NCBI GenBank assembly: GCA_022432975.1
Contig: CM039509.1
Coordinates: 10,320,621-10,384,620 of the forward strand
Reading direction: 5' to 3'
Length of the DNA: 64,000 nt
Source of the DNA: Begonia masoniana
Lineage: Eukaryota > Streptophyta > Magnoliopsida > Cucurbitales > Begoniaceae
Below the pieces are notes generated by a model. The model was not told the origin of the DNA and ran no database searches. It saw only the letters and a list, made by a program, of their open reading frames with translations. Position numbers and translations under genes: made by a program. This document shows positions 1 through 64,000 of this stretch, one piece after another (positions within the stretch are counted from its first letter, which is position 1; each line of letters starts with the position of its first letter).

Positions 1-525
1 GTTTCAACGTCTAAAAACTTAGCTCACACTCTTCAGACCATTCATACTTCACGTCTTTTCGTGTCAAACGAGTCATAGGTGCTGCTATTTTAGAAAACCC
101 TTCAATAAACCTTCTATAATAGCCAGCTAACCCCAGAAAACTCCGAATCTCGCTGACATTCTTTGGTTGAGGCCATTCGTTAATCGACTGAATCTTGGCC
201 GGATCCACTGATACTCCACCACTGGAAATTACGTGACAAAGAAAATGTACCTTCGTCAGCCAAAAGTCGCATTTCGAGAACTTGGCATATAACTGATGCT
301 GCTTCAGAATCTCCAAGACAATTCGCAAATGCTCCTTATGCTCCTCTTCATCCTGGGAATAAACCAAAATGTCATCGATAAACACAATCATGAATTTATC
401 GAGATACTCTCTGAACACTCGATTCATCAAGTCCATAAATGCAGCTGGAGCATTCGTCAAACCAAACGACATAACCAGGAACTCATAATGTCCATACCGA
501 GTCCTGAAAGCTGTCTTCGGATATC
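1..525 (-). pseudogene. Reverse transcriptase palm and connection region, element A
   Basis: This continues the RT after a frameshift near 525, where one C is missing from the expected Asp-Ile-Pro-Lys codons. It carries the [20 protein letters not shown] block, the catalytic FIDD box (the YxDD equivalent) and the [12 protein letters not shown] segment that precedes RNase H. The frame ends in TAG at 11-13, where relatives have a Gln codon; that is a C-to-T type change. The rest of pol lies beyond the left edge. Confidence 0.9.
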
Positions 526-1845
526 CTGCGATTTAACTTTCAACTGGTAATACCCCGATCTCAGATCAATCTTAGAAAATATATTAGCTCCTTGCAACTG
601 ATCAAACAAGTCATCTATCCTTGGCAACGGATACTTGTTTTTCACAGTTAGCTTGTTCAGCTCCCGATAGTCAACACACATTCGCAGCGACCCGTCCTTC
701 TTCTTCACAAATAACACGGGCGCTCCCCAAGGTGAAAAACTAGGGCGGATAAAGCCCTTGTCAACCAATTCCTCCAACTGCTTCTTCAATTCCTTCAACT
801 CGGGAGGAGCCAGCCTGTAAGGATTCTTCGACACCGGCTCTGCTCCAGGATACGTGTCAATGGTAAACTCGATTTCCCGGTCCAGAGGGAGACCAGGCAA
901 ATCATCCAGGAACACCTCAGGAAACTCTCGGACAACTAAAACATCCTGAGGTTTAACTTCTACCAAAGACTGAGAATCAACTATCGTTGCAAGAAAACAT
1001 ACAAAATCACCAATAGAATATCCCCGAGCATCGAGCGAAGCCATAACAGAAAGCTTCTGTACATGCCTCATAGACTGTAGTGTCAGCTTCTCACCATTCG
1101 GAGGATGAAAATTAACAGTCCTTGTTCTGCAATCGATGGTGGCATGGTGACGGAACAACCAATCCATACCGAGTATAACATCATACCCGGTGATCCCCAT
1201 AACAATTAAATTAGCAGGCAGCTGCTTCTTTCCCACTGATATTGAACTATTCAACACAATCTGGTCCGAATGTAGACACTCACCAGAAGGTAGCTTCACA
1301 TCATAAAGACACTCAGCCGGACTCACATCCATATTCACTTTCATCACAAATGCCGTTGCCACAAAAGAATGAGAAGCACCTGAATCTATCAAAGTAAATG
1401 CAGGTACTGAATTCACAAACACCGTACCTGAAATAACAGCAGCTCGATCCTCTCCCTCAAGCTCAATCATAGCAAAGATTCTGGGCATACCCTTCACCGG
1501 TCCTTTTTTCATTGCAGGGCAGTCTTTCGCCAGATGACCAATCTCATTACATTTAAAACAACGGGTGACTCGAGGCTTGGTACAATCACGAGATATATGA
1601 CCAGGTTCCAAACAATTGAAACATTTCCCAGAATACTGGCCACAATCACCGGGATGAATCTTCAAACACTTTGGGCACTGCGGGTATCCTTTCTTCTGTT
1701 GCTGCGGCTTCTTACCACCCCTTTGATCTTTCAAATTTCCACCCGGTCGTTTCGTACCTTGGAATTGAGACGATGATCCGCCGCCTCTGCTAAACTGCGC
1801 TGTAAAATCCTTAAACATCCTTTTCGGTGCTTCAGCAGATTTAAG
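526..1845 (-). pseudogene. Zinc knuckles, protease and RT fingers, element A
   Basis: The frame opens after a shift from gag near 1845. It starts with a cysteine pair, then two CCHC knuckles ([14 protein letters not shown] and [14 protein letters not shown]) for RNA binding. The aspartic protease follows with the active-site block [10 protein letters not shown], then a linker and the RT N-terminus with [20 protein letters not shown] and DLRSGYYQL. The protein would mature Gag-Pol and copy the RNA in the capsid. It ends by frameshift at about 525. Gag and pol were probably one frame before the shifts. Confidence 0.9.
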
Positions 1846-2551
1846 AATCTTTACCAGCAGATACCTCCACTTCCAGAGCTTTAGCCACCACACGGTTAAA
1901 CGGTATGCCATCAATACCAAATGTCTTCACCAACATCTCAACCTCTGGCTTTAAACCCTGCACAAACTGAAAGATTTTGTTTTCCTCTCGACTAACCATA
2001 TGGCTAGCAAACTTGGACAAGGCTTCAAACTGCTGAATATAGTCTCCAACAGATCCAGTCTGCTTCAAGGCCATGAACTCTAATCGCTTTCCAGATTGGA
2101 CTGTGCGGTTGTAGTATTTCTCATAAAATAACTCTTTGAATTCTTCCCAATTCATACTCTGAATATCTGTTGCAGCTTTTGCGGACCCCCACCAGCTTTT
2201 GGCACTGTTTGACAGGTGGAACGTCGCACATTTCACCTTGTTCTCATCCTCCACGTCTGCCACAGTAAACATCTCTTCAACTGTACAAATCCAATTTTCA
2301 GCCGCTACCGGATCGGTCGGACATCCTTCAAAGGCCGGAGGCTTTAACCTTCTGAACCTCTCTCCGCTAGAGCCAGCTCCAGAGCTGGACCCCGCTCCAA
2401 GGTTTCCCGGTAGTCCTTGGTTCATAAAAATACCGAGCAGCTGAGATTGCATATGCAAAAGATCCCTGAGTTGTTTATTAGGGTCCTCAGGTGGTTCGGG
2501 TTCATTACGGGGTCGTCCGGGTCGTCTTGGCTTTCCTGGGTTTCTAGGCAT
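1841..2551 (-). CDS. Gag capsid region, element A
   Basis: A 236-residue frame starts at an ATG about 160 bp inside the 5' LTR. Its first 35 residues are basic and proline-rich. A typical retrotransposon gag/capsid domain follows, with the conserved FxxLKPPxFEG entry, the ENWI block, the SAKSWW motif and the [14 protein letters not shown] segment. It ends shortly after the ALEVEV motif because of a frameshift; the zinc knuckles continue in the next frame. The family Gag would run about 100 residues further. The frame is open but truncated, so function is doubtful. Confidence 0.85.
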
Positions 2552-2565
2552 TTTCTTTTCTATTC

Positions 2566-2628
2566 CTGAAAAAGGTTAGGAAAGCCAATCTTAGAAAAGA
2601 AACTAACTAAAGTTAAAGAAATACTTAC
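2566..2628 (-). other. Possible 63-bp leader intron, element A
   Basis: On the minus strand CT|GTAAGTAT at 2630-2621 and TTTTTCAG|G ending at 2566 bracket 63 bp just before the gag ATG. Elements B, F and G have GTAAGT donors and AG acceptors at matching places, 63-65 bp apart. This is close to the shortest plant introns, so it is only a candidate. Confidence 0.4.
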
Positions 2629-2696
2629 AGTCGGTAAAACACGTTGCACGGCGGCCGGCATTGTCGGGTATTCCTTTGAACGTCTCGACCACTTTT

Positions 2697-2708
2697 GCTC
2701 TGATACCA
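2697..2708 (-). promoter_or_regulatory. Primer binding site, element A
   Basis: The minus strand reads TGGTATCAGAGC four bases inside the LTR, the standard plant sequence complementary to the initiator methionine tRNA 3' end. It fixes the LTR end at 2713. Confidence 0.95.
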
Positions 2709-2712
2709 TCTT

Positions 2713-5538
2713 TGTAACACCCCGAACCCGCCCCGGATCGGTGCGTCACATTTCAAACCCAACCCGTTCTGTTTAACGACGTTTAAAATAATTTTCGTAA
2801 CTTTTTCGACTCATTTTCGGGTTACTCGAGTTTTGTTAGAAAGTGTGCCCAAAATACAGTTAAAATGCGTCAGAAAATGTCGGGTTAAAACTAGTTCGAA
2901 ATAGGAAAATTTGAAAAAAAATTAAAATTTAATGTTTTTTTTTATAAAACAGTGGCGATCAATCGCCACCCTCTCTGGTGCTACAGTACCAGAGAGGCTG
3001 GCTGGCGATCGCCCCTGCACTCCCAGCCGACCCTCACCCTTTTTTCTTCGATTTTCTCCAAGCTAAACATCTCAAAAAATTCTAAAATTTTAACCAGACA
3101 CTCCAGACACCCAAATCTTCAAGTCTCGTAAAAATCGTGGAAAACCGACTTAAAACGATTAATTAAAAAAAATAGAGAACATAATCCGACGTTAATTATT
3201 TTAAAACCAAAACGAGCGGTGTAAAGCCTAAAATTCGTTAAACCAAAACCTGAAACTTTAAAACCAAAAACATACTATTTCAACCCTCAAACATTTATGA
3301 TCATTACAAAAATAGTTTCAAACACAATCGACTTATAAACCGTCCAATAAACTGTCCAAAATAAGTATGAAGATATTTACAAATTCCAAATACTAAACTT
3401 TCACCTTTCTAACTTCTTTTCAAAACAAAACATTACAAACACGAAAAACACACACCATTTATTCCAAAATTCATCTCCCACATTGCCCGAAGCATACAGT
3501 GGTCAAAACACCCCAACAATAGCCTGCACCGATGGACTCCGTACTCCTCCGACTGCGGTCTAATCCTCGACGGTCTCGTCTACCTCACCTGTATAAAACT
3601 CGTCACCTACACCACAAAACACGCACACACACGTAAGCTTACGCTTAGCAAGTAGGGAAAAGAACTATAAACATGCACGATGCACTCACACCGTCCTAAC
3701 ACATGCAGTCTCTACTCACTCTGTTGTTTTCGTTTTGCTTTCGTTTTATTAAATCTTTCCACTTTCACGTGTGAATCAAGTAGGCACCCATCCGAGCTCC
3801 CCGCTCATTGGACGGCCACACCTTGATCCACGGAGCAAGATCGGCTAGCTCACGCCCGGGTCCACCCCATTGGACGGCCGCACACAATCTTCTCCCTTCC
3901 CTATCACATGTGAATCCAGTAGGCACACATCCGAGCTCCCCGCTCATTGGACGGCCACGCCTTGATCCATGGAGCAAGATCGGCCAGCTCACGCCCGGGT
4001 TCCCCCCATTGGACGGCCGCTCACAATCTTCTCTAACAGCACTTACGTATTTTCAACTTTATATCTCGAGTAGAGTCCCAACTCACTGCCTCCCCGACAA
4101 AATGCCTCTCCGGCATGTTACAAGTGCCTCCCCGTCAACTTGCCTAACCTGGCGACTCTACTCAACTTTATTCTTTCTTAGTTACGTTTCACACTCACCT
4201 TACACGTCATGCACAACTCATTTTCGTAACGATACTCAACACGTGTTTAACATAAATAAATCAAGTAACTTAAAAACGATGCATGATACTCAACACGTGC
4301 TTAACATAAATCAACCAGCCAACAAAAATCAAACAACAACCAATATTAACCACCAAACAACAACACAACTATCAAACAATAAATCCTATCGTTCCACACA
4401 ACACTCAAACGCCAACCAACAACACAACTATCAAACAATAAATCCTACCGTTCCGTGGTGTAGGCCCGAAGGCAAAACGAAGGTATTCCACTACTTACCT
4501 GTTCACTCGGATTCCAGTTGCTTACTTCTACCGATAATTCAATCGTTCGACGCCCTAAAATAATGAAATTTAGCTTAATAAGTTACCAATAAAATCTAAA
4601 GGATTCTTAAACCTAAAACTAAACAACACTTAAACAACTTCACACTCAAAACACTCAAACTCGGTTTTTTCCCCACAATTCGACCGTCAAAATTCAAACG
4701 GTCACAACTCTCTCGTTTCTCAACGGATTTCAACGTGCCACCCCAACTCGGAAACCTCTACACGTCTACTATCTATTGAAATACTCAGATTAACCAACCA
4801 AACACATTGGCCAATTCGAAAACCCCTCAACAGAATCGGCCACCTTAATTGAAAAAATTCAATTTTTCCAAACTCCTTCCAAATTCTTAATCTAACTCCA
4901 AAAATCACCTAAACCAATCCATCCAACAATTAAACCATCAAAATAGGAAAGAAAACTAACATTGAAACTAAATTTTTGGAGGTTACACTTAGGGTTTACA
5001 CAAACCCTCCAAAAACTCATCAAAACTCCCATTAAACACCTAAAATCAACCCCTTAAGGTAGAAAACTAAAAACCCACTTATTTTTACCTTCAATCACCT
5101 AGAGAAATGGATGAAATGGAGGTGGAGAGAACCCTAAAATGGGGCTGGAAATTTTCGTGGAGAAGAGAACCAAAAATGAGGAAGAAAATGAAGAAAACCT
5201 AAATTTAACCTAAAGTGTTTTCCACTTTTTCTTTACCTCCACAAATTTCTTTAAAATTATAAATCAACCCACTTCTTCCCATTTAATAACCTCCAACGTG
5301 ATATGCACCAATAAAACCTCTAGCTTTTTAAACATTAAATTCATGTAATGACTAACTTTCTATTGGTTGATAAAGGGTTTGACTTTTCAAAATGGTTTGG
5401 TTTGAATTGTCAAACCATTTCTCTTCTATTGCTTGCATGACTTAATTCCAATCCTTTTATCCTTAACCTTAACCTCTCCTATCCGTTTAACTAATCCAAG
5501 AGACTTACGTGCGTTACAGGAACATCTCAGGTGTTACA
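2713..5538 (-). repeat. 5' LTR of element A (2.8 kb)
   Basis: The LTR is bounded by tgtaacaccc at 2713 and gtgttaca ending at 5538. On the minus strand it has a donor AG|GTAAGT with the intron starting at 4498 and an acceptor GTGTAG|GTGACG with the intron ending at 3607. The following exon-like piece 3606-3560 codes an acidic tail starting Gly-Asp-Glu and stops at TAG, like the tails in other LTRs here. The preceding exon candidate (about 4499-4554) does not join it in frame, so the small LTR ORF is probably lost in this copy. Hairpins lie at about 2950-3020. Confidence 0.92.
3766..4036. repeat. Two-copy tandem duplication in LTR A
   Basis: Two copies of a unit of about 137 bp, differing by several substitutions, each containing two ccATTGGACGGCC stretches. 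They lie inside the candidate second LTR intron. A shorter duplication of about 37 bp follows at 4358-4394 and 4416-4453. Confidence 0.85.
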
Positions 5539-5543
5539 GATTT

Positions 5544-5807
5544 TGTAGCGACCCTTAAACGATTCCTAATTTTCCTGTATTTTTTTTTATACTTAAACTT
5601 TTACCTAACGTTCGAGCGGAAATTAAAGTTTAAAAATCGGAATTGAAACCGAAATCGTTATAGTTGTTTCATTTAAAACAAACCTTAAAAAATTTAAGAA
5701 AAACCATTTAAAACTATTAAAAACAATTGGCCAGTGAAAGAAGAAAAAATCGGGGGCAGAAGGGGCAATCGCCCCCTAAAATGAAGGGGCGATCGATCGC
5801 CCAAAGA
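5544..5807 (-). repeat. Element D 3' LTR, piece 1
   Basis: It starts TGTAGCGACCC, matching the start of the B LTR. It ends inside the GCGATCGATCGC hairpin cluster at the B insertion, with target copy aaaga at 5803-5807. Confidence 0.88.
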
Positions 5808-7794
5808 TGTAACGACCCTTAAACTATTCCAAATTTTACTGTATTATTTTTTTTATACTTAAACTTTAACCTAACGTTCAAGCGGAAATTAAACTTTTAA
5901 AATCGGAATCGAAATCGGAATTGAAATCGTTGAAGTCTATGTTTATAAACCATTAAACAAAAACTTAAAACAATTATAAAACAAATTTAAAACAATTAAA
6001 ATAACAATTACTGCAATCGGCTGCCGAAAGGGCAAAATGGGCAATCGCCCCATAAAATGGATGGGCGATCGATCGCCCAAAACAGGCGATCGATCGCCTG
6101 TTGAAAATGTTGAGGGGCGATCGATCGTCCAAAACCAGCGATCGATCGCCCTTGCGATCACCAGGTTTTTGCCTAGCGATCAACTTCTCCAGCGACCATT
6201 CGGCACACACTCTGAAATTTCTCCAGAGCGTGACCAATAGAGGGGCGATCGATCGCCAAGTCCTCTGGAATTTCGATTCCAGAGGACTTCAACCGCTTTT
6301 CCTTCCTCCTTTCTTCTCTCATTTCTTCATTTCCCTGCGCACAACTCACAAACACTTCACATACATTTCACAAAAACACACTTCTACTCAATAACATTAC
6401 CACCCACATACATTTCACTTGGTACCTATCACCCGTTCACCGACTCGAAACACCTTTAAAATATAACCAAATTTCATAAAAACGAACCGCGTGGTTCCAT
6501 TTAAAAGTTTAACATTTCTTCCTGTTCGAAAATATCAAAACATTACAAAATACTTTCAATTTTCCAAAAACACTATAAATATCTATCCAGATCCAAACAT
6601 CCTAAAATGTTTTACTATACAATTTCCTATATTCTATCTATCAATTTTCAAAATATTTACCTACGTCACCACGGGTCAAAATCACACGCCGACTGCCGGC
6701 GCACTCCCATGAGCCATCCTCCTTCAACGTGTTCATACTTCAGGCAGAGGGACGTCTTCCTCACCTGTCTCAAAATCACATACACCATAGAATTAAACAT
6801 GTGAGCTAGAGGCTCAGTAAATCTAAACAATTAACAACCTAACCAAAACTAAAACTAACTACCCGTTCCATTTACCCGACACAACAAACATCTCCAATTC
6901 CTCGATCGACATAGTCTTATGGTGTAGGCCAATCGGCCAAACAAATCACAAAGATTTACCTCGCGTCCGTTGAAATTTACGCTCCGTCCACGAGCGTTGT
7001 TCACCTAAGGCAAAACACAACATTTTTCATTTAAACCAAATCTAAACTTTCGAGTTTAGAAAATCAAAAATTCCTAGCTAAAGAAAATCCCCTAAACTCT
7101 ATTCTAACTCATTGAGGCATTTTATCGAGCAATTTGCGCTCGTGAATTTCCAAACCTCCATTAATGGAGTTTTCAAGCTCCAAACCAACCAAAATCAAAT
7201 ATTAACCAATAAATCGATTAACTACGTCCAATAAACTCCAATACATCGATTATAGGCATAACTACGCTAAACTTGTCAATTTCAAATATCAATCCATGTT
7301 TTCAACAAAAACCCTAACGAACCCTAATCCGTTGAAACCCTAGAAATCGAAATCTAACATACCAAAACTATAGATTCATACCTAGGGTCGAGGAAGGATA
7401 AGGAAACGTGAAGAACGGAGGTTGATCGGAGAAAGCTCCGTCGTCGGAAGTGAGAAATCGCCACGGAAGGGACGGAAATCGTCGAGAGGTGAGGGAGAGA
7501 AAATGACAAAGTGAAAATCGTGGGAGGGGAGAGGAGGGTAACGTAAATTTTATAAAATTGACTTGGTTAATTACCCTATTGCCCTTCTATTGAATTTCTA
7601 TTTGTTTCTCCACTTATCTCGTTATTTAATTAACGATCCGACTTCTCCAAGTTTTCATATTTCACCATAAATTTCAATTTATTATTATGGCTTCGTTAAA
7701 ACTATCTGTTCGCAAAACGGACTTAATTTGACATATTTACAAAATTGCCATTTATATTGGAATAAAATCAAATCCCATAAAGCCGGGTGTTACA
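5808..7794 (-). repeat. 3' LTR of element B
   Basis: TGTAACGACC start and GTGTTACA end. Between about 6040 and 6290 there are five GCGATCGATCGC-type palindromes and a split TCCTCTGGAA hairpin; the other LTR of this element has fewer. Telo-box-like ACCCTAA motifs occur at about 7310-7345, inside the first candidate intron. Confidence 0.94.
6733..7500 (-). CDS. LTR small ORF, element B left copy
   Basis: Candidate exons on the minus strand are exon 1 ending at 7382 (CTAG|GTATGA), exon 2 7004-6960 (45 nt) and exon 3 6779-6733, joined through phase-1 junctions. Exon 1 carries a PPFFTF-type block, exon 2 the RSWTE..RTRGD block, and exon 3 an acidic tail ending EDVPLPEV before TGA. The exon 3 acceptor is damaged (GTGTAT instead of GTGTAG), and I see no ATG in the open part of exon 1, so this copy is probably not expressed as such. 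The function is unknown; see the finding on the LTR ORF. Confidence 0.45.
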
Positions 7795-7808
7795 TTTCAT
7801 CCACCTTA
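7795..7808 (-). promoter_or_regulatory. Polypurine tract, element B
   Basis: The minus strand has the purine stretch AAGGTGGATGAAA just before the 3' LTR, preceded by the GAGGACAAAATTTT motif. It would prime plus-strand DNA synthesis. Confidence 0.85.
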
Positions 7809-7833
7809 TTAAAATTTTGTCCTCAAAATTTGA

Positions 7834-9068
7834 TTACACAAATAGTTCAGGATACTTCAACATCATATCCTGCTGCCTCTCCCAAGTAGCCTCTTCAACA
7901 TCGTGATTCCTCCATAAAACCTTCACCAGATGAATCTCCTTATTGCGCAATACTTTAATAGAAGACTCTAGGATTCGTACTGGCCTTTCCTCGTAGGTCA
8001 GCGTTGGTTGTACTTCGATCTCCCTTGTTTCAGCTACGTGTGATGGATCACGCACACATTTTCTGAGCATGGACACGTGGAATACATCGTGAATACCTTC
8101 CATAGATGCCGGGAGTTGTAACCTGTACGCCATAGTCCCGATCCTCTTCAGAATAGGAAAGGGCCCAACAAAACGAGGATTCAACTTGCCTCGCCTTCCA
8201 AATCGCATAACGCCTTTAAATGGAGAAATCTTCAAATACACTTCATCAACTTCCTTAAACTGTAATTCTCTTCGTCTAGTGTCAGTATAACTCTTTTGGC
8301 AGCTTTGTGCAATCTCTATATGTTGTCTGATAACGGCGATCTTCTCCGCTATTTGCTATAAAATGTCTGGGCAAACTATACTAGCCTCGCCTACCTCATC
8401 CCAATATAGCGGAGACCTGCATTGTCGACCATATAATGCCTCATACAGAGCCATGTCAATCGTAGCCGGAAGCTGTTGTTGTATGAAAACTCAATCAAGG
8501 GCAAATATCGGCTCCACGAGCCCTGAAACTCCAGCACGCAAGCTCTAAGCATATCCTCAAGAATATGATTCGTTCTTTCTATCTGCCCATCAGTTTGAGA
8601 ATGAAATGCCGTGCTAAAATTCAGCTGAGTTCTCGTCGCCTTATGTAAACTCTTCCAGAACTTCGAGGTAAATATGGCATCTCTATCAGAAACAATAGAG
8701 ATGGGCACTCCGTGTAGTCTGACGATCTCCTGCACATACAGCTCAGCTAGCTGATCCATAGAATAGGTCATTTTCACTGGCAGGAAGTGGGCTGTCTTTG
8801 TCAAACGGTCCACGATCACCCAAATACCATCTTGCCCCTTTGTCGTTCTCAGGAGTCCCACTATGAAATCCGTGGAGATCTGCTCCCATTTCCACTCTAG
8901 AATAGGCAATGGCTGTAAAGTTCCGGCTGGCCTTTGATGCTCTGCCTTAACCTGCTGGGAAATCAGGTAGGTTTCTACGTACCTGGCAATCTCTCTCTTC
9001 ATGTTTGGCCACCAGAAGTGTTGCCTCAGATCTCTATACATTTTCGTGCTTCCTAGATGCACTGAATA
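7834..9068 (-). pseudogene. Integrase with GPF motif and chromodomain-like tail, element B
   Basis: The core has the three catalytic acidic residues in context: TDFIVG, SDRD and IERTNH. The C-terminal part has the RFVGPFPIL (GPF) motif and then a tail with [24 protein letters not shown] and YPELFV, the chromodomain-like region of plant chromoviruses that guides insertion to heterochromatin. The N-terminal zinc site is damaged: the two cysteines kept in element H (TCLVCQQ) are Tyr and Ser here. Frameshifts near 8460 and 8250 break the frame. It is separated from its upstream part by Cassandra. Confidence 0.9.
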
Positions 9069-9444
9069 TGTGATGACCCAAATGTGCAAGTATGTGTACG
9101 ATGGCTGCACGAACCGGAACCTGGATGGCGGTACGTCCACGCGGGCAAACCAGAAGGTGACAGGTCATAAAAAGGGGGTCGTCAAAATCCCACATCGCTT
9201 GGGGAAGTATGTGGAAATGAAACATATGTAAAGAGACCCTCCCAACATAGCAAGACGCGTTTTGGAGCACAATTGGCAACCGATTCCATAAGAACTCCGA
9301 AGCTAAAAGTTCTTTGCGAGAGCAATTTCAGGTTGGGTGACCTTCCGGGAAGTTCTCGCCAAACAAAGCCGTGAGGGGAGGATATTGGGCTGCGGCCCAA
9401 TCCCCAGAGCAGACAATATCTTGCTGGGAATGGGGGTCGTTACA
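9069..9444 (+). repeat. Cassandra 5' LTR
   Basis: Starts TGTGATGACCC and ends GGGTCGTTACA. A 5S-like segment lies at about 9265-9360 and retains the C-box-like GGTTGGGTGACC. Confidence 0.93.
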
Positions 9445-9446
9445 AA

Positions 9447-9458
9447 TGGTATCAGAGC
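9447..9458 (+). promoter_or_regulatory. Cassandra primer binding site
   Basis: TGGTATCAGAGC two bases after the 5' LTR. Confidence 0.95.
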
Positions 9459-9515
9459 CTGTACTCAACTGGAAATGTGGCCAACAAGGACGTTGGGTCC
9501 CCGAGGGGGTGTGAT

Positions 9516-9892
9516 TGTGATGACCCGAATGTGCAAGTATGTGTACGATGGCTGCACGAACCAGAACCCGAATGGCGATACGTCCGCGCGGGCAAACCGG
9601 AAGGTGACAGGTCGTAAAAAGGGGTCGTCACAATCCCACATCGCTTGGGGAAGTATGTGGAAATGAAACATATATAAAGAGACCCTCCCAACATAGCAAG
9701 ACGCGTTTTGGAGCACAATTGGCAACGGATCCCATAAGAACCCTGAAGTTAAAAGTGCTTCGACGAGAGCAATTCCAGGTTGGGTGACCTTTCCGGGAAT
9801 TTCTCGTCAAACAAAGCCGTGAGGGGAGGATATTGGGCTGCAGCCCAATCCCCAGAGCGGACAATATCTTGTTGGGAATTGGGGTCGTTACA
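9516..9892 (+). repeat. Cassandra 3' LTR
   Basis: Same ends as the 5' copy. It holds the better-kept 5S-like segment (9711-9810) and an AATCCCACATCGCTTGGG stretch with a TATATAAAGAG motif about 40 bp upstream of it. Confidence 0.93.
9711..9810 (+). other. 5S rRNA-derived Pol III promoter region in Cassandra LTR
   Basis: The segment follows the plant 5S order: GGATCCCATAAGAAC, then an A-box-like GAAGTTAAAAGTGCTT, CGAGAGC, and a C-box-like GGTTGGGTGACC. It is about 100 bp with clear substitutions, so it is a retrotransposon component and not a 5S gene. Confidence 0.88.
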
Positions 9893-12159
9893 GAAAATGC
9901 CGAGGAGTGTGCCTCGGTTAAGATCTCTCTTTTCAGCTCATCATCGCTAGGCACGTACCACCTGTGTCTAAATTTCAATACTCCATCATCTGTCAGGTTG
10001 AAGTCAGACAAACCTTCAGATGTCATGCTCATTCGATGCCTTTCACACTCCAAATCATTCTGTTGAGCTTCTCGTATTCTGTCCAAAATGGTCGATTTAA
10101 GAGAAATATTGGTGAGCATGCTGGACAATTCTGCCACAATCTCCACATCGAACTTCTCAATCTCAGACCTCAGCATTACCGACATCGATGCAAGCGAAGG
10201 CTGACTCGCAATAGGCATTCTGCTCAAGGCATCAGCGACTTTATTTGCTTTCCCTGGGTGATATTTAATTTCAAAGTCATAATCTTTAACGAACTCCAAC
10301 CACCTCCTTTGTCGCATGTTCAACTCTTTCTGTGTAAACAGATACTTTAAGCTCCTGTGATCTGAGAACACCTCACACTGCTGCCCATACAGATAATGTC
10401 TCCAGATTTTCAACGCAAAGACCACAGCTGCAAGCTCAAGGTCGTGTGTTGGATAGTTTTTCTCATATGGCTTCAACTGTCTAGAAGCATAAGCAATGAA
10501 CCTGCCTTCCTACATCAAAACACATCTCAATCCGATTCTCGAGGCGTCACAGTAAATACTGAACTTATCACCCTAAACTGGCAGTGTCAGATTTGGAGCT
10601 GTAGTCAATATCTGTTTCAGCTCCACAAAGCTCTTTTCGCAAGCAGGCGACCATACAAACCTTTCATTCTTTCTCGTTAAGCGGGATAAAGGTACTGCGA
10701 TCTTCGAAAATCCCTCGATAAATTTCCTGTAATATCCAGCCAAACCGAGAAATCCTCGTACCTCTCGCACATTTTTAGGCTTTGGCCAATCTCTGACAAC
10801 CTCAATTTTAGCTGGATCCACTGAGATTCCTTCTTGAGATATGATATGGCCGAGAAAACTTATTCTGTCCCGCCAAAATTCACACTTAGAAAATTTTGGA
10901 TACAATTGATGTTGGCTTAAAGTTTTAAGAACAATCCGTAAATGCTCCTCGTGCTCCTCCTTTGTTTTCGAATAGATCAAGATGTCATCAATGAAGACGA
11001 CGACAAACTTGTCTAAATACTCCTTAAACACACGGTTCATCAAGTCCATAAAAGCTGCAGGAGCATTCGTGAGTCCAAAAGACATCACAAGGAATTCGTA
11101 GTGTCCATACCTCGTTCGGAAGGCCGTTTTCTGAACATCTTCCCTCTGGACCTTCAACTGATAATAACTCGAGCATAGATCTATTCTTGAAAACACTCGG
11201 GCACCCTGCAGTTGATCAAACAGGTCGTCAATCCGAGGCAGTGGATACTTATTCTTCACTGTTAGCTTATTCAACTCTCTGTAATTAATGCACATTCTGA
11301 GAGTTCTATCCTTTTTCTTCACGAACAGAACTGGCGCACCTTAAGGGGAAAAGCTGGGTCGAATAAACCCCTTGTCTAATAACTCCTCTAACTGAGACTT
11401 CAGCTCTTTTAATTCAGCAGGTGCCAGTCTGTAAGGATTCTTTGATACCGGCGCAAAGCCTGGATACTCATCAATCACAAACTCGATCTCTCTGTCCGGC
11501 GGTAATCCGGGAAGATCGTCAAGAAAGATCTTTGAGAAATCTCTAACTAGTGGAAGGTCCTCTAGTTTTACCTCGCTAAGTAACTGAGTATCAATCACGG
11601 TAGCCAGATAAACAGAGAATTCACCTTTAAACTGCTCTTGAACCTTCATAGAATAAGAAATAGGTGACCCACTCGACCTATTTAGCGCCTGATATGAGAA
11701 CTCGTCCTTATCCGGAGGCCGAAAAGTTACCAACCCAGATAGACAGTCAATGGTGGCGTAGTGATGTGAAAGCCAATCCATCCCCAAAATTAGATCGTAC
11801 CGCTCTATGCTCATAACTATCAGACAAGCATAGAGGGTATTAATCCCCACCGAGACAACGTTGCCTTGGAAGACACGACGATCAGACTGCATAAGAGCTT
11901 CTGAAGGCAGCATCACTCTATACTCACATTCAGCCAACTCAGATACTAGCCCCAATCTAATCATGCAAGCAGTTGAAATGAAGGAGTGCGTAGCTCCCGT
12001 ATCTATCAAAGAAAATACTGGTACACCCATGACTAGAATAGTACCTGATATGACAAATGGTTGTGCCTCGTCGTCGATATCTCCAGGCTCAATAAATGCG
12101 AAGATCCTTGGCATAACTCTTCGCTGATCTCTGCCCTGTTGATTTTTGCCTGGCTGATT
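9893..12159 (-). pseudogene. Protease, reverse transcriptase and RNase H, element B
   Basis: Reading down from 12159 there are the protease block [11 protein letters not shown], the RT blocks [40 protein letters not shown] and FIDDILIYS, the RNase H blocks FSIYCDAS and [18 protein letters not shown], and the tether region up to the Cassandra insertion. In-frame stops interrupt it at about 11341 (a Trp site), 10573 (Glu to TAG) and about 10515 (Gln to TAG). Compared with element G, all domains are in the expected order and length. Confidence 0.9.
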
Positions 12160-13146
12160 TTGGTCCAATAACGGGCAGTTCATGATATAATGGCAGACCT
12201 CTCCACATCTAAAACAGATGTTGGTGCCCAACCGACACTCGCCAAAATGCTCCTTCTGGCACTTAGGACAAACGGGCTTCTGAGCGGCCCCTTGAACTTG
12301 CTTCCCATTGCCCTGATTGTTTCCTCCTTCATGAGGCCTTTTGAAGCCTATTTGTTGTTGTTGTTGTGGCTGTTGTGGCTGTTGCCCTCTAGGTTGCCAA
12401 CCCCGATTCCGTACCTAAGGCTGGATTTCCCGAAAGAAGCCCTTAGCAGGCTCTCTTGGCTTAACACAAGTCGCCCCGGCAACCTCGAAGTCCAGAGCTC
12501 TAGCTGCGATGTCAGAATAGGGCACATCTATAATACCTGACACAATAATGTTCATCCTGATCTCCGGATTCAGCCCCTCCATAAATTGATGCACTTTGTC
12601 TTCATTGTCGGTGACAAGACGCGGTGCAAAACGTGACAATGCCTCAAAGTTCTGAATATATTCAGCAACTAAACCTGTCTGCTTCAGCTGCGTAAACTCG
12701 TTTCTCTTAGCCACCCTCACCGTGCGGCTGAAATACTTATCAAAGAATACAGTCTTGAACCGTTCCTAGGTCATAACCGATACATCCGTCGTCAACTTGA
12801 TCGAGTCCCACCAGAAACGGGCATCTAATGCCAAGTGAAAGGCGACAAAAGCAACCTTCTTCCCATTCTCCACTTCCGCATACTCTAGCATATCCTCCAT
12901 AGTGCGGATCCCCTCTTCTGCAACAGTCGGATCCGACGAGCGGCTGTCAAATACTGGAGGCCGTAGGCTTTGGAGTTTCTGCATACCTTGATTATTAGGC
13001 ACTACCAAATCTTGGGGCCTCTGGTTCTCCCGGTTAACTAGGTTCTCAATTTGTTGTGCTTGCCTATCTATATGCTGAGCCTGACGGTCCAGCAAATCAT
13101 TCAGCCTATCAAAGGCATCGTCTCGAGCGTCTCTACCTCGAACCAT
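12160..13146 (-). pseudogene. Gag, element B
   Basis: The ATG lies about 160 bp inside the 5' LTR. The N-terminus (MVRGRDARDDAFDRL) is followed by a Gln-rich coiled-coil-like stretch, the capsid domain with FHLALDARFWWDS and FFDKYFSRTV, a Gln/Pro-rich linker and one CCHC knuckle (CFRCGEVCHYIMNC). Two single-codon stops break an otherwise continuous frame: Trp to TAG at about 12766 and a TAG at about 12415. Confidence 0.9.
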
Positions 13147-13158
13147 TTTCTATAACTC

Positions 13159-13223
13159 CTATAAAAATTAAAACAAATATTCCTAAGAAATCGAATTTAA
13201 ATAAAGCAATTAAACGTACTTAC
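13159..13223 (-). other. Possible 65-bp leader intron, element B
   Basis: CT|GTAAGTAC at the right end and TTTTTATAG|G at the left end on the minus strand, placed between primer site and gag ATG as in A, F and G. Confidence 0.4.
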
Positions 13224-13294
13224 AGTTGATGAAGGATGTTTGCGTAGTGGCTGCGCAGTTGTGTAGTCTACAGAACCATTTTTAAAACCCGGGG

Positions 13295-13306
13295 GCTCTG
13301 ATACCA
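13295..13306 (-). promoter_or_regulatory. Primer binding site, element B
   Basis: Minus strand TGGTATCAGAGC, four bases from the 5' LTR start at 13311. Confidence 0.95.
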
Positions 13307-13310
13307 TAAC

Positions 13311-15261
13311 TGTAACGACCCTTAAACTATTTCTAATTTTTACCGTATTATTTTTTTTATACTTAAACTTTAACCTAACGTTCAAGCGGAAATTAAACTT
13401 TTAAAATCAGAATCGAAATCGGAATTGAAATCAGCGAAGTCTATTTTTATAAACCATTAAACAAAAACTTAAAACAATTATAAAACCAATTTAAAACAAT
13501 TAAAATAACAATTACTGCAATCGGCTGACGAAAGGGCAAAATGGGCAATCGCCCCATAAAATGGATGGGCGATCGATCGCCTGTTGAAAATGTTGAGGGG
13601 CGATCGATCGCCCTAGCGATCGCCAGGTTTTTGCCTAGCGATCGCCTTCTCCAGCGACCATTCGGCACACGCTTTGGAATTTATCCAGAGCGTGACCAAT
13701 AGAGGGGCGATCGATCGCCAAGTCCTTGGGAATTTCGATTCCAGAGGACTTCAACCTCTTTTCCTTCCTCCTTCTTTCTTCTCTCATTTCTTCATTTCCC
13801 TGCGCACAACTCACAAACACTTCATATACATTTCACAAAAACACACTTCTACTCTATAACACTACCACCCACATACATTTCACTCGGTACCTATCACCCG
13901 TTCACCGACTCGAAACACCTTTAAAATATGACCAAATTTCATAAAAATGAACCGCGTGGTTCCATTTAAAAGTTTAACATTTCCTCCTGTTCGAAAATAT
14001 CAAAACATTGCAAAATACTTTCAATTTTCCAAAAACACTATAAATATCTATCCAGATCCAAACATCTAAAAATGTTTAACCATACAATTTCCTATATTCT
14101 ATCTATCAATTGCCAAAACGTTTACCCACGTCCTCACGGGTCAAAATCACGCGCCGACTGCTAGCGCACTCCCACGGGCCATCATCCTTCAATGTGTTCA
14201 TACTTCAGGCGGAGGAACGTCTTCCACACCTGTCTCAAAATCACCTACAACATAGAATTAAACATGTGAGCTAAAGGCTCAGTAAATCTAAACAATTAAC
14301 AACCTAACCAAAACTAAAACTAACTACCCGTTCTATTTACCCGACACAACAAACATCTCCAATTCCTCGATCGACATAGTCTTATGGTGTAGGCCAATCG
14401 GCCAAACAAATCACAGAGACTTACCTCGCGTCCGTTGAAATTCACGCTCCTGTCCACGAGCGTTGTTCACCTAAGGCAAAACACAACATTTGTCATTTAA
14501 ACCAATTCTAAACTATCGAGTTTAGAAAATCACAAATTCCTAGTTAAAGAAAATCCCCTAAACTTTATTCTAACTCATTGAGGCATTTTATCGAGCAATT
14601 CGCGCTCGTGAATTTCCAAACCTCCATTAATGGAGTTTTCAAGCTCCAAACCAACCAAAGCTCTAATATTAACCAATAAATCGATTAATTACATCCAATA
14701 AACTCCAATACATCGATTATAGGCATAATTATGCTAAACCTATCGATTTCAAACATCAATCCACATTTTCAACGAAAACCCTAACGAACCCTAATCCGTT
14801 GAAACCCTAGAAATCAAAATCTAACATACCAAAACTATAGATTCATACCTAGGGTCGAGGAAGGAGAAGGAAACGTGAAGAACGGAGGTTGATAGGAGAA
14901 AGCTCCATCGTCGGAAGTGAGAAATCGCCACGGAGGGGAAGGAAATCGTCGAGAGGTGAGGGAGAGAAAATGGCAAAGTGAAAATCGTGGGAGGGGAGAG
15001 GAGGGTAATGTAAATTTTATAAAATTGACTTGGTTAATTACCTTATTGCCCTTCTATTGAATTTCTATTTGTTTCTCCACTTATCTCGTTATTTAATTAA
15101 CGATCCGACTTCTCCAATTTTTCATATTTCACCATAAATTCTAATTTATTATTATGGCTTCGTTAAAACTTTCTGTTCGCAAAACGGACTTAATTTGACG
15201 TATTTACAAAATTGCCATTTATATTGGAATAAAATCAAATCCCGTAAAGCCGGGTGTTACA
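13311..15261 (-). repeat. 5' LTR of element B
   Basis: Close match to 5808-7794 but with fewer GCGATCGATCGC hairpins (about 13565-13720). The candidate small ORF has exon 3 at 14244-14198 with a normal GTGTAG acceptor (PPPEV tail, TGA). Exon 2 (about 14425-14470) carries a one-base insertion that breaks the frame; exon 1 ends at 14849. Confidence 0.94.
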
Positions 15262-15386
15262 AAAGAGGGGCGATCGATCGCCCCCTATTGAGCGATCGAT
15301 CGCCACACGCTATGGAATTCTTCCAGAGCGTGGCGACCCATGGGCGATCGATCCCCACACTTGGGCGATCGATCGCCATGTCCTCT
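15262..15386 (-). repeat. Element D 3' LTR, piece 2
   Basis: It begins with the second aaaga copy and continues the GCGATCGATCGC hairpin cluster. It ends with cctct (15382-15386), the target of C. The sequence resumes at 47084 with the second cctct. Confidence 0.88.
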
Positions 15387-16625
15387 TGTAACACCCGGGA
15401 TTTTTTTTAAAGAAAAAATTGGAGAAAAAATAAAAGAATAATATTATTATTATTAATTTGGGTTCGGGTATTCCCAGTGAGATTAAGCTGGGGGATTATA
15501 ATTTAAACAAGATTTAACGAAAGTCAAAATGGTCGGAAATACGGGAGGGTAAAACGGTAATTAGCTAGTTTAAATTAAAGAAATAGTTTTAATTTTATTA
15601 TTATAATTTATTATTATTATTATTATTTAAAAAAATAAAATAAAACAACAGAATAGCCGTAGCTATTCTGTTGTTCGAGTCGGGCAGCGAGGAGCAGGGG
15701 AGACGAGAACGGAGAGGGAGAGGCGAGCGATGTCCCTCCGACGACAACCGCCGCCGATTTCCGGCGTTCTCCGGCCAGACTACTGCGACAAGCAGATTCC
15801 GGCCATCTCCGCGCACAACTCCGACGGGTAAATCCATTTTTGCCCTGTTTTGACTCTGTTCGAGGCCGTGGGTCGCCGAGCTGGTTTTGGCTCCGATCGC
15901 CGGCCGGTTTGGGCTGCTTCAGCCGTGGGTTCGCCAACCCTTGGACCGGCTTTGTTTGCGTGGCCGTGTGGTGTCCTGTGGGGGCGCAAAAATTAGGAAG
16001 CCCTGTTCGGGCATTTCTGGTTTTACTGAGTGTAGCTTCGAGATTCTGTTAGGTTATGTTAATTTGATGTTAGGATGGTTGATTGGTGAGCAATTGTGTG
16101 AGAATTGATAAAAAACTAAAAAGTGGAAAATTTCCGGGTTAGGGCAGATTCGGGTTTTGGTGTATTTGACCTAGTTACGGTCATTTGTTTTAAAATTCAT
16201 TTTGGCAGATTAATATAAGTCATTAGAGGAGTACGTGGCCGCTGGAATCGTTTGATTCCGATATCCGACGCAAAAGTTATGCACGTTTGAAGTTTCGGGT
16301 CGGTTTTTACCGAACCCCAATTAGTGGCCCGTTTAGTTAGACTTTAGTTGAGTTAAGTTAGAAATAGTAGTTTGAGAGTAATTGGTGGATGTAGGCTTGA
16401 TTTTAATGGTTTGATGAATATTTATCGTAGGTCGAGCTGTAGGTAGACTGGAAATCGAGCATCTTGAACGAGCTAGGACGCCAGGTAAGTAATGAATTGT
16501 GTGTTTGTCGCCTTCGGGCCTACAACACAGAACGGTAGGAGTTATTGTTTGGTAGTTGCTTTGTTTTGTAGTAAGTAGGGTGGAAATGAATTTCTTGCTT
16601 TCTTGCTATTTGGTGTTTGAGTAAT

Positions 16626-16780
16626 AAATTGCTTAGTTGTGGTTTGTGGTTTTGTGTTTGAGTATTGTGTGAGTGGCTGCTTGGTTGTGGTTTGTGGTTT
16701 GGTGTTTGAGTATTGTGTGAGTGGCTGCTTGGTTGTGGTTTGTGGTTTGGTGTTTGAGTAATGTGTGAGTGGCATGCTTG
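16626..16780 (+). repeat. 48-bp minisatellite, about 3 copies
   Basis: GT-rich unit with GTTGTGGTTTGTGGTTTGG. The 3' LTR has about two copies (22776-22880). It lies in the candidate second intron. Confidence 0.9.
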
Positions 16781-16859
16781 GTTAGTTGTTTTGCGTTGTT
16801 GTGTTGGTTGCATTGTTTAAGCATCATATGCAAATTCTGAAAGTGAACTGTAAAGATAT

Positions 16860-18258
16860 GTGAGGCAATGTGTTTGTGTGAGTCACCTCGTCGCGAATTA
16901 GTGTCTGAAAGTATGACAGTTCGGGAGGTGTTTGTGTGAGTCACCTCGTCGCGAATTAGTGTCTGAAAGTATGACAGTTCGGGAGGTGTTTGTGTGAGTC
17001 ACCTCGTCGCGAATTAGTGTCTGAAAGTATGACAGTTCGGGAGGTGTTTGTGTGAGTCACCTCGTCGCGAATTAGTGTCTGAAAGTATGACAGTTCGGGA
17101 GGTGTTTGTGTGAGTCACCTCGTCGCGAATTAGTGTCTGAAAGTATGACAGTTCGGGAGGTGTTTGTGTGAGTCACCTCGTCGCGAATTAGTGTCTGAAA
17201 GTATGACAGTTCGGGAGGTGTTTGTGTGAGTCACCTCGTCGCGAATTAGTGTCTGAAAGTATGACAGTTCGGGAGGTGTTTGTGTGAGTCACCTCGTCGC
17301 GAATTAGTGTCTGAAAGTATGACAGTTCGGGAGGTGTTTGTGTGAGTCACCTCGTCGCGAATTAGTGTCTGAAAGTATGACAGTTCGGGAGGTGTTTGTG
17401 TGAGTCACCTCGTCGCGAATTAGTGTCTGAAAGTATGACAGTTCGGGAGGTGTTTGTGTGAGTCACCTCGTCGCGAATTAGTGTCTGAAAGTATGACAGT
17501 TCGGGAGGTGTTTGTGTGAGTCACCTCGTCGCGAATTAGTGTCTGAAAGTATGACAGTTCGGGAGGTGTTTGTGTGAGTCACCTCGTCGCGAATTAGTGT
17601 CTGAAAGTATGACAGTTCGGGAGGTGTTTGTGTGAGTCACCTCGTCGCGAATTAGTGTCTGAAAGTATGACAGTTCGGGAGGTGTTTGTGTGAGTCACCT
17701 CGTCGCGAATTAGTGTCTGAAAGTATGACAGTTCGGGAGGTGTTTGTGTGAGTCACCTCGTCGCGAATTAGTGTCTGAAAGTATGACAGTTCGGGAGGTG
17801 TTTGTGTGAGTCACCTCGTCGCGAATTAGTGTCTGAAAGTATGACAGTTCGTTTGTGTGAGTCACCTCGTCGCGAATTAGTGTCTGAAAGTATGACAGTT
17901 CGGGAGGTGTTTGTGTGAGTCACCTCGTCGCAAATTAGTGTCTAAAAGTATGACAATTCGGGAGGTGTTTGTGTGAGTCACCTCGTCGCGAATTAGTGTC
18001 TGAAAGTATGACAGTTCGGGAGGTGTTTGTGTGACTCACCTCGTCGCGAATTAGTGTCTGAAAGTATGACAGTTCGGGAGGTGTTTGTGTGAGTCACCTC
18101 GTCGCGAATTAGTGTCTGAAAGTATGACAGTTCGGGAGGTGTTTGTGTGAGTCACCTCATCGCGAATTAGTGTCTGAAAGTATGACCGTTCGGGAGGTGT
18201 TTGTGTGAGTCACCTCGTCGCGAATAGTGCTTGAAAGTATGGCAGTTCGGGAGGTGTC
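16860..18258 (+). repeat. 58-bp minisatellite array, about 24 copies
   Basis: The period is exactly 58 bp and most copies are identical. Each unit contains TGAGTCAC, a GAGGTG..CACCTC inverted repeat and CTCGTCGCGAATTAG. Variant units cluster at the right end (about 17840-18250), the usual sign of expansion from the other end. The 3' LTR has about 40 copies of the same unit. Two copies of a related unit of about 42 bp with CTCGTCGTTAA follow at 18289-18370. Confidence 0.97.
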
Positions 18259-18475
18259 TACAAGTGAGTCATGTTTGAAATGTGTAAGAAAAGCACTAGA
18301 GAGTTAAATGCCTCGTCGTTAAAGTGCAAGACGCACTAGAGGGTTTAACGTCTCGTCGTTAACGTGCATGAAGAAGAAAATAGCAGAGTGAGTAGCATTG
18401 ACATGTGTTAGGAGGCGGTGTGTGTATTGTGTTTGTTGACGTTCGTGTTATTCATTACTTGCTAAGCGTAAGCTT

Positions 18476-18992
<517 letters not shown>

Positions 18993-19661
18993 CTGTGGTG
19001 TAGGTGACGACAGGAGTACGGGTTAGCGCTACAAGGAAAGCTAGGATTGGGACGCAGTCGTTGATTTACGGAGCATGCCGGTGCAAGCAGTTGTCGGGGC
19101 GCCTCTACTTGGTCTTCGGGAGAATGTGGGGTTTTGTATTTTAGTAGTATTGTAAATGTCTGTTTGTGGAATTGATGGGAATGCGTAAGTATTATTTTGG
19201 TTGATGTTTTTGACAATTATGAGATAGCTATGTGTATTTGTTGTATATAGTCCTAGGTCAGGGTGATGTGTTACCCTATATTGGGGATTTTCTTTATTTT
19301 GTATGTTGATAGCATTTCTTGACGATATGTGGATTGTTAGAGATTTTGTAGGTTTGTTAGATTGTTAGGAATATTCTGGTTGGTTGGGATTTTTTTGTGT
19401 GCAGGTACATAGCATTTTGGAGGCGCCATTTTCAGGCGTTACTTTGCTGAAATTTTCGGGAAAGACGCCGTGGTGCTGAAAGGTTAGGGGTAAGGGAATT
19501 GATGAGTCTAGGCAGCTAGGTATGAAGTAAGAGAGTTTCGGGAGTTTAGTTGTAAATTCAGCTGTGTAAGTTTCTTTTATGTTTGGGAGTTTATGTTTTA
19601 ACGTGGGAATGGTTAGCAAAGTAGCGCTACGAGCCAAGGTGGGTTCGGGGGCGTTACAAGA

Positions 19662-19672
19662 TGGTATCAGAG
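19662..19672 (+). promoter_or_regulatory. Primer binding site, element C
   Basis: TGGTATCAGAG, 11 of 12 bases of the usual site (last base A instead of C), three bases after the 5' LTR. Confidence 0.9.
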
Positions 19673-21537
19673 AAAAAATGGTCGAGTCGTTCAAATGATT
19701 ACCAGACAATGCCGGCCGCCATGCAACGTGCTTCACCGACTGTAAGTATTTCTTTACTTTTAGTTAGTTTATATCTAAGATTAGTTTTGTTTAACCCTTG
19801 TTTATTTTGTGATTGTAGGAGACTAGAAAATCCCTAGTGTACCGAGACAACCTTGGTGAATTGATAGTTCGAATAGGTAGGAATTTATTGGAAGTGCGAA
19901 ACTAACAAAGTAACGTTAGATAGAAGTAGGATTGAGCATAGATAGATTAGAGAATCTTAGGTTGGGACTTAACCTTATGAGAAAAGAGGTATGATCTACC
20001 TGAATTAAGTGTTAATATTAGCCTGAGTATAAGTGATAGTCGTTAGGAAAAGTGTGAGTTGTGTCCTAGTGTTAAATGGGTTAAGATATGGTGGGTACGA
20101 GATAGACTTGAGAATGAGGAAATAGATAACCTAGGGTGATTGTAAACCCTTAGAGAGTTATATATATATTTTTTTTTTGTGAAATAAGGAACTAGACAAA
20201 TTGAGCTCAAGAAAAAGCTAGAGTGAAGAATTAAGTTAGAAGAGTTTAAGAATGGTACGCCTAGGATTTTACTCTTAAGGAGATATCTTAGGAAAGATAA
20301 AATTGAGAGATATAGTTAGAATGATGTATACGATATTAGTGAACTTGGAAGTAAGTTGAATTTGAGAGATGTATGAAAGCTTAGCTTCTTAAGAAACGAG
20401 ATAGTAAAATAGAAAGGATTTTAAAAGTTGAGGACTTAGATAAGAGGTCTACTCGGCAGATTTTAGTCTTATGTGAGTAAGTATACTTTGAGGATTGAAA
20501 TAAGTTGGGAACGAGTTAGTTTAGACCTCATGATTTGAGAGTGTTTGATGATGACTGACTGAAGTAATAGTTGGATCAGTTGAGTCTGAGGGTTGTGTTG
20601 GAATAACTAATGAAATATCATGATTGTTCGAGGTATAAATTGTAGTGTAAGAGATAAAAGTGATAAGTCAGGAGTGAGATGGTAGAGTAAGAAGAAAAGG
20701 TCTCTTAGAGATATGTGGTAGTTATGTAAGTGTTGATGAACATTAGATTAGAAAAGTTAGAGTTGGAACTAAGTTGGAAAAATGAAAACTTTGGGAGATG
20801 TAGAAAAGTGTAGTGAAGTCAATAATGGTAGGGATTATTGAGCGTTGGGGTGTATAGTTTAGAATGACCCAATTTAGAATCGTAGAGAGTTGACAATTTG
20901 GAGCAAATGAAAACTCAGTTAGTACTCCAGATGTATAGTTAATTAATGTAGGTAGTGAGAATTTGGAATATGTGAATGATGTTAGAATGAGGTACGAGGT
21001 AAATAGGTGAACGTAGTTAGGAAGATTTAGGGCTGTGGAGTACATGATAGGTATTTCAGCCAAACGATGTTCACTAATAGGAGTTAAGTTGAGAGTCTTC
21101 AAGGGGTTGAAGACAATGGGCATTAAGGATAGGTTGTACACCATTTAGAGTATTGTGTGAAGAGTTAGGAACGAGTTAGTCTTGATTTAAGTATTTATAA
21201 AGGTTAGTAAAACTTGAGTTAAGAATTGTACTCATTAGTATCTTAGGATTACTCGATTGTGGTAGCATAGAGAGTCGTAGTAGTTTGTTCGTGTTTAGTA
21301 GACACAGAAGTAGAAAAAGATGATCTTAGCTAGAGAAAAAGAAAAAGATCGAGTTGAAATTCAATTAGAAGGGTTTGAGGATATGAATTAGATTATAGTT
21401 AGTGAACGTGTAAGTATTCGGGTTAGAGCGTACAGAGTTAGTTTGAGGCATATAGTACCCGATAGGTGAGTAAGGGTATTGGGTAGATGAGGAATTTAAG
21501 AAATAACAAGGCCACAAATTTTGAGGACAAAATTTTG

Positions 21538-21551
21538 TAAGGAGGGTGGAT
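21538..21551 (+). promoter_or_regulatory. Polypurine tract, element C
   Basis: TAAGGAGGGTGGAT directly before the 3' LTR, preceded by GAGGACAAAATTTTG, the same arrangement as in the autonomous elements here. Confidence 0.9.
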
Positions 21552-23024
21552 TGTAACACCCGTGATTTTTTTTAAAGAAAAAATTGGAGAGAAAATAAAA
21601 GAATAATATTATTATTATTAATTTGGGTTCGGGTATTTCCAGTGAGATTAAGCCGGGGGATTATAATTTAAACAAGATTTAACGAAAGTCAAAATGGTTG
21701 GAAATACGGGAGGGTAAAACGGTAATTAGCTAGTTTAAATTAAAGAAATAGTTTTAGTTTTATTATTATTAGTATTATTTAAAAAATAAAAAATAAAACA
21801 ACAGAATAGCCGAAGCTATTCTGTTGTTCGAGTCGGGCATTGAGGAGCAGGGGAGACGAGAACGGAGAGGGAGAGGCGAGCGATGTCCCTCCGACAACAA
21901 CCGCCGCCGATTTCGGCGTTCTCCGGCCAGACTACTGCGACAAGGAGATTCCGGCCATCTCCGTGCACAACTCCGACGGGTAAATCCATTTTTGCCCTGT
22001 TTTGACTCTGTTCGAGGCCGTGAGTCGCCGAGCTGGTTTTGGCTCCGATCACCGGCCGGTTTGGGCTGCTTCAGCCGTGGGTTCGCCAACCCTTGGACCG
22101 GCTTTGTTTGCCTGGCCGTGTGGTGTCCTGTGTGGGCAAAATCAGGAAGCCCTGTTCGGGCATTTCTGGTTTTGCTGAGTGTAGCTTCGAGATTCTGTTA
22201 GGTTATGTTAATTTGATGTTAGGATGGTTGATTGGTGAGCAATTGTGTGAGAATTGATGAAAAACCGAAAAGGGGAAAATTTCTGGGTTAGGGCAGATTC
22301 GGGTTTTGGTGTATTTGACCTAGTTACGGTCGTTTGTTTTAAAATTCCTTTTGGCAGATTAATATAGGTTATTAGAGGAGTACGTGGCCGCTGGAATCGT
22401 TTGATTCCGATATCCGACGCGAAAGTTATGCACGTTTGAAGTTTCGGGTCGGTTTTTACCGAACTCCAATTAGTGGCCCGTTTAGTTAGACTTTAGTTGA
22501 GTTAAGTTAGAAATAGTAGTTTGAGAGTAATTGGTGGATGTAGGCTTGATTTTAATGGTTTGATGAATATTTATCGTAGGTCGAGCTGTAGGTAGACTGG
22601 AAATCGAGCATCTTGAACGAGCTAGGATGCCAGGTAAGTAATGGATTGTGTGTTTTGTCGCCTTCGGGCCTACACCATGGAACGGGAGGAGTTATTGTTT
22701 GGTAGTTGCTTTGTTTTGTAGTAAGTAGTGTGGAAATGAATTTCTTGCTTGCTTGCTATTTGGTGTTTGAGTAATAAATTGCTTAGTTGTGGTTTGTGGT
22801 TTGGTGTTTGAGTATTGTGTGAGTGGCTGCTTGGTTGTGGTTTGTTGTTTGGTGTTTGAGTATTGTGTGAGTGGCATGCTTGGTTAGTTGTTTTGCGTTG
22901 TTGTGTTGGTTGCATTGTTTAAACATCATATGCAAATTGTGAAAGTGAACTGTAAAGATATGTGAGGCAATGTGTTTGTGTGAGTCACCTCGTCGCGAAT
23001 TAGTGTCTGAAAGTATGACAGTTC
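21552..23024 (+). repeat. 3' LTR of element C, first piece
   Basis: Matches 15387 onward and stops inside the first 58-bp unit, where H inserted. The bases before H are agttc (23020-23024). Confidence 0.93.
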
Positions 23025-26000
23025 TGTCACGTCCATAATACTGTACCTGTATTTCCGTACTATTTTTTTTTATCCCAATAATTTCTTTAAATAAACTCTA
23101 AGCGGAACCTAAACCGAAATCGAAACCAGAATCGAAATCGGAACTAAATTCTAACTTTTAAAACAATTTAAATAAAACTTAAAACAATTTAATTAAAACT
23201 TAAATTAATTAAATAAACTAATTAATAAATAAATAAATAAAGGAGGCGATTATTCGCCCATAAATGGGGCGAATAATCGCCCCAGCCTGTGGCGATTGCT
23301 CGCCACAGTTTGTGGCGAGCAATCGCCACTCCCTCTGGATTTCTCCAGAGGGAGGCGATTGATTCGCCTGGCTTGGCGATAATTCGCCAAGCCCACTGCC
23401 CTCTACTTCAATCCTTCGCTCCTTTCCTTCAATTTCACCGACATATAACTACAATTTCACAATACGACTCCCCAATCCAATAAAATCAAATAAAACTCGC
23501 TCTAATTCTCATTCTTTCCACACTTAACCATTCACCTAATAAACGACTCGAAATACATTTTAAAACTAAGAACATTTTCATGAAAACGAACTGCATGGGT
23601 ACGTTTAAAACCTAAACAAATCCTCCTGTTTCAAACCACGCAATTCCAAAATACATTCAATGAAAGACTTTTCCAAACCATTATAAAACAGTTTCAAAAA
23701 CATGAACATATATATATATACCTATCAACTATCCAAAATCAAACAACCTAAAGTATTTCTATACAAACATCAGCCCAAAAAGTCCCAAACCCTCAAAATC
23801 TATACATACAGTCCCCACGGGTCAGGTAAGCCTCGACTGCGCCAGCACACCACCGCAGCCATCCTCCGTCAATTGGACTCAAGACTCTGGAGGAGGAATC
23901 CCATCCTCACCTGGTTCCTCGATATCTAGATCACCTACACCATACAATACACTATGAGATAAAAATCTCAGTAAGCTCTAGTAAATGTAACTATATGCTA
24001 TGCGTGTGAGTTCAGAAATCATGCAGCATTTTCTTTACTTTACTCTGTGGGTGTCACCGAGATCTCAACCTCCTAACCGGAGAGAGCACATCCTGCGGTC
24101 GGACTACTCTTTCCAGCTAGAAGAGGGGGGTACACGCTTACAACACGTACAGCCGTGCCTGAGCCCCATCTCGCATAACCTGTAAACTATATGTCTTTCG
24201 GCCTGTATGCCTTTCGGCCCATTTTAACTGTATGCCTTACGGCCCATTCTATTCTTTACTTTATCTTTAAAACAATTTGCAGAAATTCATTTTTGATTCT
24301 TTTCTTTAAAACACGTGATGCATGAATAGTTCATAACAGAATTTAAACACTCAGCATACATACCATCAAGACTGTAAAACAAAATCTATAAAACAATTAA
24401 ACCTAACTACCCAACCAAAACATTATAAACTAGTGCGTCACCAAACTCCTCGAAGCGACATTCGACGTACGGTGTAGGCCAATCGGCCAGAGAAGAATCA
24501 CGAGAACTTACCTCGTGTCCAAAACAGCTCGAGCTCCGTCCACGAGCGTTGTTTGTCTGAGGTAAAACATAACGGTCGATGTTAAAAAAATTTAAGCTTC
24601 TAAACGTCCTAATTAACAAAACCTTAACTAACGAATTTCTTAAAACGTCCAGCTTAACTGTTCGGAGCATATAAATGAACAATCTACGATTGATGCCTCG
24701 AAACTACAATTTACGAGCTTTTCCTAAAACCCGAAAATCCCTATTTTTTAACATTTTCACAAATTGCTATAACTTCGTCCAATAATCATCTAAATTCGTC
24801 CAATGCGTTCAATATATGCTTAATCACAGAAAACCTATTAATTTCGGACCCTAAATCGCGTTTTAAATCAAAACCCTAAACGAACCTAATTGTTTAAAAC
24901 TCCGAAATCATCGAAATAAAAGCTCTAAGATTATAGGTTCATACCTAGAACGTCGATTGGAGGCGAAAGCACGAAGAAAACGGAACGAACGGGAGAAAAC
25001 GGAGGTTGGATCGTTGGATTCCGTCGGCGGCCGAGAGAGTTCGCGAGAGAGAAAGAAAGAAACAGAGAGGAAATGGCGTTCTGGAGAAGAGAAAGAAAGG
25101 CTTTGCCTTTTAATAAAAAAAATGATTTGTCAAAAGACCAAAATGCCCTTAGCTCTTATTTCTTTTTGTTTCGTCCTTCGTTTCGTTAATCGTCCAGCGA
25201 TTCGACTTTTCCAAATTTCCATATTTTGCCAATAAGTCCAACTTATTATTTGGGACTTAATAAAAGTGTCCGTTTGCAATTTGGACCTCGTTTGCTATTT
25301 TTTCCAAAACGTCCATTAAATTACGATAGAGGTAATTACTCGGAATATAGCGTTATTATTCTGAAAATTCCTATAATTTCCTTAAAATTCTTATCATTCG
25401 TTAGGATCATAATGACGCTTTCTTTTCGTAAAACGGATCTGATTTGACATATTTACAAAAATGTCATCCAATAATATAATATACGAGTCCGTACAACTGA
25501 TTATTACATTCCACCCTCCTTATTCAGAATTTTGTCCACAAAATTAAATCATACAAATAACTCAGGATATCTAGTCATCATATCCTGCTGTCGTTCCCAC
25601 GTCGCTTCTTCCACCTCGTGGTTCCGCCATAGGACTTTGACTAGCGGAATCTCTTTGTTGCGTAGAACCTTGATGGAATACTCCAAAATACGTACCGGCC
25701 TCACCTCATAGGTCAAGGTAGGCTGTACCTCGATCTCTGTAGCCTCCACGATATGCGACGGATCGCGCAAGCACTTCCGAAGCATAGATACATGAAATAC
25801 GTCGTGGATACCCTCCATAGAAGCCGGAAGCTGTAATCGGTACGCCAGCTTCCCGATCCTCTTCAGAATAGGAAAGGGCCCCACATAACGAGGGTTTAAC
25901 TTACCCCTCCTTCCAAATCTCGCTACGCCTTTGAACGGAGAAACTTTAAGATAGACCTCATCGCCTTCTTCAAACTCTAGCTCCCTCCGTCTGGTGTCAG

Positions 26001-29000
26001 CATAGCTCTTCTGTCTGCTCTGAGCTATCTCTATACGCCGTCGGATGATGGCAATCTTATCTGCCGTTTGCTGTAGAATCTCAGGACCAACGATGCTGGC
26101 CTCGCCAACCTCGTCCCAATATAACGGAGACCTACATTTCCGACCATACAGCGCCTCGTACGGTGCCATGCCGATGGTAGCCTGGAAGCTGTTGTTGTAC
26201 GAGAACTCAACCAGGGGTAAATATCGGCTCCACGAGCCCTGAAACTCTAGCACACATGCTCTGAGCATATCCTCAAGAATCTGATTAGTCCTCTCTGTCT
26301 GTCCATCAGTCTGAGGATGAAATGCCGTGCTGAAATTTAGCTGAGTCCCCATAGCTTTATGCAGGCTCTTCCAGAACTTCGATGTAAATCTCGGATCACG
26401 ATCTGAGACTATGGAAACTGGCACACTGTGCAGTCTGACAATCTCCTGCACATATAGCTCTGCGAGCTGATCCATCAAAGAGGCCATCCTCACAGATAAG
26501 AAGTGGGCCTGTAATATCCGGTTTGTACGGACCTTTGATTATATATTATGTTATATTATCATTTCCTTATTTAATGGCATTTTTGGTAAATATGTCAAAT
26601 CAGGTCCGATTCACAAAAAGAAAGCGTCATTACGATTCTAACGAATAATAAGAATTTTAAGGAAATTATGGGAATTTTCGGAGATCAAACACTACATTCC
26701 GAGTAAATACACTTTTCGTAATGTAAAAGACGTTCTCGTAAAAATAGCGAACGAGGTCCAAATTGCGAATGGACAGTTTTAATAAATCCCTGGCAATGAA
26801 TAGAAGTTATTGGCAAAATATGGAACTTTCGAGAATCTGAATAGTTGGACGATTAACGAAACGAAGGATGAAACAAATAGATTTAAGTAAGAAGGGCAAA
26901 ATGGTAATTTGCAAATCCATTTTAATAAATAACACAAAATCACTCTTTTTCCCTCACTTTGCTCTCTCTTCTCTCTTTTCTCTCTGGAACGCACGAACAG
27001 AGAAGGTTTCTTCTCTCGGCCGCCGGCGTTCTCACGTCGTTCCGACTTCGTTCGAACTCCGTTTCTCCTCCGTCCTTCACGGTTTCTTCTCCTCTCGCAA
27101 CCCTCGGTATGTAGCCCCAATCTCTGAGCGTTTATTTCGAGTTTTCGGTTCGATTTAGGGTTAGGGTTTCAATTAGGGTTTCGACGAAAAACACGAATTA
27201 GGGTTCGTAATTAATAGGTTAGCCTTGATTAAGTATATATCGAACGTATTGGACGTTATTGGACGAAGATAAACCAATTTGTAAAAAAGTATAAATTATA
27301 GAATTTTCGGGTTTTCGGAAATAACTCGTAATATGGATTTCCAGAATTATCGAGCGTTGTGTCGTTGTTTAAAAGCTTCGATTTGTTAAATTAAGGATTT
27401 TATTAGTTTGGACATTTAATCGTTTAAATTGGGTTTAACGACAAATATCGTGTTTTACCTCAGACACGCGACTCCAGTGGACGAAGCTTGAGATCCAGCG
27501 CACTCAAGGTAAGTTCTCGTGACTTGCTTGACCGAAAGGTCTACACCATACTTCGTCGTCGTATCAAGGATCCTTGAGGGTTCCTTGTTTTACGTTGTTT
27601 AGGTTGGGTAGTTAGGTTAATTGTTTATAGGTTATGTTATATTGTCTGCTGATATGAACTGTTTGTTTACTTTCCGCTGATATGAACTGTTCATGCATCA
27701 CGGTTTTCGAAAGTCATGAAAAGGAATTTCTGCACGTGTTTTTAAGAAAAGGAACGTATATCTGAAATGAAATCTGTAACGAAATCTGAATGAATAAACG
27801 TAATCTGTCTGTTTCTGGTCACGTGGGATGGGGCTCAGGCACGGCTGTGCGTGTTGCAACCGTGTACCCCCCCTCTCTAGGTGGAAAGGGTAGTCCGACC
27901 GCTGGATGGGCCCTCTCCGCTTAGTGGGTAGAGGTTTCGGTGACAATTCTGTCTGTCTGTGACGTAATGAATCTGTAATCTGTAATTCTGTATCTGTAAT
28001 CTGAATCTAAGCATGATTTCTGAATGGCATACGCACGCATGCATCTGCATTTACGTAGCTTACTGAGATTTCAATATCTCATATGTGTCTGTATGGTGTA
28101 GATGATCTGCTAGGTGACGTAGATCCAGGTGAGGACGACGTTCCTCCTCCTGATGTCGGAGGCAGTTGATGGATGATGCTCGTGGGAGTGCGCTGAGTAG
28201 TCGGGGCGCGATACGACCCGTGGGGATGTATGTCTGGACTCTAGGTTTATTTTGGGATGTCTGAATTGATAATTGTATAGAATATTTAGGTTGTTTGGAT
28301 CTGGATAGGGATTAGATAACGTTTTGGTAATTGTATGTAAAACGTTTTGGTTTAAACTTTTTACCGAATATTTTGGAAATATTTTGATTGGTTTTAGGTT
28401 GATACGGTTATGCTCGATGTTTAGATATATCCACGCAGTTGGACTTCGTAAAGTCCGTTGCGAGTCGATTGAGTTTAGGTATAAGTGTTGTGATAATGAA
28501 TGAAAACGAGAGGTAAAATGAGAAAGTGGTTAATGAATGGTGAGGTTATTCCTCTCTGGAATCGGATTCCAGAGAGTGAAGTAGAAGTATTTGCTCTCTG
28601 GAAATTCCAGAGAGCTAAGTGTTCATGGTCGGCTACTGGCGACTGGGCGCCGTGGGGGATCGCTGCATGGCGACTGGGCGCCGTGCTGGTCGCTGCAGGC
28701 AGCAACAGATCGCTGCATTATGCAGCGATCAGGCGCTGCATAATGCAGCGATCGTGCGCTGCATTATGCAGCGCACTCGGCGACCGAGCGCTGCATATAG
28801 CAGCGCCCGGTCGCTGCATCTTTTCGAGGGCAGAGTTCCAATTCTGCCCTCCCTCTTTTCTGATCTGTTTTAATGTTTTTAATTAATGTTTTTAAGTTTT
28901 TTTTAATTGTTTTATAGTTTGTTTTAAATGCTTTTAAGGTTCAAATTTAATTCCGATTTTAGTTCTGTTTTCAACTTCAGTTTTTATTCCGCACAAAGTT

Positions 29001-32000
29001 TTATTTAAAGCATAGAAAAGTAAAAAGTAAAAATGAAAAATTTATTACGGAAATACGGGTACGGAATTAAGGGTGTTACAGGGCCGACTTTGTCAATCGG
29101 TCCACAATAACCCATATGCCGTCATGGCCCTTCGTCGTCCTCGGGAGCCCCACAATAAAGTCCATGGAGATCTTCTCCCACTTCCACTCCGGAATCGGCA
29201 GTGGTAACAATGTTCCAGCGGGTCTCTGGTGCTCAGCTTTCACCTGTTGACAAACCAAACAGGTCTCAACGTACTTGGCCACCTCTCTCTTCATGTTCAG
29301 GCCACCAGAAATGTTGCTTTAAATCTCGGTACATCTTAGTACTTCCCGGGTGCACAGAATATGCCGAAGAATGTGCCTCAGCCAATATATCCTTCTTCAG
29401 ATCCTCGTCATTAGGCACGTACCACCTATGCCTGAATCGTAGAATACCATCATCTGATAAATGGAAATCCGACGAGTCTCCCAATGTCATGCTGGATCGA
29501 AGCTCCTCACACTCCGTATCGTTCTGCTGAGCCTCACGTATCCGATCCAGAATAGTCGGCCTAAGAGAAATGTTAGTGAGCATGCTGGACAACTCTGCCA
29601 CTATCTCCACATCGAATCTCTCAATCTTAGATCGCAGCGTAACTGACATCGCTGCAAGAGAAGGCTGACTCGCAGAAGACACTCTACTCAAGGCATCAGC
29701 AACCTTGTTCGCCTTTCCTGGATGGTACTTGATATCAAAATCAAAGTCTTTGACAAACTCAAGCCATCGTCTCTGTCGCATATTCAGCTCCTTCTGCGTA
29801 AATAAGTACTTCAAGCTCTTGTGGTCAGAAAATACCTCGCACTGCTGCCCATATAAATAATGCCTCCATATCTTCAGTGCGAAGACCACAGCTACTAACT
29901 CAAGGTCATGCGTAGGGTAATTATGCTCGTACGGCTTCAACTGCCGAGAAGCATAAGAAATAACTCTCCCCTCCTGCATCAATACACAACCGAGTCCCAC
30001 TCCAGACGCATCACAGTAAATACTGAATCTGACACCTTCAACAGGTAGCGCCAGTATTGGAGCGGTGGTCAATCTCTGCTTTAGCTCCATAAAACTATCA
30101 TCACAAGCAGACGACCAAATAAATCTCTCGTTCTTCCGAGTCAATCGAGAGAGAGGAAGTGCGATCTTTGAGAATCCCTCTATAAACTTCCGATAATAAC
30201 CTGGCCAACCCGAGAAATCCACGCACCTCACGTACGTTCTTCGGCTGTGGCCAATCTCTGACCACCTGAATCTTGCTCGGATCCACAGAAACTCCGTCCT
30301 GTGATATAATATGGCCAAGGAAGCTCACTCTGTCAAGCCAGAACTCACACTTAGAAAACTTTGGATACAGCTGGTGCTGACATAGGGTCCTCGGAACAAT
30401 CCTCAGATGTTCCTCGTGTTCTTCCTTCGTCTTAGAGTAGATCAATATGTCGTCGATGAAAACCACCACGAACTTGTCCAGATACTCCTTGAAGACACGG
30501 TTCATTAGATCCATAAACGCTGCAGGGGCATTAGTAAGTCCAAAAGACATGACAAGGAACTCATAATGCCCATACCTCGTTCGGAAAGCCGTCTTCGGTA
30601 CATCATCCATCCGGACTTTCAACTGATTGTAACCGGAGCGTAGATCAATCCTCGAAAATACTCGGGCACCTTGCAGCTGATCAAACAAATCGTCAATCCG
30701 CGGCAGTGGATGCTTATTCTTCACTGTGAGCTTATTCAGCTCCCTGTAATCAATGCACATCCTGAGGGTCCCGTCTTTCTTCTTGACAAACAGAACGGGT
30801 ACCCCAAGGCGATACACTGGGTCGAATAAATCCCTTCTCTAACAATTCGTCAAGCTGAGTCCTCAACTCTCTCAACTCAGCTAGTGCCAACCGATACGGG
30901 TTCTTAAACCTCGGCGCGGAGTTTGGATAGACATCGATAGTGAATTCGATCTCCCGGTCTGGTGGTAACCCGGGAAGATCATCAAGAAATATCCCAGAGA
31001 ACTCTCTGACGATAGGAATGTCGCTCGGCTTCAATCCGCTGAGCAATTGACAATCAAATACAGAGGCCCAATAGATAGAGCACGCACCTTTAAACTGCTC
31101 GTTGACCATCATGGAATAAGAAATAGGCGAGCTACTCAATCTGCTCATCGCCTGATAAGAAAACTCAGCTTTACCCGGGGAAAGGTGACAATCCCGGATC
31201 GACAGTCGATGGTGGCGAAGTGCTGCGATAGCCAATCCATCCCTAAAATAAGATCATAATGCTCGATGCCCACAACAATAAGGTGAGCATAGAGAGTACG
31301 GTCCCCAATTGAGATAATGTTGCCCAGGACTACACGGCTTGACTGCATACGCTCTCCTGAAGGTAGCATCACACTATACTCGCATTCTGCTAACTCGGGT
31401 GCAAGCCTCAATCTCGATACACAAGCGGTGGAAATAAAAGAATGCGTAGCCCCCGTGTCTAATAAAGAAAATACAGGAACACCAGTAACCAATATAGTAC
31501 CTGCTATCACGGCAGGCTGATCCTCGTTATCAACATCACCAGGCTCGATACAAGCGAAGATCCTGGGCATAACTCTCCTCTGATCACCGCCTATCTGGTC
31601 TCAACCCTGCTTCGGGCAGTCTCTAACAAAATGGCCTGCATCACAACATCGGTAGCATACATTCATGCCCACCCTGCACTGGCCACTGTGCTCCCTCTGG
31701 CATTTAGGACAAATAGGTACCTGAGAAGCACCCTGTACCTGCTTCCCCTTTCCCCGGTCATTACCTCCCTCAAGAGGCCTCTTCACACCCCTCTGCTGCT
31801 GCTGGGGCTGTGCTCTCGGCTGCCAACCTCGGCTCAGTGACTGAGGTCGGATCTCTCGGAAGAAGCCCTTAGATGGCTCCTTCGGTCTAGTAGAACTCTG
31901 TTCAACTGCCTCAATATCGAGGGCTCTGGCTACTATCTCGTCGTAAGATACATTACGTACCCCAGATATCGTAAGGTGCATCCGGAACTCCTGGCCAAGT

Positions 32001-35000
32001 CCCTGTAAAAACCGACGCACCTTGTCCTCGTTGACACTGACCTGCCGTGGTGCAAATTGAGACAAAGGAATGAAAATGAATCTGTATCTGTTTCTGTATC
32101 TGAAAGGAATGAAAATGAATCTGTAATCTGAATCTGTATCTGAAAGGAATGAAAATGTATCTAAATATGAATCTGTAATCTACACGTTTTATGAATGGCA
32201 TACGCACGCATGCATCTGCATTTACGTAGCTTACTGAGATTTCAATATCTCATATGTGTCTGTATGGTGTAGGTGACGTTCTAGGTTACGTTGACCCAGG
32301 TGAGAATGATATTCCTCCTCCTGATGTAGGAGCAGCTGATGGATGATGCTCGTGGGAGTGCGCTGAGTAGTCGAGGCGCGATATGACCCGTGGGGATGTA
32401 TGTATGGACTCTGGGGTTATTTTGGGATGTTTTGATCTGATAATTGTATAGAATATTTAGGTTGTTTGGATCTGGATAGGGGTTAGATAACGTTTTGGTA
32501 ATTGTATGTAAAACGCTTTGGTATAAACAGTTTTGATAAACGTTATGAAATGTTTTGGTTTAGAACCGTTATTTAAACGTTATAGAAATTCTGGAACTGT
32601 TTGGTTGTTTAAATTAAGTGTTATGAATTGTTTGTGGGTTGTTACGGATAGCTCGGTTTTTAGAGCTATCCACGCAGTCGGATTTCGCAAAGCCTGACTC
32701 GAGTCGATTGAACTTAGAATACATTTTAGTTTAATTGATTTGATTTAGGTGGTAAATTATGGTAATTGTTGGCGTGAAGAAGTGTAAGTTTTGCTCTCTG
32801 GAAATCGGATTCCAGAGAGCAAATCGTTGAAGTGTAAGCATGAAAGAATGGTGAAGTGCATTGAAGTGCTGGAGTGTTTGAAGGAGTGCAGCGATCGATT
32901 TCTGCTTTTCAGCAGAAATCGATCGCTGCATGCAAGCAAGCAGCAGCGATCGATTTCTGCTGATCGATTTCTGCTGAAAAGCAGAAATCGATCGCATGCA
33001 GCGATCGATCTCTGTATTTTACAGAGATCGATCGCTGCCTCCTTTTGGCAGCCCCATTTCCGATTCTGCCCCTCCTTTAGTTTTTATTAAATATTTAAAT
33101 GTTTTAAGTTTTATTTATTAATAGTTTTAGTTTATATTTGAAACGATTTACCAAACGAACTTCGATTTCGATTCCGGTTTCGGTTTCGATTTCAATTCCG
33201 CTTTAACGTTAGGTTTTAAAGTTTTATTTTAAAAATGTAAAATAGAAATGAAAAATTTATACGGGTAAATGGGTACGGTATTAGGGGTGTTACATTTATG
33301 GTATCAGAGCCCCCGGGTTTTAAAATCGATTCTGTAGACTGCTCGACTGCACAGCCACTACGCGGACATCCTTCATCAACTGTAAGTCATTTTATAGCTT
33401 TATTTGATTTTGTTTCTTAGGATTATCTGTTTAATTTGTTTTAGGCTTTATACATTATGACTCGAGGAAGGGATCCGAGAGATGACGCGCTAGATCGATT
33501 TACGAAATTTCTGGACCGTCAGGCCCAGCATATAGACCTACAAGCTCAACTTATAACTAGGCAATCTCATCAGATCGAGATATTGACAAACTGGGAAAGC
33601 CCAAGGACCCAAGGAGTGGTCACTCCCAGTAATCGTGGTACGAAGAGGATGAGCAAGGAGGAAACTAAACAAAGACGACACAAGCGCGTACAAGGAACTT
33701 ATCGAAAGCCTCTGTGTCCCGAATTCCAGAAGAGGCACTACGGTGATTGTCTGACGCGTACCAATAGGTGTTATCGATGTGGGGAAGCTGGCCACTATGT
33801 CATGAATTGTCTGTTGTTAAACCGAAATCAACCAGGCAACGATCGAGGGATAGGCAAGCTGGTACAAGGGGCTTCTCGGTTACCTCTTTGCCCTAAATGC
33901 CAGAGGGAGCATAGAGGACAGTGCAGAGTAGGCACGAGTGTGTGCTATTGGTGTGGAGAACCAGGCCATTTTGTTAAAGACTGCCCGAATCAGGGTCGAG
34001 ATCAATCAGGCAGAGATCAAAGAAAAGTTGTACCGAGAGTCTTTGCATTCATCGAGCTTGACAGCGCCGACGATGGAGCCCAGCCTTCTACAATTACAGG
34101 TATTATTTTAATTACCTGTACAGTGATATGCATGTGATAGGTAAAGTAGTTAGATCCGATAGGTGAGTAAGAAGAATTACTAGGCGAGCCTCGAAGAGAA
34201 GATAGTAGGATACACATATAACAATGAACACCATACAGAAATATAATTATACATTAGTAAGATTAGTTCGATTTAATCAATGGAGTTGAGGACTCAGCTC
34301 GACGAATTGTTAGAGAAGGGTTTCATCCGACCTAGCGTATCACCCTGGGGTGCGCCCGTTCTGTTTGTTAAAAAGAAAGACGGGACCCTCAGGATGTGTA
34401 TCGACTACAGGGAGCTGAATAAGCTCACAGTGAAGAATAAGTATCCACTGCCCCGGATTGACGACTTATTTGATCAGCTACAGGGTGCCCGAGTATTTTC
34501 CAGGATCGATCTACGCTCGGGTTACAATCAGCTGAAGGTCCGGATGGATGATATACCGAAGACGGCGTTCCGAACGAGGTATGGGCATTATGAGTTCCTC
34601 GTTATGTCTTTTGGACTCACTAATGCTCCTGCAGCGTTTATGGACTTGATGAACCGTGTCTTCAGAGAGTATCTGGATAAGTTCGTTGTGGTGTTTATCG
34701 ACGACATCTTGGTTTACTTTAAGACGAAGGAAGAGCACGAGGACCATCTGAGGATAGTTCTGAGCACGTTATGTCAGCATCATCTATATCCGAAGTTTTC
34801 TAAGTGCGAGTTCTGGCTTGACAGAGTGAGTTTTCTGAGCCATATTATATCACAGGACGGAGTTTCTGTGGATCCGAGCAAGATTCAGGTGGTCAGAGAT
34901 TGGCCACAGCTGAAGAACGTACGTGAGGTGCGTGGATTTCTCGGATTGGCCGGTTATTATCGGAAGTTTATAGAGGGATTCTCGAAGATCGCACTTCCTC

Positions 35001-38000
35001 TTACGCGATTGACTCGGAAGAACGAGAAGTTTGTATGGTCGTCTGCTTGTGATGACAGCTTTATGGAGTTAAAGCAGAGATTGACCACTGCCCCAGTATT
35101 GGCGCTACCTGATGAAGGTGTCAGATACAGTGTTTATTGTGATGCATCGGGAGTGGGACTCGGTTGTGTATTGATGCAGGAGGGTAGAGTTATTTCTTAT
35201 GCTTCTCGGCAGTTGAAGCCGTACGAGCAGAATTACCCCACGCATGACCTCGAGTTAGCAGCTGTGGTTTTCGCACTGAAGATATGGAGGCATTATTTAT
35301 ATGGGCAGCAGTGCGAGATATTTTCCGACCACAAGAGCCTGAAGTACTTATTTACGCAGAAGGAGCTGAACATGCGGCGGAGACGATGGCTTGAGTTTGT
35401 CAAAGATTACGATTTCGACATCAAGTACCATCCAGGAAAGGCGAACAAAGTTGCTGATGCCTTGAGTAGAGTGCCTTCTGCGAGTCAGCCTTCATTAGCA
35501 GCGATGTTAGTTACGCTGCGGTCTGAGATTGAGAGATTCGACGTGGAGATAGTGGCAGAGTTGTCCAGCATGCTCACTAGTATCTCTCTCTCAGGCCGAC
35601 CATTCTAGATCGTATACGCGAGGCTCAACAGAATGATTCGGAGTGTATGGAGCTTCGATCTCGTATGACATTGGGAGACTCGTCGGATTTCCATTTATCG
35701 GAGGATGGTATTCTGAAGTTCAGGCATAGGTGGTACGTGCCTAGTGACGAGGATCTAAAGAAGGAGATATTGGCCGAGGCACATTCTTCGGCATATTCTG
35801 TGCACCCGGGGAGTACCAAGATGTACCGGGATTTGAGACAACACTTTTGGTGGCCGAACATGAAGAGGGAGGTTGCCAAGTATGTTGAGACCTGCCTAGT
35901 ATGTCAGCAGGTAAAGGCTGAGCACCAGAGACCCGCTGGGACACTGTTACCACTGCCAATTCCGGAGTGGAAGTGGGAGCAGATCTCCATGGATTTCATT
36001 GTGGGGCTCCCGAGGACTACGAGAGGCCATGACGGCATTTGGGTTATTGTGGACCGATTGACAAAGTCGGCTCACTTTTTGCCTGTGAAGATGGCGTCTT
36101 CTATGGATCAGCTCGCAGAGCTCTATGTACAGGAGATTGTGAAGTTACACGGAGTGCCGGTTTCTATTGTCTCAGATCGAGATCCGAGGTTTACATCGAA
36201 GTTCTGGAAGAGTTTGCATAGAGCTATGGGGACTCAGCTTAACTTCAGCACAGCGTTTCATCCTCAGACTTATGGTCAGACAGAGAGGACGAATCAGATT
36301 TTGGAGGATATGCTCAGAGCGTGTGTGCTTGAGTTTCAGGGATCGTGGAGCAGGTATTTGCCACTGATCGAGTTCTCGTACAACAACAGCTTCCAGGCTA
36401 CTATCGGTATGGCTCCGTATGAAGCCTTATATGGTCGAAAGTGCAGATCTCCGCTGTATTGGGATGAGGTTGGCGAGGCCAGCGTCGTTGGACCTGAGAT
36501 TCTGCAGCAGACGGCAGAGAAGATTGCCGTTATCCGACAGCGCATTGAAGTAGCTCAGAGCCGACAGAAGAGCTATGCTGACACGAGACGGAGAGAGCTA
36601 GAGTTCGAGGAAGGTGACGAGGTCTACCTTAAAGTTTCTCCGTTCAAAGGCGTTGCGAGATTTGGAAGGAGGGGTAAGTTAAACCCTCGATATGTGGGAC
36701 CCTTTCCTATTCTGAAGAGGATCGGGAAGTTGGCGTACAGATTGCAGCTTCCGGCTTCTATGGAGGGTATCCACGACGTATTTCACGTATCTATGCTTCG
36801 GAAGTGCTTGCGCGATCCGTCGCATATCGTAGAGACTACAGAGATCGAGGTGCAGCCTACCTTGAGCTATGAGGTGAGGTCAGTACGTATTTTGGAGCAT
36901 TCCATCAAGGTTCTACGCAACAAAGAAATTCCGCTAGTCAAAGTTCTATGACGGAATCACGAGGTGGAAGAGGCTACCTGGGAGCGACAGCAGGATATGA
37001 TGACTAAGTATCCTGATCTGTTTGTGTAATTTAATTTTGTGGACAAAATTCTGAATAAGGAGGGTAGAATGTAATATCCGGTTTGTACGGACCTTTGATT
37101 ATATTATTATTATATTATTAGTGGCATTTTTGGTAAATATATCAAATCAGGTCCGTTTCACAAAAAGAAAGCGTTATTACGATTCTAACGAATAATAAGA
37201 ATTTTAAGGAATTTACGGAAATTTTCGGAGATTAAACGCTATATTCCGAGTAAATACGTTTATCGTAATGTAAAGGACGTTTTAGTAAAAATAGTAAACG
37301 AGGTCCGAATTGCGAACGGACAGTTTTAATAAAGCCTTGGGGATGAATATGAGTTATTGGCAAAATATGAAATTTTCGAGAATCCGAATCGCAGGACGAT
37401 TAACGAAACGAAGGACGAAACGAATAGATTTAAGTAAGAAGGGCAAAATGGTAATTTGCAAAATAATTTCTATTAAAAACATCACAAACCCTCATTTCTC
37501 CCTCACTTTCTCTCTTTCTTTCTTTTTCTCTCTAGATCGCACGAACAGAGAAGGAGAAGCTTCTCTGGCCGCCGGCGTTCTCACGATGTCCGACCTCCGT
37601 TCTCCTCCGTTCCTCGTCATTTCTTCTCCTCTCGCAACCCTCGGTATGTAGCTTCGGTCTCTGAGCATTTATTTTGAGTTTCGGTCCGATTAGGGTTAGG
37701 GTTTTCAGTTAGGGTTTTGATAAAAATGTCGAATTAGGGCTCGTAATTAATAGGTTAGCCGTAATTAAGTATATGTTGAACATATTGGACGTTATTGGAC
37801 GAAGAAAAGTCAATTTGCGAAAAAGTTATAAATTGGTAAAATGTCGAGTTTTTAGAAAAAACTCGTAATTAGAGATTTCGGATTATAAAGCTTTAATTGA
37901 CGTTTGCAATACTCTAAATAGCTAAGTGGAGAATTTAGGAGAATTCGTTAGTTAAGGATTTTTGTAATTTGGACGTTTATAAGTTAAATTGGGTTTAACG

Positions 38001-41000
38001 ACAAATATCGTGGTTTACCTCAGACACGCGACTCCAGTGGATGAAGCTTGAGATCCAGCGCACTCAAGGTAAGTTCTCGTGACTTGCTTGACCGAAAGGT
38101 CTACACCATACTTCGTCGTCGTATCAAGGATCCTTGAGGGTTCCTTGTTTTACGTTGTTTAGGTTGGGTAGTTAGGTTAATTGTTTATAGGTTATGTTAT
38201 ATTGTCTGCTGATATGAACTGTTTGTTTACTTTCTGCCTGATATGAACTGTTCATTGCATCACGGTTTTCGAAAGTCATGAAAAGGAATTTCTGCACGTG
38301 TTTTTAAGAAAAGGAACGTATATCTGAAATGAAATCTGTAACGAAATCTGAATGAATAAACGTAATCTGTCTGTTTTCTGGTCACATGCGGGATGGGGCT
38401 CAGGCACGGCTGTGCGTGTTGCAAAGCGTGTACCCCCCCTCTCTAGGTGGAAAGGGTAGTCTGACCGCTGGATGGGCCCTCTCCGCTTAGTGGTAGAGTT
38501 TCGGTGACAATTCTGTCTGTCTGTGACTAATGAATCTGTAATCTGAATCTGAATCTGTAATCTGAATCTGTATCTGTTTCTGTATCTGAAAGGAATGAAA
38601 ATGAATCTGTAATCTGAATCTGTATCTGTTTCTGTATCTGAAAGGAATGAAAATGAATCTGTAATCTGAATCTGTATCTGTTTCTGTATCTGAAAGGAAT
38701 GAAAATGAATCTGTATCTGTTTCTGTATCTGAAAGGAATGAAAATGAATCTGTATCTGTTTCTGTATCTGAAAGGAATGAAAATGAATCTGTAATCTGAA
38801 TCTGTATCTGTTTCTGTATCTGAAAGGAATGAAAATGAATCTGTAATCTGAATCTGTATCTGTTTCTGTATCTGAAAGGAATGAAAATGAATCTGTAATC
38901 TGAATCTGTATCTGTTTCTGTATCTGAAAGGAATGAAAATGAATCTGTAATCTGAATCTGTATCTGTTTCTGTATCTGAAAGGAATGAAAATGAATCTGT
39001 AATCTGAATCTGTATCTGTTTCTGTATCTGAAAGGAATGAAAATGAATCTGTAATCTGAATCTGTATCTGTTTCTGTATCTGAAAGGAATGAAAATGAAT
39101 CTGTAATCTGAATCTGTATCTGTTTCTGTATCTGAAAGGAATGAAAATGAATCTGTAATCTGAATCTGTATCTGTTTCTGTATCTGAAAGGAATGAAAAT
39201 GAATCTGTAATCTGAATCTGTATCTGTTTCTGTATCTGAAAGGAATGAAAATGAATCTGTAATCTGAATCTGTATCTGTTTCTGTATCTGAAAGGAATGA
39301 AAATGAATCTGTAATCTGAATCTGTATCTGTTTCTGTATCTGAAAGGAATGAAAATGAATCTGTAATCTGAATCTGTATCTGTTTCTGTATCTGAAAGGA
39401 ATGAAAATGAATCTGTAATCTGAATCTGTATCTGTTTCTGTATCTGAAAGGAATGAAAATGAATCTGTAATCTGAATCTGTATCTGTTTCTGTATCTGAA
39501 AGGAATGAAAATGAATCTGTATCTGTTTCTGTATCTGAAAGGAATGAAAATGAATCTGTAATCTGAATCTGTATCTGTTTCTGTATCTGAAAGGAATGAA
39601 AATGAATCTGTAATCTGAATCTGTATCTGTTTCTGTATCTGAAAGGAATGAAAATGAATCTGTAATCTGAATCTGTATCTGTTTCTGTATCTGAAAGGAA
39701 TGAAAATGAATCTGTAATCTGAATCTGTATCTGTTTCTGTATCTGAAAGGAATGAAAATGAATCTGTAATCTGAATCTGTATCTGTTTCTGTATCTGAAA
39801 GGAATGAAAATGAATCTGTAATCTGAATCTGTATCTGTTTCTGTATCTGAAAGGAATGAAAATGAATCTGTAATCTGAATCTGTATCTGTTTCTGTATCT
39901 GAAAGGAATGAAAATGAATCTGTAATCTGAATCTGTATCTGTTTCTGTATCTGAAAGGAATGAAAATGAATCTGTAATCTGAATCTGTATCTGTTTCTGT
40001 ATCTGAAAGGAATGAAAATGAATCTGTAATCTGAATCTGTATCTGTTTCTGTATCTGAAAGGAATAAAAATGTATCTGAATATGAATCTGTATCTATTTC
40101 TGTATCTGAAAGGAATGAAAATGAATCTGTAATCTGAATCTGTATCTGTTTCTGTATCTGAAAGGAATGAAAAATGAATCTGTAATCTGAATCTGTATCT
40201 GTTTCTGTATCTGAAAGGAATGAAAAATGAATCAGTAATCTGAATCTGTATCTGTTTCTGTATCTGAAAGGAATGAAAATGTATCTGAATATGATCTGTA
40301 ATCTGCAACGTTTTATGAATGGCATACGCACGCATGCATCTGCATTTACGTAGCTTACTGAGATTTCAATATCTCATATGTGTCTGTATGGTGTAGGTGA
40401 CGTTCTAGGTTACGTTGACCCAAGTGAGAATGATATTCCTCCTCCTGATGTAGGAGCAGCTGATAGATGATGCTCGTGGAAGTGCGCTGAGTAGTCGAGG
40501 CGCGATATGACCCGTGGGGATGTATGTATGGACTCTGGGGTTATTTTGGGATGTTTTGATCTGATAATTGTATAGAATATTTAGGTTGTTTGGATCTGGA
40601 TAGGGGTTAGATAACGTTTTGGTAATTGTATGTAAAACGCTTTGGTATAAACAGTTTTGATAAACGTTATGAAATGTTTTGGTTTAGAACCGTTATTTAA
40701 ACGTTATAGAAATTCTGGAACTGTTTGGTTGTTTAAATTAAGTGTTATGAATTGTTTGTGGGTTGTTACGGATAGCTCGGTTTTTAGAGCTATCCACGCA
40801 GTCGGATTTCGCAAAGCCTGACTCGAGTCGATTGAACTTAGAATACGTTTTAGTTTAATTGATTTGATTTAGGTGGTAAATTATGGTAATTGTTGGCGTG
40901 AAGAAGTGTAAGTTTTGCTCTCTGGAAATCGGATTCCAGAGAGCAAATCGTTGAAGTGTAAGCATGAAAGAATGGTGAAGTGCGTTGAAGTGCTGGAGTG

Positions 41001-44000
41001 TTTGAAGGAGGATCGCTGCATAGCATGCAGCGATCGATTTCTGCTTTTCAGCAGAAATCGATCGCTTGCATGCAAGCAAGCAGCAGCGATCGATCTCTGT
41101 ATTTTACAGAGATCGATCGCTGCCTCCTTTTGGCAGCCCCATTTCCGATTCTGCCCCTCCTTTAGTTTTTATTAAATATTTAAATGTTTTAAGTTTTATT
41201 TATTAATAGTTTTAGTTTATATTTGAAACGATTTACCAAACGAACTTCGATTTTGATTCCGGTTTCGGTTTCGATTTCAATTCCGCTTTAACGTTAGGTT
41301 TTAAAGTTTTATTTTAAAAATGTAAAATAGAAATGAAAAATTTATACGGGTAAATGGGTACGGTATTAGGGGTGTTACAAGTCTACAGAACCGATTTTAA
41401 AACCCGGGGGCTTTGATACCATAACTGTCACATCCATAATACTGTACCCATATTTCCATACTATTTTTTTTAACCCAATAATTTCTTTAAATAAACTCTA
41501 AGCGGAACCTAAACCGAAATCGAAACCTGATTCGAAATCGGAACTAAATTCTAACTTTTAAAACAATTTAAATAAAACTTAAAACAATTTAATTAAAACT
41601 TAAATTAATTAAGTAAACTAATTAATAAATAAATAATTAAAGGAGGCGATTATTCGCCCATAAATGGGGCGAATAATCGCCCCAGCCTGTGGCGATTGCT
41701 CGCCACAGTTTGTGGCGAGCAATCGCCACTCCCTCTGGATTTCTCCAGAGGGAGGCGATTGATTCGCCTGGCTTGGCGATAACTCGCCAAGCCCACTGCC
41801 CTCTACTTCAATCCTTCGCTCCTTTCCTTCAATTTCACCGACATATAACTACAATTTCACAATACGACTCCCCAATCCAATAAAATCAAATAAAACTCGC
41901 TCTAATTCTCATTCTTTCCACACTTAATCATTCACCTAATAAACGACTCGAAATACATTTTAAAACTAAGAACATTTTCATAAAAACGAACTGCATGGGT
42001 ACGTTTAAAACCTAAACAAATCCTCTTGTTTCAAACCACGCAATTCCAAAATACATTCAATGAAAGACTTTTCCAAACCATTATAAAACAGTTTCAAAAA
42101 CATGAACCTATACATATATACCTATCAACTATCCAGAATCAAACAACCTAAAGTATTTCTATACAAACATCAGCCCAAAAAGTCCCAAACCCTCAAAATC
42201 TATACATACAGTCCCCACGGGTCAGGTAAGCCTCGATTGCGCCAGCACACCACCGTAGCCATCCTCCGTCAACTGGACTCAAGACTCTGGAGGAGGAATC
42301 CCATCCTCACCTGGTTCCTCGATATCTAGATCACCTACACCATACAATACACTATGAGATAAAAATCTCAGTAAGCTCTAGTAAATGTAACTATATGCTA
42401 TGCGTGTGAGTTCAGAAATCAAGCAGCATTTTCTTTACTTTACTCTGTGGGTGTCACCGAGATCTCAACCTCCTAACCAGAGAGAGCACATCCTGCGGTC
42501 GGACTACTCTTTCCAGCTAGAAGAGGGGGGTACACGCTTACAACACGTACAGCCGTGCCTGAGCCCCATCTCGCATAACCTGTAAACTGTATGCCTTTCG
42601 GCCTGTATGCCTTTCGGCCCATTTTAACTGTATGCCTTACGGCCCATTCTATTCTTTACTTTATCTTTAAAACATTTTGCAGAAATTCATTTTTCATGTT
42701 TTTCATTAAAACACGTGATGCATGAACAGTTCATAACAGAAGTTAAACACTCAGCATACATACCATCAAGACTGTAAAACAAAATCTATAAAACAATTAA
42801 ACCTAACTACCCAACCAAAACATTATAAACTAGTGCGTCACCAAACTCCTCGAAGCGACATTCGACGTACGGTGTAGGCCAATCGGCCAGAGAAGAATCA
42901 CGAGAACTTACCTCGTGTCCAAAGCAGCTCGAGCTCCGTCCACGAGCGTTGTTTGTCTGAGGTAAAACATAACGGTCGATGTTAAAACAATTTAAGCTTC
43001 TAAACGTCCTAATTAACAAAACCTTAACTAACGAATTTCTTAAAATGTCCAGCTTAACTGTTCGGAGCATATAAATGAACAATCTACGATTGATGCCTCG
43101 AAACTACAATTTACGAGCTTTTCCTAAAACCCGAAAATCCCTATTTTTTAACATTTTCACAAATTGCTATAACTTCGTCCAATAATCATCTAAATTCGTC
43201 CAATGCGTTCAATATATGCTTAATCACAGAAAACCTATTAATTTCGGACCCTAAATCGCGTTTTAAATCGAAACCCTAAACGCACCTAATTGTTTAAAAC
43301 TCCGAAATCATCGAAATAAAAGCTCTAAGATTGTAGTAGGTTCATACCTAGAACGTCGATTGGAGGCGAAAGCACGAAGAAAACGGAACGAACGGGAGAA
43401 AAAGGAGGTCGGATCGTTAGATTCCGTCGGCGGCCGAGAGGGTTCGCGAGAGAGAAAGAAAGAAACAGAGAGGAAATGGCGTTCTGGAGAAGAGAAAGAA
43501 AGGCTTTGCCTTTTAATAAAAAAAAATGATTTGTCAAAAGACCAAAATGCCCTTAGCTCTTATTTCTTTTTGTTTCGTCCTTCGTTTCGTTAATCGTCCA
43601 GCGATTCGACTTTTCCAAATTTCCATATTTTGCCAATAAGTCCAACTTATTATTTGGGACTTAATAAAAGTGTCCGTTTGCAATTTGGACCTCGTTTGCT
43701 ATTTTTTCCAAAACGTCCATTAAATTACGATAGAGGTAATTACTCGGAATATAGCGTTATTATTCCTAAAATTCCTATAATTTCCTAAAAATTCTTATCA
43801 TTCGTTAGGATCATAATGACGCATTTCTGAAAGTATGACAGTTCGGGAGGTGTTTGTGTGAGTCACCTCGTCGCGAATTAGTGTCTGAAAGTATGACAGT
43901 TCGGGAGGTGTTTGTGTGAGTCACCTCGTCGCGAATTAGTGTCTGAAAGTATGACAGTTCGGGAGGTGTTTGTGTGAGTCACCTCGTCGCGAATTAGTGT

Positions 44001-46450
44001 CTGAAAGTATGACAGTTCGGGAGGTGTTTGTGTGAGTCACCTCGTCGCGAATTAGTGTCTGAAAGTATGACAGTTCGGGAGGTGTTTGTGTGAGTCACCT
44101 CGTCGCGAATTAGTGTCTGAAAGTATGACAGTTCGGGAGGTGTTTGTGTGAGTCACCTCGTCGCGAATTAGTGTCTGAAAGTATGACAGTTCGGGAGGTG
44201 TTTGTGTGAGTCACCTCGTCGCGAATTAGTGTCTGAAAGTATGACAGTTCGGGAGGTGTTTGTGTGAGTCACCTCGTCGCGAATTAGTGTCTGAAAGTAT
44301 GACAGTTCGGGAGGTGTTTGTGTGAGTCACCTCGTCGCGAATTAGTGTCTGAAAGTATGACAGTTCGGGAGGTGTTTGTGTGAGTCACCTCGTCGCGAAT
44401 TAGTGTCTGAAAGTATGACAGTTCGGGAGGTGTTTGTGTGAGTCACCTCGTCGCGAATTAGTGTCTGAAAGTATGACAGTTCGGGAGGTGTTTGTGTGAG
44501 TCACCTCGTCGCGAATTAGTGTCTGAAAGTATGACAGTTCGGGAGGTGTTTGTGTGAGTCACCTCGTCGCGAATTAGTGTCTGAAAGTATGACAGTTCGG
44601 GAGGTGTTTGTGTGAGTCACCTCGTCGCGAATTAGTGTCTGAAAGTATGACAGTTCGGGAGGTGTTTGTGTGAGTCACCTCGTCGCGAATTAGTGTCTGA
44701 AAGTATGACAGTTCGGGAGGTGTTTGTGTGAGTCACCTCGTCGCGAATTAGTGTCTGAAAGTATGACAGTTCGGGAGGTGTTTGTGTGAGTCACCTCGTC
44801 GCGAATTAGTGTCTGAAAGTATGACAGTTCGGGAGGTGTTTGTGTGAGTCACCTCGTCGCGAATTAGTGTCTGAAAGTATGACAGTTCGGGAGGTGTTTG
44901 TGTGAGTCACCTCGTCGCGAATTAGTGTCTGAAAGTATGACAGTTCGGGAGGTGTTTGTGTGAGTCACCTCGTCGCGAATTAGTGTCTGAAAGTATGACA
45001 GTTCGGGAGGTGTTTGTGTGAGTCACCTCGTCGCGAATTAGTGTCTGAAAGTATGACAGTTCGGGAGGTGTTTGTGTGAGTCACCTCGTCGCGAATTAGT
45101 GTCTGAAAGTATGACAGTTCGGGAGGTGTTTGTGTGAGTCACCTCGTCGCGAATTAGTGTCTGAAAGTATGACAGTTCGGGAGGTGTTTGTGTGAGTCAC
45201 CTCGTCGCGAATTAGTGTCTGAAAGTATGACAGTTCGGGAGGTGTTTGTGTGAGTCACCTCGTCGCGAATTAGTGTCTGAAAGTATGACAGTTCGGGAGG
45301 TGTTTGTGTGAGTCACCTCGTCGCGAATTAGTGTCTGAAAGTATGACAGTTCGGGAGGTGTTTGTGTGAGTCACCTCGTCGCGAATTAGTGTCTGAAAGT
45401 ATGACAGTTCGGGAGGTGTTTGTGTGAGTCACCTCGTCGCGAATTAGTGTCTGAAAGTATGACAGTTCGGGAGGTGTTTGTGTGAGTCACCTCGTCGCGA
45501 ATTAGTGTCTGAAAGTATGACAGTTCGGGAGGTGTTTGTGTGAGTCACCTCGTCGCGAATTAGTGTCTGAAAGTATGACAGTTCGGGAGGTGTTTGTGTG
45601 AGTCACCTCGTCGCGAATTAGTGTCTGAAAGTATGACAGTTCGGGAGGTGTTTGTGTGAGTCACCTCGTCGCGAATTAGTGTCTGAAAGTATGACAGTTC
45701 GGGAGGTGTTTGTGTGAGTCACCTCGTCGCGAATTAGTGTCTGAAAGTATGACAGTTCGGGAGGTGTTTGTGTGAGTCACCTCGTCGCGAATTAGTGTCT
45801 GAAAGTATGACAGTTCGGGAGGTGTTTGTTTGTGTGAGTCACCTCATCGCGAATTAGTGTCTGAAAGTATGACAGTTCGGGAGGTGTTTGTGTGAGTCAC
45901 CTCGTCGCGAATTAGTGTCTGAAAGTATGACAGTTCGGGAGGTGTTTGTGTGTGTCACCTCGTCGCGAATTAGTGTCTGAAAGTATGACAGTTTGGGAGG
46001 TGTTTGTGTTAGTCACCTCGTCGCGAATTAGTGTCTAAAAGTATGACAGTTCGAGAGGTGTTTGTGTGAGTCACCTCGTCGCGAATTAGTGTCTGAAAGT
46101 ATGACAGTTCGGGAGGTGTTTGTGTGAGTCACCTCGTCGCGAATAGTGCCTGAAAGTATGGCAGTTCGGGAGGTTTCTACAATTGAGTCATGTTTGAAAT
46201 GTGTAAGAAAAGCACTAGAGAGTTAAATGCCTCGTCGTTAAAGTGCAAGACGCACTAGAGGGTTTAACGTCTCGTCGTTAACGTGCATGAGTAAGAAAAT
46301 AGCAGAGTGAGTATCATTGACATGTGTTAGGAAGCGGTGTGTGTATTGTGTTTGTTTACATTCGTGTTATTCATTACTTGCTAAGCTTAAAGCTTACGTG
46401 TGTGTGTGTGTGTGTTCTGTGGTGTAGGTGACGACAGGAGTACAGGTTAG
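21883..46450 (+). CDS. LTR small ORF, element C 3' copy (three exons)
   Basis: Exon 1 21883-21979 starts at ATG and ends GG|GTAAAT in phase 1. Exon 2 runs from 22580 (or 22592, a second in-frame acceptor) to 22633, ending CCAG|GTAAGT in phase 1. Exon 3 46428-46450 follows GTGTAG and ends TAG. The joined frame has no internal stop. Exon 1 is Pro/Arg-rich, exon 2 holds an [10 protein letters not shown] block related to exon 2 of the other families, and exon 3 is a short Gly-Asp tail. The second intron is now about 24 kb because H lies inside it, so this copy cannot be expected to splice normally. No known family recognised. Confidence 0.5.
23025..25508 (-). repeat. 3' LTR of element H
   Basis: TGTCACGTCC start and TTATTACA end. 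It includes hairpins with GGCGATTATTCGCC-like arms (about 23243-23385), three copies of a TGTATGCCTTTCGGCC unit (about 24187-24246, within the candidate second intron) and telo-box-like ACCCTAA at about 24885. Confidence 0.93.
23879..25080 (-). CDS. LTR small ORF, element H left copy
   Basis: Exon 3 23934-23879, exon 2 24556-24512 and exon 1 ending at 24945. Junctions are AG|GTATGA / CTCAG|AC and CGAG|GTAAGT / GTGTAG|GT. The blocks match the right copy (42279-43537). The upstream ATG of the right copy is out of frame here, because an A-run has eight instead of nine As, so only the downstream part stays open. Confidence 0.5.
25509..25521 (-). promoter_or_regulatory. Polypurine tract, element H
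   Basis: Minus strand AAGGAGGGTGGAA next to the 3' LTR. Confidence 0.88.
25549..26509 (-). CDS. Integrase core and chromodomain-like tail, element H (3' half intact)
   Basis: A 314-residue open frame from within the integrase core to the natural stop. It carries SDRDPRF, the [13 protein letters not shown] block with the catalytic Glu, the [21 protein letters not shown] block, the YVGPFPIL motif and the tail ending [21 protein letters not shown]. No stop or shift occurs, so this is among the best-kept integrase C-termini in the window. The N-terminal zinc domain and first catalytic Asp lie at 29081-29300, across the solo LTR. Confidence 0.92.
27000..28169 (+). CDS. LTR small ORF, solo LTR copy
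   Basis: Exon 1 ends at 27106 (CTCG|GTATGT), exon 2 27464-27508 (CTCAG|AC to CAAG|GTAAGT), exon 3 28102-28169 (GTGTAG|AT to TGA) with the [10 protein letters not shown] tail. The second intron is only 593 bp in this copy. The ATG used in the G copy is replaced by other bases and the upstream ATG frame is shifted relative to exon 2, so it may be inactive. Confidence 0.45.
28550..28830. repeat. Hairpin cluster in solo LTR
   Basis: CTCTCTGGAATC/GATTCCAGAGAG-type arms (28550-28618) are followed by several GATCGCTGCA/TGCAGCGATC palindromes. Confidence 0.85.
29081..31600 (-). pseudogene. Protease, RT, RNase H and integrase N-terminus, element H
   Basis: Domains in minus-strand order: protease ([11 protein letters not shown], about 31480), RT ([49 protein letters not shown]), RNase H ([31 protein letters not shown]), then the integrase zinc region ([18 protein letters not shown]) and the first catalytic Asp ([11 protein letters not shown]). 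Frameshifts lie near 31180, 30810, 30210 and 29297. A TGA near 31600 replaces the Arg codon CGA seen in G. Confidence 0.9.
31601..32066 (-). pseudogene. Gag C-terminal part, element H
   Basis: It keeps the end of the capsid domain ([20 protein letters not shown]), the Gln/Arg-rich linker and one CCHC knuckle ([14 protein letters not shown]). The first half of gag is missing: at 32064-32067 the frame jumps into the repeat of the G LTR across a shared aaag. Confidence 0.88.
32066..33294 (+). repeat. 5' LTR of element G, truncated
   Basis: Starts inside the 52-bp repeat (about two partial units, 32068-32170). It then has exon 3 of the LTR ORF (32273-32346, GTGTAG|GT, TGA), hairpins (32795-33040) and the GGGTGTTACA end. 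Confidence 0.92.
33299..33310 (+). promoter_or_regulatory. Primer binding site, element G
   Basis: TGGTATCAGAGC four bases after the 5' LTR. Confidence 0.95.
33382..33444 (+). other. Possible 63-bp leader intron, element G
   Basis: CT|GTAAGT donor and TTGTTTTAG acceptor 12 bp before the gag ATG. Removing it would put an ATG overlapping the primer site in frame with gag. Confidence 0.35.
33457..34137 (+). CDS. Short gag with two zinc-knuckle modules, element G
   Basis: An intact 226-residue frame. The N-terminus ([15 protein letters not shown]) and Gln-rich helix match F and B gag, but the capsid domain is missing. Instead the frame goes straight to two successive C-terminal modules, each a cysteine pair plus a CCHC knuckle: [14 protein letters not shown] and [14 protein letters not shown]. 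It ends a few residues after [11 protein letters not shown], the same breakpoint as F gag, before the protease. It might bind RNA but cannot form a normal capsid. An internal deletion plus module duplication, or recombination between two gags, would explain it. Confidence 0.82.
   Translation: MTRGRDPRDDALDRFTKFLDRQAQHIDLQAQLITRQSHQIEILTNWESPRTQGVVTPSNRGTKRMSKEETKQRRHKRVQGTYRKPLCPEFQKRHYGDCLTRTNRCYRCGEAGHYVMNCLLLNRNQPGNDRGIGKLVQGASRLPLCPKCQREHRGQCRVGTSVCYWCGEPGHFVKDCPNQGRDQSGRDQRKVVPRVFAFIELDSADDGAQPSTITGIILITCTVICM
34138..34279 (+). other. Non-coding filler between gag and RT in element G
   Basis: It replaces the protease and the gag-pol linker. It contains the 15-mer CGATAGGTGAGTAAG, also found near the 3' end of the internal region of C (21460-21474). 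Confidence 0.6.
34280..37029 (+). pseudogene. RT, RNase H and integrase, element G (nearly intact)
   Basis: It opens with ATG at 34280, just before the RT. Blocks in order: VDYRELN equivalent [29 protein letters not shown], RNase H with [13 protein letters not shown] and [18 protein letters not shown], the integrase zinc region CLVCQQ, catalytic MDFIVG, SDRDPRF and QTERTNQ, then YVGPFPIL and the chromodomain-like tail ending at 37029. Only two lesions break it: an extra TC near 35600 and Trp to TGA at 36949-36951. The missing protease means it could not have processed a polyprotein alone. Confidence 0.92.
37056..37069 (+). promoter_or_regulatory. Polypurine tract, element G
   Basis: AATAAGGAGGGTAGAA-type purine run directly before the 3' LTR, after TGGACAAAATTCTG. 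Confidence 0.88.
37586..40470 (+). CDS. LTR small ORF, element G copy (three exons)
   Basis: Exon 1 37586-37643 from ATG to CTCG|GTATGT (the frame is open further upstream, with more ATGs from 37310). Exon 2 38024-38068 (CTCAG|AC to CAAG|GTAAGT). Exon 3 40397-40470 (GTGTAG|GT to TGA). All junctions are phase 1, and the joined frame of 58 codons plus stop has no interruption. The product would be small: a hydrophobic Pro/Ser-rich N-part, a basic-acidic middle with [10 protein letters not shown], and an acidic, proline-rich tail with NDIPPPDV. I know no family like it. Synonymous differences from F, H, D and B support coding. Its place upstream of gag in the transcript suggests a leader-encoded peptide or a separate spliced mRNA. 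Confidence 0.55.
38522..40290 (+). repeat. 52-bp minisatellite array in G LTR, about 33 copies
   Basis: Unit of 52 bp built from CTGTAATCTGAATCTGTATC and GAAAGGAATGAAAATG parts, with a few 39-bp short units and divergent units at the right end (40060-40290). All three minus frames stay open for more than 600 codons because 52 is not a multiple of three and the unit has no stop there; these frames are artefacts. It lies wholly inside the second candidate LTR intron (38069-40396). Confidence 0.96.
41410..41421 (-). promoter_or_regulatory. Primer binding site, element H
   Basis: Minus strand TGGTATCAAAGC, one change from the usual site, four bases from the H 5' LTR. Confidence 0.88.
41426..43822 (-). 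repeat. 5' LTR of element H, outer end missing
   Basis: Matches 23025-25508 closely but stops after ATGACGC. The next bases belong to the 58-bp array of C. About 115 bp of LTR end are gone. Confidence 0.92.
42279..43537 (-). CDS. LTR small ORF, element H right copy (three exons)
   Basis: Exon 1 43537-43348 (190 nt, ATG start, ends CTAG|GTATGA). Exon 2 42956-42912 (45 nt, CTCAG|AC to CGAG|GTAAGT). Exon 3 42334-42279 (56 nt, GTGTAG|GT to TGA). Phases are 1 and 1, giving a 96-codon frame without stops. Exon 1 starts hydrophobic (Leu/Phe-rich, possibly a membrane or signal-like stretch) and then carries [18 protein letters not shown]. Exon 2 has [12 protein letters not shown], and exon 3 ends [10 protein letters not shown]. 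This is the most complete copy in the window. Function unknown. Confidence 0.55.
43826..46172 (+). repeat. 58-bp minisatellite array, about 40 copies
   Basis: Same unit and orientation as 16860-18258. Near-perfect identity for about 34 copies, then variant units from about 45830 to 46170, again at the right end. Confidence 0.97.
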
Positions 46451-47083
46451 CGCTACAAGGAAAGCTAGGATTACGACGCAGTCGTTGATTTACGGAGCAT
46501 GCAGGTGCAGGCAGTTGTCGGGGCGCCTCGACTATGATCTTCGGGAGAATGTGCGGTTTTGTATTTTAGTAGTATTGTAAATGTCTGTTTGTGGAATTGA
46601 TGGGAATGCGTAAGTATTATTTTGGTTGATGTTTTTGACAGTTATGAGATAGCTATGTGTATTTGTTGTATATAGTCCTAGGTCAGGGTGATGTGTTACC
46701 CTATATTGGGGATTTTCTTTATTTTGTATGTTGATAGCATTTCTTGACGATATGTGGATTGTTAGAGATTTTGTAGGTTGGTTAGATGGTTAGGAATATT
46801 CTGGTTGGTTGGGATTTGTTTGTGTGCAGGTACCTAGTATTTTGGAGGCGCCATTTTCAGGCGTTACTTTGCCGAAATTTTCGGGAAAGACGCCGTGGTG
46901 CTGAAAGGTTAGGGGTAAGGGAATTGATGAGTCTAGGCAGCTAGGTATGAAGTAAGAGAGTTTCGGGAGTTTAGTTGTAAATTCAGCTGTGTAAGTTTCT
47001 TTTGTGTTTGGGAGTTTATGTTTTAACGTGAGATCGGTTAGCAAAGTAGCGCTCCGAGCCAGGGTGGGTTCGGGGGCGTTACA
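43826..47083 (+). repeat. 3' LTR of element C, second piece
   Basis: Resumes within the 58-bp array and runs to GGGCGTTACA at 47083, followed by cctct. Holds exon 3 of the LTR ORF (46428-46450) and only (GT)9 at 46398-46415. Confidence 0.94.
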
Positions 47084-47545
47084 CCTCTGGATTTTCCAGA
47101 GGGCAGGCGCTCCTCTTTCCTTCCTTCTTTCTTCTCCTGCATATCAATACTCCTAACACACTTTTCACAATTCCTTCAACAAAACTTTACCTACATCTCA
47201 ACCATACATTCCAACATATATTCACTCAAAATATCATCCAAAACAAACGACTCAAAACACGTTTAAAAACATAGCCTAGTTTCATAAAAACAAACCGCGT
47301 GGATATGTTTAAAAACTGAACATTTCCCTAATACCACACATTTACAAAATACATTTCCAAAACGTTTAAAAACTCAAAACATAACCTATGCACTATCCAG
47401 AACCAAACATCCTAAAATGTTTCTAACTATACAATAATCCACAACAGACCCAATTCGCCTAAAAACCCTCAAAATACCTAACCGTTACCCCCACGTGTCA
47501 AAATACGCGTCGACTGCCCATGCACATCACCGCAGCCGTTCTTCT

Positions 47546-48660
47546 TCAACCATCATGTACATCGGGTGGAGGAACGTCGTCCTCACCTGCTTCGATATCA
47601 CCTACACCATACAGACACACTATGAGCTAAAGGCTCAGTAAGTTTCGTAAATGTAAATCCATGCTGTGCGTATGAGTTTCAGAAATCATGCAACATTTTC
47701 TTATCATTACGTCGCAGAAAGAATGTCACCGAGGTCTCAGCCTATTAGATGGAGAGGAAACATCCCGCGGTAAGACTGCCCTCTTCACCTAACGGGGGGG
47801 GGGGGGGGGGGGGTACACGCTCACACCCGTAACAACCATGCCTGAGCCCCACCTCGCGTAACCAGATACAGATTACATAGATTCATTACGTTCATTCATT
47901 TCATTTTCTTAAACACGTGCAGAAATCCATTTTCATGTATTTTAAAATACGTGATGCATGAACAGTTATAGACATAAAATAAACAAACATCATACATACC
48001 ATCAAGACTATAAAACATAACCTATAAAAGAACTAACCCTATCTACCTCACCAAAGCATATAAACAAACAACTCTCTAAAGATCTTCGACACAACTTCAA
48101 CATACGGTGTAGGCCACTCGGCCAAGTAAGTCACGAGAACTTACCTCGTGCGCGCTGAAGTTTGAGCTTCGTCCACGAACGTCGTTTGTTTGAGGCAAAA
48201 CACAATAGTTGTCGTTAAAACGAGATTTAAACTGTTAAACTTCCAAATTTAACGAAACCTTAACTAAGGAAATTTTCCTAAAATTCTAACTTAATTCTTT
48301 GAGACATTTTATCGAGCAATTCATGCTCGTGAACTTCTAAACTCCATTGACGGAAATTTTCCAAACCTCAAATATCCGATTTTCAACCTAAACGCCGTAT
48401 ACACTCTAGATTTCGTCTAATAACGTTTAATACGTTCAATATACTCACCAATATAACAAACCTATCGATTTGTAACTCTAGAATACGTTTTTAACGAAAC
48501 CCTAACGAAACCCTAATCGTTAAACGCTCCGAAAACTACGAATAATCTTTCTAAAACCATCAAATCTTACCTAGAATTGAGTTTGAGGAAGGAAACGTGA
48601 AGAACGGAGGACGAACGGAGGACGGAGAGGAGAACGCCGTGAGTCGCCAGAGTAGGGAGA
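47546..48660 (-). CDS. LTR small ORF, element D copy
   Basis: Exon 3 47601-47546 (GTGTAG|GT, tail [16 protein letters not shown]), exon 2 48189-48145 (RRSWTKLKLQRARGD-type), exon 1 ending at 48571 (CTAG|GTAAGA) with PPFFTF. The first acceptor is CTCAA instead of CTCAG, so this old copy may not splice. The frame is still open through all three parts. No ATG seen in the open part of exon 1. Confidence 0.45.
47794..47813 (+). repeat. G20 homopolymer
   Basis: Twenty consecutive G at the position where related LTRs have six or seven. It lies in the second candidate intron. Confidence 0.9.
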
Positions 48661-49111
48661 ATAAAACGTAGAGAAAATCGTGGGTGAGGGAGAAGAAGAG
48701 AGGATTTTGGTTTTTAAAATAAATTTGACTTTACAAATTACCTTTTTGCCCTTCCTTTGATTTTCTATTTATTTCATCCTTCGTTTCGTCAATTGTCTAT
48801 TGATTCGGTTTCTCCAAATCTCCTTATTTCACCAATAATTTCAACTTATTATCAGGGTTCTTTTAAAACTATCCGTTTGCAAATCGGACTTCGTTTACTA
48901 TTTTTACCAAAGTATCCTTTATATTACGATAAACGTAATTCTCGTTAAATTAGCGTTAAACTCCTAAAATTCTCGAAATTTTCTCAAAATCCTTATAATT
49001 CATTAGGATCATAATAACAATTTCTTTTCACAAAATGAACTTGATTTTACATAATTACAAAAATGCCATTATATTATGGATTTACAAAATCCCGTAAATT
49101 CGGGTATTACA

Positions 49112-49124
49112 TTCCATCCACCTT
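49112..49124 (-). promoter_or_regulatory. Polypurine tract, element D
   Basis: Minus strand AAGGTGGATGGAA next to the D LTR. Confidence 0.85.
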
Positions 49125-49151
49125 ATATAAAATTTTGTCCTCAAAATTTAA

Positions 49152-51358
49152 TTACACAAACAACTCGGGATACCTAGCCATCATATCTTACTGTCGCTCC
49201 CAAGTCGCTTCTTCAACCTCGTGGTTCCGCCATAGGACTTTAACTAGCAGAATCTCTTTGTTGCGCAAAACTTTGATGGAAGACTCCAAAATACGTACCG
49301 GCTTCTCCTCGTAGGTCAAGGTAGGCTGTACCTCGATTTCTCTTGCCTCTACATATGCGATAGATCGCGTAAACACTTCCAAAGCATAGAGACATGAAAT
49401 ACATTATGGATACCTTCCATTGAAGCCGGAAGCTGTAGTCGATATGCCATCTTCTCGATCTTCTTTAAAATAGGAAAGGGCCCCACATAACGAGGGTTCA
49501 GCTTGCCCTTCCTTCCGAATCTCATAACACCTTTAAACGGAGAAACTTTCAAATAAACCTCATCACCTTCTTTGAATTCCAGTTCCCTCCGTCTCGTGTA
49601 AGCATAGCTCTTCTGTCGACTCTGAGCTATGTCGATACGGTGTCTAATAATGGCAATCTTCTCTGCCGTTTGCTGTAGAATCTCGGGACCAACAATACTG
49701 GCTTCACCAACCTCATCCCAATACAATGAAGATCTACATTTTCGACCATATAAAACTTCGTACGGAGCCATACCGATGGTAGCCTAGAAGCTGTTGTTGT
49801 ACAAGAACTCGATCAGTGGCAAATACCTGCTCCACGATCCCTGAAATTCCAACACACAGGCTCTGAGCATAACCTCCAGAATCTGATTTGTCCTCTCTGT
49901 CTGACCATCAGTCTGAGGATGAAATGCCGTGCTGAAATTTAACTGAGTCCCCATAGCTTTGTGCAGACTCTTCCAGAACTTAGAAGTGAATCTCATATCT
50001 CTGTCTGAGACAATAGAAACTAGCACTACGTGCAATCTAACAACCTCCTGCACATAAAGCTTGCCGAGCAGATCCATAGAAGATGTCATCTTCACAGATA
50101 AGAAGTGAGCCGACTTTTTCAATCAGTCCACGATCACCCAGATTCCATCATGACCCTTCGTCGTCCTTGGGAGCCCCAAAATAAAATCCATGGAGATTTG
50201 CTCCCATTTCCACTCCGGAATAGGCAGTTGCTGTAGTGTTCCGGCTGGCCTCTGGTGTTCTGCTTTCACCTATTGACAAACAAAACAGGTTTCGACATAT
50301 TTGGCGACCTCTCTCTTCATGTTTGGTCACCAGAAGTGTTGCTTTAAGTCCCGGTACATCTTGCTACTTCTCGGGTGCACAGAATAAGATGAAGAATGTG
50401 CCTCAGCCAATATCTCCTTCTTTAGCTCCTCATCGTTAGGCACGTACCACCTGTGCCTGAATTTTAGAATACCATCCTCTGATAAATGGAAATCTGACGA
50501 ATCCTCAGATGTCAAGCCCAACCGAAACTCCTCACACTCCATATCTTTCTACTGAGCTTCACGTATTTTATCTAGAATAGTCGGCCTGAGAGAAATTTTG
50601 GTGAGCATACTGGACAATTCAACCACTATCTCCACATCAAACCTCTCAATCTCAGACCGCAATGTAACCGACATCGCTGCAAGTGAAGGCTGACTCGCAG
50701 AAGGCATTCGGCTTAAAGCATCAGCGACCTTGTTCGCCTTTCCTAGAGGGTACTTGATATCGAAATCGTAGTCTTTCACGAACTCCAGCTACCTTCTTTG
50801 TCGCATATTAAGTTCCTTCTGTGTAAATAAGTACTTCAACCTTTTGTGGTCAGAAAATATCTTGCACTGCTGCCCATATAAATAATGTCTCCAAATCTTT
50901 AGTGCGAAGACAACGGCTGCTAACTCCAGATCATGCGTAGGATAATTCTGTTTATACGGTTTCAATTGTCTAGAAGCATAAGCAATCACCCTACCCTCCT
51001 GCATAAGCACGTATCCGAGCCCATATCTGGACGCATCGCAATATATACTGAATTTATCACCTTCAACAGGCAACGTCAACACTGGAGCTGTGGTCAATCT
51101 CTGCTTTAACTCCATAAAACTGTTGTCACAAGCAGCCGACAATACAAACTTTTCGTTCTTTCGAGTCAAGCGTGAAAGAGGAACTGTAATCTTCGAAAAT
51201 CCCTCTATAAACTTCCGATAATAGCCAGCCAACCCGAGAAATCCACGTACTTCACGCACGTTTTTAGGATGTGGCCAATCTCTGACTACCTGAATCTTGC
51301 TCGGATCTACAAAAACTCCTTCCTGCGATATGATATGGCCAAGAAAACTGACCCTATC
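49152..51358 (-). pseudogene. RT end, RNase H and integrase, element D
   Basis: From 51358 down to about 49365 a single frame carries the end of [14 protein letters not shown], RNase H ([26 protein letters not shown]), integrase zinc and core regions, YVGPFPIL, then after one frameshift the chromodomain-like tail ([16 protein letters not shown]). Stops at 50789 (Trp), 50549 (Gln), 50327 (Trp), 50270 (Gln), 50123 (Arg) and 49784 (Gln) are all single C-to-T or G-to-A changes; the one at 49188 (Gln to TAA) needs two such changes. The catalytic integrase motifs are partly changed (SDRDMRF). Cut at 51358 by E. Confidence 0.9.
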
Positions 51359-52842
51359 TATAACGACCCCAGTAGAGCCGAGACCAAATCATGACTCTTT
51401 TAGAATTGACCATATATCCTTAACTTTCCTTTGTTCTCTTTTTTTTTTATATTTTTCGTTTATATCATAACTTAGTTCAAGACATCACACGTGATTCATT
51501 AGGTATCGCCCAGTAGCGTAATACATTACACCTCTGCCGGCAGACACGGGCGTTTCACGTGCATAATTAAAACATCGCCCGGTCACTAACCGAAAAAACA
51601 TTACTTATATCCTCCGATAATGAGAACACCTACATCGCCCGGTCACTAAGCGAAAAAACATCACTTATATCATCTGGTAAAGAGAACACCTACATCGCCC
51701 AGTGATCAACAATCATTCACTACCCACCAATGACGTCAGCCGGATGATGTCTTCATCCATCAAAGGCATCATCCGGTGGACAGGTGCAATGCACGTGACT
51801 CACTTACCTCATCCGACAAGAGACATCATCCGGTGAACGAATGACTAAATACTTTACTTACATCATCCGGCGAGTAAACACTCGACATCATCCGATGATG
51901 TCAGCCAGAAGACTCAAATGATTAACTTCTATCATACGATATCTGTCAATGACGTCAGCCGGATGATACACTCATCCGACTCCTATCACTCAGCAGTAAA
52001 ACATGATAATCATCCAGCAACTTCAACCAACAAAAAGGTACCCCGACTCTCATAGATTTCAACTTGGTAGACATAAACTTTAAACGAATAAAATCATAGA
52101 CTCATTCAGGATACGTGAAGCGGAAGACTTAGTTAAAATAACTCTTGCCATATTCTTATAATCATTCCCAGACTCAGTAGTTAAACCAGACAATTTCAAA
52201 AAGCTCAATGTTAAAATATATTCTCATCCTACTTATACTTCCATATTCGTAATCATCACTAAAATCATAAGAACATTAACCGGGGGGGTCTTGTTCGCCA
52301 TCCAGCCACATAATTGCTCCCTGAACACCTTCCAGCAACCAAACTCAGACATCTTCATTAACTTTGAGATCCTCACCTGAAAACTCGTCACCTACACCAT
52401 GAGGTTTAAACTATAAGCCTAATGCTTAGTAATGAATGCAAACTAACATGTATTCATGCATGTACAGTTGAGACAAAACATGTTCATGATCATTTATCAT
52501 TCTTGTTTCTGTTCATCGTTTTCATCATATGGATTAAGGGAGGATTTGTGCCGTAAAAGGGCGGTTGACAGTGATTTTGATCATATTCCCTTTCCTGTCG
52601 TATTCATGGTCCCTCTTTGGACTGTGGCATGCATCAACCCACCCCCAACCCTCACTTAATCATGTTGTATGGGATCGTTTTCATATTCATTCTCATATCT
52701 TGTTCATGGAGAAAACATGCTCATAAATCATTTTCATGTGCTTGCGAAGTAAATCATGATGCATGACATGAATGTCCTTAAATCATCAGACTATGGAAAT
52801 TATCATACTAGACAGTCGACTTCATGGGCTCTAACAGAACAT
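51359..52842 (-). repeat. LTR fragment E
   Basis: Starts TATAACGACCCC, a TG-to-TA variant of the usual LTR end, directly inside D RT, and runs to the start of the I LTR. The minus-strand GTGTAG|GTGACG acceptor and an exon 3 (52391-52345, GDEFSGED tail, TGA) show it is an LTR of the same general type. No internal coding part is seen. Its other end is probably beyond the insertion of I. Confidence 0.75.
51573..51710. repeat. 60-bp tandem repeat in E
   Basis: About 2.3 units starting CATCGCCC(G/A)GT. Nearby are two copies of CAATGACGTCAGCCGGATGAT (TGACGTCA at 51731-51738 and 51950-51957) and several CATCATCCGG motifs. Confidence 0.85.
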
Positions 52843-53341
52843 TGTAACGCCCAGAAATTTAGACTATGGGTTTTGAGCCTATAGTTTTCGGGTTTTACTA
52901 TTTAAGTATTTTAGAGTTTTAATTCGTAGAAATAATAAATAAAGTCCAAATGGCGAACGAAAAGTTTCGTAGGAACCCTAAGAATAAATAGAAATATTTG
53001 GAGTAATAAGGGAATTTTGGAGAAGTTAAACCGATAGACGAAATAATGATTTAAGTTAAGAAATTAACTAGGGGCAATTAGGTAATTTAGAAAGTCAAAT
53101 ATTTTAACAAAAAGGGCTTTCTCTCTCTTTCCTCCCTCATTTCTTCTTCCCTACGCGATTCCCTTCTCCCCTTTGGCGATTTTCTTTCCCTCTTCCATCG
53201 CCAATCCTCCATCGATTGATCAACTCCTCCGTTCTTGGCGTTTTTCCTTCAAGTTTCTTCAACAAATCAATCCTCTAGGTAAGCTCTACACTCTAGACAA
53301 GTTTATTTGTAGTTTTAGGGTTTATTTTGATTTAGGGTTTG
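52843..53341 (+). repeat. LTR of element I, left piece
   Basis: TGTAACGCCC start. It holds a CT-rich leader, a candidate exon 1 ending at 53278 (CTCTAG|GTAAGC) and TTAGGGTTT repeats. It is interrupted by F at target gtttg. Confidence 0.85.
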
Positions 53342-54223
53342 TGTAACACCCCTAATACTGTACCTATTTACCCATACAAATTTTTCATTTTATACTTTTT
53401 ACCTTTTTATGCTTTAAATAAAATTTAATACGGAATCTAAACCGAAGTTGAAATCAGAACTGAAGTCGGAATTAAAACTGAACTTTAAAAACATTTAAAA
53501 CAAAACCTTTTAATAAATAATTAAAACTAAAACATTTATTAAAACTTAAAATAAAACTATTAAAAGAAGGGAGGGCAGAATCGGAATTCTGCCCTCAGAA
53601 ATGTAGCAGCGACCGGGCGCTGCAAATTGCAGCGCCCAAGCGCTGCATTCGCTGCATGTTGCAGCGACTGATCGCTGCAACATGCAGCGCCCAGTCGCTG
53701 CAAACATGCAGCGACTGGCGACTGTCGCTGCAACCTTGCAGCGACCCACCCTTCACTTCCTTCTTCACTTCCTTCTTGCTTCCTTCACACTTACTCTCTG
53801 GAATCTCAAATTCCAGAGAGCAACACAAACTCATCAAGCTCTCTGGAATCCGATTCCAGAGAGCAGAATTTCACACCCTTCTTTGCCCATTCTCTCATTT
53901 TACCTCATAACACTTATGACTTAACTCAACCGACCCGCAGCAGACTTTGCGAAGTCCAACTGCATGGGTAGCTCTAAAAACTGAGCATACCAATACCAAA
54001 TCTAAAGTCAATCAAAACATTTTCAAACATTCATTAAACAGTTCAAAACAAAACGTTTTACATACATTTACCAAAATGTTATCTAATCCCTATCCAGAAT
54101 CCAAGCAACCTAAAATGTCTATACATTCATAATTAACATTAATCCCCCAAAATACGTACACAGACGATCCCCACGGGTCAAAAGCGCCTCGACTGCTCAG
54201 CGCACTCCCACGAGCATCATCCA

Positions 54224-56050
54224 TCAACTGCCTCCGACATCAGGAGGAGGAACGTCGTCCTCACCTGGATCTACGTCACCTAGCAGATTACCTACACCAT
54301 ACAGACACATATGAGATATTGAAATCTCAGTAAGCTACGTAAATGCAGATGCATGCGTGCGTATGCCATTCAGAAATCATGCTCAGATTCAGATTACAGA
54401 TACAGAATTACAGATTACAGATTCATTTTCATTCCTTTCAGATACAGAAACAGATACAGATACAGATTCAGATTACAGATGCAGAATTACAGATTACAGA
54501 TTCATTTTCATTCCTTTCAGATACAGAAACAGATACAGATACAGATTCAGATTACAGATGCAGAATTACAGATTACAGATTACAGATTCATTTTCATTCC
54601 TTTCAGATACAGAAACAGATACAGATACAGATTCAGATTACAGATGCAGAATTACAGATTACAGATTACAGATTCATTTTCATTCCTTTCAGATACAGAA
54701 ACAGATACAGATACAGATTCAGATTACAGATGCAGAATTACAGATTACAGATTCATTTTCATTCCTTTCAGATACAGAAACAGATACAGATACAGATTCA
54801 GATTACAGATGCAGAATTACAGATTACAGATTCATTACGTCACAGACAGACAGAATTGTCACCGAAACCTCGACCCACTAACCCAAGGGGGCCCGTCCGA
54901 CGGTTGGACTACCCCGTGGGGTTAGAGAGGGGGGGTACACGCTTGCAACACGCACAGCCGTGCCTGAGCCCCATCTCGCATGACCAGAAACAGACAGATT
55001 ACGTTTATTCATTCAGATTACGTTACAGATTTCATTTCAGATATACGTCCCATTCAGATTACAGATACAGAATTACAGATTACAGATTCATTACGTCACA
55101 GACAGACAGAATTGTCACCGAAACCTCGACCCACTAACCCAAGGGGGCCCGTCCGGCGGTTGGACTACCCCGTGGGGTTAGAGAGGGGGGGTACACGCTT
55201 GCAACACGCACAGCCGTGCCTGAGCCCCATCTCGCATGACCAGAAACAGACAGATTACGTTTATTCATTCAGATTTCGTTACCGATTTCATTTCAGTTAT
55301 ACGTTCCTTTTCTTAAAAACACGTGCAGAAATTCCTTTTCATGACTTTCGAAAACCGTGATGCATGAACAGTTCATATCAGCGGAAAGTAAACAAACAAC
55401 ATACATACATTCATGGCAGTAAAGCAGAACCTATAAACAACTAACCTAACTACCCAACCAGAATAACATAAAACAAACAGTTCCTCGAGTATTCCCGAGA
55501 CGACGACGAAGTATGGTGCAGACCTTTGGGTCAAAGTAAGTCACGAAAACTTACCTCGAGTGCGCTGGATCTCAAGCTTCGTCCACTGGAGTCGCGTGTC
55601 TGAGGTAAAACACGATATTTGTCGTTAAACCCAATTTAAACGATTAAATGTCCAAACTAATAAAATCCTTAATTTAACAAATCGAAGCTTTTAAACAACG
55701 ACACAACGCCCGATAAATCTGGAAATCCATATTACGAGTTATTTCCGAAAACCCGTAAATTCCTAAATTTATACTTTTCCACAAATTGAATTATCTTCGT
55801 CCAATAACGTCAAATACGTTCAATACATTCTTAATCAAGGCTAACCTATTAATTACGAACCCTAATTCGCGTTTTTGACGAGATTTAATCGAAACCCTAA
55901 TTATTTAAAACGCCGTAAACTTCGAAATAAAAGCCTTAAGGTTGTAAATACATACCGAGGGTAGCGAGAGGAGAAGAAATGACGAAGAACGGAGGAAGAA
56001 CGGAAGAAAACGGAGGTCGGACGGAGTCGGAAATCGCCGGCGGCCAGGGG
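54224..56050 (-). CDS. LTR small ORF, element F left copy
   Basis: Exon 3 54291-54224 ([21 protein letters not shown] tail, TGA), exon 2 55598-55554 (CTCAG|AC to CGAG|GTAAGT), exon 1 ending at 55956 (CTCG|GTATGT) with PPFFVIS. Phases are 1 and 1. The exon 1 frame is open well upstream but I find no ATG before a TAA, so translation of this copy is uncertain. The right LTR has the same arrangement (60244-60177, 61559-61515, end at 61916). Confidence 0.48.
54386..54835. repeat. 79/86-bp minisatellite in F 3' LTR
   Basis: Five units of ACAGATTCAG/TTCATTTTCATTCC composition, related in reverse complement to the 52-bp repeat of G. The 7-bp length difference is an extra ACAGATT. Long open frames here are artefacts. 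Confidence 0.93.
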
Positions 56051-56547
56051 AGCTCTCTCTCTCTCTCTGGAATTCCTTCACGCGACAGAGGAGAAGAAGA
56101 AGAATGAGGGAAAAGAAGATTTGTGTTAATTTATAAAAATTGATTTGCAAATTACCATTTTGCCCTACTTACTTAAATCTATTTGTTTCGTCCTTCGTTT
56201 CGTTAATCGTCCTTCGATTCGGATTCTCGAAAATTCCATATTTTGCCAATAGCTCATATTCATCGCTAGGGCTTTATTAAAACTGTCCGTTCTCAATTTG
56301 GACTCCATTTACTATTTCTACTAAAACGTCAATTATATTACGATATAGGTAATTACTCGGAATATAGCGGTTAATCTCCGAAAATTCCCATAATTTCCTT
56401 AAAATTCCCATTACTCGTTAGGATCGTAATGACGCTTTCTTTTCGTAAATCGGACCTGATTTGACATATTTACCGAAAATGCCACGTGTTATTAAAATAT
56501 CAATATAATATAATATATCTAAAAGTCCGTACAAGCCGGATATTACA

Positions 56548-58048
56548 TTCCACCCTCCTTATTTAGAATTTTGTCCACAAAATTTGCCATAACCTATAGT
56601 CCTTGATATTAACATCTCTGGTCTTGTGACGTTTACTTCGATTAATCGTCTGCACTTACGGTCCTTCTTCGTGGTTCTAAACCAAAACCCTACTATATTC
56701 TCCAACATTGGCCCTAACTTCGTATTCCCCACTTTCAATTTGATCGTACACGTCCTCTCTCACGTACTAAGCATAATCCAAATTCTCAAATCTCAATCAC
56801 TTAATCCGACAACATATTTGTTACTTAAACACTTGCGCATGTACCAACTTTCGACTTTCACTTAATCACTCACAGATTAAATCTCTCAATAATACTAACT
56901 TCAAAATTCACTCTTTATCGACGTCTTTCTTCCGCTGTCCCTTTAAGTCAGAGCTATACCTAAGCTTCCTAACGCCAGTCAAATTGAATGCCCACAATTC
57001 CATCAAATTTCTGGGCTGTAACCCGTACCTCAACGCAATTCCCCCGATCATGTTCACAATCAGGATACGCACCAACCGAATTTCTACATTAACTTATATA
57101 GATTAAGATATAATTCAAGGATTGAACTTAGAATAAATGTCCAGTAGAATGGTTGGGACTTGACTAGAAGGAGCAAACGATAGTAGACTAGTCGGCGGAA
57201 CTCGAAATAACCTAGAGGAGGTTAGAGAAAGGTGAAGTAGATCGTTGGACTAAAGACTTTAAATTTGTGAGAAGATTACAACCGACCTGCTAGGCGGTAG
57301 GCTTAGTGAAGTTAAGGGTGATTTATGAGTAGTAGACGCGTCAAGTCTTTGGCGTTGTAAGGTTAGAGACTAGCGCTACAGAATGTGATTGTGCTTAAGA
57401 GTTTAAGGCAACCAGTATGACCGTAGAAGGGATGGCGATACAAATTAGACCGAATCTATAGTGGGTACAGTTCAAGTTAAGAACCACAAACATTAGGCTG
57501 GAAGTAGGAACATTGGTGTTCGAGGAACTAAGAAGATTAACTTGAATAATGAGATGTTATGAAATTTTCTTTTGGGGAAAATAAAGGAGTATGGTTGGTG
57601 AGTCTGAGGAGGTTGAGATTACGGACGTAGATTTATTTAGCGACAAATCTGCAAATAAGAAGATTGTTGGACTAACTGAAGGGCTAAGGTCGGAAGACTA
57701 GATCGGTGTCTCACAGCAAACGATTTGTGGTGTTTACGATCTATGGAATAGGAATAACTAGAATGTGCGATAAGCCCACTTAGGTAGACTTATAGTGAGA
57801 TAAGATAGAAAGGATTCCAAAAGACTGGTATTCATTAGGTTGAGATCTCGGGGTAATCTCGAAGAGATGGTTTGTGAAATTAGAGATTTGAATCTTAGTT
57901 GTGAATTTTATTAAGACCTGCGAGGTGCCCGAGAACGTATACAGTTTGGATACTGTTGACGAAGAAGTTCTGTGGGAACGTTGTTAGGGAAATGTGGATT
58001 CGGGTGGTCGTAAAAGAGACTAAAGTAAAGGTCAACGAAATATTTTAT
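56548..58048 (-). other. Non-coding internal part of element F
   Basis: Begins with the polypurine tract (56548-56560, minus strand AAGGAGGGTGGAA). No pol similarity and no long frame. Base composition flips near 57090: the left part is C-rich and G-poor on the plus strand, the right part G-rich and C-poor. Confidence 0.85.
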
Positions 58049-59176
58049 CTATCCTCTGTTTATCGCTGTACAGTTAATTAAAATAATACCTGCAATTGTA
58101 GAAGGCTGAGCCTCATCATCAACATCGCCAGGCCCGATCAACGCAAAAACCCTGGGTATAACCTTCCTCTGATCTCCGCCCAACTGATCTCGGGTCTGTT
58201 GCGGGCAATCTCTGACGAAGTGGCCGATATCCCCGCATCTATAGCACTTATTCGTGCCAACTCGGCACTCGCCACTATGTTTCTTCTGGCATCTGGGGCA
58301 CCAGGGCATCTGAGAAGTCCCCTGTACCTGCTTTCCCTTGCCCCGATCATTTCCTCCCTCAAGAGGTCTCTTCGCACCTCTAGGCTGTGGCTGTGGTGGC
58401 TGTGCTCCAGGCTGCCATCCCTGATTCCGAGACTGAGGACGGATCTCTTGGAAGAAGCCCTTTGATGGCTCCCTCGGTCTAACACAAGTGGCCCTGGCAG
58501 CCTCTATGTCCAGAGCTCTGGCTGTAACATCAGAATATGGCGCATCAATAATACCTGAGACTACCACGTGCATCCGAATCTCCGGATGGAGTCCCTCCAT
58601 AAAGTGGTGCACCTTCTCCTCATTATCGCTGACAAGGCGAGGTGCGAATCGTGATAAAGCCTCAAATCTCCGAATATAATCCGCAACTGAACCAGTCTGC
58701 TTCAGCTGCGTAAACTCGTTCCTCTTGGCCACTCTCACTGTGCGGCTGAAATACTTGTCGAAGAATAAGAACTTGAATCGATCCCAAGTCATAACTGATA
58801 CATCTGTAGTCGACTTGATCGAGTCCCACCAGAAACGAGCGTCCAACGCTAAGTGGAATGTGGCATAAGCGACCCTGCTCCCGTTGGCAACCTTGGCGTA
58901 ATCTAGCATGTCTTCCATAACCCGGATCCATTCCTCGGCACGTGTGGGATCCGATGATTGGCCCTCGAACACAGGAGGCCGAAGGCTTTGAAACCTCTGC
59001 ATACCCTGATTACTAGGGACCACCAGCTCTTGTGCCCTCTGATTCTCTCGCTGTTGCTCTCGATTCACTAGGTCTGTAATTTGTTGCGCCTGCCGGTCCA
59101 TATGCTGAGACTGGCGATCTAACAATTCCGTAAGACGATCCATCGCGTCGTCTCTAGGATCCCTTCCTCGAACCAT
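58049..59176 (-). CDS. Gag, element F (complete)
   Basis: The ATG at 59176 ([15 protein letters not shown]) lies after the leader. The frame is also open upstream to an ATG overlapping the primer site, which I do not take as the start. It has about 375 residues: Gln-rich helical N-part, capsid domain (LRPPVFEGQSSDP, FHLALDARFWWDS, FFDKYFSRTV, FTQLKQTGSV), a Pro/Gln/Arg linker, a cysteine pair and one CCHC knuckle (CYRCGDIGHFVRDC), then an acidic end where the protease would begin (TIAGIILINCT). No stop or shift. It could assemble particles if enzymes were supplied by related elements. Confidence 0.92.
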   Translation of the reverse strand: MVRGRDPRDDAMDRLTELLDRQSQHMDRQAQQITDLVNREQQRENQRAQELVVPSNQGMQRFQSLRPPVFEGQSSDPTRAEEWIRVMEDMLDYAKVANGSRVAYATFHLALDARFWWDSIKSTTDVSVMTWDRFKFLFFDKYFSRTVRVAKRNEFTQLKQTGSVADYIRRFEALSRFAPRLVSDNEEKVHHFMEGLHPEIRMHVVVSGIIDAPYSDVTARALDIEAARATCVRPREPSKGFFQEIRPQSRNQGWQPGAQPPQPQPRGAKRPLEGGNDRGKGKQVQGTSQMPWCPRCQKKHSGECRVGTNKCYRCGDIGHFVRDCPQQTRDQLGGDQRKVIPRVFALIGPGDVDDEAQPSTIAGIILINCTAINRG

Positions 59177-59189
59177 ATTTATAAGACTC

Positions 59190-59254
59190 CTATAAAATTT
59201 AAAAACAAGTAATCCTAAGAAACTGAAATCAAACAAAGCAGTAAACAGACTTAC
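59190..59254 (-). other. Possible 65-bp leader intron, element F
   Basis: CT|GTAAGT donor and TTTTATAG|G acceptor before the gag ATG, same layout as in B. Confidence 0.4.
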
Positions 59255-59325
59255 AGTTGATGAAGGATGTCCGTGTAGTGGCTGTGCAGTCGAGCAGTCT
59301 ACAGAATCGATTTTAAAACCCGGGG

Positions 59326-59337
59326 GCTCTGATACCA
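59326..59337 (-). promoter_or_regulatory. Primer binding site, element F
   Basis: Minus strand TGGTATCAGAGC four bases from the 5' LTR at 59342. Confidence 0.95.
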
Positions 59338-59341
59338 TAAT

Positions 59342-62300
59342 TGTAACACCCCTAATACTGTACCTATTTACCCATACAAATTTTTCATTTTATACTTTTT
59401 ACCTTTTTATGCTTTAAATAAAATTTAATACGGAATCTAAACCGAAGTTGAAATCAGAACTGAAGTTGGAATTAAAACTGAACTTTAAAAACATTTAAAA
59501 CAAAACCTTTTAATAAATAATTAAAACTAAAACATTTATTAAAACTTAAAATAAAACTATTAAAAAAAGGGAGGGCAGAATCGGAATTCTGCCCTCAGAA
59601 ATGTAGCAGCGACCGGGCGCTGCAAATTGCAGCGCCCAAGCGCTGCATTCGCTGCATGTTGCAGCGACTGGCGACTGTCGCTGCAACCTTGCAGCGACCC
59701 ACCCTTCACTTCCTTCTTCACTTCCTTCTTGCTTCCTTCACACTTACTCTCTGGAATCTCAAATTCCAGAGAGCAACACAAACTCATCAAGCTCTCTGGA
59801 ATCCGATTCCAGAGAGCAGAATTTCACACCCTTCTTTGCCCATTCTCTCATTTTACCTCATAACACTTATGACTTAACTCAACCGACCCGCAGCAGACTT
59901 TGCGAAGTCCAACTGCATGGGTAGCTCTAAAAACTGAGCATACCAATACCAAATCTAAAGTCAATCAAAACATTTTCAAACATTCATTAAACAGTTCAAA
60001 ACAAAACGTTTTACATACATTTACCAAAATGTTATCTAATCCCTATCCAGAATCCAAGCAACCTAAAATGTCTATACATTCATAATTAACATTAATCCCC
60101 CAAAATACGTACACAGACGATCCCCACGGGTCAAAAGCGCCTCGACTGCTCAGCGCACTCCCACGAGCATCATCCATCAACTGCCTCCGACATCAGGAGG
60201 AGGAACGTCGTCCTCACCTGGATCTACGTCACCTAGCAGATTACCTACACCATACAGACACATATGAGATATTGAAATCTCAGTAAGCTACGTAAATGCA
60301 GATGCATGCGTGCGTATGCCATTCAGAAATCATGCTCAGATTCAGATTACAGATACAGAATTACAGATTACAGATTCATTTTCATTCCTTTCAGATACAG
60401 AAACAGATACAGATACAGATTCAGATTACAGATGCAGAATTACAGATTACAGATTCATTTTCATTCCTTTCAGATACAGAAACAGATACAGATACAGATT
60501 CAGATTACAGATGCAGAATTACAGATTACAGATTACAGATTCATTTTCATTCCTTTCAGATACAGAAACAGATACAGATACAGATTCAGATTACAGATGC
60601 AGAATTACAGATTACAGATTACAGATTCATTTTCATTCCTTTCAGATACAGAAACAGATACAGATACAGATTCAGATTACAGATGCAGAATTACAGATTA
60701 CAGATTACAGATTCATTTTCATTCCTTTCAGATACAGAAACAGATACAGATACAGATTCAGATTACAGATGCAGAATACAGATTACAGATTCATTACGTC
60801 ACAGACAGACAGAATTGTCACCGAAACCTCGACCCACTAACCCAAGGGGGCCCGTCCGACGGTTGGACTACCCCGTGGGGTTAGAGAGGGGGGGTACACG
60901 CTTGCAACACGCACAGCCGTGCCTGAGCCCCATCTCGCATGACCAGAAACAGACAGATTACGTTTATTCATTCAGATTACGTTACAGATTTCATTTCAGA
61001 TATACGTCCCCATTCAGATTACAGATACAGAATTACAGATTACAGATTCATTACGTCACAGACAGACAGAATTGTCACCGAAACCTCGACCCACTAACCC
61101 AAGGGGGCCCGTCCGGCGGTTGGACTACCCCGTGGGGTTAGAGAGGGGGGGTACACACTTGCAACACGCACAGCCGTGCCTGAGCCCCATCTCGCATGAC
61201 CAGAAACAGACAGATTACGTTTATTCATTCAGATTTCGTTACCGATTTCATTTCAGTTATACGTTCCTTTTCTTAAAAACACGTGCAGAAATTCCTTTTC
61301 ATGACTTTCGAAAACCGTGATGCATGAACAGTTCATATCAGCGGAAAGTAAACAAACAACATACATACATTCATGGCAGTAAAGCAGAACCTATAAACAA
61401 CTAACCTAACTACCCAACCAGAATAACATAAAACAAACAGTTCCTCGAGTATTCCCGAGATGACGACGAAGTATGGTGCAGACCTTTGGGTCAAAGTAAG
61501 TCACGAAAACTTACCTCGAGTGCGCTGGATCTCAAGCTTCGTCCACTGGAGTCGCGTGTCTGAGGTAAAACACGATATTTGTCGTTAAACCCAATTTAAA
61601 CGATTAAATGTCCAAACTAATAAAATCCTTAATTTAACAAATCGAAGCTTTTAAACAACGACACAACGCCCGATAAATCTGGAAATCCATATTACGAGTT
61701 ATTTCCGAAAACCCGTAAATTCCTAAATTTATACTTTTCCACAAATTGAATTATCTTCGTCCAATAACGTCAAATACGTTCAATACATTCTTAATCAAGG
61801 CTAACCTATTAATTACGAACCCTAATTCGCGTTTTTGACGAGATTTAATCGAAACCCTAATTATTTAAAACGCCGTAAACTTCGAAATAAAAGCCTTAAG
61901 GTTGTAAATACATACCGAGGGTAGCGAGAGGAGAAGAAATGACGAAGAACGGAGGAAGAACGGAAGAAAACGGAGGTCGGACGGAGTCGGAAATCGCCGG
62001 CGGCCAGGGGAGCTCTCTCTCTCTCTCTGGAATTCCTTCACGCGACAGAGGAGAAGAAGAAGAATGAGGGAAAAGAAGATTTGTGTTAATTTATAAAAAT
62101 TGATTTGCAAATTACCATTTTGCCCTACTTACTTAAATCTATTTGTTTCGTCCTTCGTTTCGTTAATCGTCCTTCGATTCGGATTCTCGAAAATTCCATA
62201 TTTTGCCAATAGCTCATATTCATCGCTAGGGCTTTATTAAAACTGTCCGTTCTCAATTTGGACTCCATTTACTATTTCTACTAAAACGTCAATTATATTA

Positions 62301-62507
62301 CGATATAGGTAATTACTCGGAATATAGCGGTTAATCTCCGAAAATTCCCATAATTTCCTTAAAATTCCCATTACTCGTTAGGATCGTAATGACGCTTTCT
62401 TTTCGTAAATCGGACCTGATTTGACATATTTACCAAAAATGCCACGTGTTATTAAAATATCAATATAATATAATATATCTAAAAGTCCGTACAAGCCGGA
62501 TATTACA
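59342..62507 (-). repeat. 5' LTR of element F
   Basis: Near-identical to 53342-56547. Carries the same small ORF exons, five repeat units (about 60341-60790), the 256-bp duplication and the hairpin cluster with one internal deletion. Confidence 0.95.
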
Positions 62508-63139
62508 GTTTGTGAAGAAATTTAGGGATTTTGTTAGAAATCGATAGGGTTGTTTATTTATTACTCATTGATGATGTATTAGTGCTTATTGAGGTTGTTG
62601 GAGTAGATTAATGGTGTTGGTTGATGTTAAATGTTAAGTTTAGGTTGTTGGAGATGTAGTTGGACACCATTAATGGAGTTTTGAAGTTAGTGAGCACCAA
62701 GTGCTCGATGAAATGCTCGAATGAAATGAATTAGAGTTTTTAGAAGAATTTGTCCTAGCTCAAGACGTCAATTTGTTTACATTTGATGTTTGAAAGTCGA
62801 TATTAATGATATGTTGTTAAATGCCCTAGGTAACCCAAGCTCAAAGGACGGTGCTTGGCATATCTAGGACGCCAGGTAAGTGAGTGTTAGGCTTTTGGCC
62901 CCTAAGGCCCTACGTCGTAACGATGTTGATCATGTTTGTTGTGATGAAGTTAGGTAGTTGTAGGGTGGTGGAAAGACGGGTAGCTTAAGTAGTGCCTTAG
63001 TGATTTGTTAGTGGTCGTTCGATAGGCGTTTCTACGTATGTCATTCCTCATGCATCATGTTTTATTAAAATGCATATGAACTATTTATGAGCATGTTTTA
63101 TGAAATATCGAATTAACGAATGATCATGAATTCCGAATG

Positions 63140-63270
63140 ACGTATGTTTCTCACGGGGTAAGTTGTATGTTTCTCACGGGGCAAGTCATGTGTTTCTCAT
63201 GGGGCAAGTCATGTGTTTCCCACGGGGCAAGTCATGTGTTTCTCACGGGGCAAGTTATGATTCTCACGGG
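63140..63270 (+). repeat. Short tandem repeat in I LTR, about 6 copies
   Basis: Unit of about 24 bp with TGTTTCTCACGGGGCAAGT, inside the second candidate intron (62876-63393). Confidence 0.92.
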
Positions 63271-63904
63271 GCAAGAAAATGGTTTAACGAAATGAAACGA
63301 AACTGGTTTACGAATGTCATGCATATATGTAACGTTATGTTTAGCACACTCTTTACTAAGCATTAGGCTTAATGTATTTATCGTATGATGTAGGTGACGA
63401 GATCGAAGGTGAGGAACCTCATTATGATGATCAAGCGTAGATGGTCGATAGGTGGAGCTCGTGGCGGCGGAGCGTGTTTTGGCTAGGCTAGATGACTCAC
63501 GGTTAGACAGTTTTGAGAGTTTTTGGTAAAGTTTGGGGAAATGGTAAATTTGATAGATTTTTCGTACCGTTAGATACATTTTTGGATGTTTGACGATTGA
63601 ATAGATTATATACTGCGTTTTGTAGTGTTTTGACGTTTTTCAAACAGGAAGGAAATGTTAAACTTTTAAACGGAACCACACGGTTCATTTTTATGAAATT
63701 TGATTATGTTCAACGTGAATTGTCGGTTTTGAGCATTCGAGTAAATGTTATGTTTGTAGGGTATTTTATGGAGGTATGTAAAGATTGGGTGAAGAAGTAG
63801 TGAGAAAAGTGAAGAGTTAGTGTGTTGTGTGTTTTTGTGTTGTAAATGTGAAGTGCAGGGCGTGTGAAGAAGGTAAGAAGAAAGGAGAAGGGGGGGGGGG
63901 AGGC

Positions 63905-64000
63905 CGTGCTCTCTGGAGAAAATCCAGAGAGCATGGCGATTGCTCGCCTCTTGGAGGCGAGCAATCGCCTCTTCCCCTGGCAATCGCTGGAGAAGCGATT
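63905..64000. repeat. Hairpin cluster in I LTR
   Basis: GCTCTCTGGA/TCCAGAGAGC and GGCGATTGCTCGCC/GGCGAGCAATCGCC arms, after an 11-base G run. The cluster is cut by the window end. Confidence 0.88.

Follow-up and report, generated by a model that had tools for sequence, protein, structure and literature searches.

Transposable elements and the exons in their LTRs

The window, that is, the whole stretch of 64,000 nucleotides of Begonia masoniana DNA analyzed here, contains LTR retrotransposons, which we denote A to J, with the suffixes 5 and 3 for the 5' and 3' LTRs. Pfam searches identified RVT_1, Integrase_H2C2, Retrotrans_gag and Ty3_capsid domains in these elements, with rve scoring under its cut-off, and no chromodomain was matched in the parts scanned; the elements may belong to the Tekay group (Tekay/Del chromovirus). 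The primer-binding site (PBS) sequence TGGTATCAGAGC, which an excerpted source links to initiator-Met tRNA (PMC2829016), occurs at 5 places in the window; gag, reverse transcriptase and integrase of the Ty3/gypsy type are accompanied by an initiator-Met PBS. The window gave no Rfam match at gathering scores, and no relatives of one pol part were confirmed in viral_contigs or genome_contigs.

Sequence comparison revealed a shared set of three short exons that recurs in nine LTR copies, representing six families (F, G, I, H, D and B). In each copy, a promoter-proximal exon 1 is followed by an exon 2 of 45 nt (46 in B5) and by exon 3. A TATA-like box, chosen by eye, lies 5' of exon 1 in 9/9 copies, and exon 1 takes the position of the first exon of a spliced 5' leader, with a putative start site. 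The features of the G element are listed below; a slash marks a splice junction.

37468..37480, +, TATA-like box of the 3' LTR, by eye; putative start site ~30 nt downstream
37503..37643, +, exon 1, ending CTCG/GTATGT; start estimated 35 nt after the box start
37586, +, in-frame ATG of exon 1
38024..38068, +, exon 2, 45 nt, CAG/ACACG...CAAG/GTAAGT
38090..38101, +, candidate hairpin GACC(GAAA)GGTC directly after donor 2 (alignment, pair counts)
38550..40305, +, 52-bp tandem array within intron 2
40359..40376, +, candidate hairpin TGAGAT..ATCTCA before acceptor 3
40397..40470, +, exon 3 to the stop, as earlier read
40397-40423, +, exon 3 up to the donor, CAA/GTGAG in this 3' LTR copy
32267, +, beginning of GTGTAG in the 5' LTR, where the donor is CAG/GTGAG

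The corresponding features of the other elements are as follows.

27464..27508, +, F exon 2; exon 1 ends at 27106
28102..28128, +, F exon 3 to CAG/GTGAG
61515..61559, -, I5 exon 2; exon 1 ends at 61916
60218..60244, -, I5 exon 3 to CAG/GTGAG
59255, -, last exon base before the I intron preceding gag, donor ACT/GTAAGT after the PBS
59177..59189, -, I exon bases between acceptor TTTTATAG and the gag ATG (ATG start 59176)
55555..55599, -, I3 exon 2; exon 1 ends at 55956, exon 3 at 54265-54291
48145..48189, -, H exon 2, acceptor CAA; exon 1 ends at 48571
47587..47601, -, H exon 3 to CAG/GTGAG
42912..42956, -, D5 exon 2; exon 1 ends at 43348
42311..42334, -, D5 exon 3 to CAG/GTGAG
24512..24556, -, D3 exon 2; exon 1 ends at 24945, exon 3 at 23911-23934
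14425..14470, -, B5 exon 2, 46 nt, frame broken; exon 1 ends at 14849
14230-14244, -, B5 exon 3, donor CAG/GTGTG
6960..7004, -, B3 exon 2; exon 1 ends at 7382, exon 3 at 6765-6779 with acceptor TAT
21883..21979, +, C3 exon 1, from the in-frame ATG to CGG/GTAAAT
22580..22633, +, C3 exon 2, 54 nt
46428..46445, +, C3 exon 3, beyond the nested D element, followed by CAG/GTTAG and a stop
52377..52391, -, E exon 3 relic
3589..3606, -, A exon 3 relic; exon 2-like end at 4500
63394..63408, +, J exon 3 relic; exon 2-like end at 62874

Judging from this comparison, the LTR exons and their splice-site anatomy are real. The original prediction had described three segments bounded by splice signals, and these were recovered in G (junctions at 37643/37644, 38024-38068 and 40397, with the frame ending at 40470) and at equivalent positions in F, I (both LTRs), H, D (both LTRs), B (both LTRs) and C, the exceptions being the exon 2 acceptor of H3, which is CAA, and the exon 3 acceptor of B3, which is TAT. 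Partial exon sets are also present in A, C, E and J; the survival of exon 3 that had been reported for A and E was borne out, and J has one too. The exon 1 of C5 is 1 nt longer than that of C3. Measured to its CAG-like donor, exon 3 is 27, 24, 18 or 15 nt long, so that the earlier claim that its length changes between families by multiples of three holds in 15/15 copies. The sequence CAGGTGAG is exact in 10 of these 15 copies, and the other five carry one- or two-base variants.

The likeness of the exons could stem from the kinship of the LTRs alone, with the splice-like and codon-like features being coincidental, and exon identity (0.67-0.72) is indeed near that of U3 (0.75). We consider this explanation highly improbable: elements A, C, E and J retain acceptor 3 and the donor after exon 3, although among the matches listed none of at least 200 nt links their exon 3 regions to those of the six families, and the pattern GTGTAG-GTGAY-N3..30-CAGGTGAG occurs 6 times in the window compared to 0 in 100 shuffles. 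In viral_contigs, the exon 3 DNA pattern was found in 11 stretches, which we regard as chance matches.

Evidence for a proposed spliced leader

To rank the splice donors, we scored the GT sites of the I5 and B5 leaders up to gag and those of D5 up to the LTR end with an approximate donor matrix. On this approximate scale, donor 2 ranked first among the leader GT sites in all three elements, donor 3, CAG/GTGAG (CAG/GTGTG in B5), ranked 5th of 244 in I5, 7th of 135 in B5 and 3rd of 152 in D5, and the exon 1 donor ranked 12th, 3rd and 4th, respectively. Exons 2 and 3 together contain 15-21% U and 52-56% GC, compared to 36-44% U and 31-40% GC in intron 1 and the first 200 nt of intron 2 (6/6 copies in each case); the 200 nt after the CAG of donor 3, with 31-34% U and 41-48% GC, resemble an intron less than introns 1 and 2 do. 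The conserved donors and acceptors (apart from the H3 and B3 exceptions), along with the contrast in composition between exons and introns, weaker past donor 3, make LTR-internal splicing well supported as far as sequence can indicate; the conserved protein is less well supported.

An additional leader intron, ACT/GTAAGT...AG, precedes gag in 4 elements identified by pattern and in C by reading; no occurrence of the PBS-intron pattern was detected in viral_contigs. If exons 1-3 were joined to the gag acceptor, the unspliced leader of I5, 2888 nt with 62 upstream ATGs, would shrink to 234 nt with 0 ATGs, and the upstream ATGs of B5 would drop from 37 to 1. Joining the exons leaves no ATG in I5, H3, D5 and B3, unlike in F and G3. 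ATG depletion was rejected as proof of a leader because dinucleotide shuffles account for the scarcity of ATGs: across six copies, 3 ATGs were observed in the exons and 3.4 were expected from dinucleotide content, that is, there is no avoidance of upstream AUGs beyond composition.

The third donor might also be subject to masking. A hairpin is predicted in which one arm covers CAG/GTGAG and the other consists of the PPP(D/E) codons, with a predicted unpaired probability of the donor of 0.01-0.18 in F, I, G5, H and B; the value is 0.36 in D, and 30 control sites average 0.60. By the same prediction, A and E have no such hairpin or an unstable one, and C, J and G3 fall in between. The shuffle z-scores of this hairpin are modest (best, -2.0; D, 0.13). 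In hairpin 1, the candidate after donor 2, covariation is weak, with one pair doubly changed, in 2 of 10 sequences.

Taken together, these features suggest that the LTR segments probably are exons of a multi-intron 5' leader of the gag mRNA, the reading we prefer. Transcription would start just past the TATA-like box in the LTR, and the 5' leader (R and U5) would comprise exon 1, an exon 2 of ~45 nt and a micro-exon 3 of 15-27 nt ending in CAG/GTGAG, separated by two introns. Exons 1-3 would then be joined to the acceptor before gag, either directly or via a putative exon after the PBS, and splicing would strip dozens of upstream AUGs, permitting gag translation. The packaged genomic RNA would be kept unspliced, as it must be because spliced copies would lack the introns. 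The hairpin could conceal the exon 3 donor, and the candidate hairpins after donor 2 and before acceptor 3 could tune the balance between spliced and unspliced RNA or act in one LTR only. The use of the splice sites, the joining to gag and the roles of the hairpins are what we infer from these signals. For the junction between donor 3 and gag, which is likewise conjectural, alternative acceptors are possible.

Two fusions were considered and rejected. Fusion of the LTR frame to gag was discarded given that, by our own count, the offset between the acceptor and the gag ATG is out of phase in G, I and B (in phase in A). Fusion of the pol end into the 3' LTR was dropped on reading because the donor-like GGTAAG of the G pol is GGCAAG in H.

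Coding potential of the joined exons

The original prediction had interpreted the joined exons as a small protein, and in its fullest form this would be a conserved protein of ~50-60 residues encoded in three spliced LTR exons, on a short transcript that terminates within the LTR; translation would begin at an AUG in G and C and at a non-AUG codon in the other elements. We regard such a protein as rather unlikely, although several observations favor it. In 6/6 families (one copy each, B3 for B), the phase-1 frame alone stays open across all exons; the claim that this frame runs open to a stop applies to 8 of the 9 six-family copies and to C3, and fails in B5, where a 1-nt insertion in exon 2 breaks the joined frame. 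The 144 exon columns contain a single internal gap block (3 nt), compared to 44 in 975 flanking columns; exon 2 identity (0.72) exceeds that of intron 1 (0.61-0.66); and the exon 3 lengths are, as noted, multiples of three. There is also a precedent, the spliced accessory protein of Cer1 from C. elegans, described in an excerpt of a recent review (PMC12786077).

The start codon speaks against this protein. An ATG, which had been reported for G, H and C, is present in frame in G3 and C3, and G3 is the only one of the nine six-family copies that has it, the ATG of B5 being out of frame; the remaining seven copies contain no ATG in exon 1 at all, among them both LTRs of I and of D, which are the youngest of the two-LTR elements. 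A conserved start codon was thus not found. Searches for homologues of the joined peptide of G in protein sequences returned none, a 7-row alignment of the joined peptides yielded 166 candidates with 0 at E<=1, and 3 joined peptides had no Pfam match.

The claim that codons differ mostly at third positions holds only toward the end of exon 3. Exons 1 and 2 are no more alike than U3, and their substitutions at the three codon positions (14/8/11, P 0.58, and 8/9/12, P 0.18, respectively) show no significant third-position excess, and a codon-like pattern becomes significant only from the exon 3 donor onward. In the 30 nt from GGT GAG, a stretch picked after inspection, the counts are 3/3/13 (permutation P 0.0012; 0.0044 for any position), and codons 12-18 have 2/2/11 with B3 or 2/1/10 with B5, a skew equaled in 0 of 388 overlapping control windows. 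Neither this third-position pattern nor an exon 3 length that is always divisible by three is expected of a noncoding leader.

At codons 9-11, all nine family rows have A/T/G as their third bases and the first base of codon 9 varies, which is the reverse of codon constraint. The GED..PPP part, claimed to be conserved across families, includes GE, which is the donor CAG/GTGAG with its third positions frozen; the translation of C3 ends after GDDRSTG, and C3 therefore lacks this part. The most conserved "amino acids" coincide with the splice donor (GE) and with the predicted hairpin arm (PPP(D/E)), so that constraints on the donor and the hairpin can account for both.

Overall, the original observation is partly confirmed and its small-protein interpretation partly supported. 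The peptide reading is not rejected outright because variation past the donor is codon-like and exon 3 lengths are divisible by three. An encoded peptide would, by itself, be unlikely, and it becomes possible, if still doubtful, when the combination with a leader is counted in. In that combination, the leader would be spliced, and a form that skips the exon 3 donor would terminate within the LTR and give rise to a short peptide or to an upstream ORF with a regulatory role. This would unite the donor evidence with the codon-like stretch beyond it and fits the composition after the donor, which is intermediate between exon and intron; the start codon problem persists, however, and we deem this possibility very unlikely. 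Quite unlikely, too, is an LTR-internal three-exon accessory peptide with a non-AUG start (AUG in some families), in which the hairpin-masked donor would act as a switch that selects peptide, gag mRNA or packaged genomic RNA.

Comparison with known systems

MMTV Sag and lentiviral Nef are encoded partly or wholly in the LTR, as would be the peptide considered here, as long AUG ORFs in contrast to three tiny leader exons. If the leader reading, which we prefer, is correct, conserved LTR leader introns would explain how gag is translated from kilobases of AUG-rich leader while the unspliced genome is kept, and would provide a plant parallel to foamy viruses. It would also serve as a caution that a small ORF called in an LTR may in fact consist of leader exons. 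Among the matches listed in our literature search on LTR introns and LTR-encoded ORFs, with subscription journals mostly outside its scope, this arrangement was not described.

The following comparisons draw on excerpts of the cited sources. In foamy viruses, the major splice donor lies within the LTR, 5' of the poly(A) signal, and can be masked by RNA structure (PMC3694450); the LTR donor and its predicted hairpin would be the counterpart here. Unlike in foamy viruses, there are two LTR introns and a third donor here, in plant Ty3/gypsy-type elements, and any role of poly(A) or of U1 binding would be putative. Plant LTR retrotransposons are generally intron-less according to a 2025 review, with Ogre and EVADE as notable exceptions (PMC12786077); these have functional introns, as the elements analyzed here may have (for Ogre, also PMC6317226), but their introns remove or join coding parts, unlike the leader introns (PMC12786077, PMC6317226). 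BARE1 and two sunflower elements are spliced too (PMC3735527, PMC7730604). BARE, similarly to what is proposed here, has a spliced, translated RNA apart from the packaged RNA, but the BARE1 splice yields a Gag-only RNA via a frameshift in the coding region, whereas the introns here lie in the LTR leader (PMC3735527). Expressed sunflower elements likewise have spliced RNAs, with alternative splicing seen by nanopore direct RNA sequencing, but their isoforms carry short Gag or other ORFs, unlike here, and Tekay members are missing from the expressed set in the excerpted report (PMC7730604). Plant LTR elements can also contain conserved ORFs additional to gag-pol, as might be the case here, although these are internal to the element, for the most part located between pol and the 3' LTR, and not in the LTR (PMC7264820).

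Exon anatomy

By self-comparison, the window is plant-like DNA filled with nested Ty3/gypsy-type LTR elements, in which RT, RNase H, integrase and gag domains were found and which we presume to be Tekay. All comparisons were made among about ten families (A to J; 5 or 3 marks the 5' or 3' LTR) within this one 64-kb window. The copies bearing the three short exons predicted inside the LTRs are F (a solo LTR), G5 (exon 3 only), G3, I5, I3, H3, D5, D3, B5, B3, C5 and C3; A, E and J hold partial copies. H and F have a single LTR each in the window; F (26510-29080) is inserted in the D element's pol and flanked by a 5-bp target duplication, GGGCC. Self-comparison of elements with two comparable LTRs places the pairs closest in I and D (~98% alike), which are therefore considered the most recent of these; B and G pairs are ~92-93% alike, and the C pair ~92-93% over its first 1.5 kb and 96.8% in another stretch.

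The exons are real and conserved in their anatomy. On rechecking of the sequence, the junctions claimed for G agree exactly:

37643, end of exon 1
38024-38068, exon 2
40397, start of exon 3

In nine copies of six families (F, G3, I5, I3, H3, D5, D3, B5 and B3), exon 1 ends with CTCG or CTAG followed by GTATG or GTAAG, as described originally. Exon 2 is 45 nt long, except in B5 (46 nt), and its acceptor in H3 is CAA. The GTGTAG before exon 3 is present in most of the nine copies, B5 having TTGTAG and B3 GTGTAT, and the exons join in phase 1 to an open frame in eight, the frame being broken in B5. Both other frames carry at least one stop in 6/6 families (a single copy of each, with B3 representing B), which, given their common ancestry, are not six independent results. 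The C3 joined frame is also open, from an ATG to the ending GDDRSTG; C5 exon 1 exceeds that of C3 by 1 nt.

In all six families, exons 2 and 3 together have 52-56% GC and 15-21% U, whereas intron 1 and the opening 200 nt of intron 2 have 31-40% GC and 36-44% U; a comparable contrast is reported for the BARE1 intron in part of PMC3735527. Exon 1 has 51-56% GC and 33-36% U, and all nine copies have a TATA-like box, identified by eye, ahead of it, so that exon 1 reads as a transcript start. Under an approximate donor matrix, donor 2, which follows exon 2, ranks best among leader donors in all three elements scored (I5, B5 and D5), and the exon 1 donor ranks 12, 3 and 4, respectively.

Protein-coding tests

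The original prediction was a conserved small protein with codon differences mostly at third positions. A start ATG in exon 1 is in frame in G3 and, outside the nine copies, in C3; it is absent from seven of the nine, including those of the recent I and D, and out of frame in B5. The third-position excess holds from GGT GAG onward, where extra states by codon position number 3/3/13 (permutation P 0.0012, or 0.0044 for any position), and is not significant in exon 1 (14/8/11; P for position 3 = 0.58) and exon 2 (8/9/12; P = 0.18). Codons 12-18, a stretch picked after inspection of the alignment, give 2/2/11 with B3 (P 0.001) or 2/1/10 with B5 (P 0.003), and none of 388 overlapping control windows is equally skewed.

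Mean identity across the six families is 0.67 in the last 45 nt of exon 1, 0.72 in exon 2, 0.70 in exon 3, 0.80 in the 27 nt after CAG, 0.75 in U3, 0.61-0.66 at the intron 1 ends and 0.76 in the first 60 nt of intron 2. Gap blocks number 1 in 144 exon columns versus 44 in 975 flanking columns, a count that favours the exons: alignment-end gaps were omitted, so that the variation of exon 3 length by 9-12 nt does not show, exon 1 was trimmed to equal length, and B was represented by B3, not the frame-broken B5. A block past the exon 3 stop (40480-40530 and equivalents; GTGGGAGTGCGCT..AGTCG..TGACCCGTGGGGA) is similar in the six families though outside the open frame.

A putative splice donor within exon 3

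A proposed spliced 5' leader before gag, made of exons 1-3 with a donor, CAG|GTGAG, within exon 3, accounts for more of these observations than the protein reading, which is possible but the weaker case. The GE codons of the exon 3 motif are GGTGAG in 9/9 aligned family rows, preceded by CAG in eight. Codon 9 is CCA, GCA, ACA, TCA or GAA, with a variable first and a constant third base; judged from the alignment, this is the pattern predicted by such a putative donor, contrary to codon expectation. The donor is exact in 10 of 15 copies, with these variants:

G3, exon 3 donor: CAAGTGAG
B5, exon 3 donor: CAGGTGTG
C5, exon 3 donor: CGGGTTAG
C3, exon 3 donor: CAGGTTAG
J, exon 3 donor: AAGGTGAG

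Up to this donor, micro-exon 3 measures 15, 18, 24 or 27 nt; all 15 copies have a length divisible by three, which reflects few independent changes. The 200 nt beyond (31-34% U, 41-48% GC) resemble an intron less than introns 1 and 2 do, an argument against constant use of the donor, and the third-position pattern past it is left unexplained by a leader.

In predicted folds of F, I, G5, H and B, the donor (9 nt) is largely paired (unpaired probability 0.01-0.18), and in D less so (0.36), compared with a mean of 0.60 over 30 other NAG|GTR sites; values are intermediate in C, G3 and J (0.34-0.50), and the donor is predicted to be open in E (0.71) and A (0.75). Against shuffles, 11 pieces score between z = -2.0 (F, I) and 0.13 (D), the B pieces not covering the whole hairpin, and the predicted fold is suggestive only. 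The CCTCC.CC stretch, read originally as PPP(D/E), forms its opposite arm; where H and B5 differ, the bases pair again in a different register (CACC with GGUG; CGCCUG with CAGGUG). Such pairing would give a non-protein reason for the conservation of PPP(D/E), with no obvious reason for every third-position change.

A proposed spliced leader joined to gag

A conserved putative extra intron past the primer-binding site (PBS), from ACT|GTAAGT to the AG before gag, was found by pattern match in four elements and by reading in C:

33299-33457, PBS-gag intron, by pattern
59176-59337, PBS-gag intron, by pattern
13146-13306, PBS-gag intron, by pattern
2551-2708, PBS-gag intron, by pattern
near 19660-19820, PBS-gag intron in C, by reading

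With estimated start points, the unspliced I5 leader is 2888 nt long with 62 upstream ATGs; without introns 1 and 2 and the post-PBS one it would be 1197 nt with 25 ATGs, and with the exon 3 CAG joined to the gag acceptor 234 nt with none. The B5 counts are 37, 21 and 1. ATG depletion in the exons beyond dinucleotide content was not found (3 seen versus 3.4 expected); F keeps one ATG and G3 two.

LTRs are copied from RNA and these introns survive, so packaged RNA would be unspliced at them. The exon 3-to-gag junction would also delete the PBS, and such RNA could therefore act only as mRNA. Passages of open-licence PMC papers, the scope of our literature comparison, describe BARE as keeping translated, spliced and packaged RNAs apart (PMC3735527), and foamy viruses as having the major splice donor in the LTR, upstream of the poly(A) signal, and as thought to hide it by RNA structure at the 3' end (PMC3694450). 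According to the corresponding parts of other papers, introns are generally absent from plant LTR elements, with Ogre and EVADE as notable exceptions (a 2025 review, PMC12786077), sunflower Tyran and Varan elements are spliced and Tekay members are missing from the expressed set (PMC7730604), and extra ORFs are located in the internal region of LTR elements (PMC7264820).

Other RNA features and repeats

Directly after donor 2 stand GACC(GAAA)GGTC in G, GACC..GGTC in I and GGCC..GGCC in H, D and B, and a hairpin with a UUCG loop in A and C; TACACC comes next in 7/10 aligned rows. This hairpin, ~20 nt past donor 2 (38090-38101 and equivalents), is a candidate signal confined to unspliced RNA. 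Covariation support for it is small, with one double-change pair in 2/10 sequences. Ahead of acceptor 3 we found TGAGAT..ATCTCA, TGAGC..GCTCA or TAAGC..GCTTA.

Intron 2 of G holds 34 copies of a 52-bp repeat (38550-40305), and arrays related to it, with units of different length, occur in I. A 58-bp tandem array differs between the two LTRs of C (24 versus 40 copies; 16870-18257 and 43826-46174), and a (GT)257 run in C (18478-18991) is far longer than that at the corresponding place of the other LTR.
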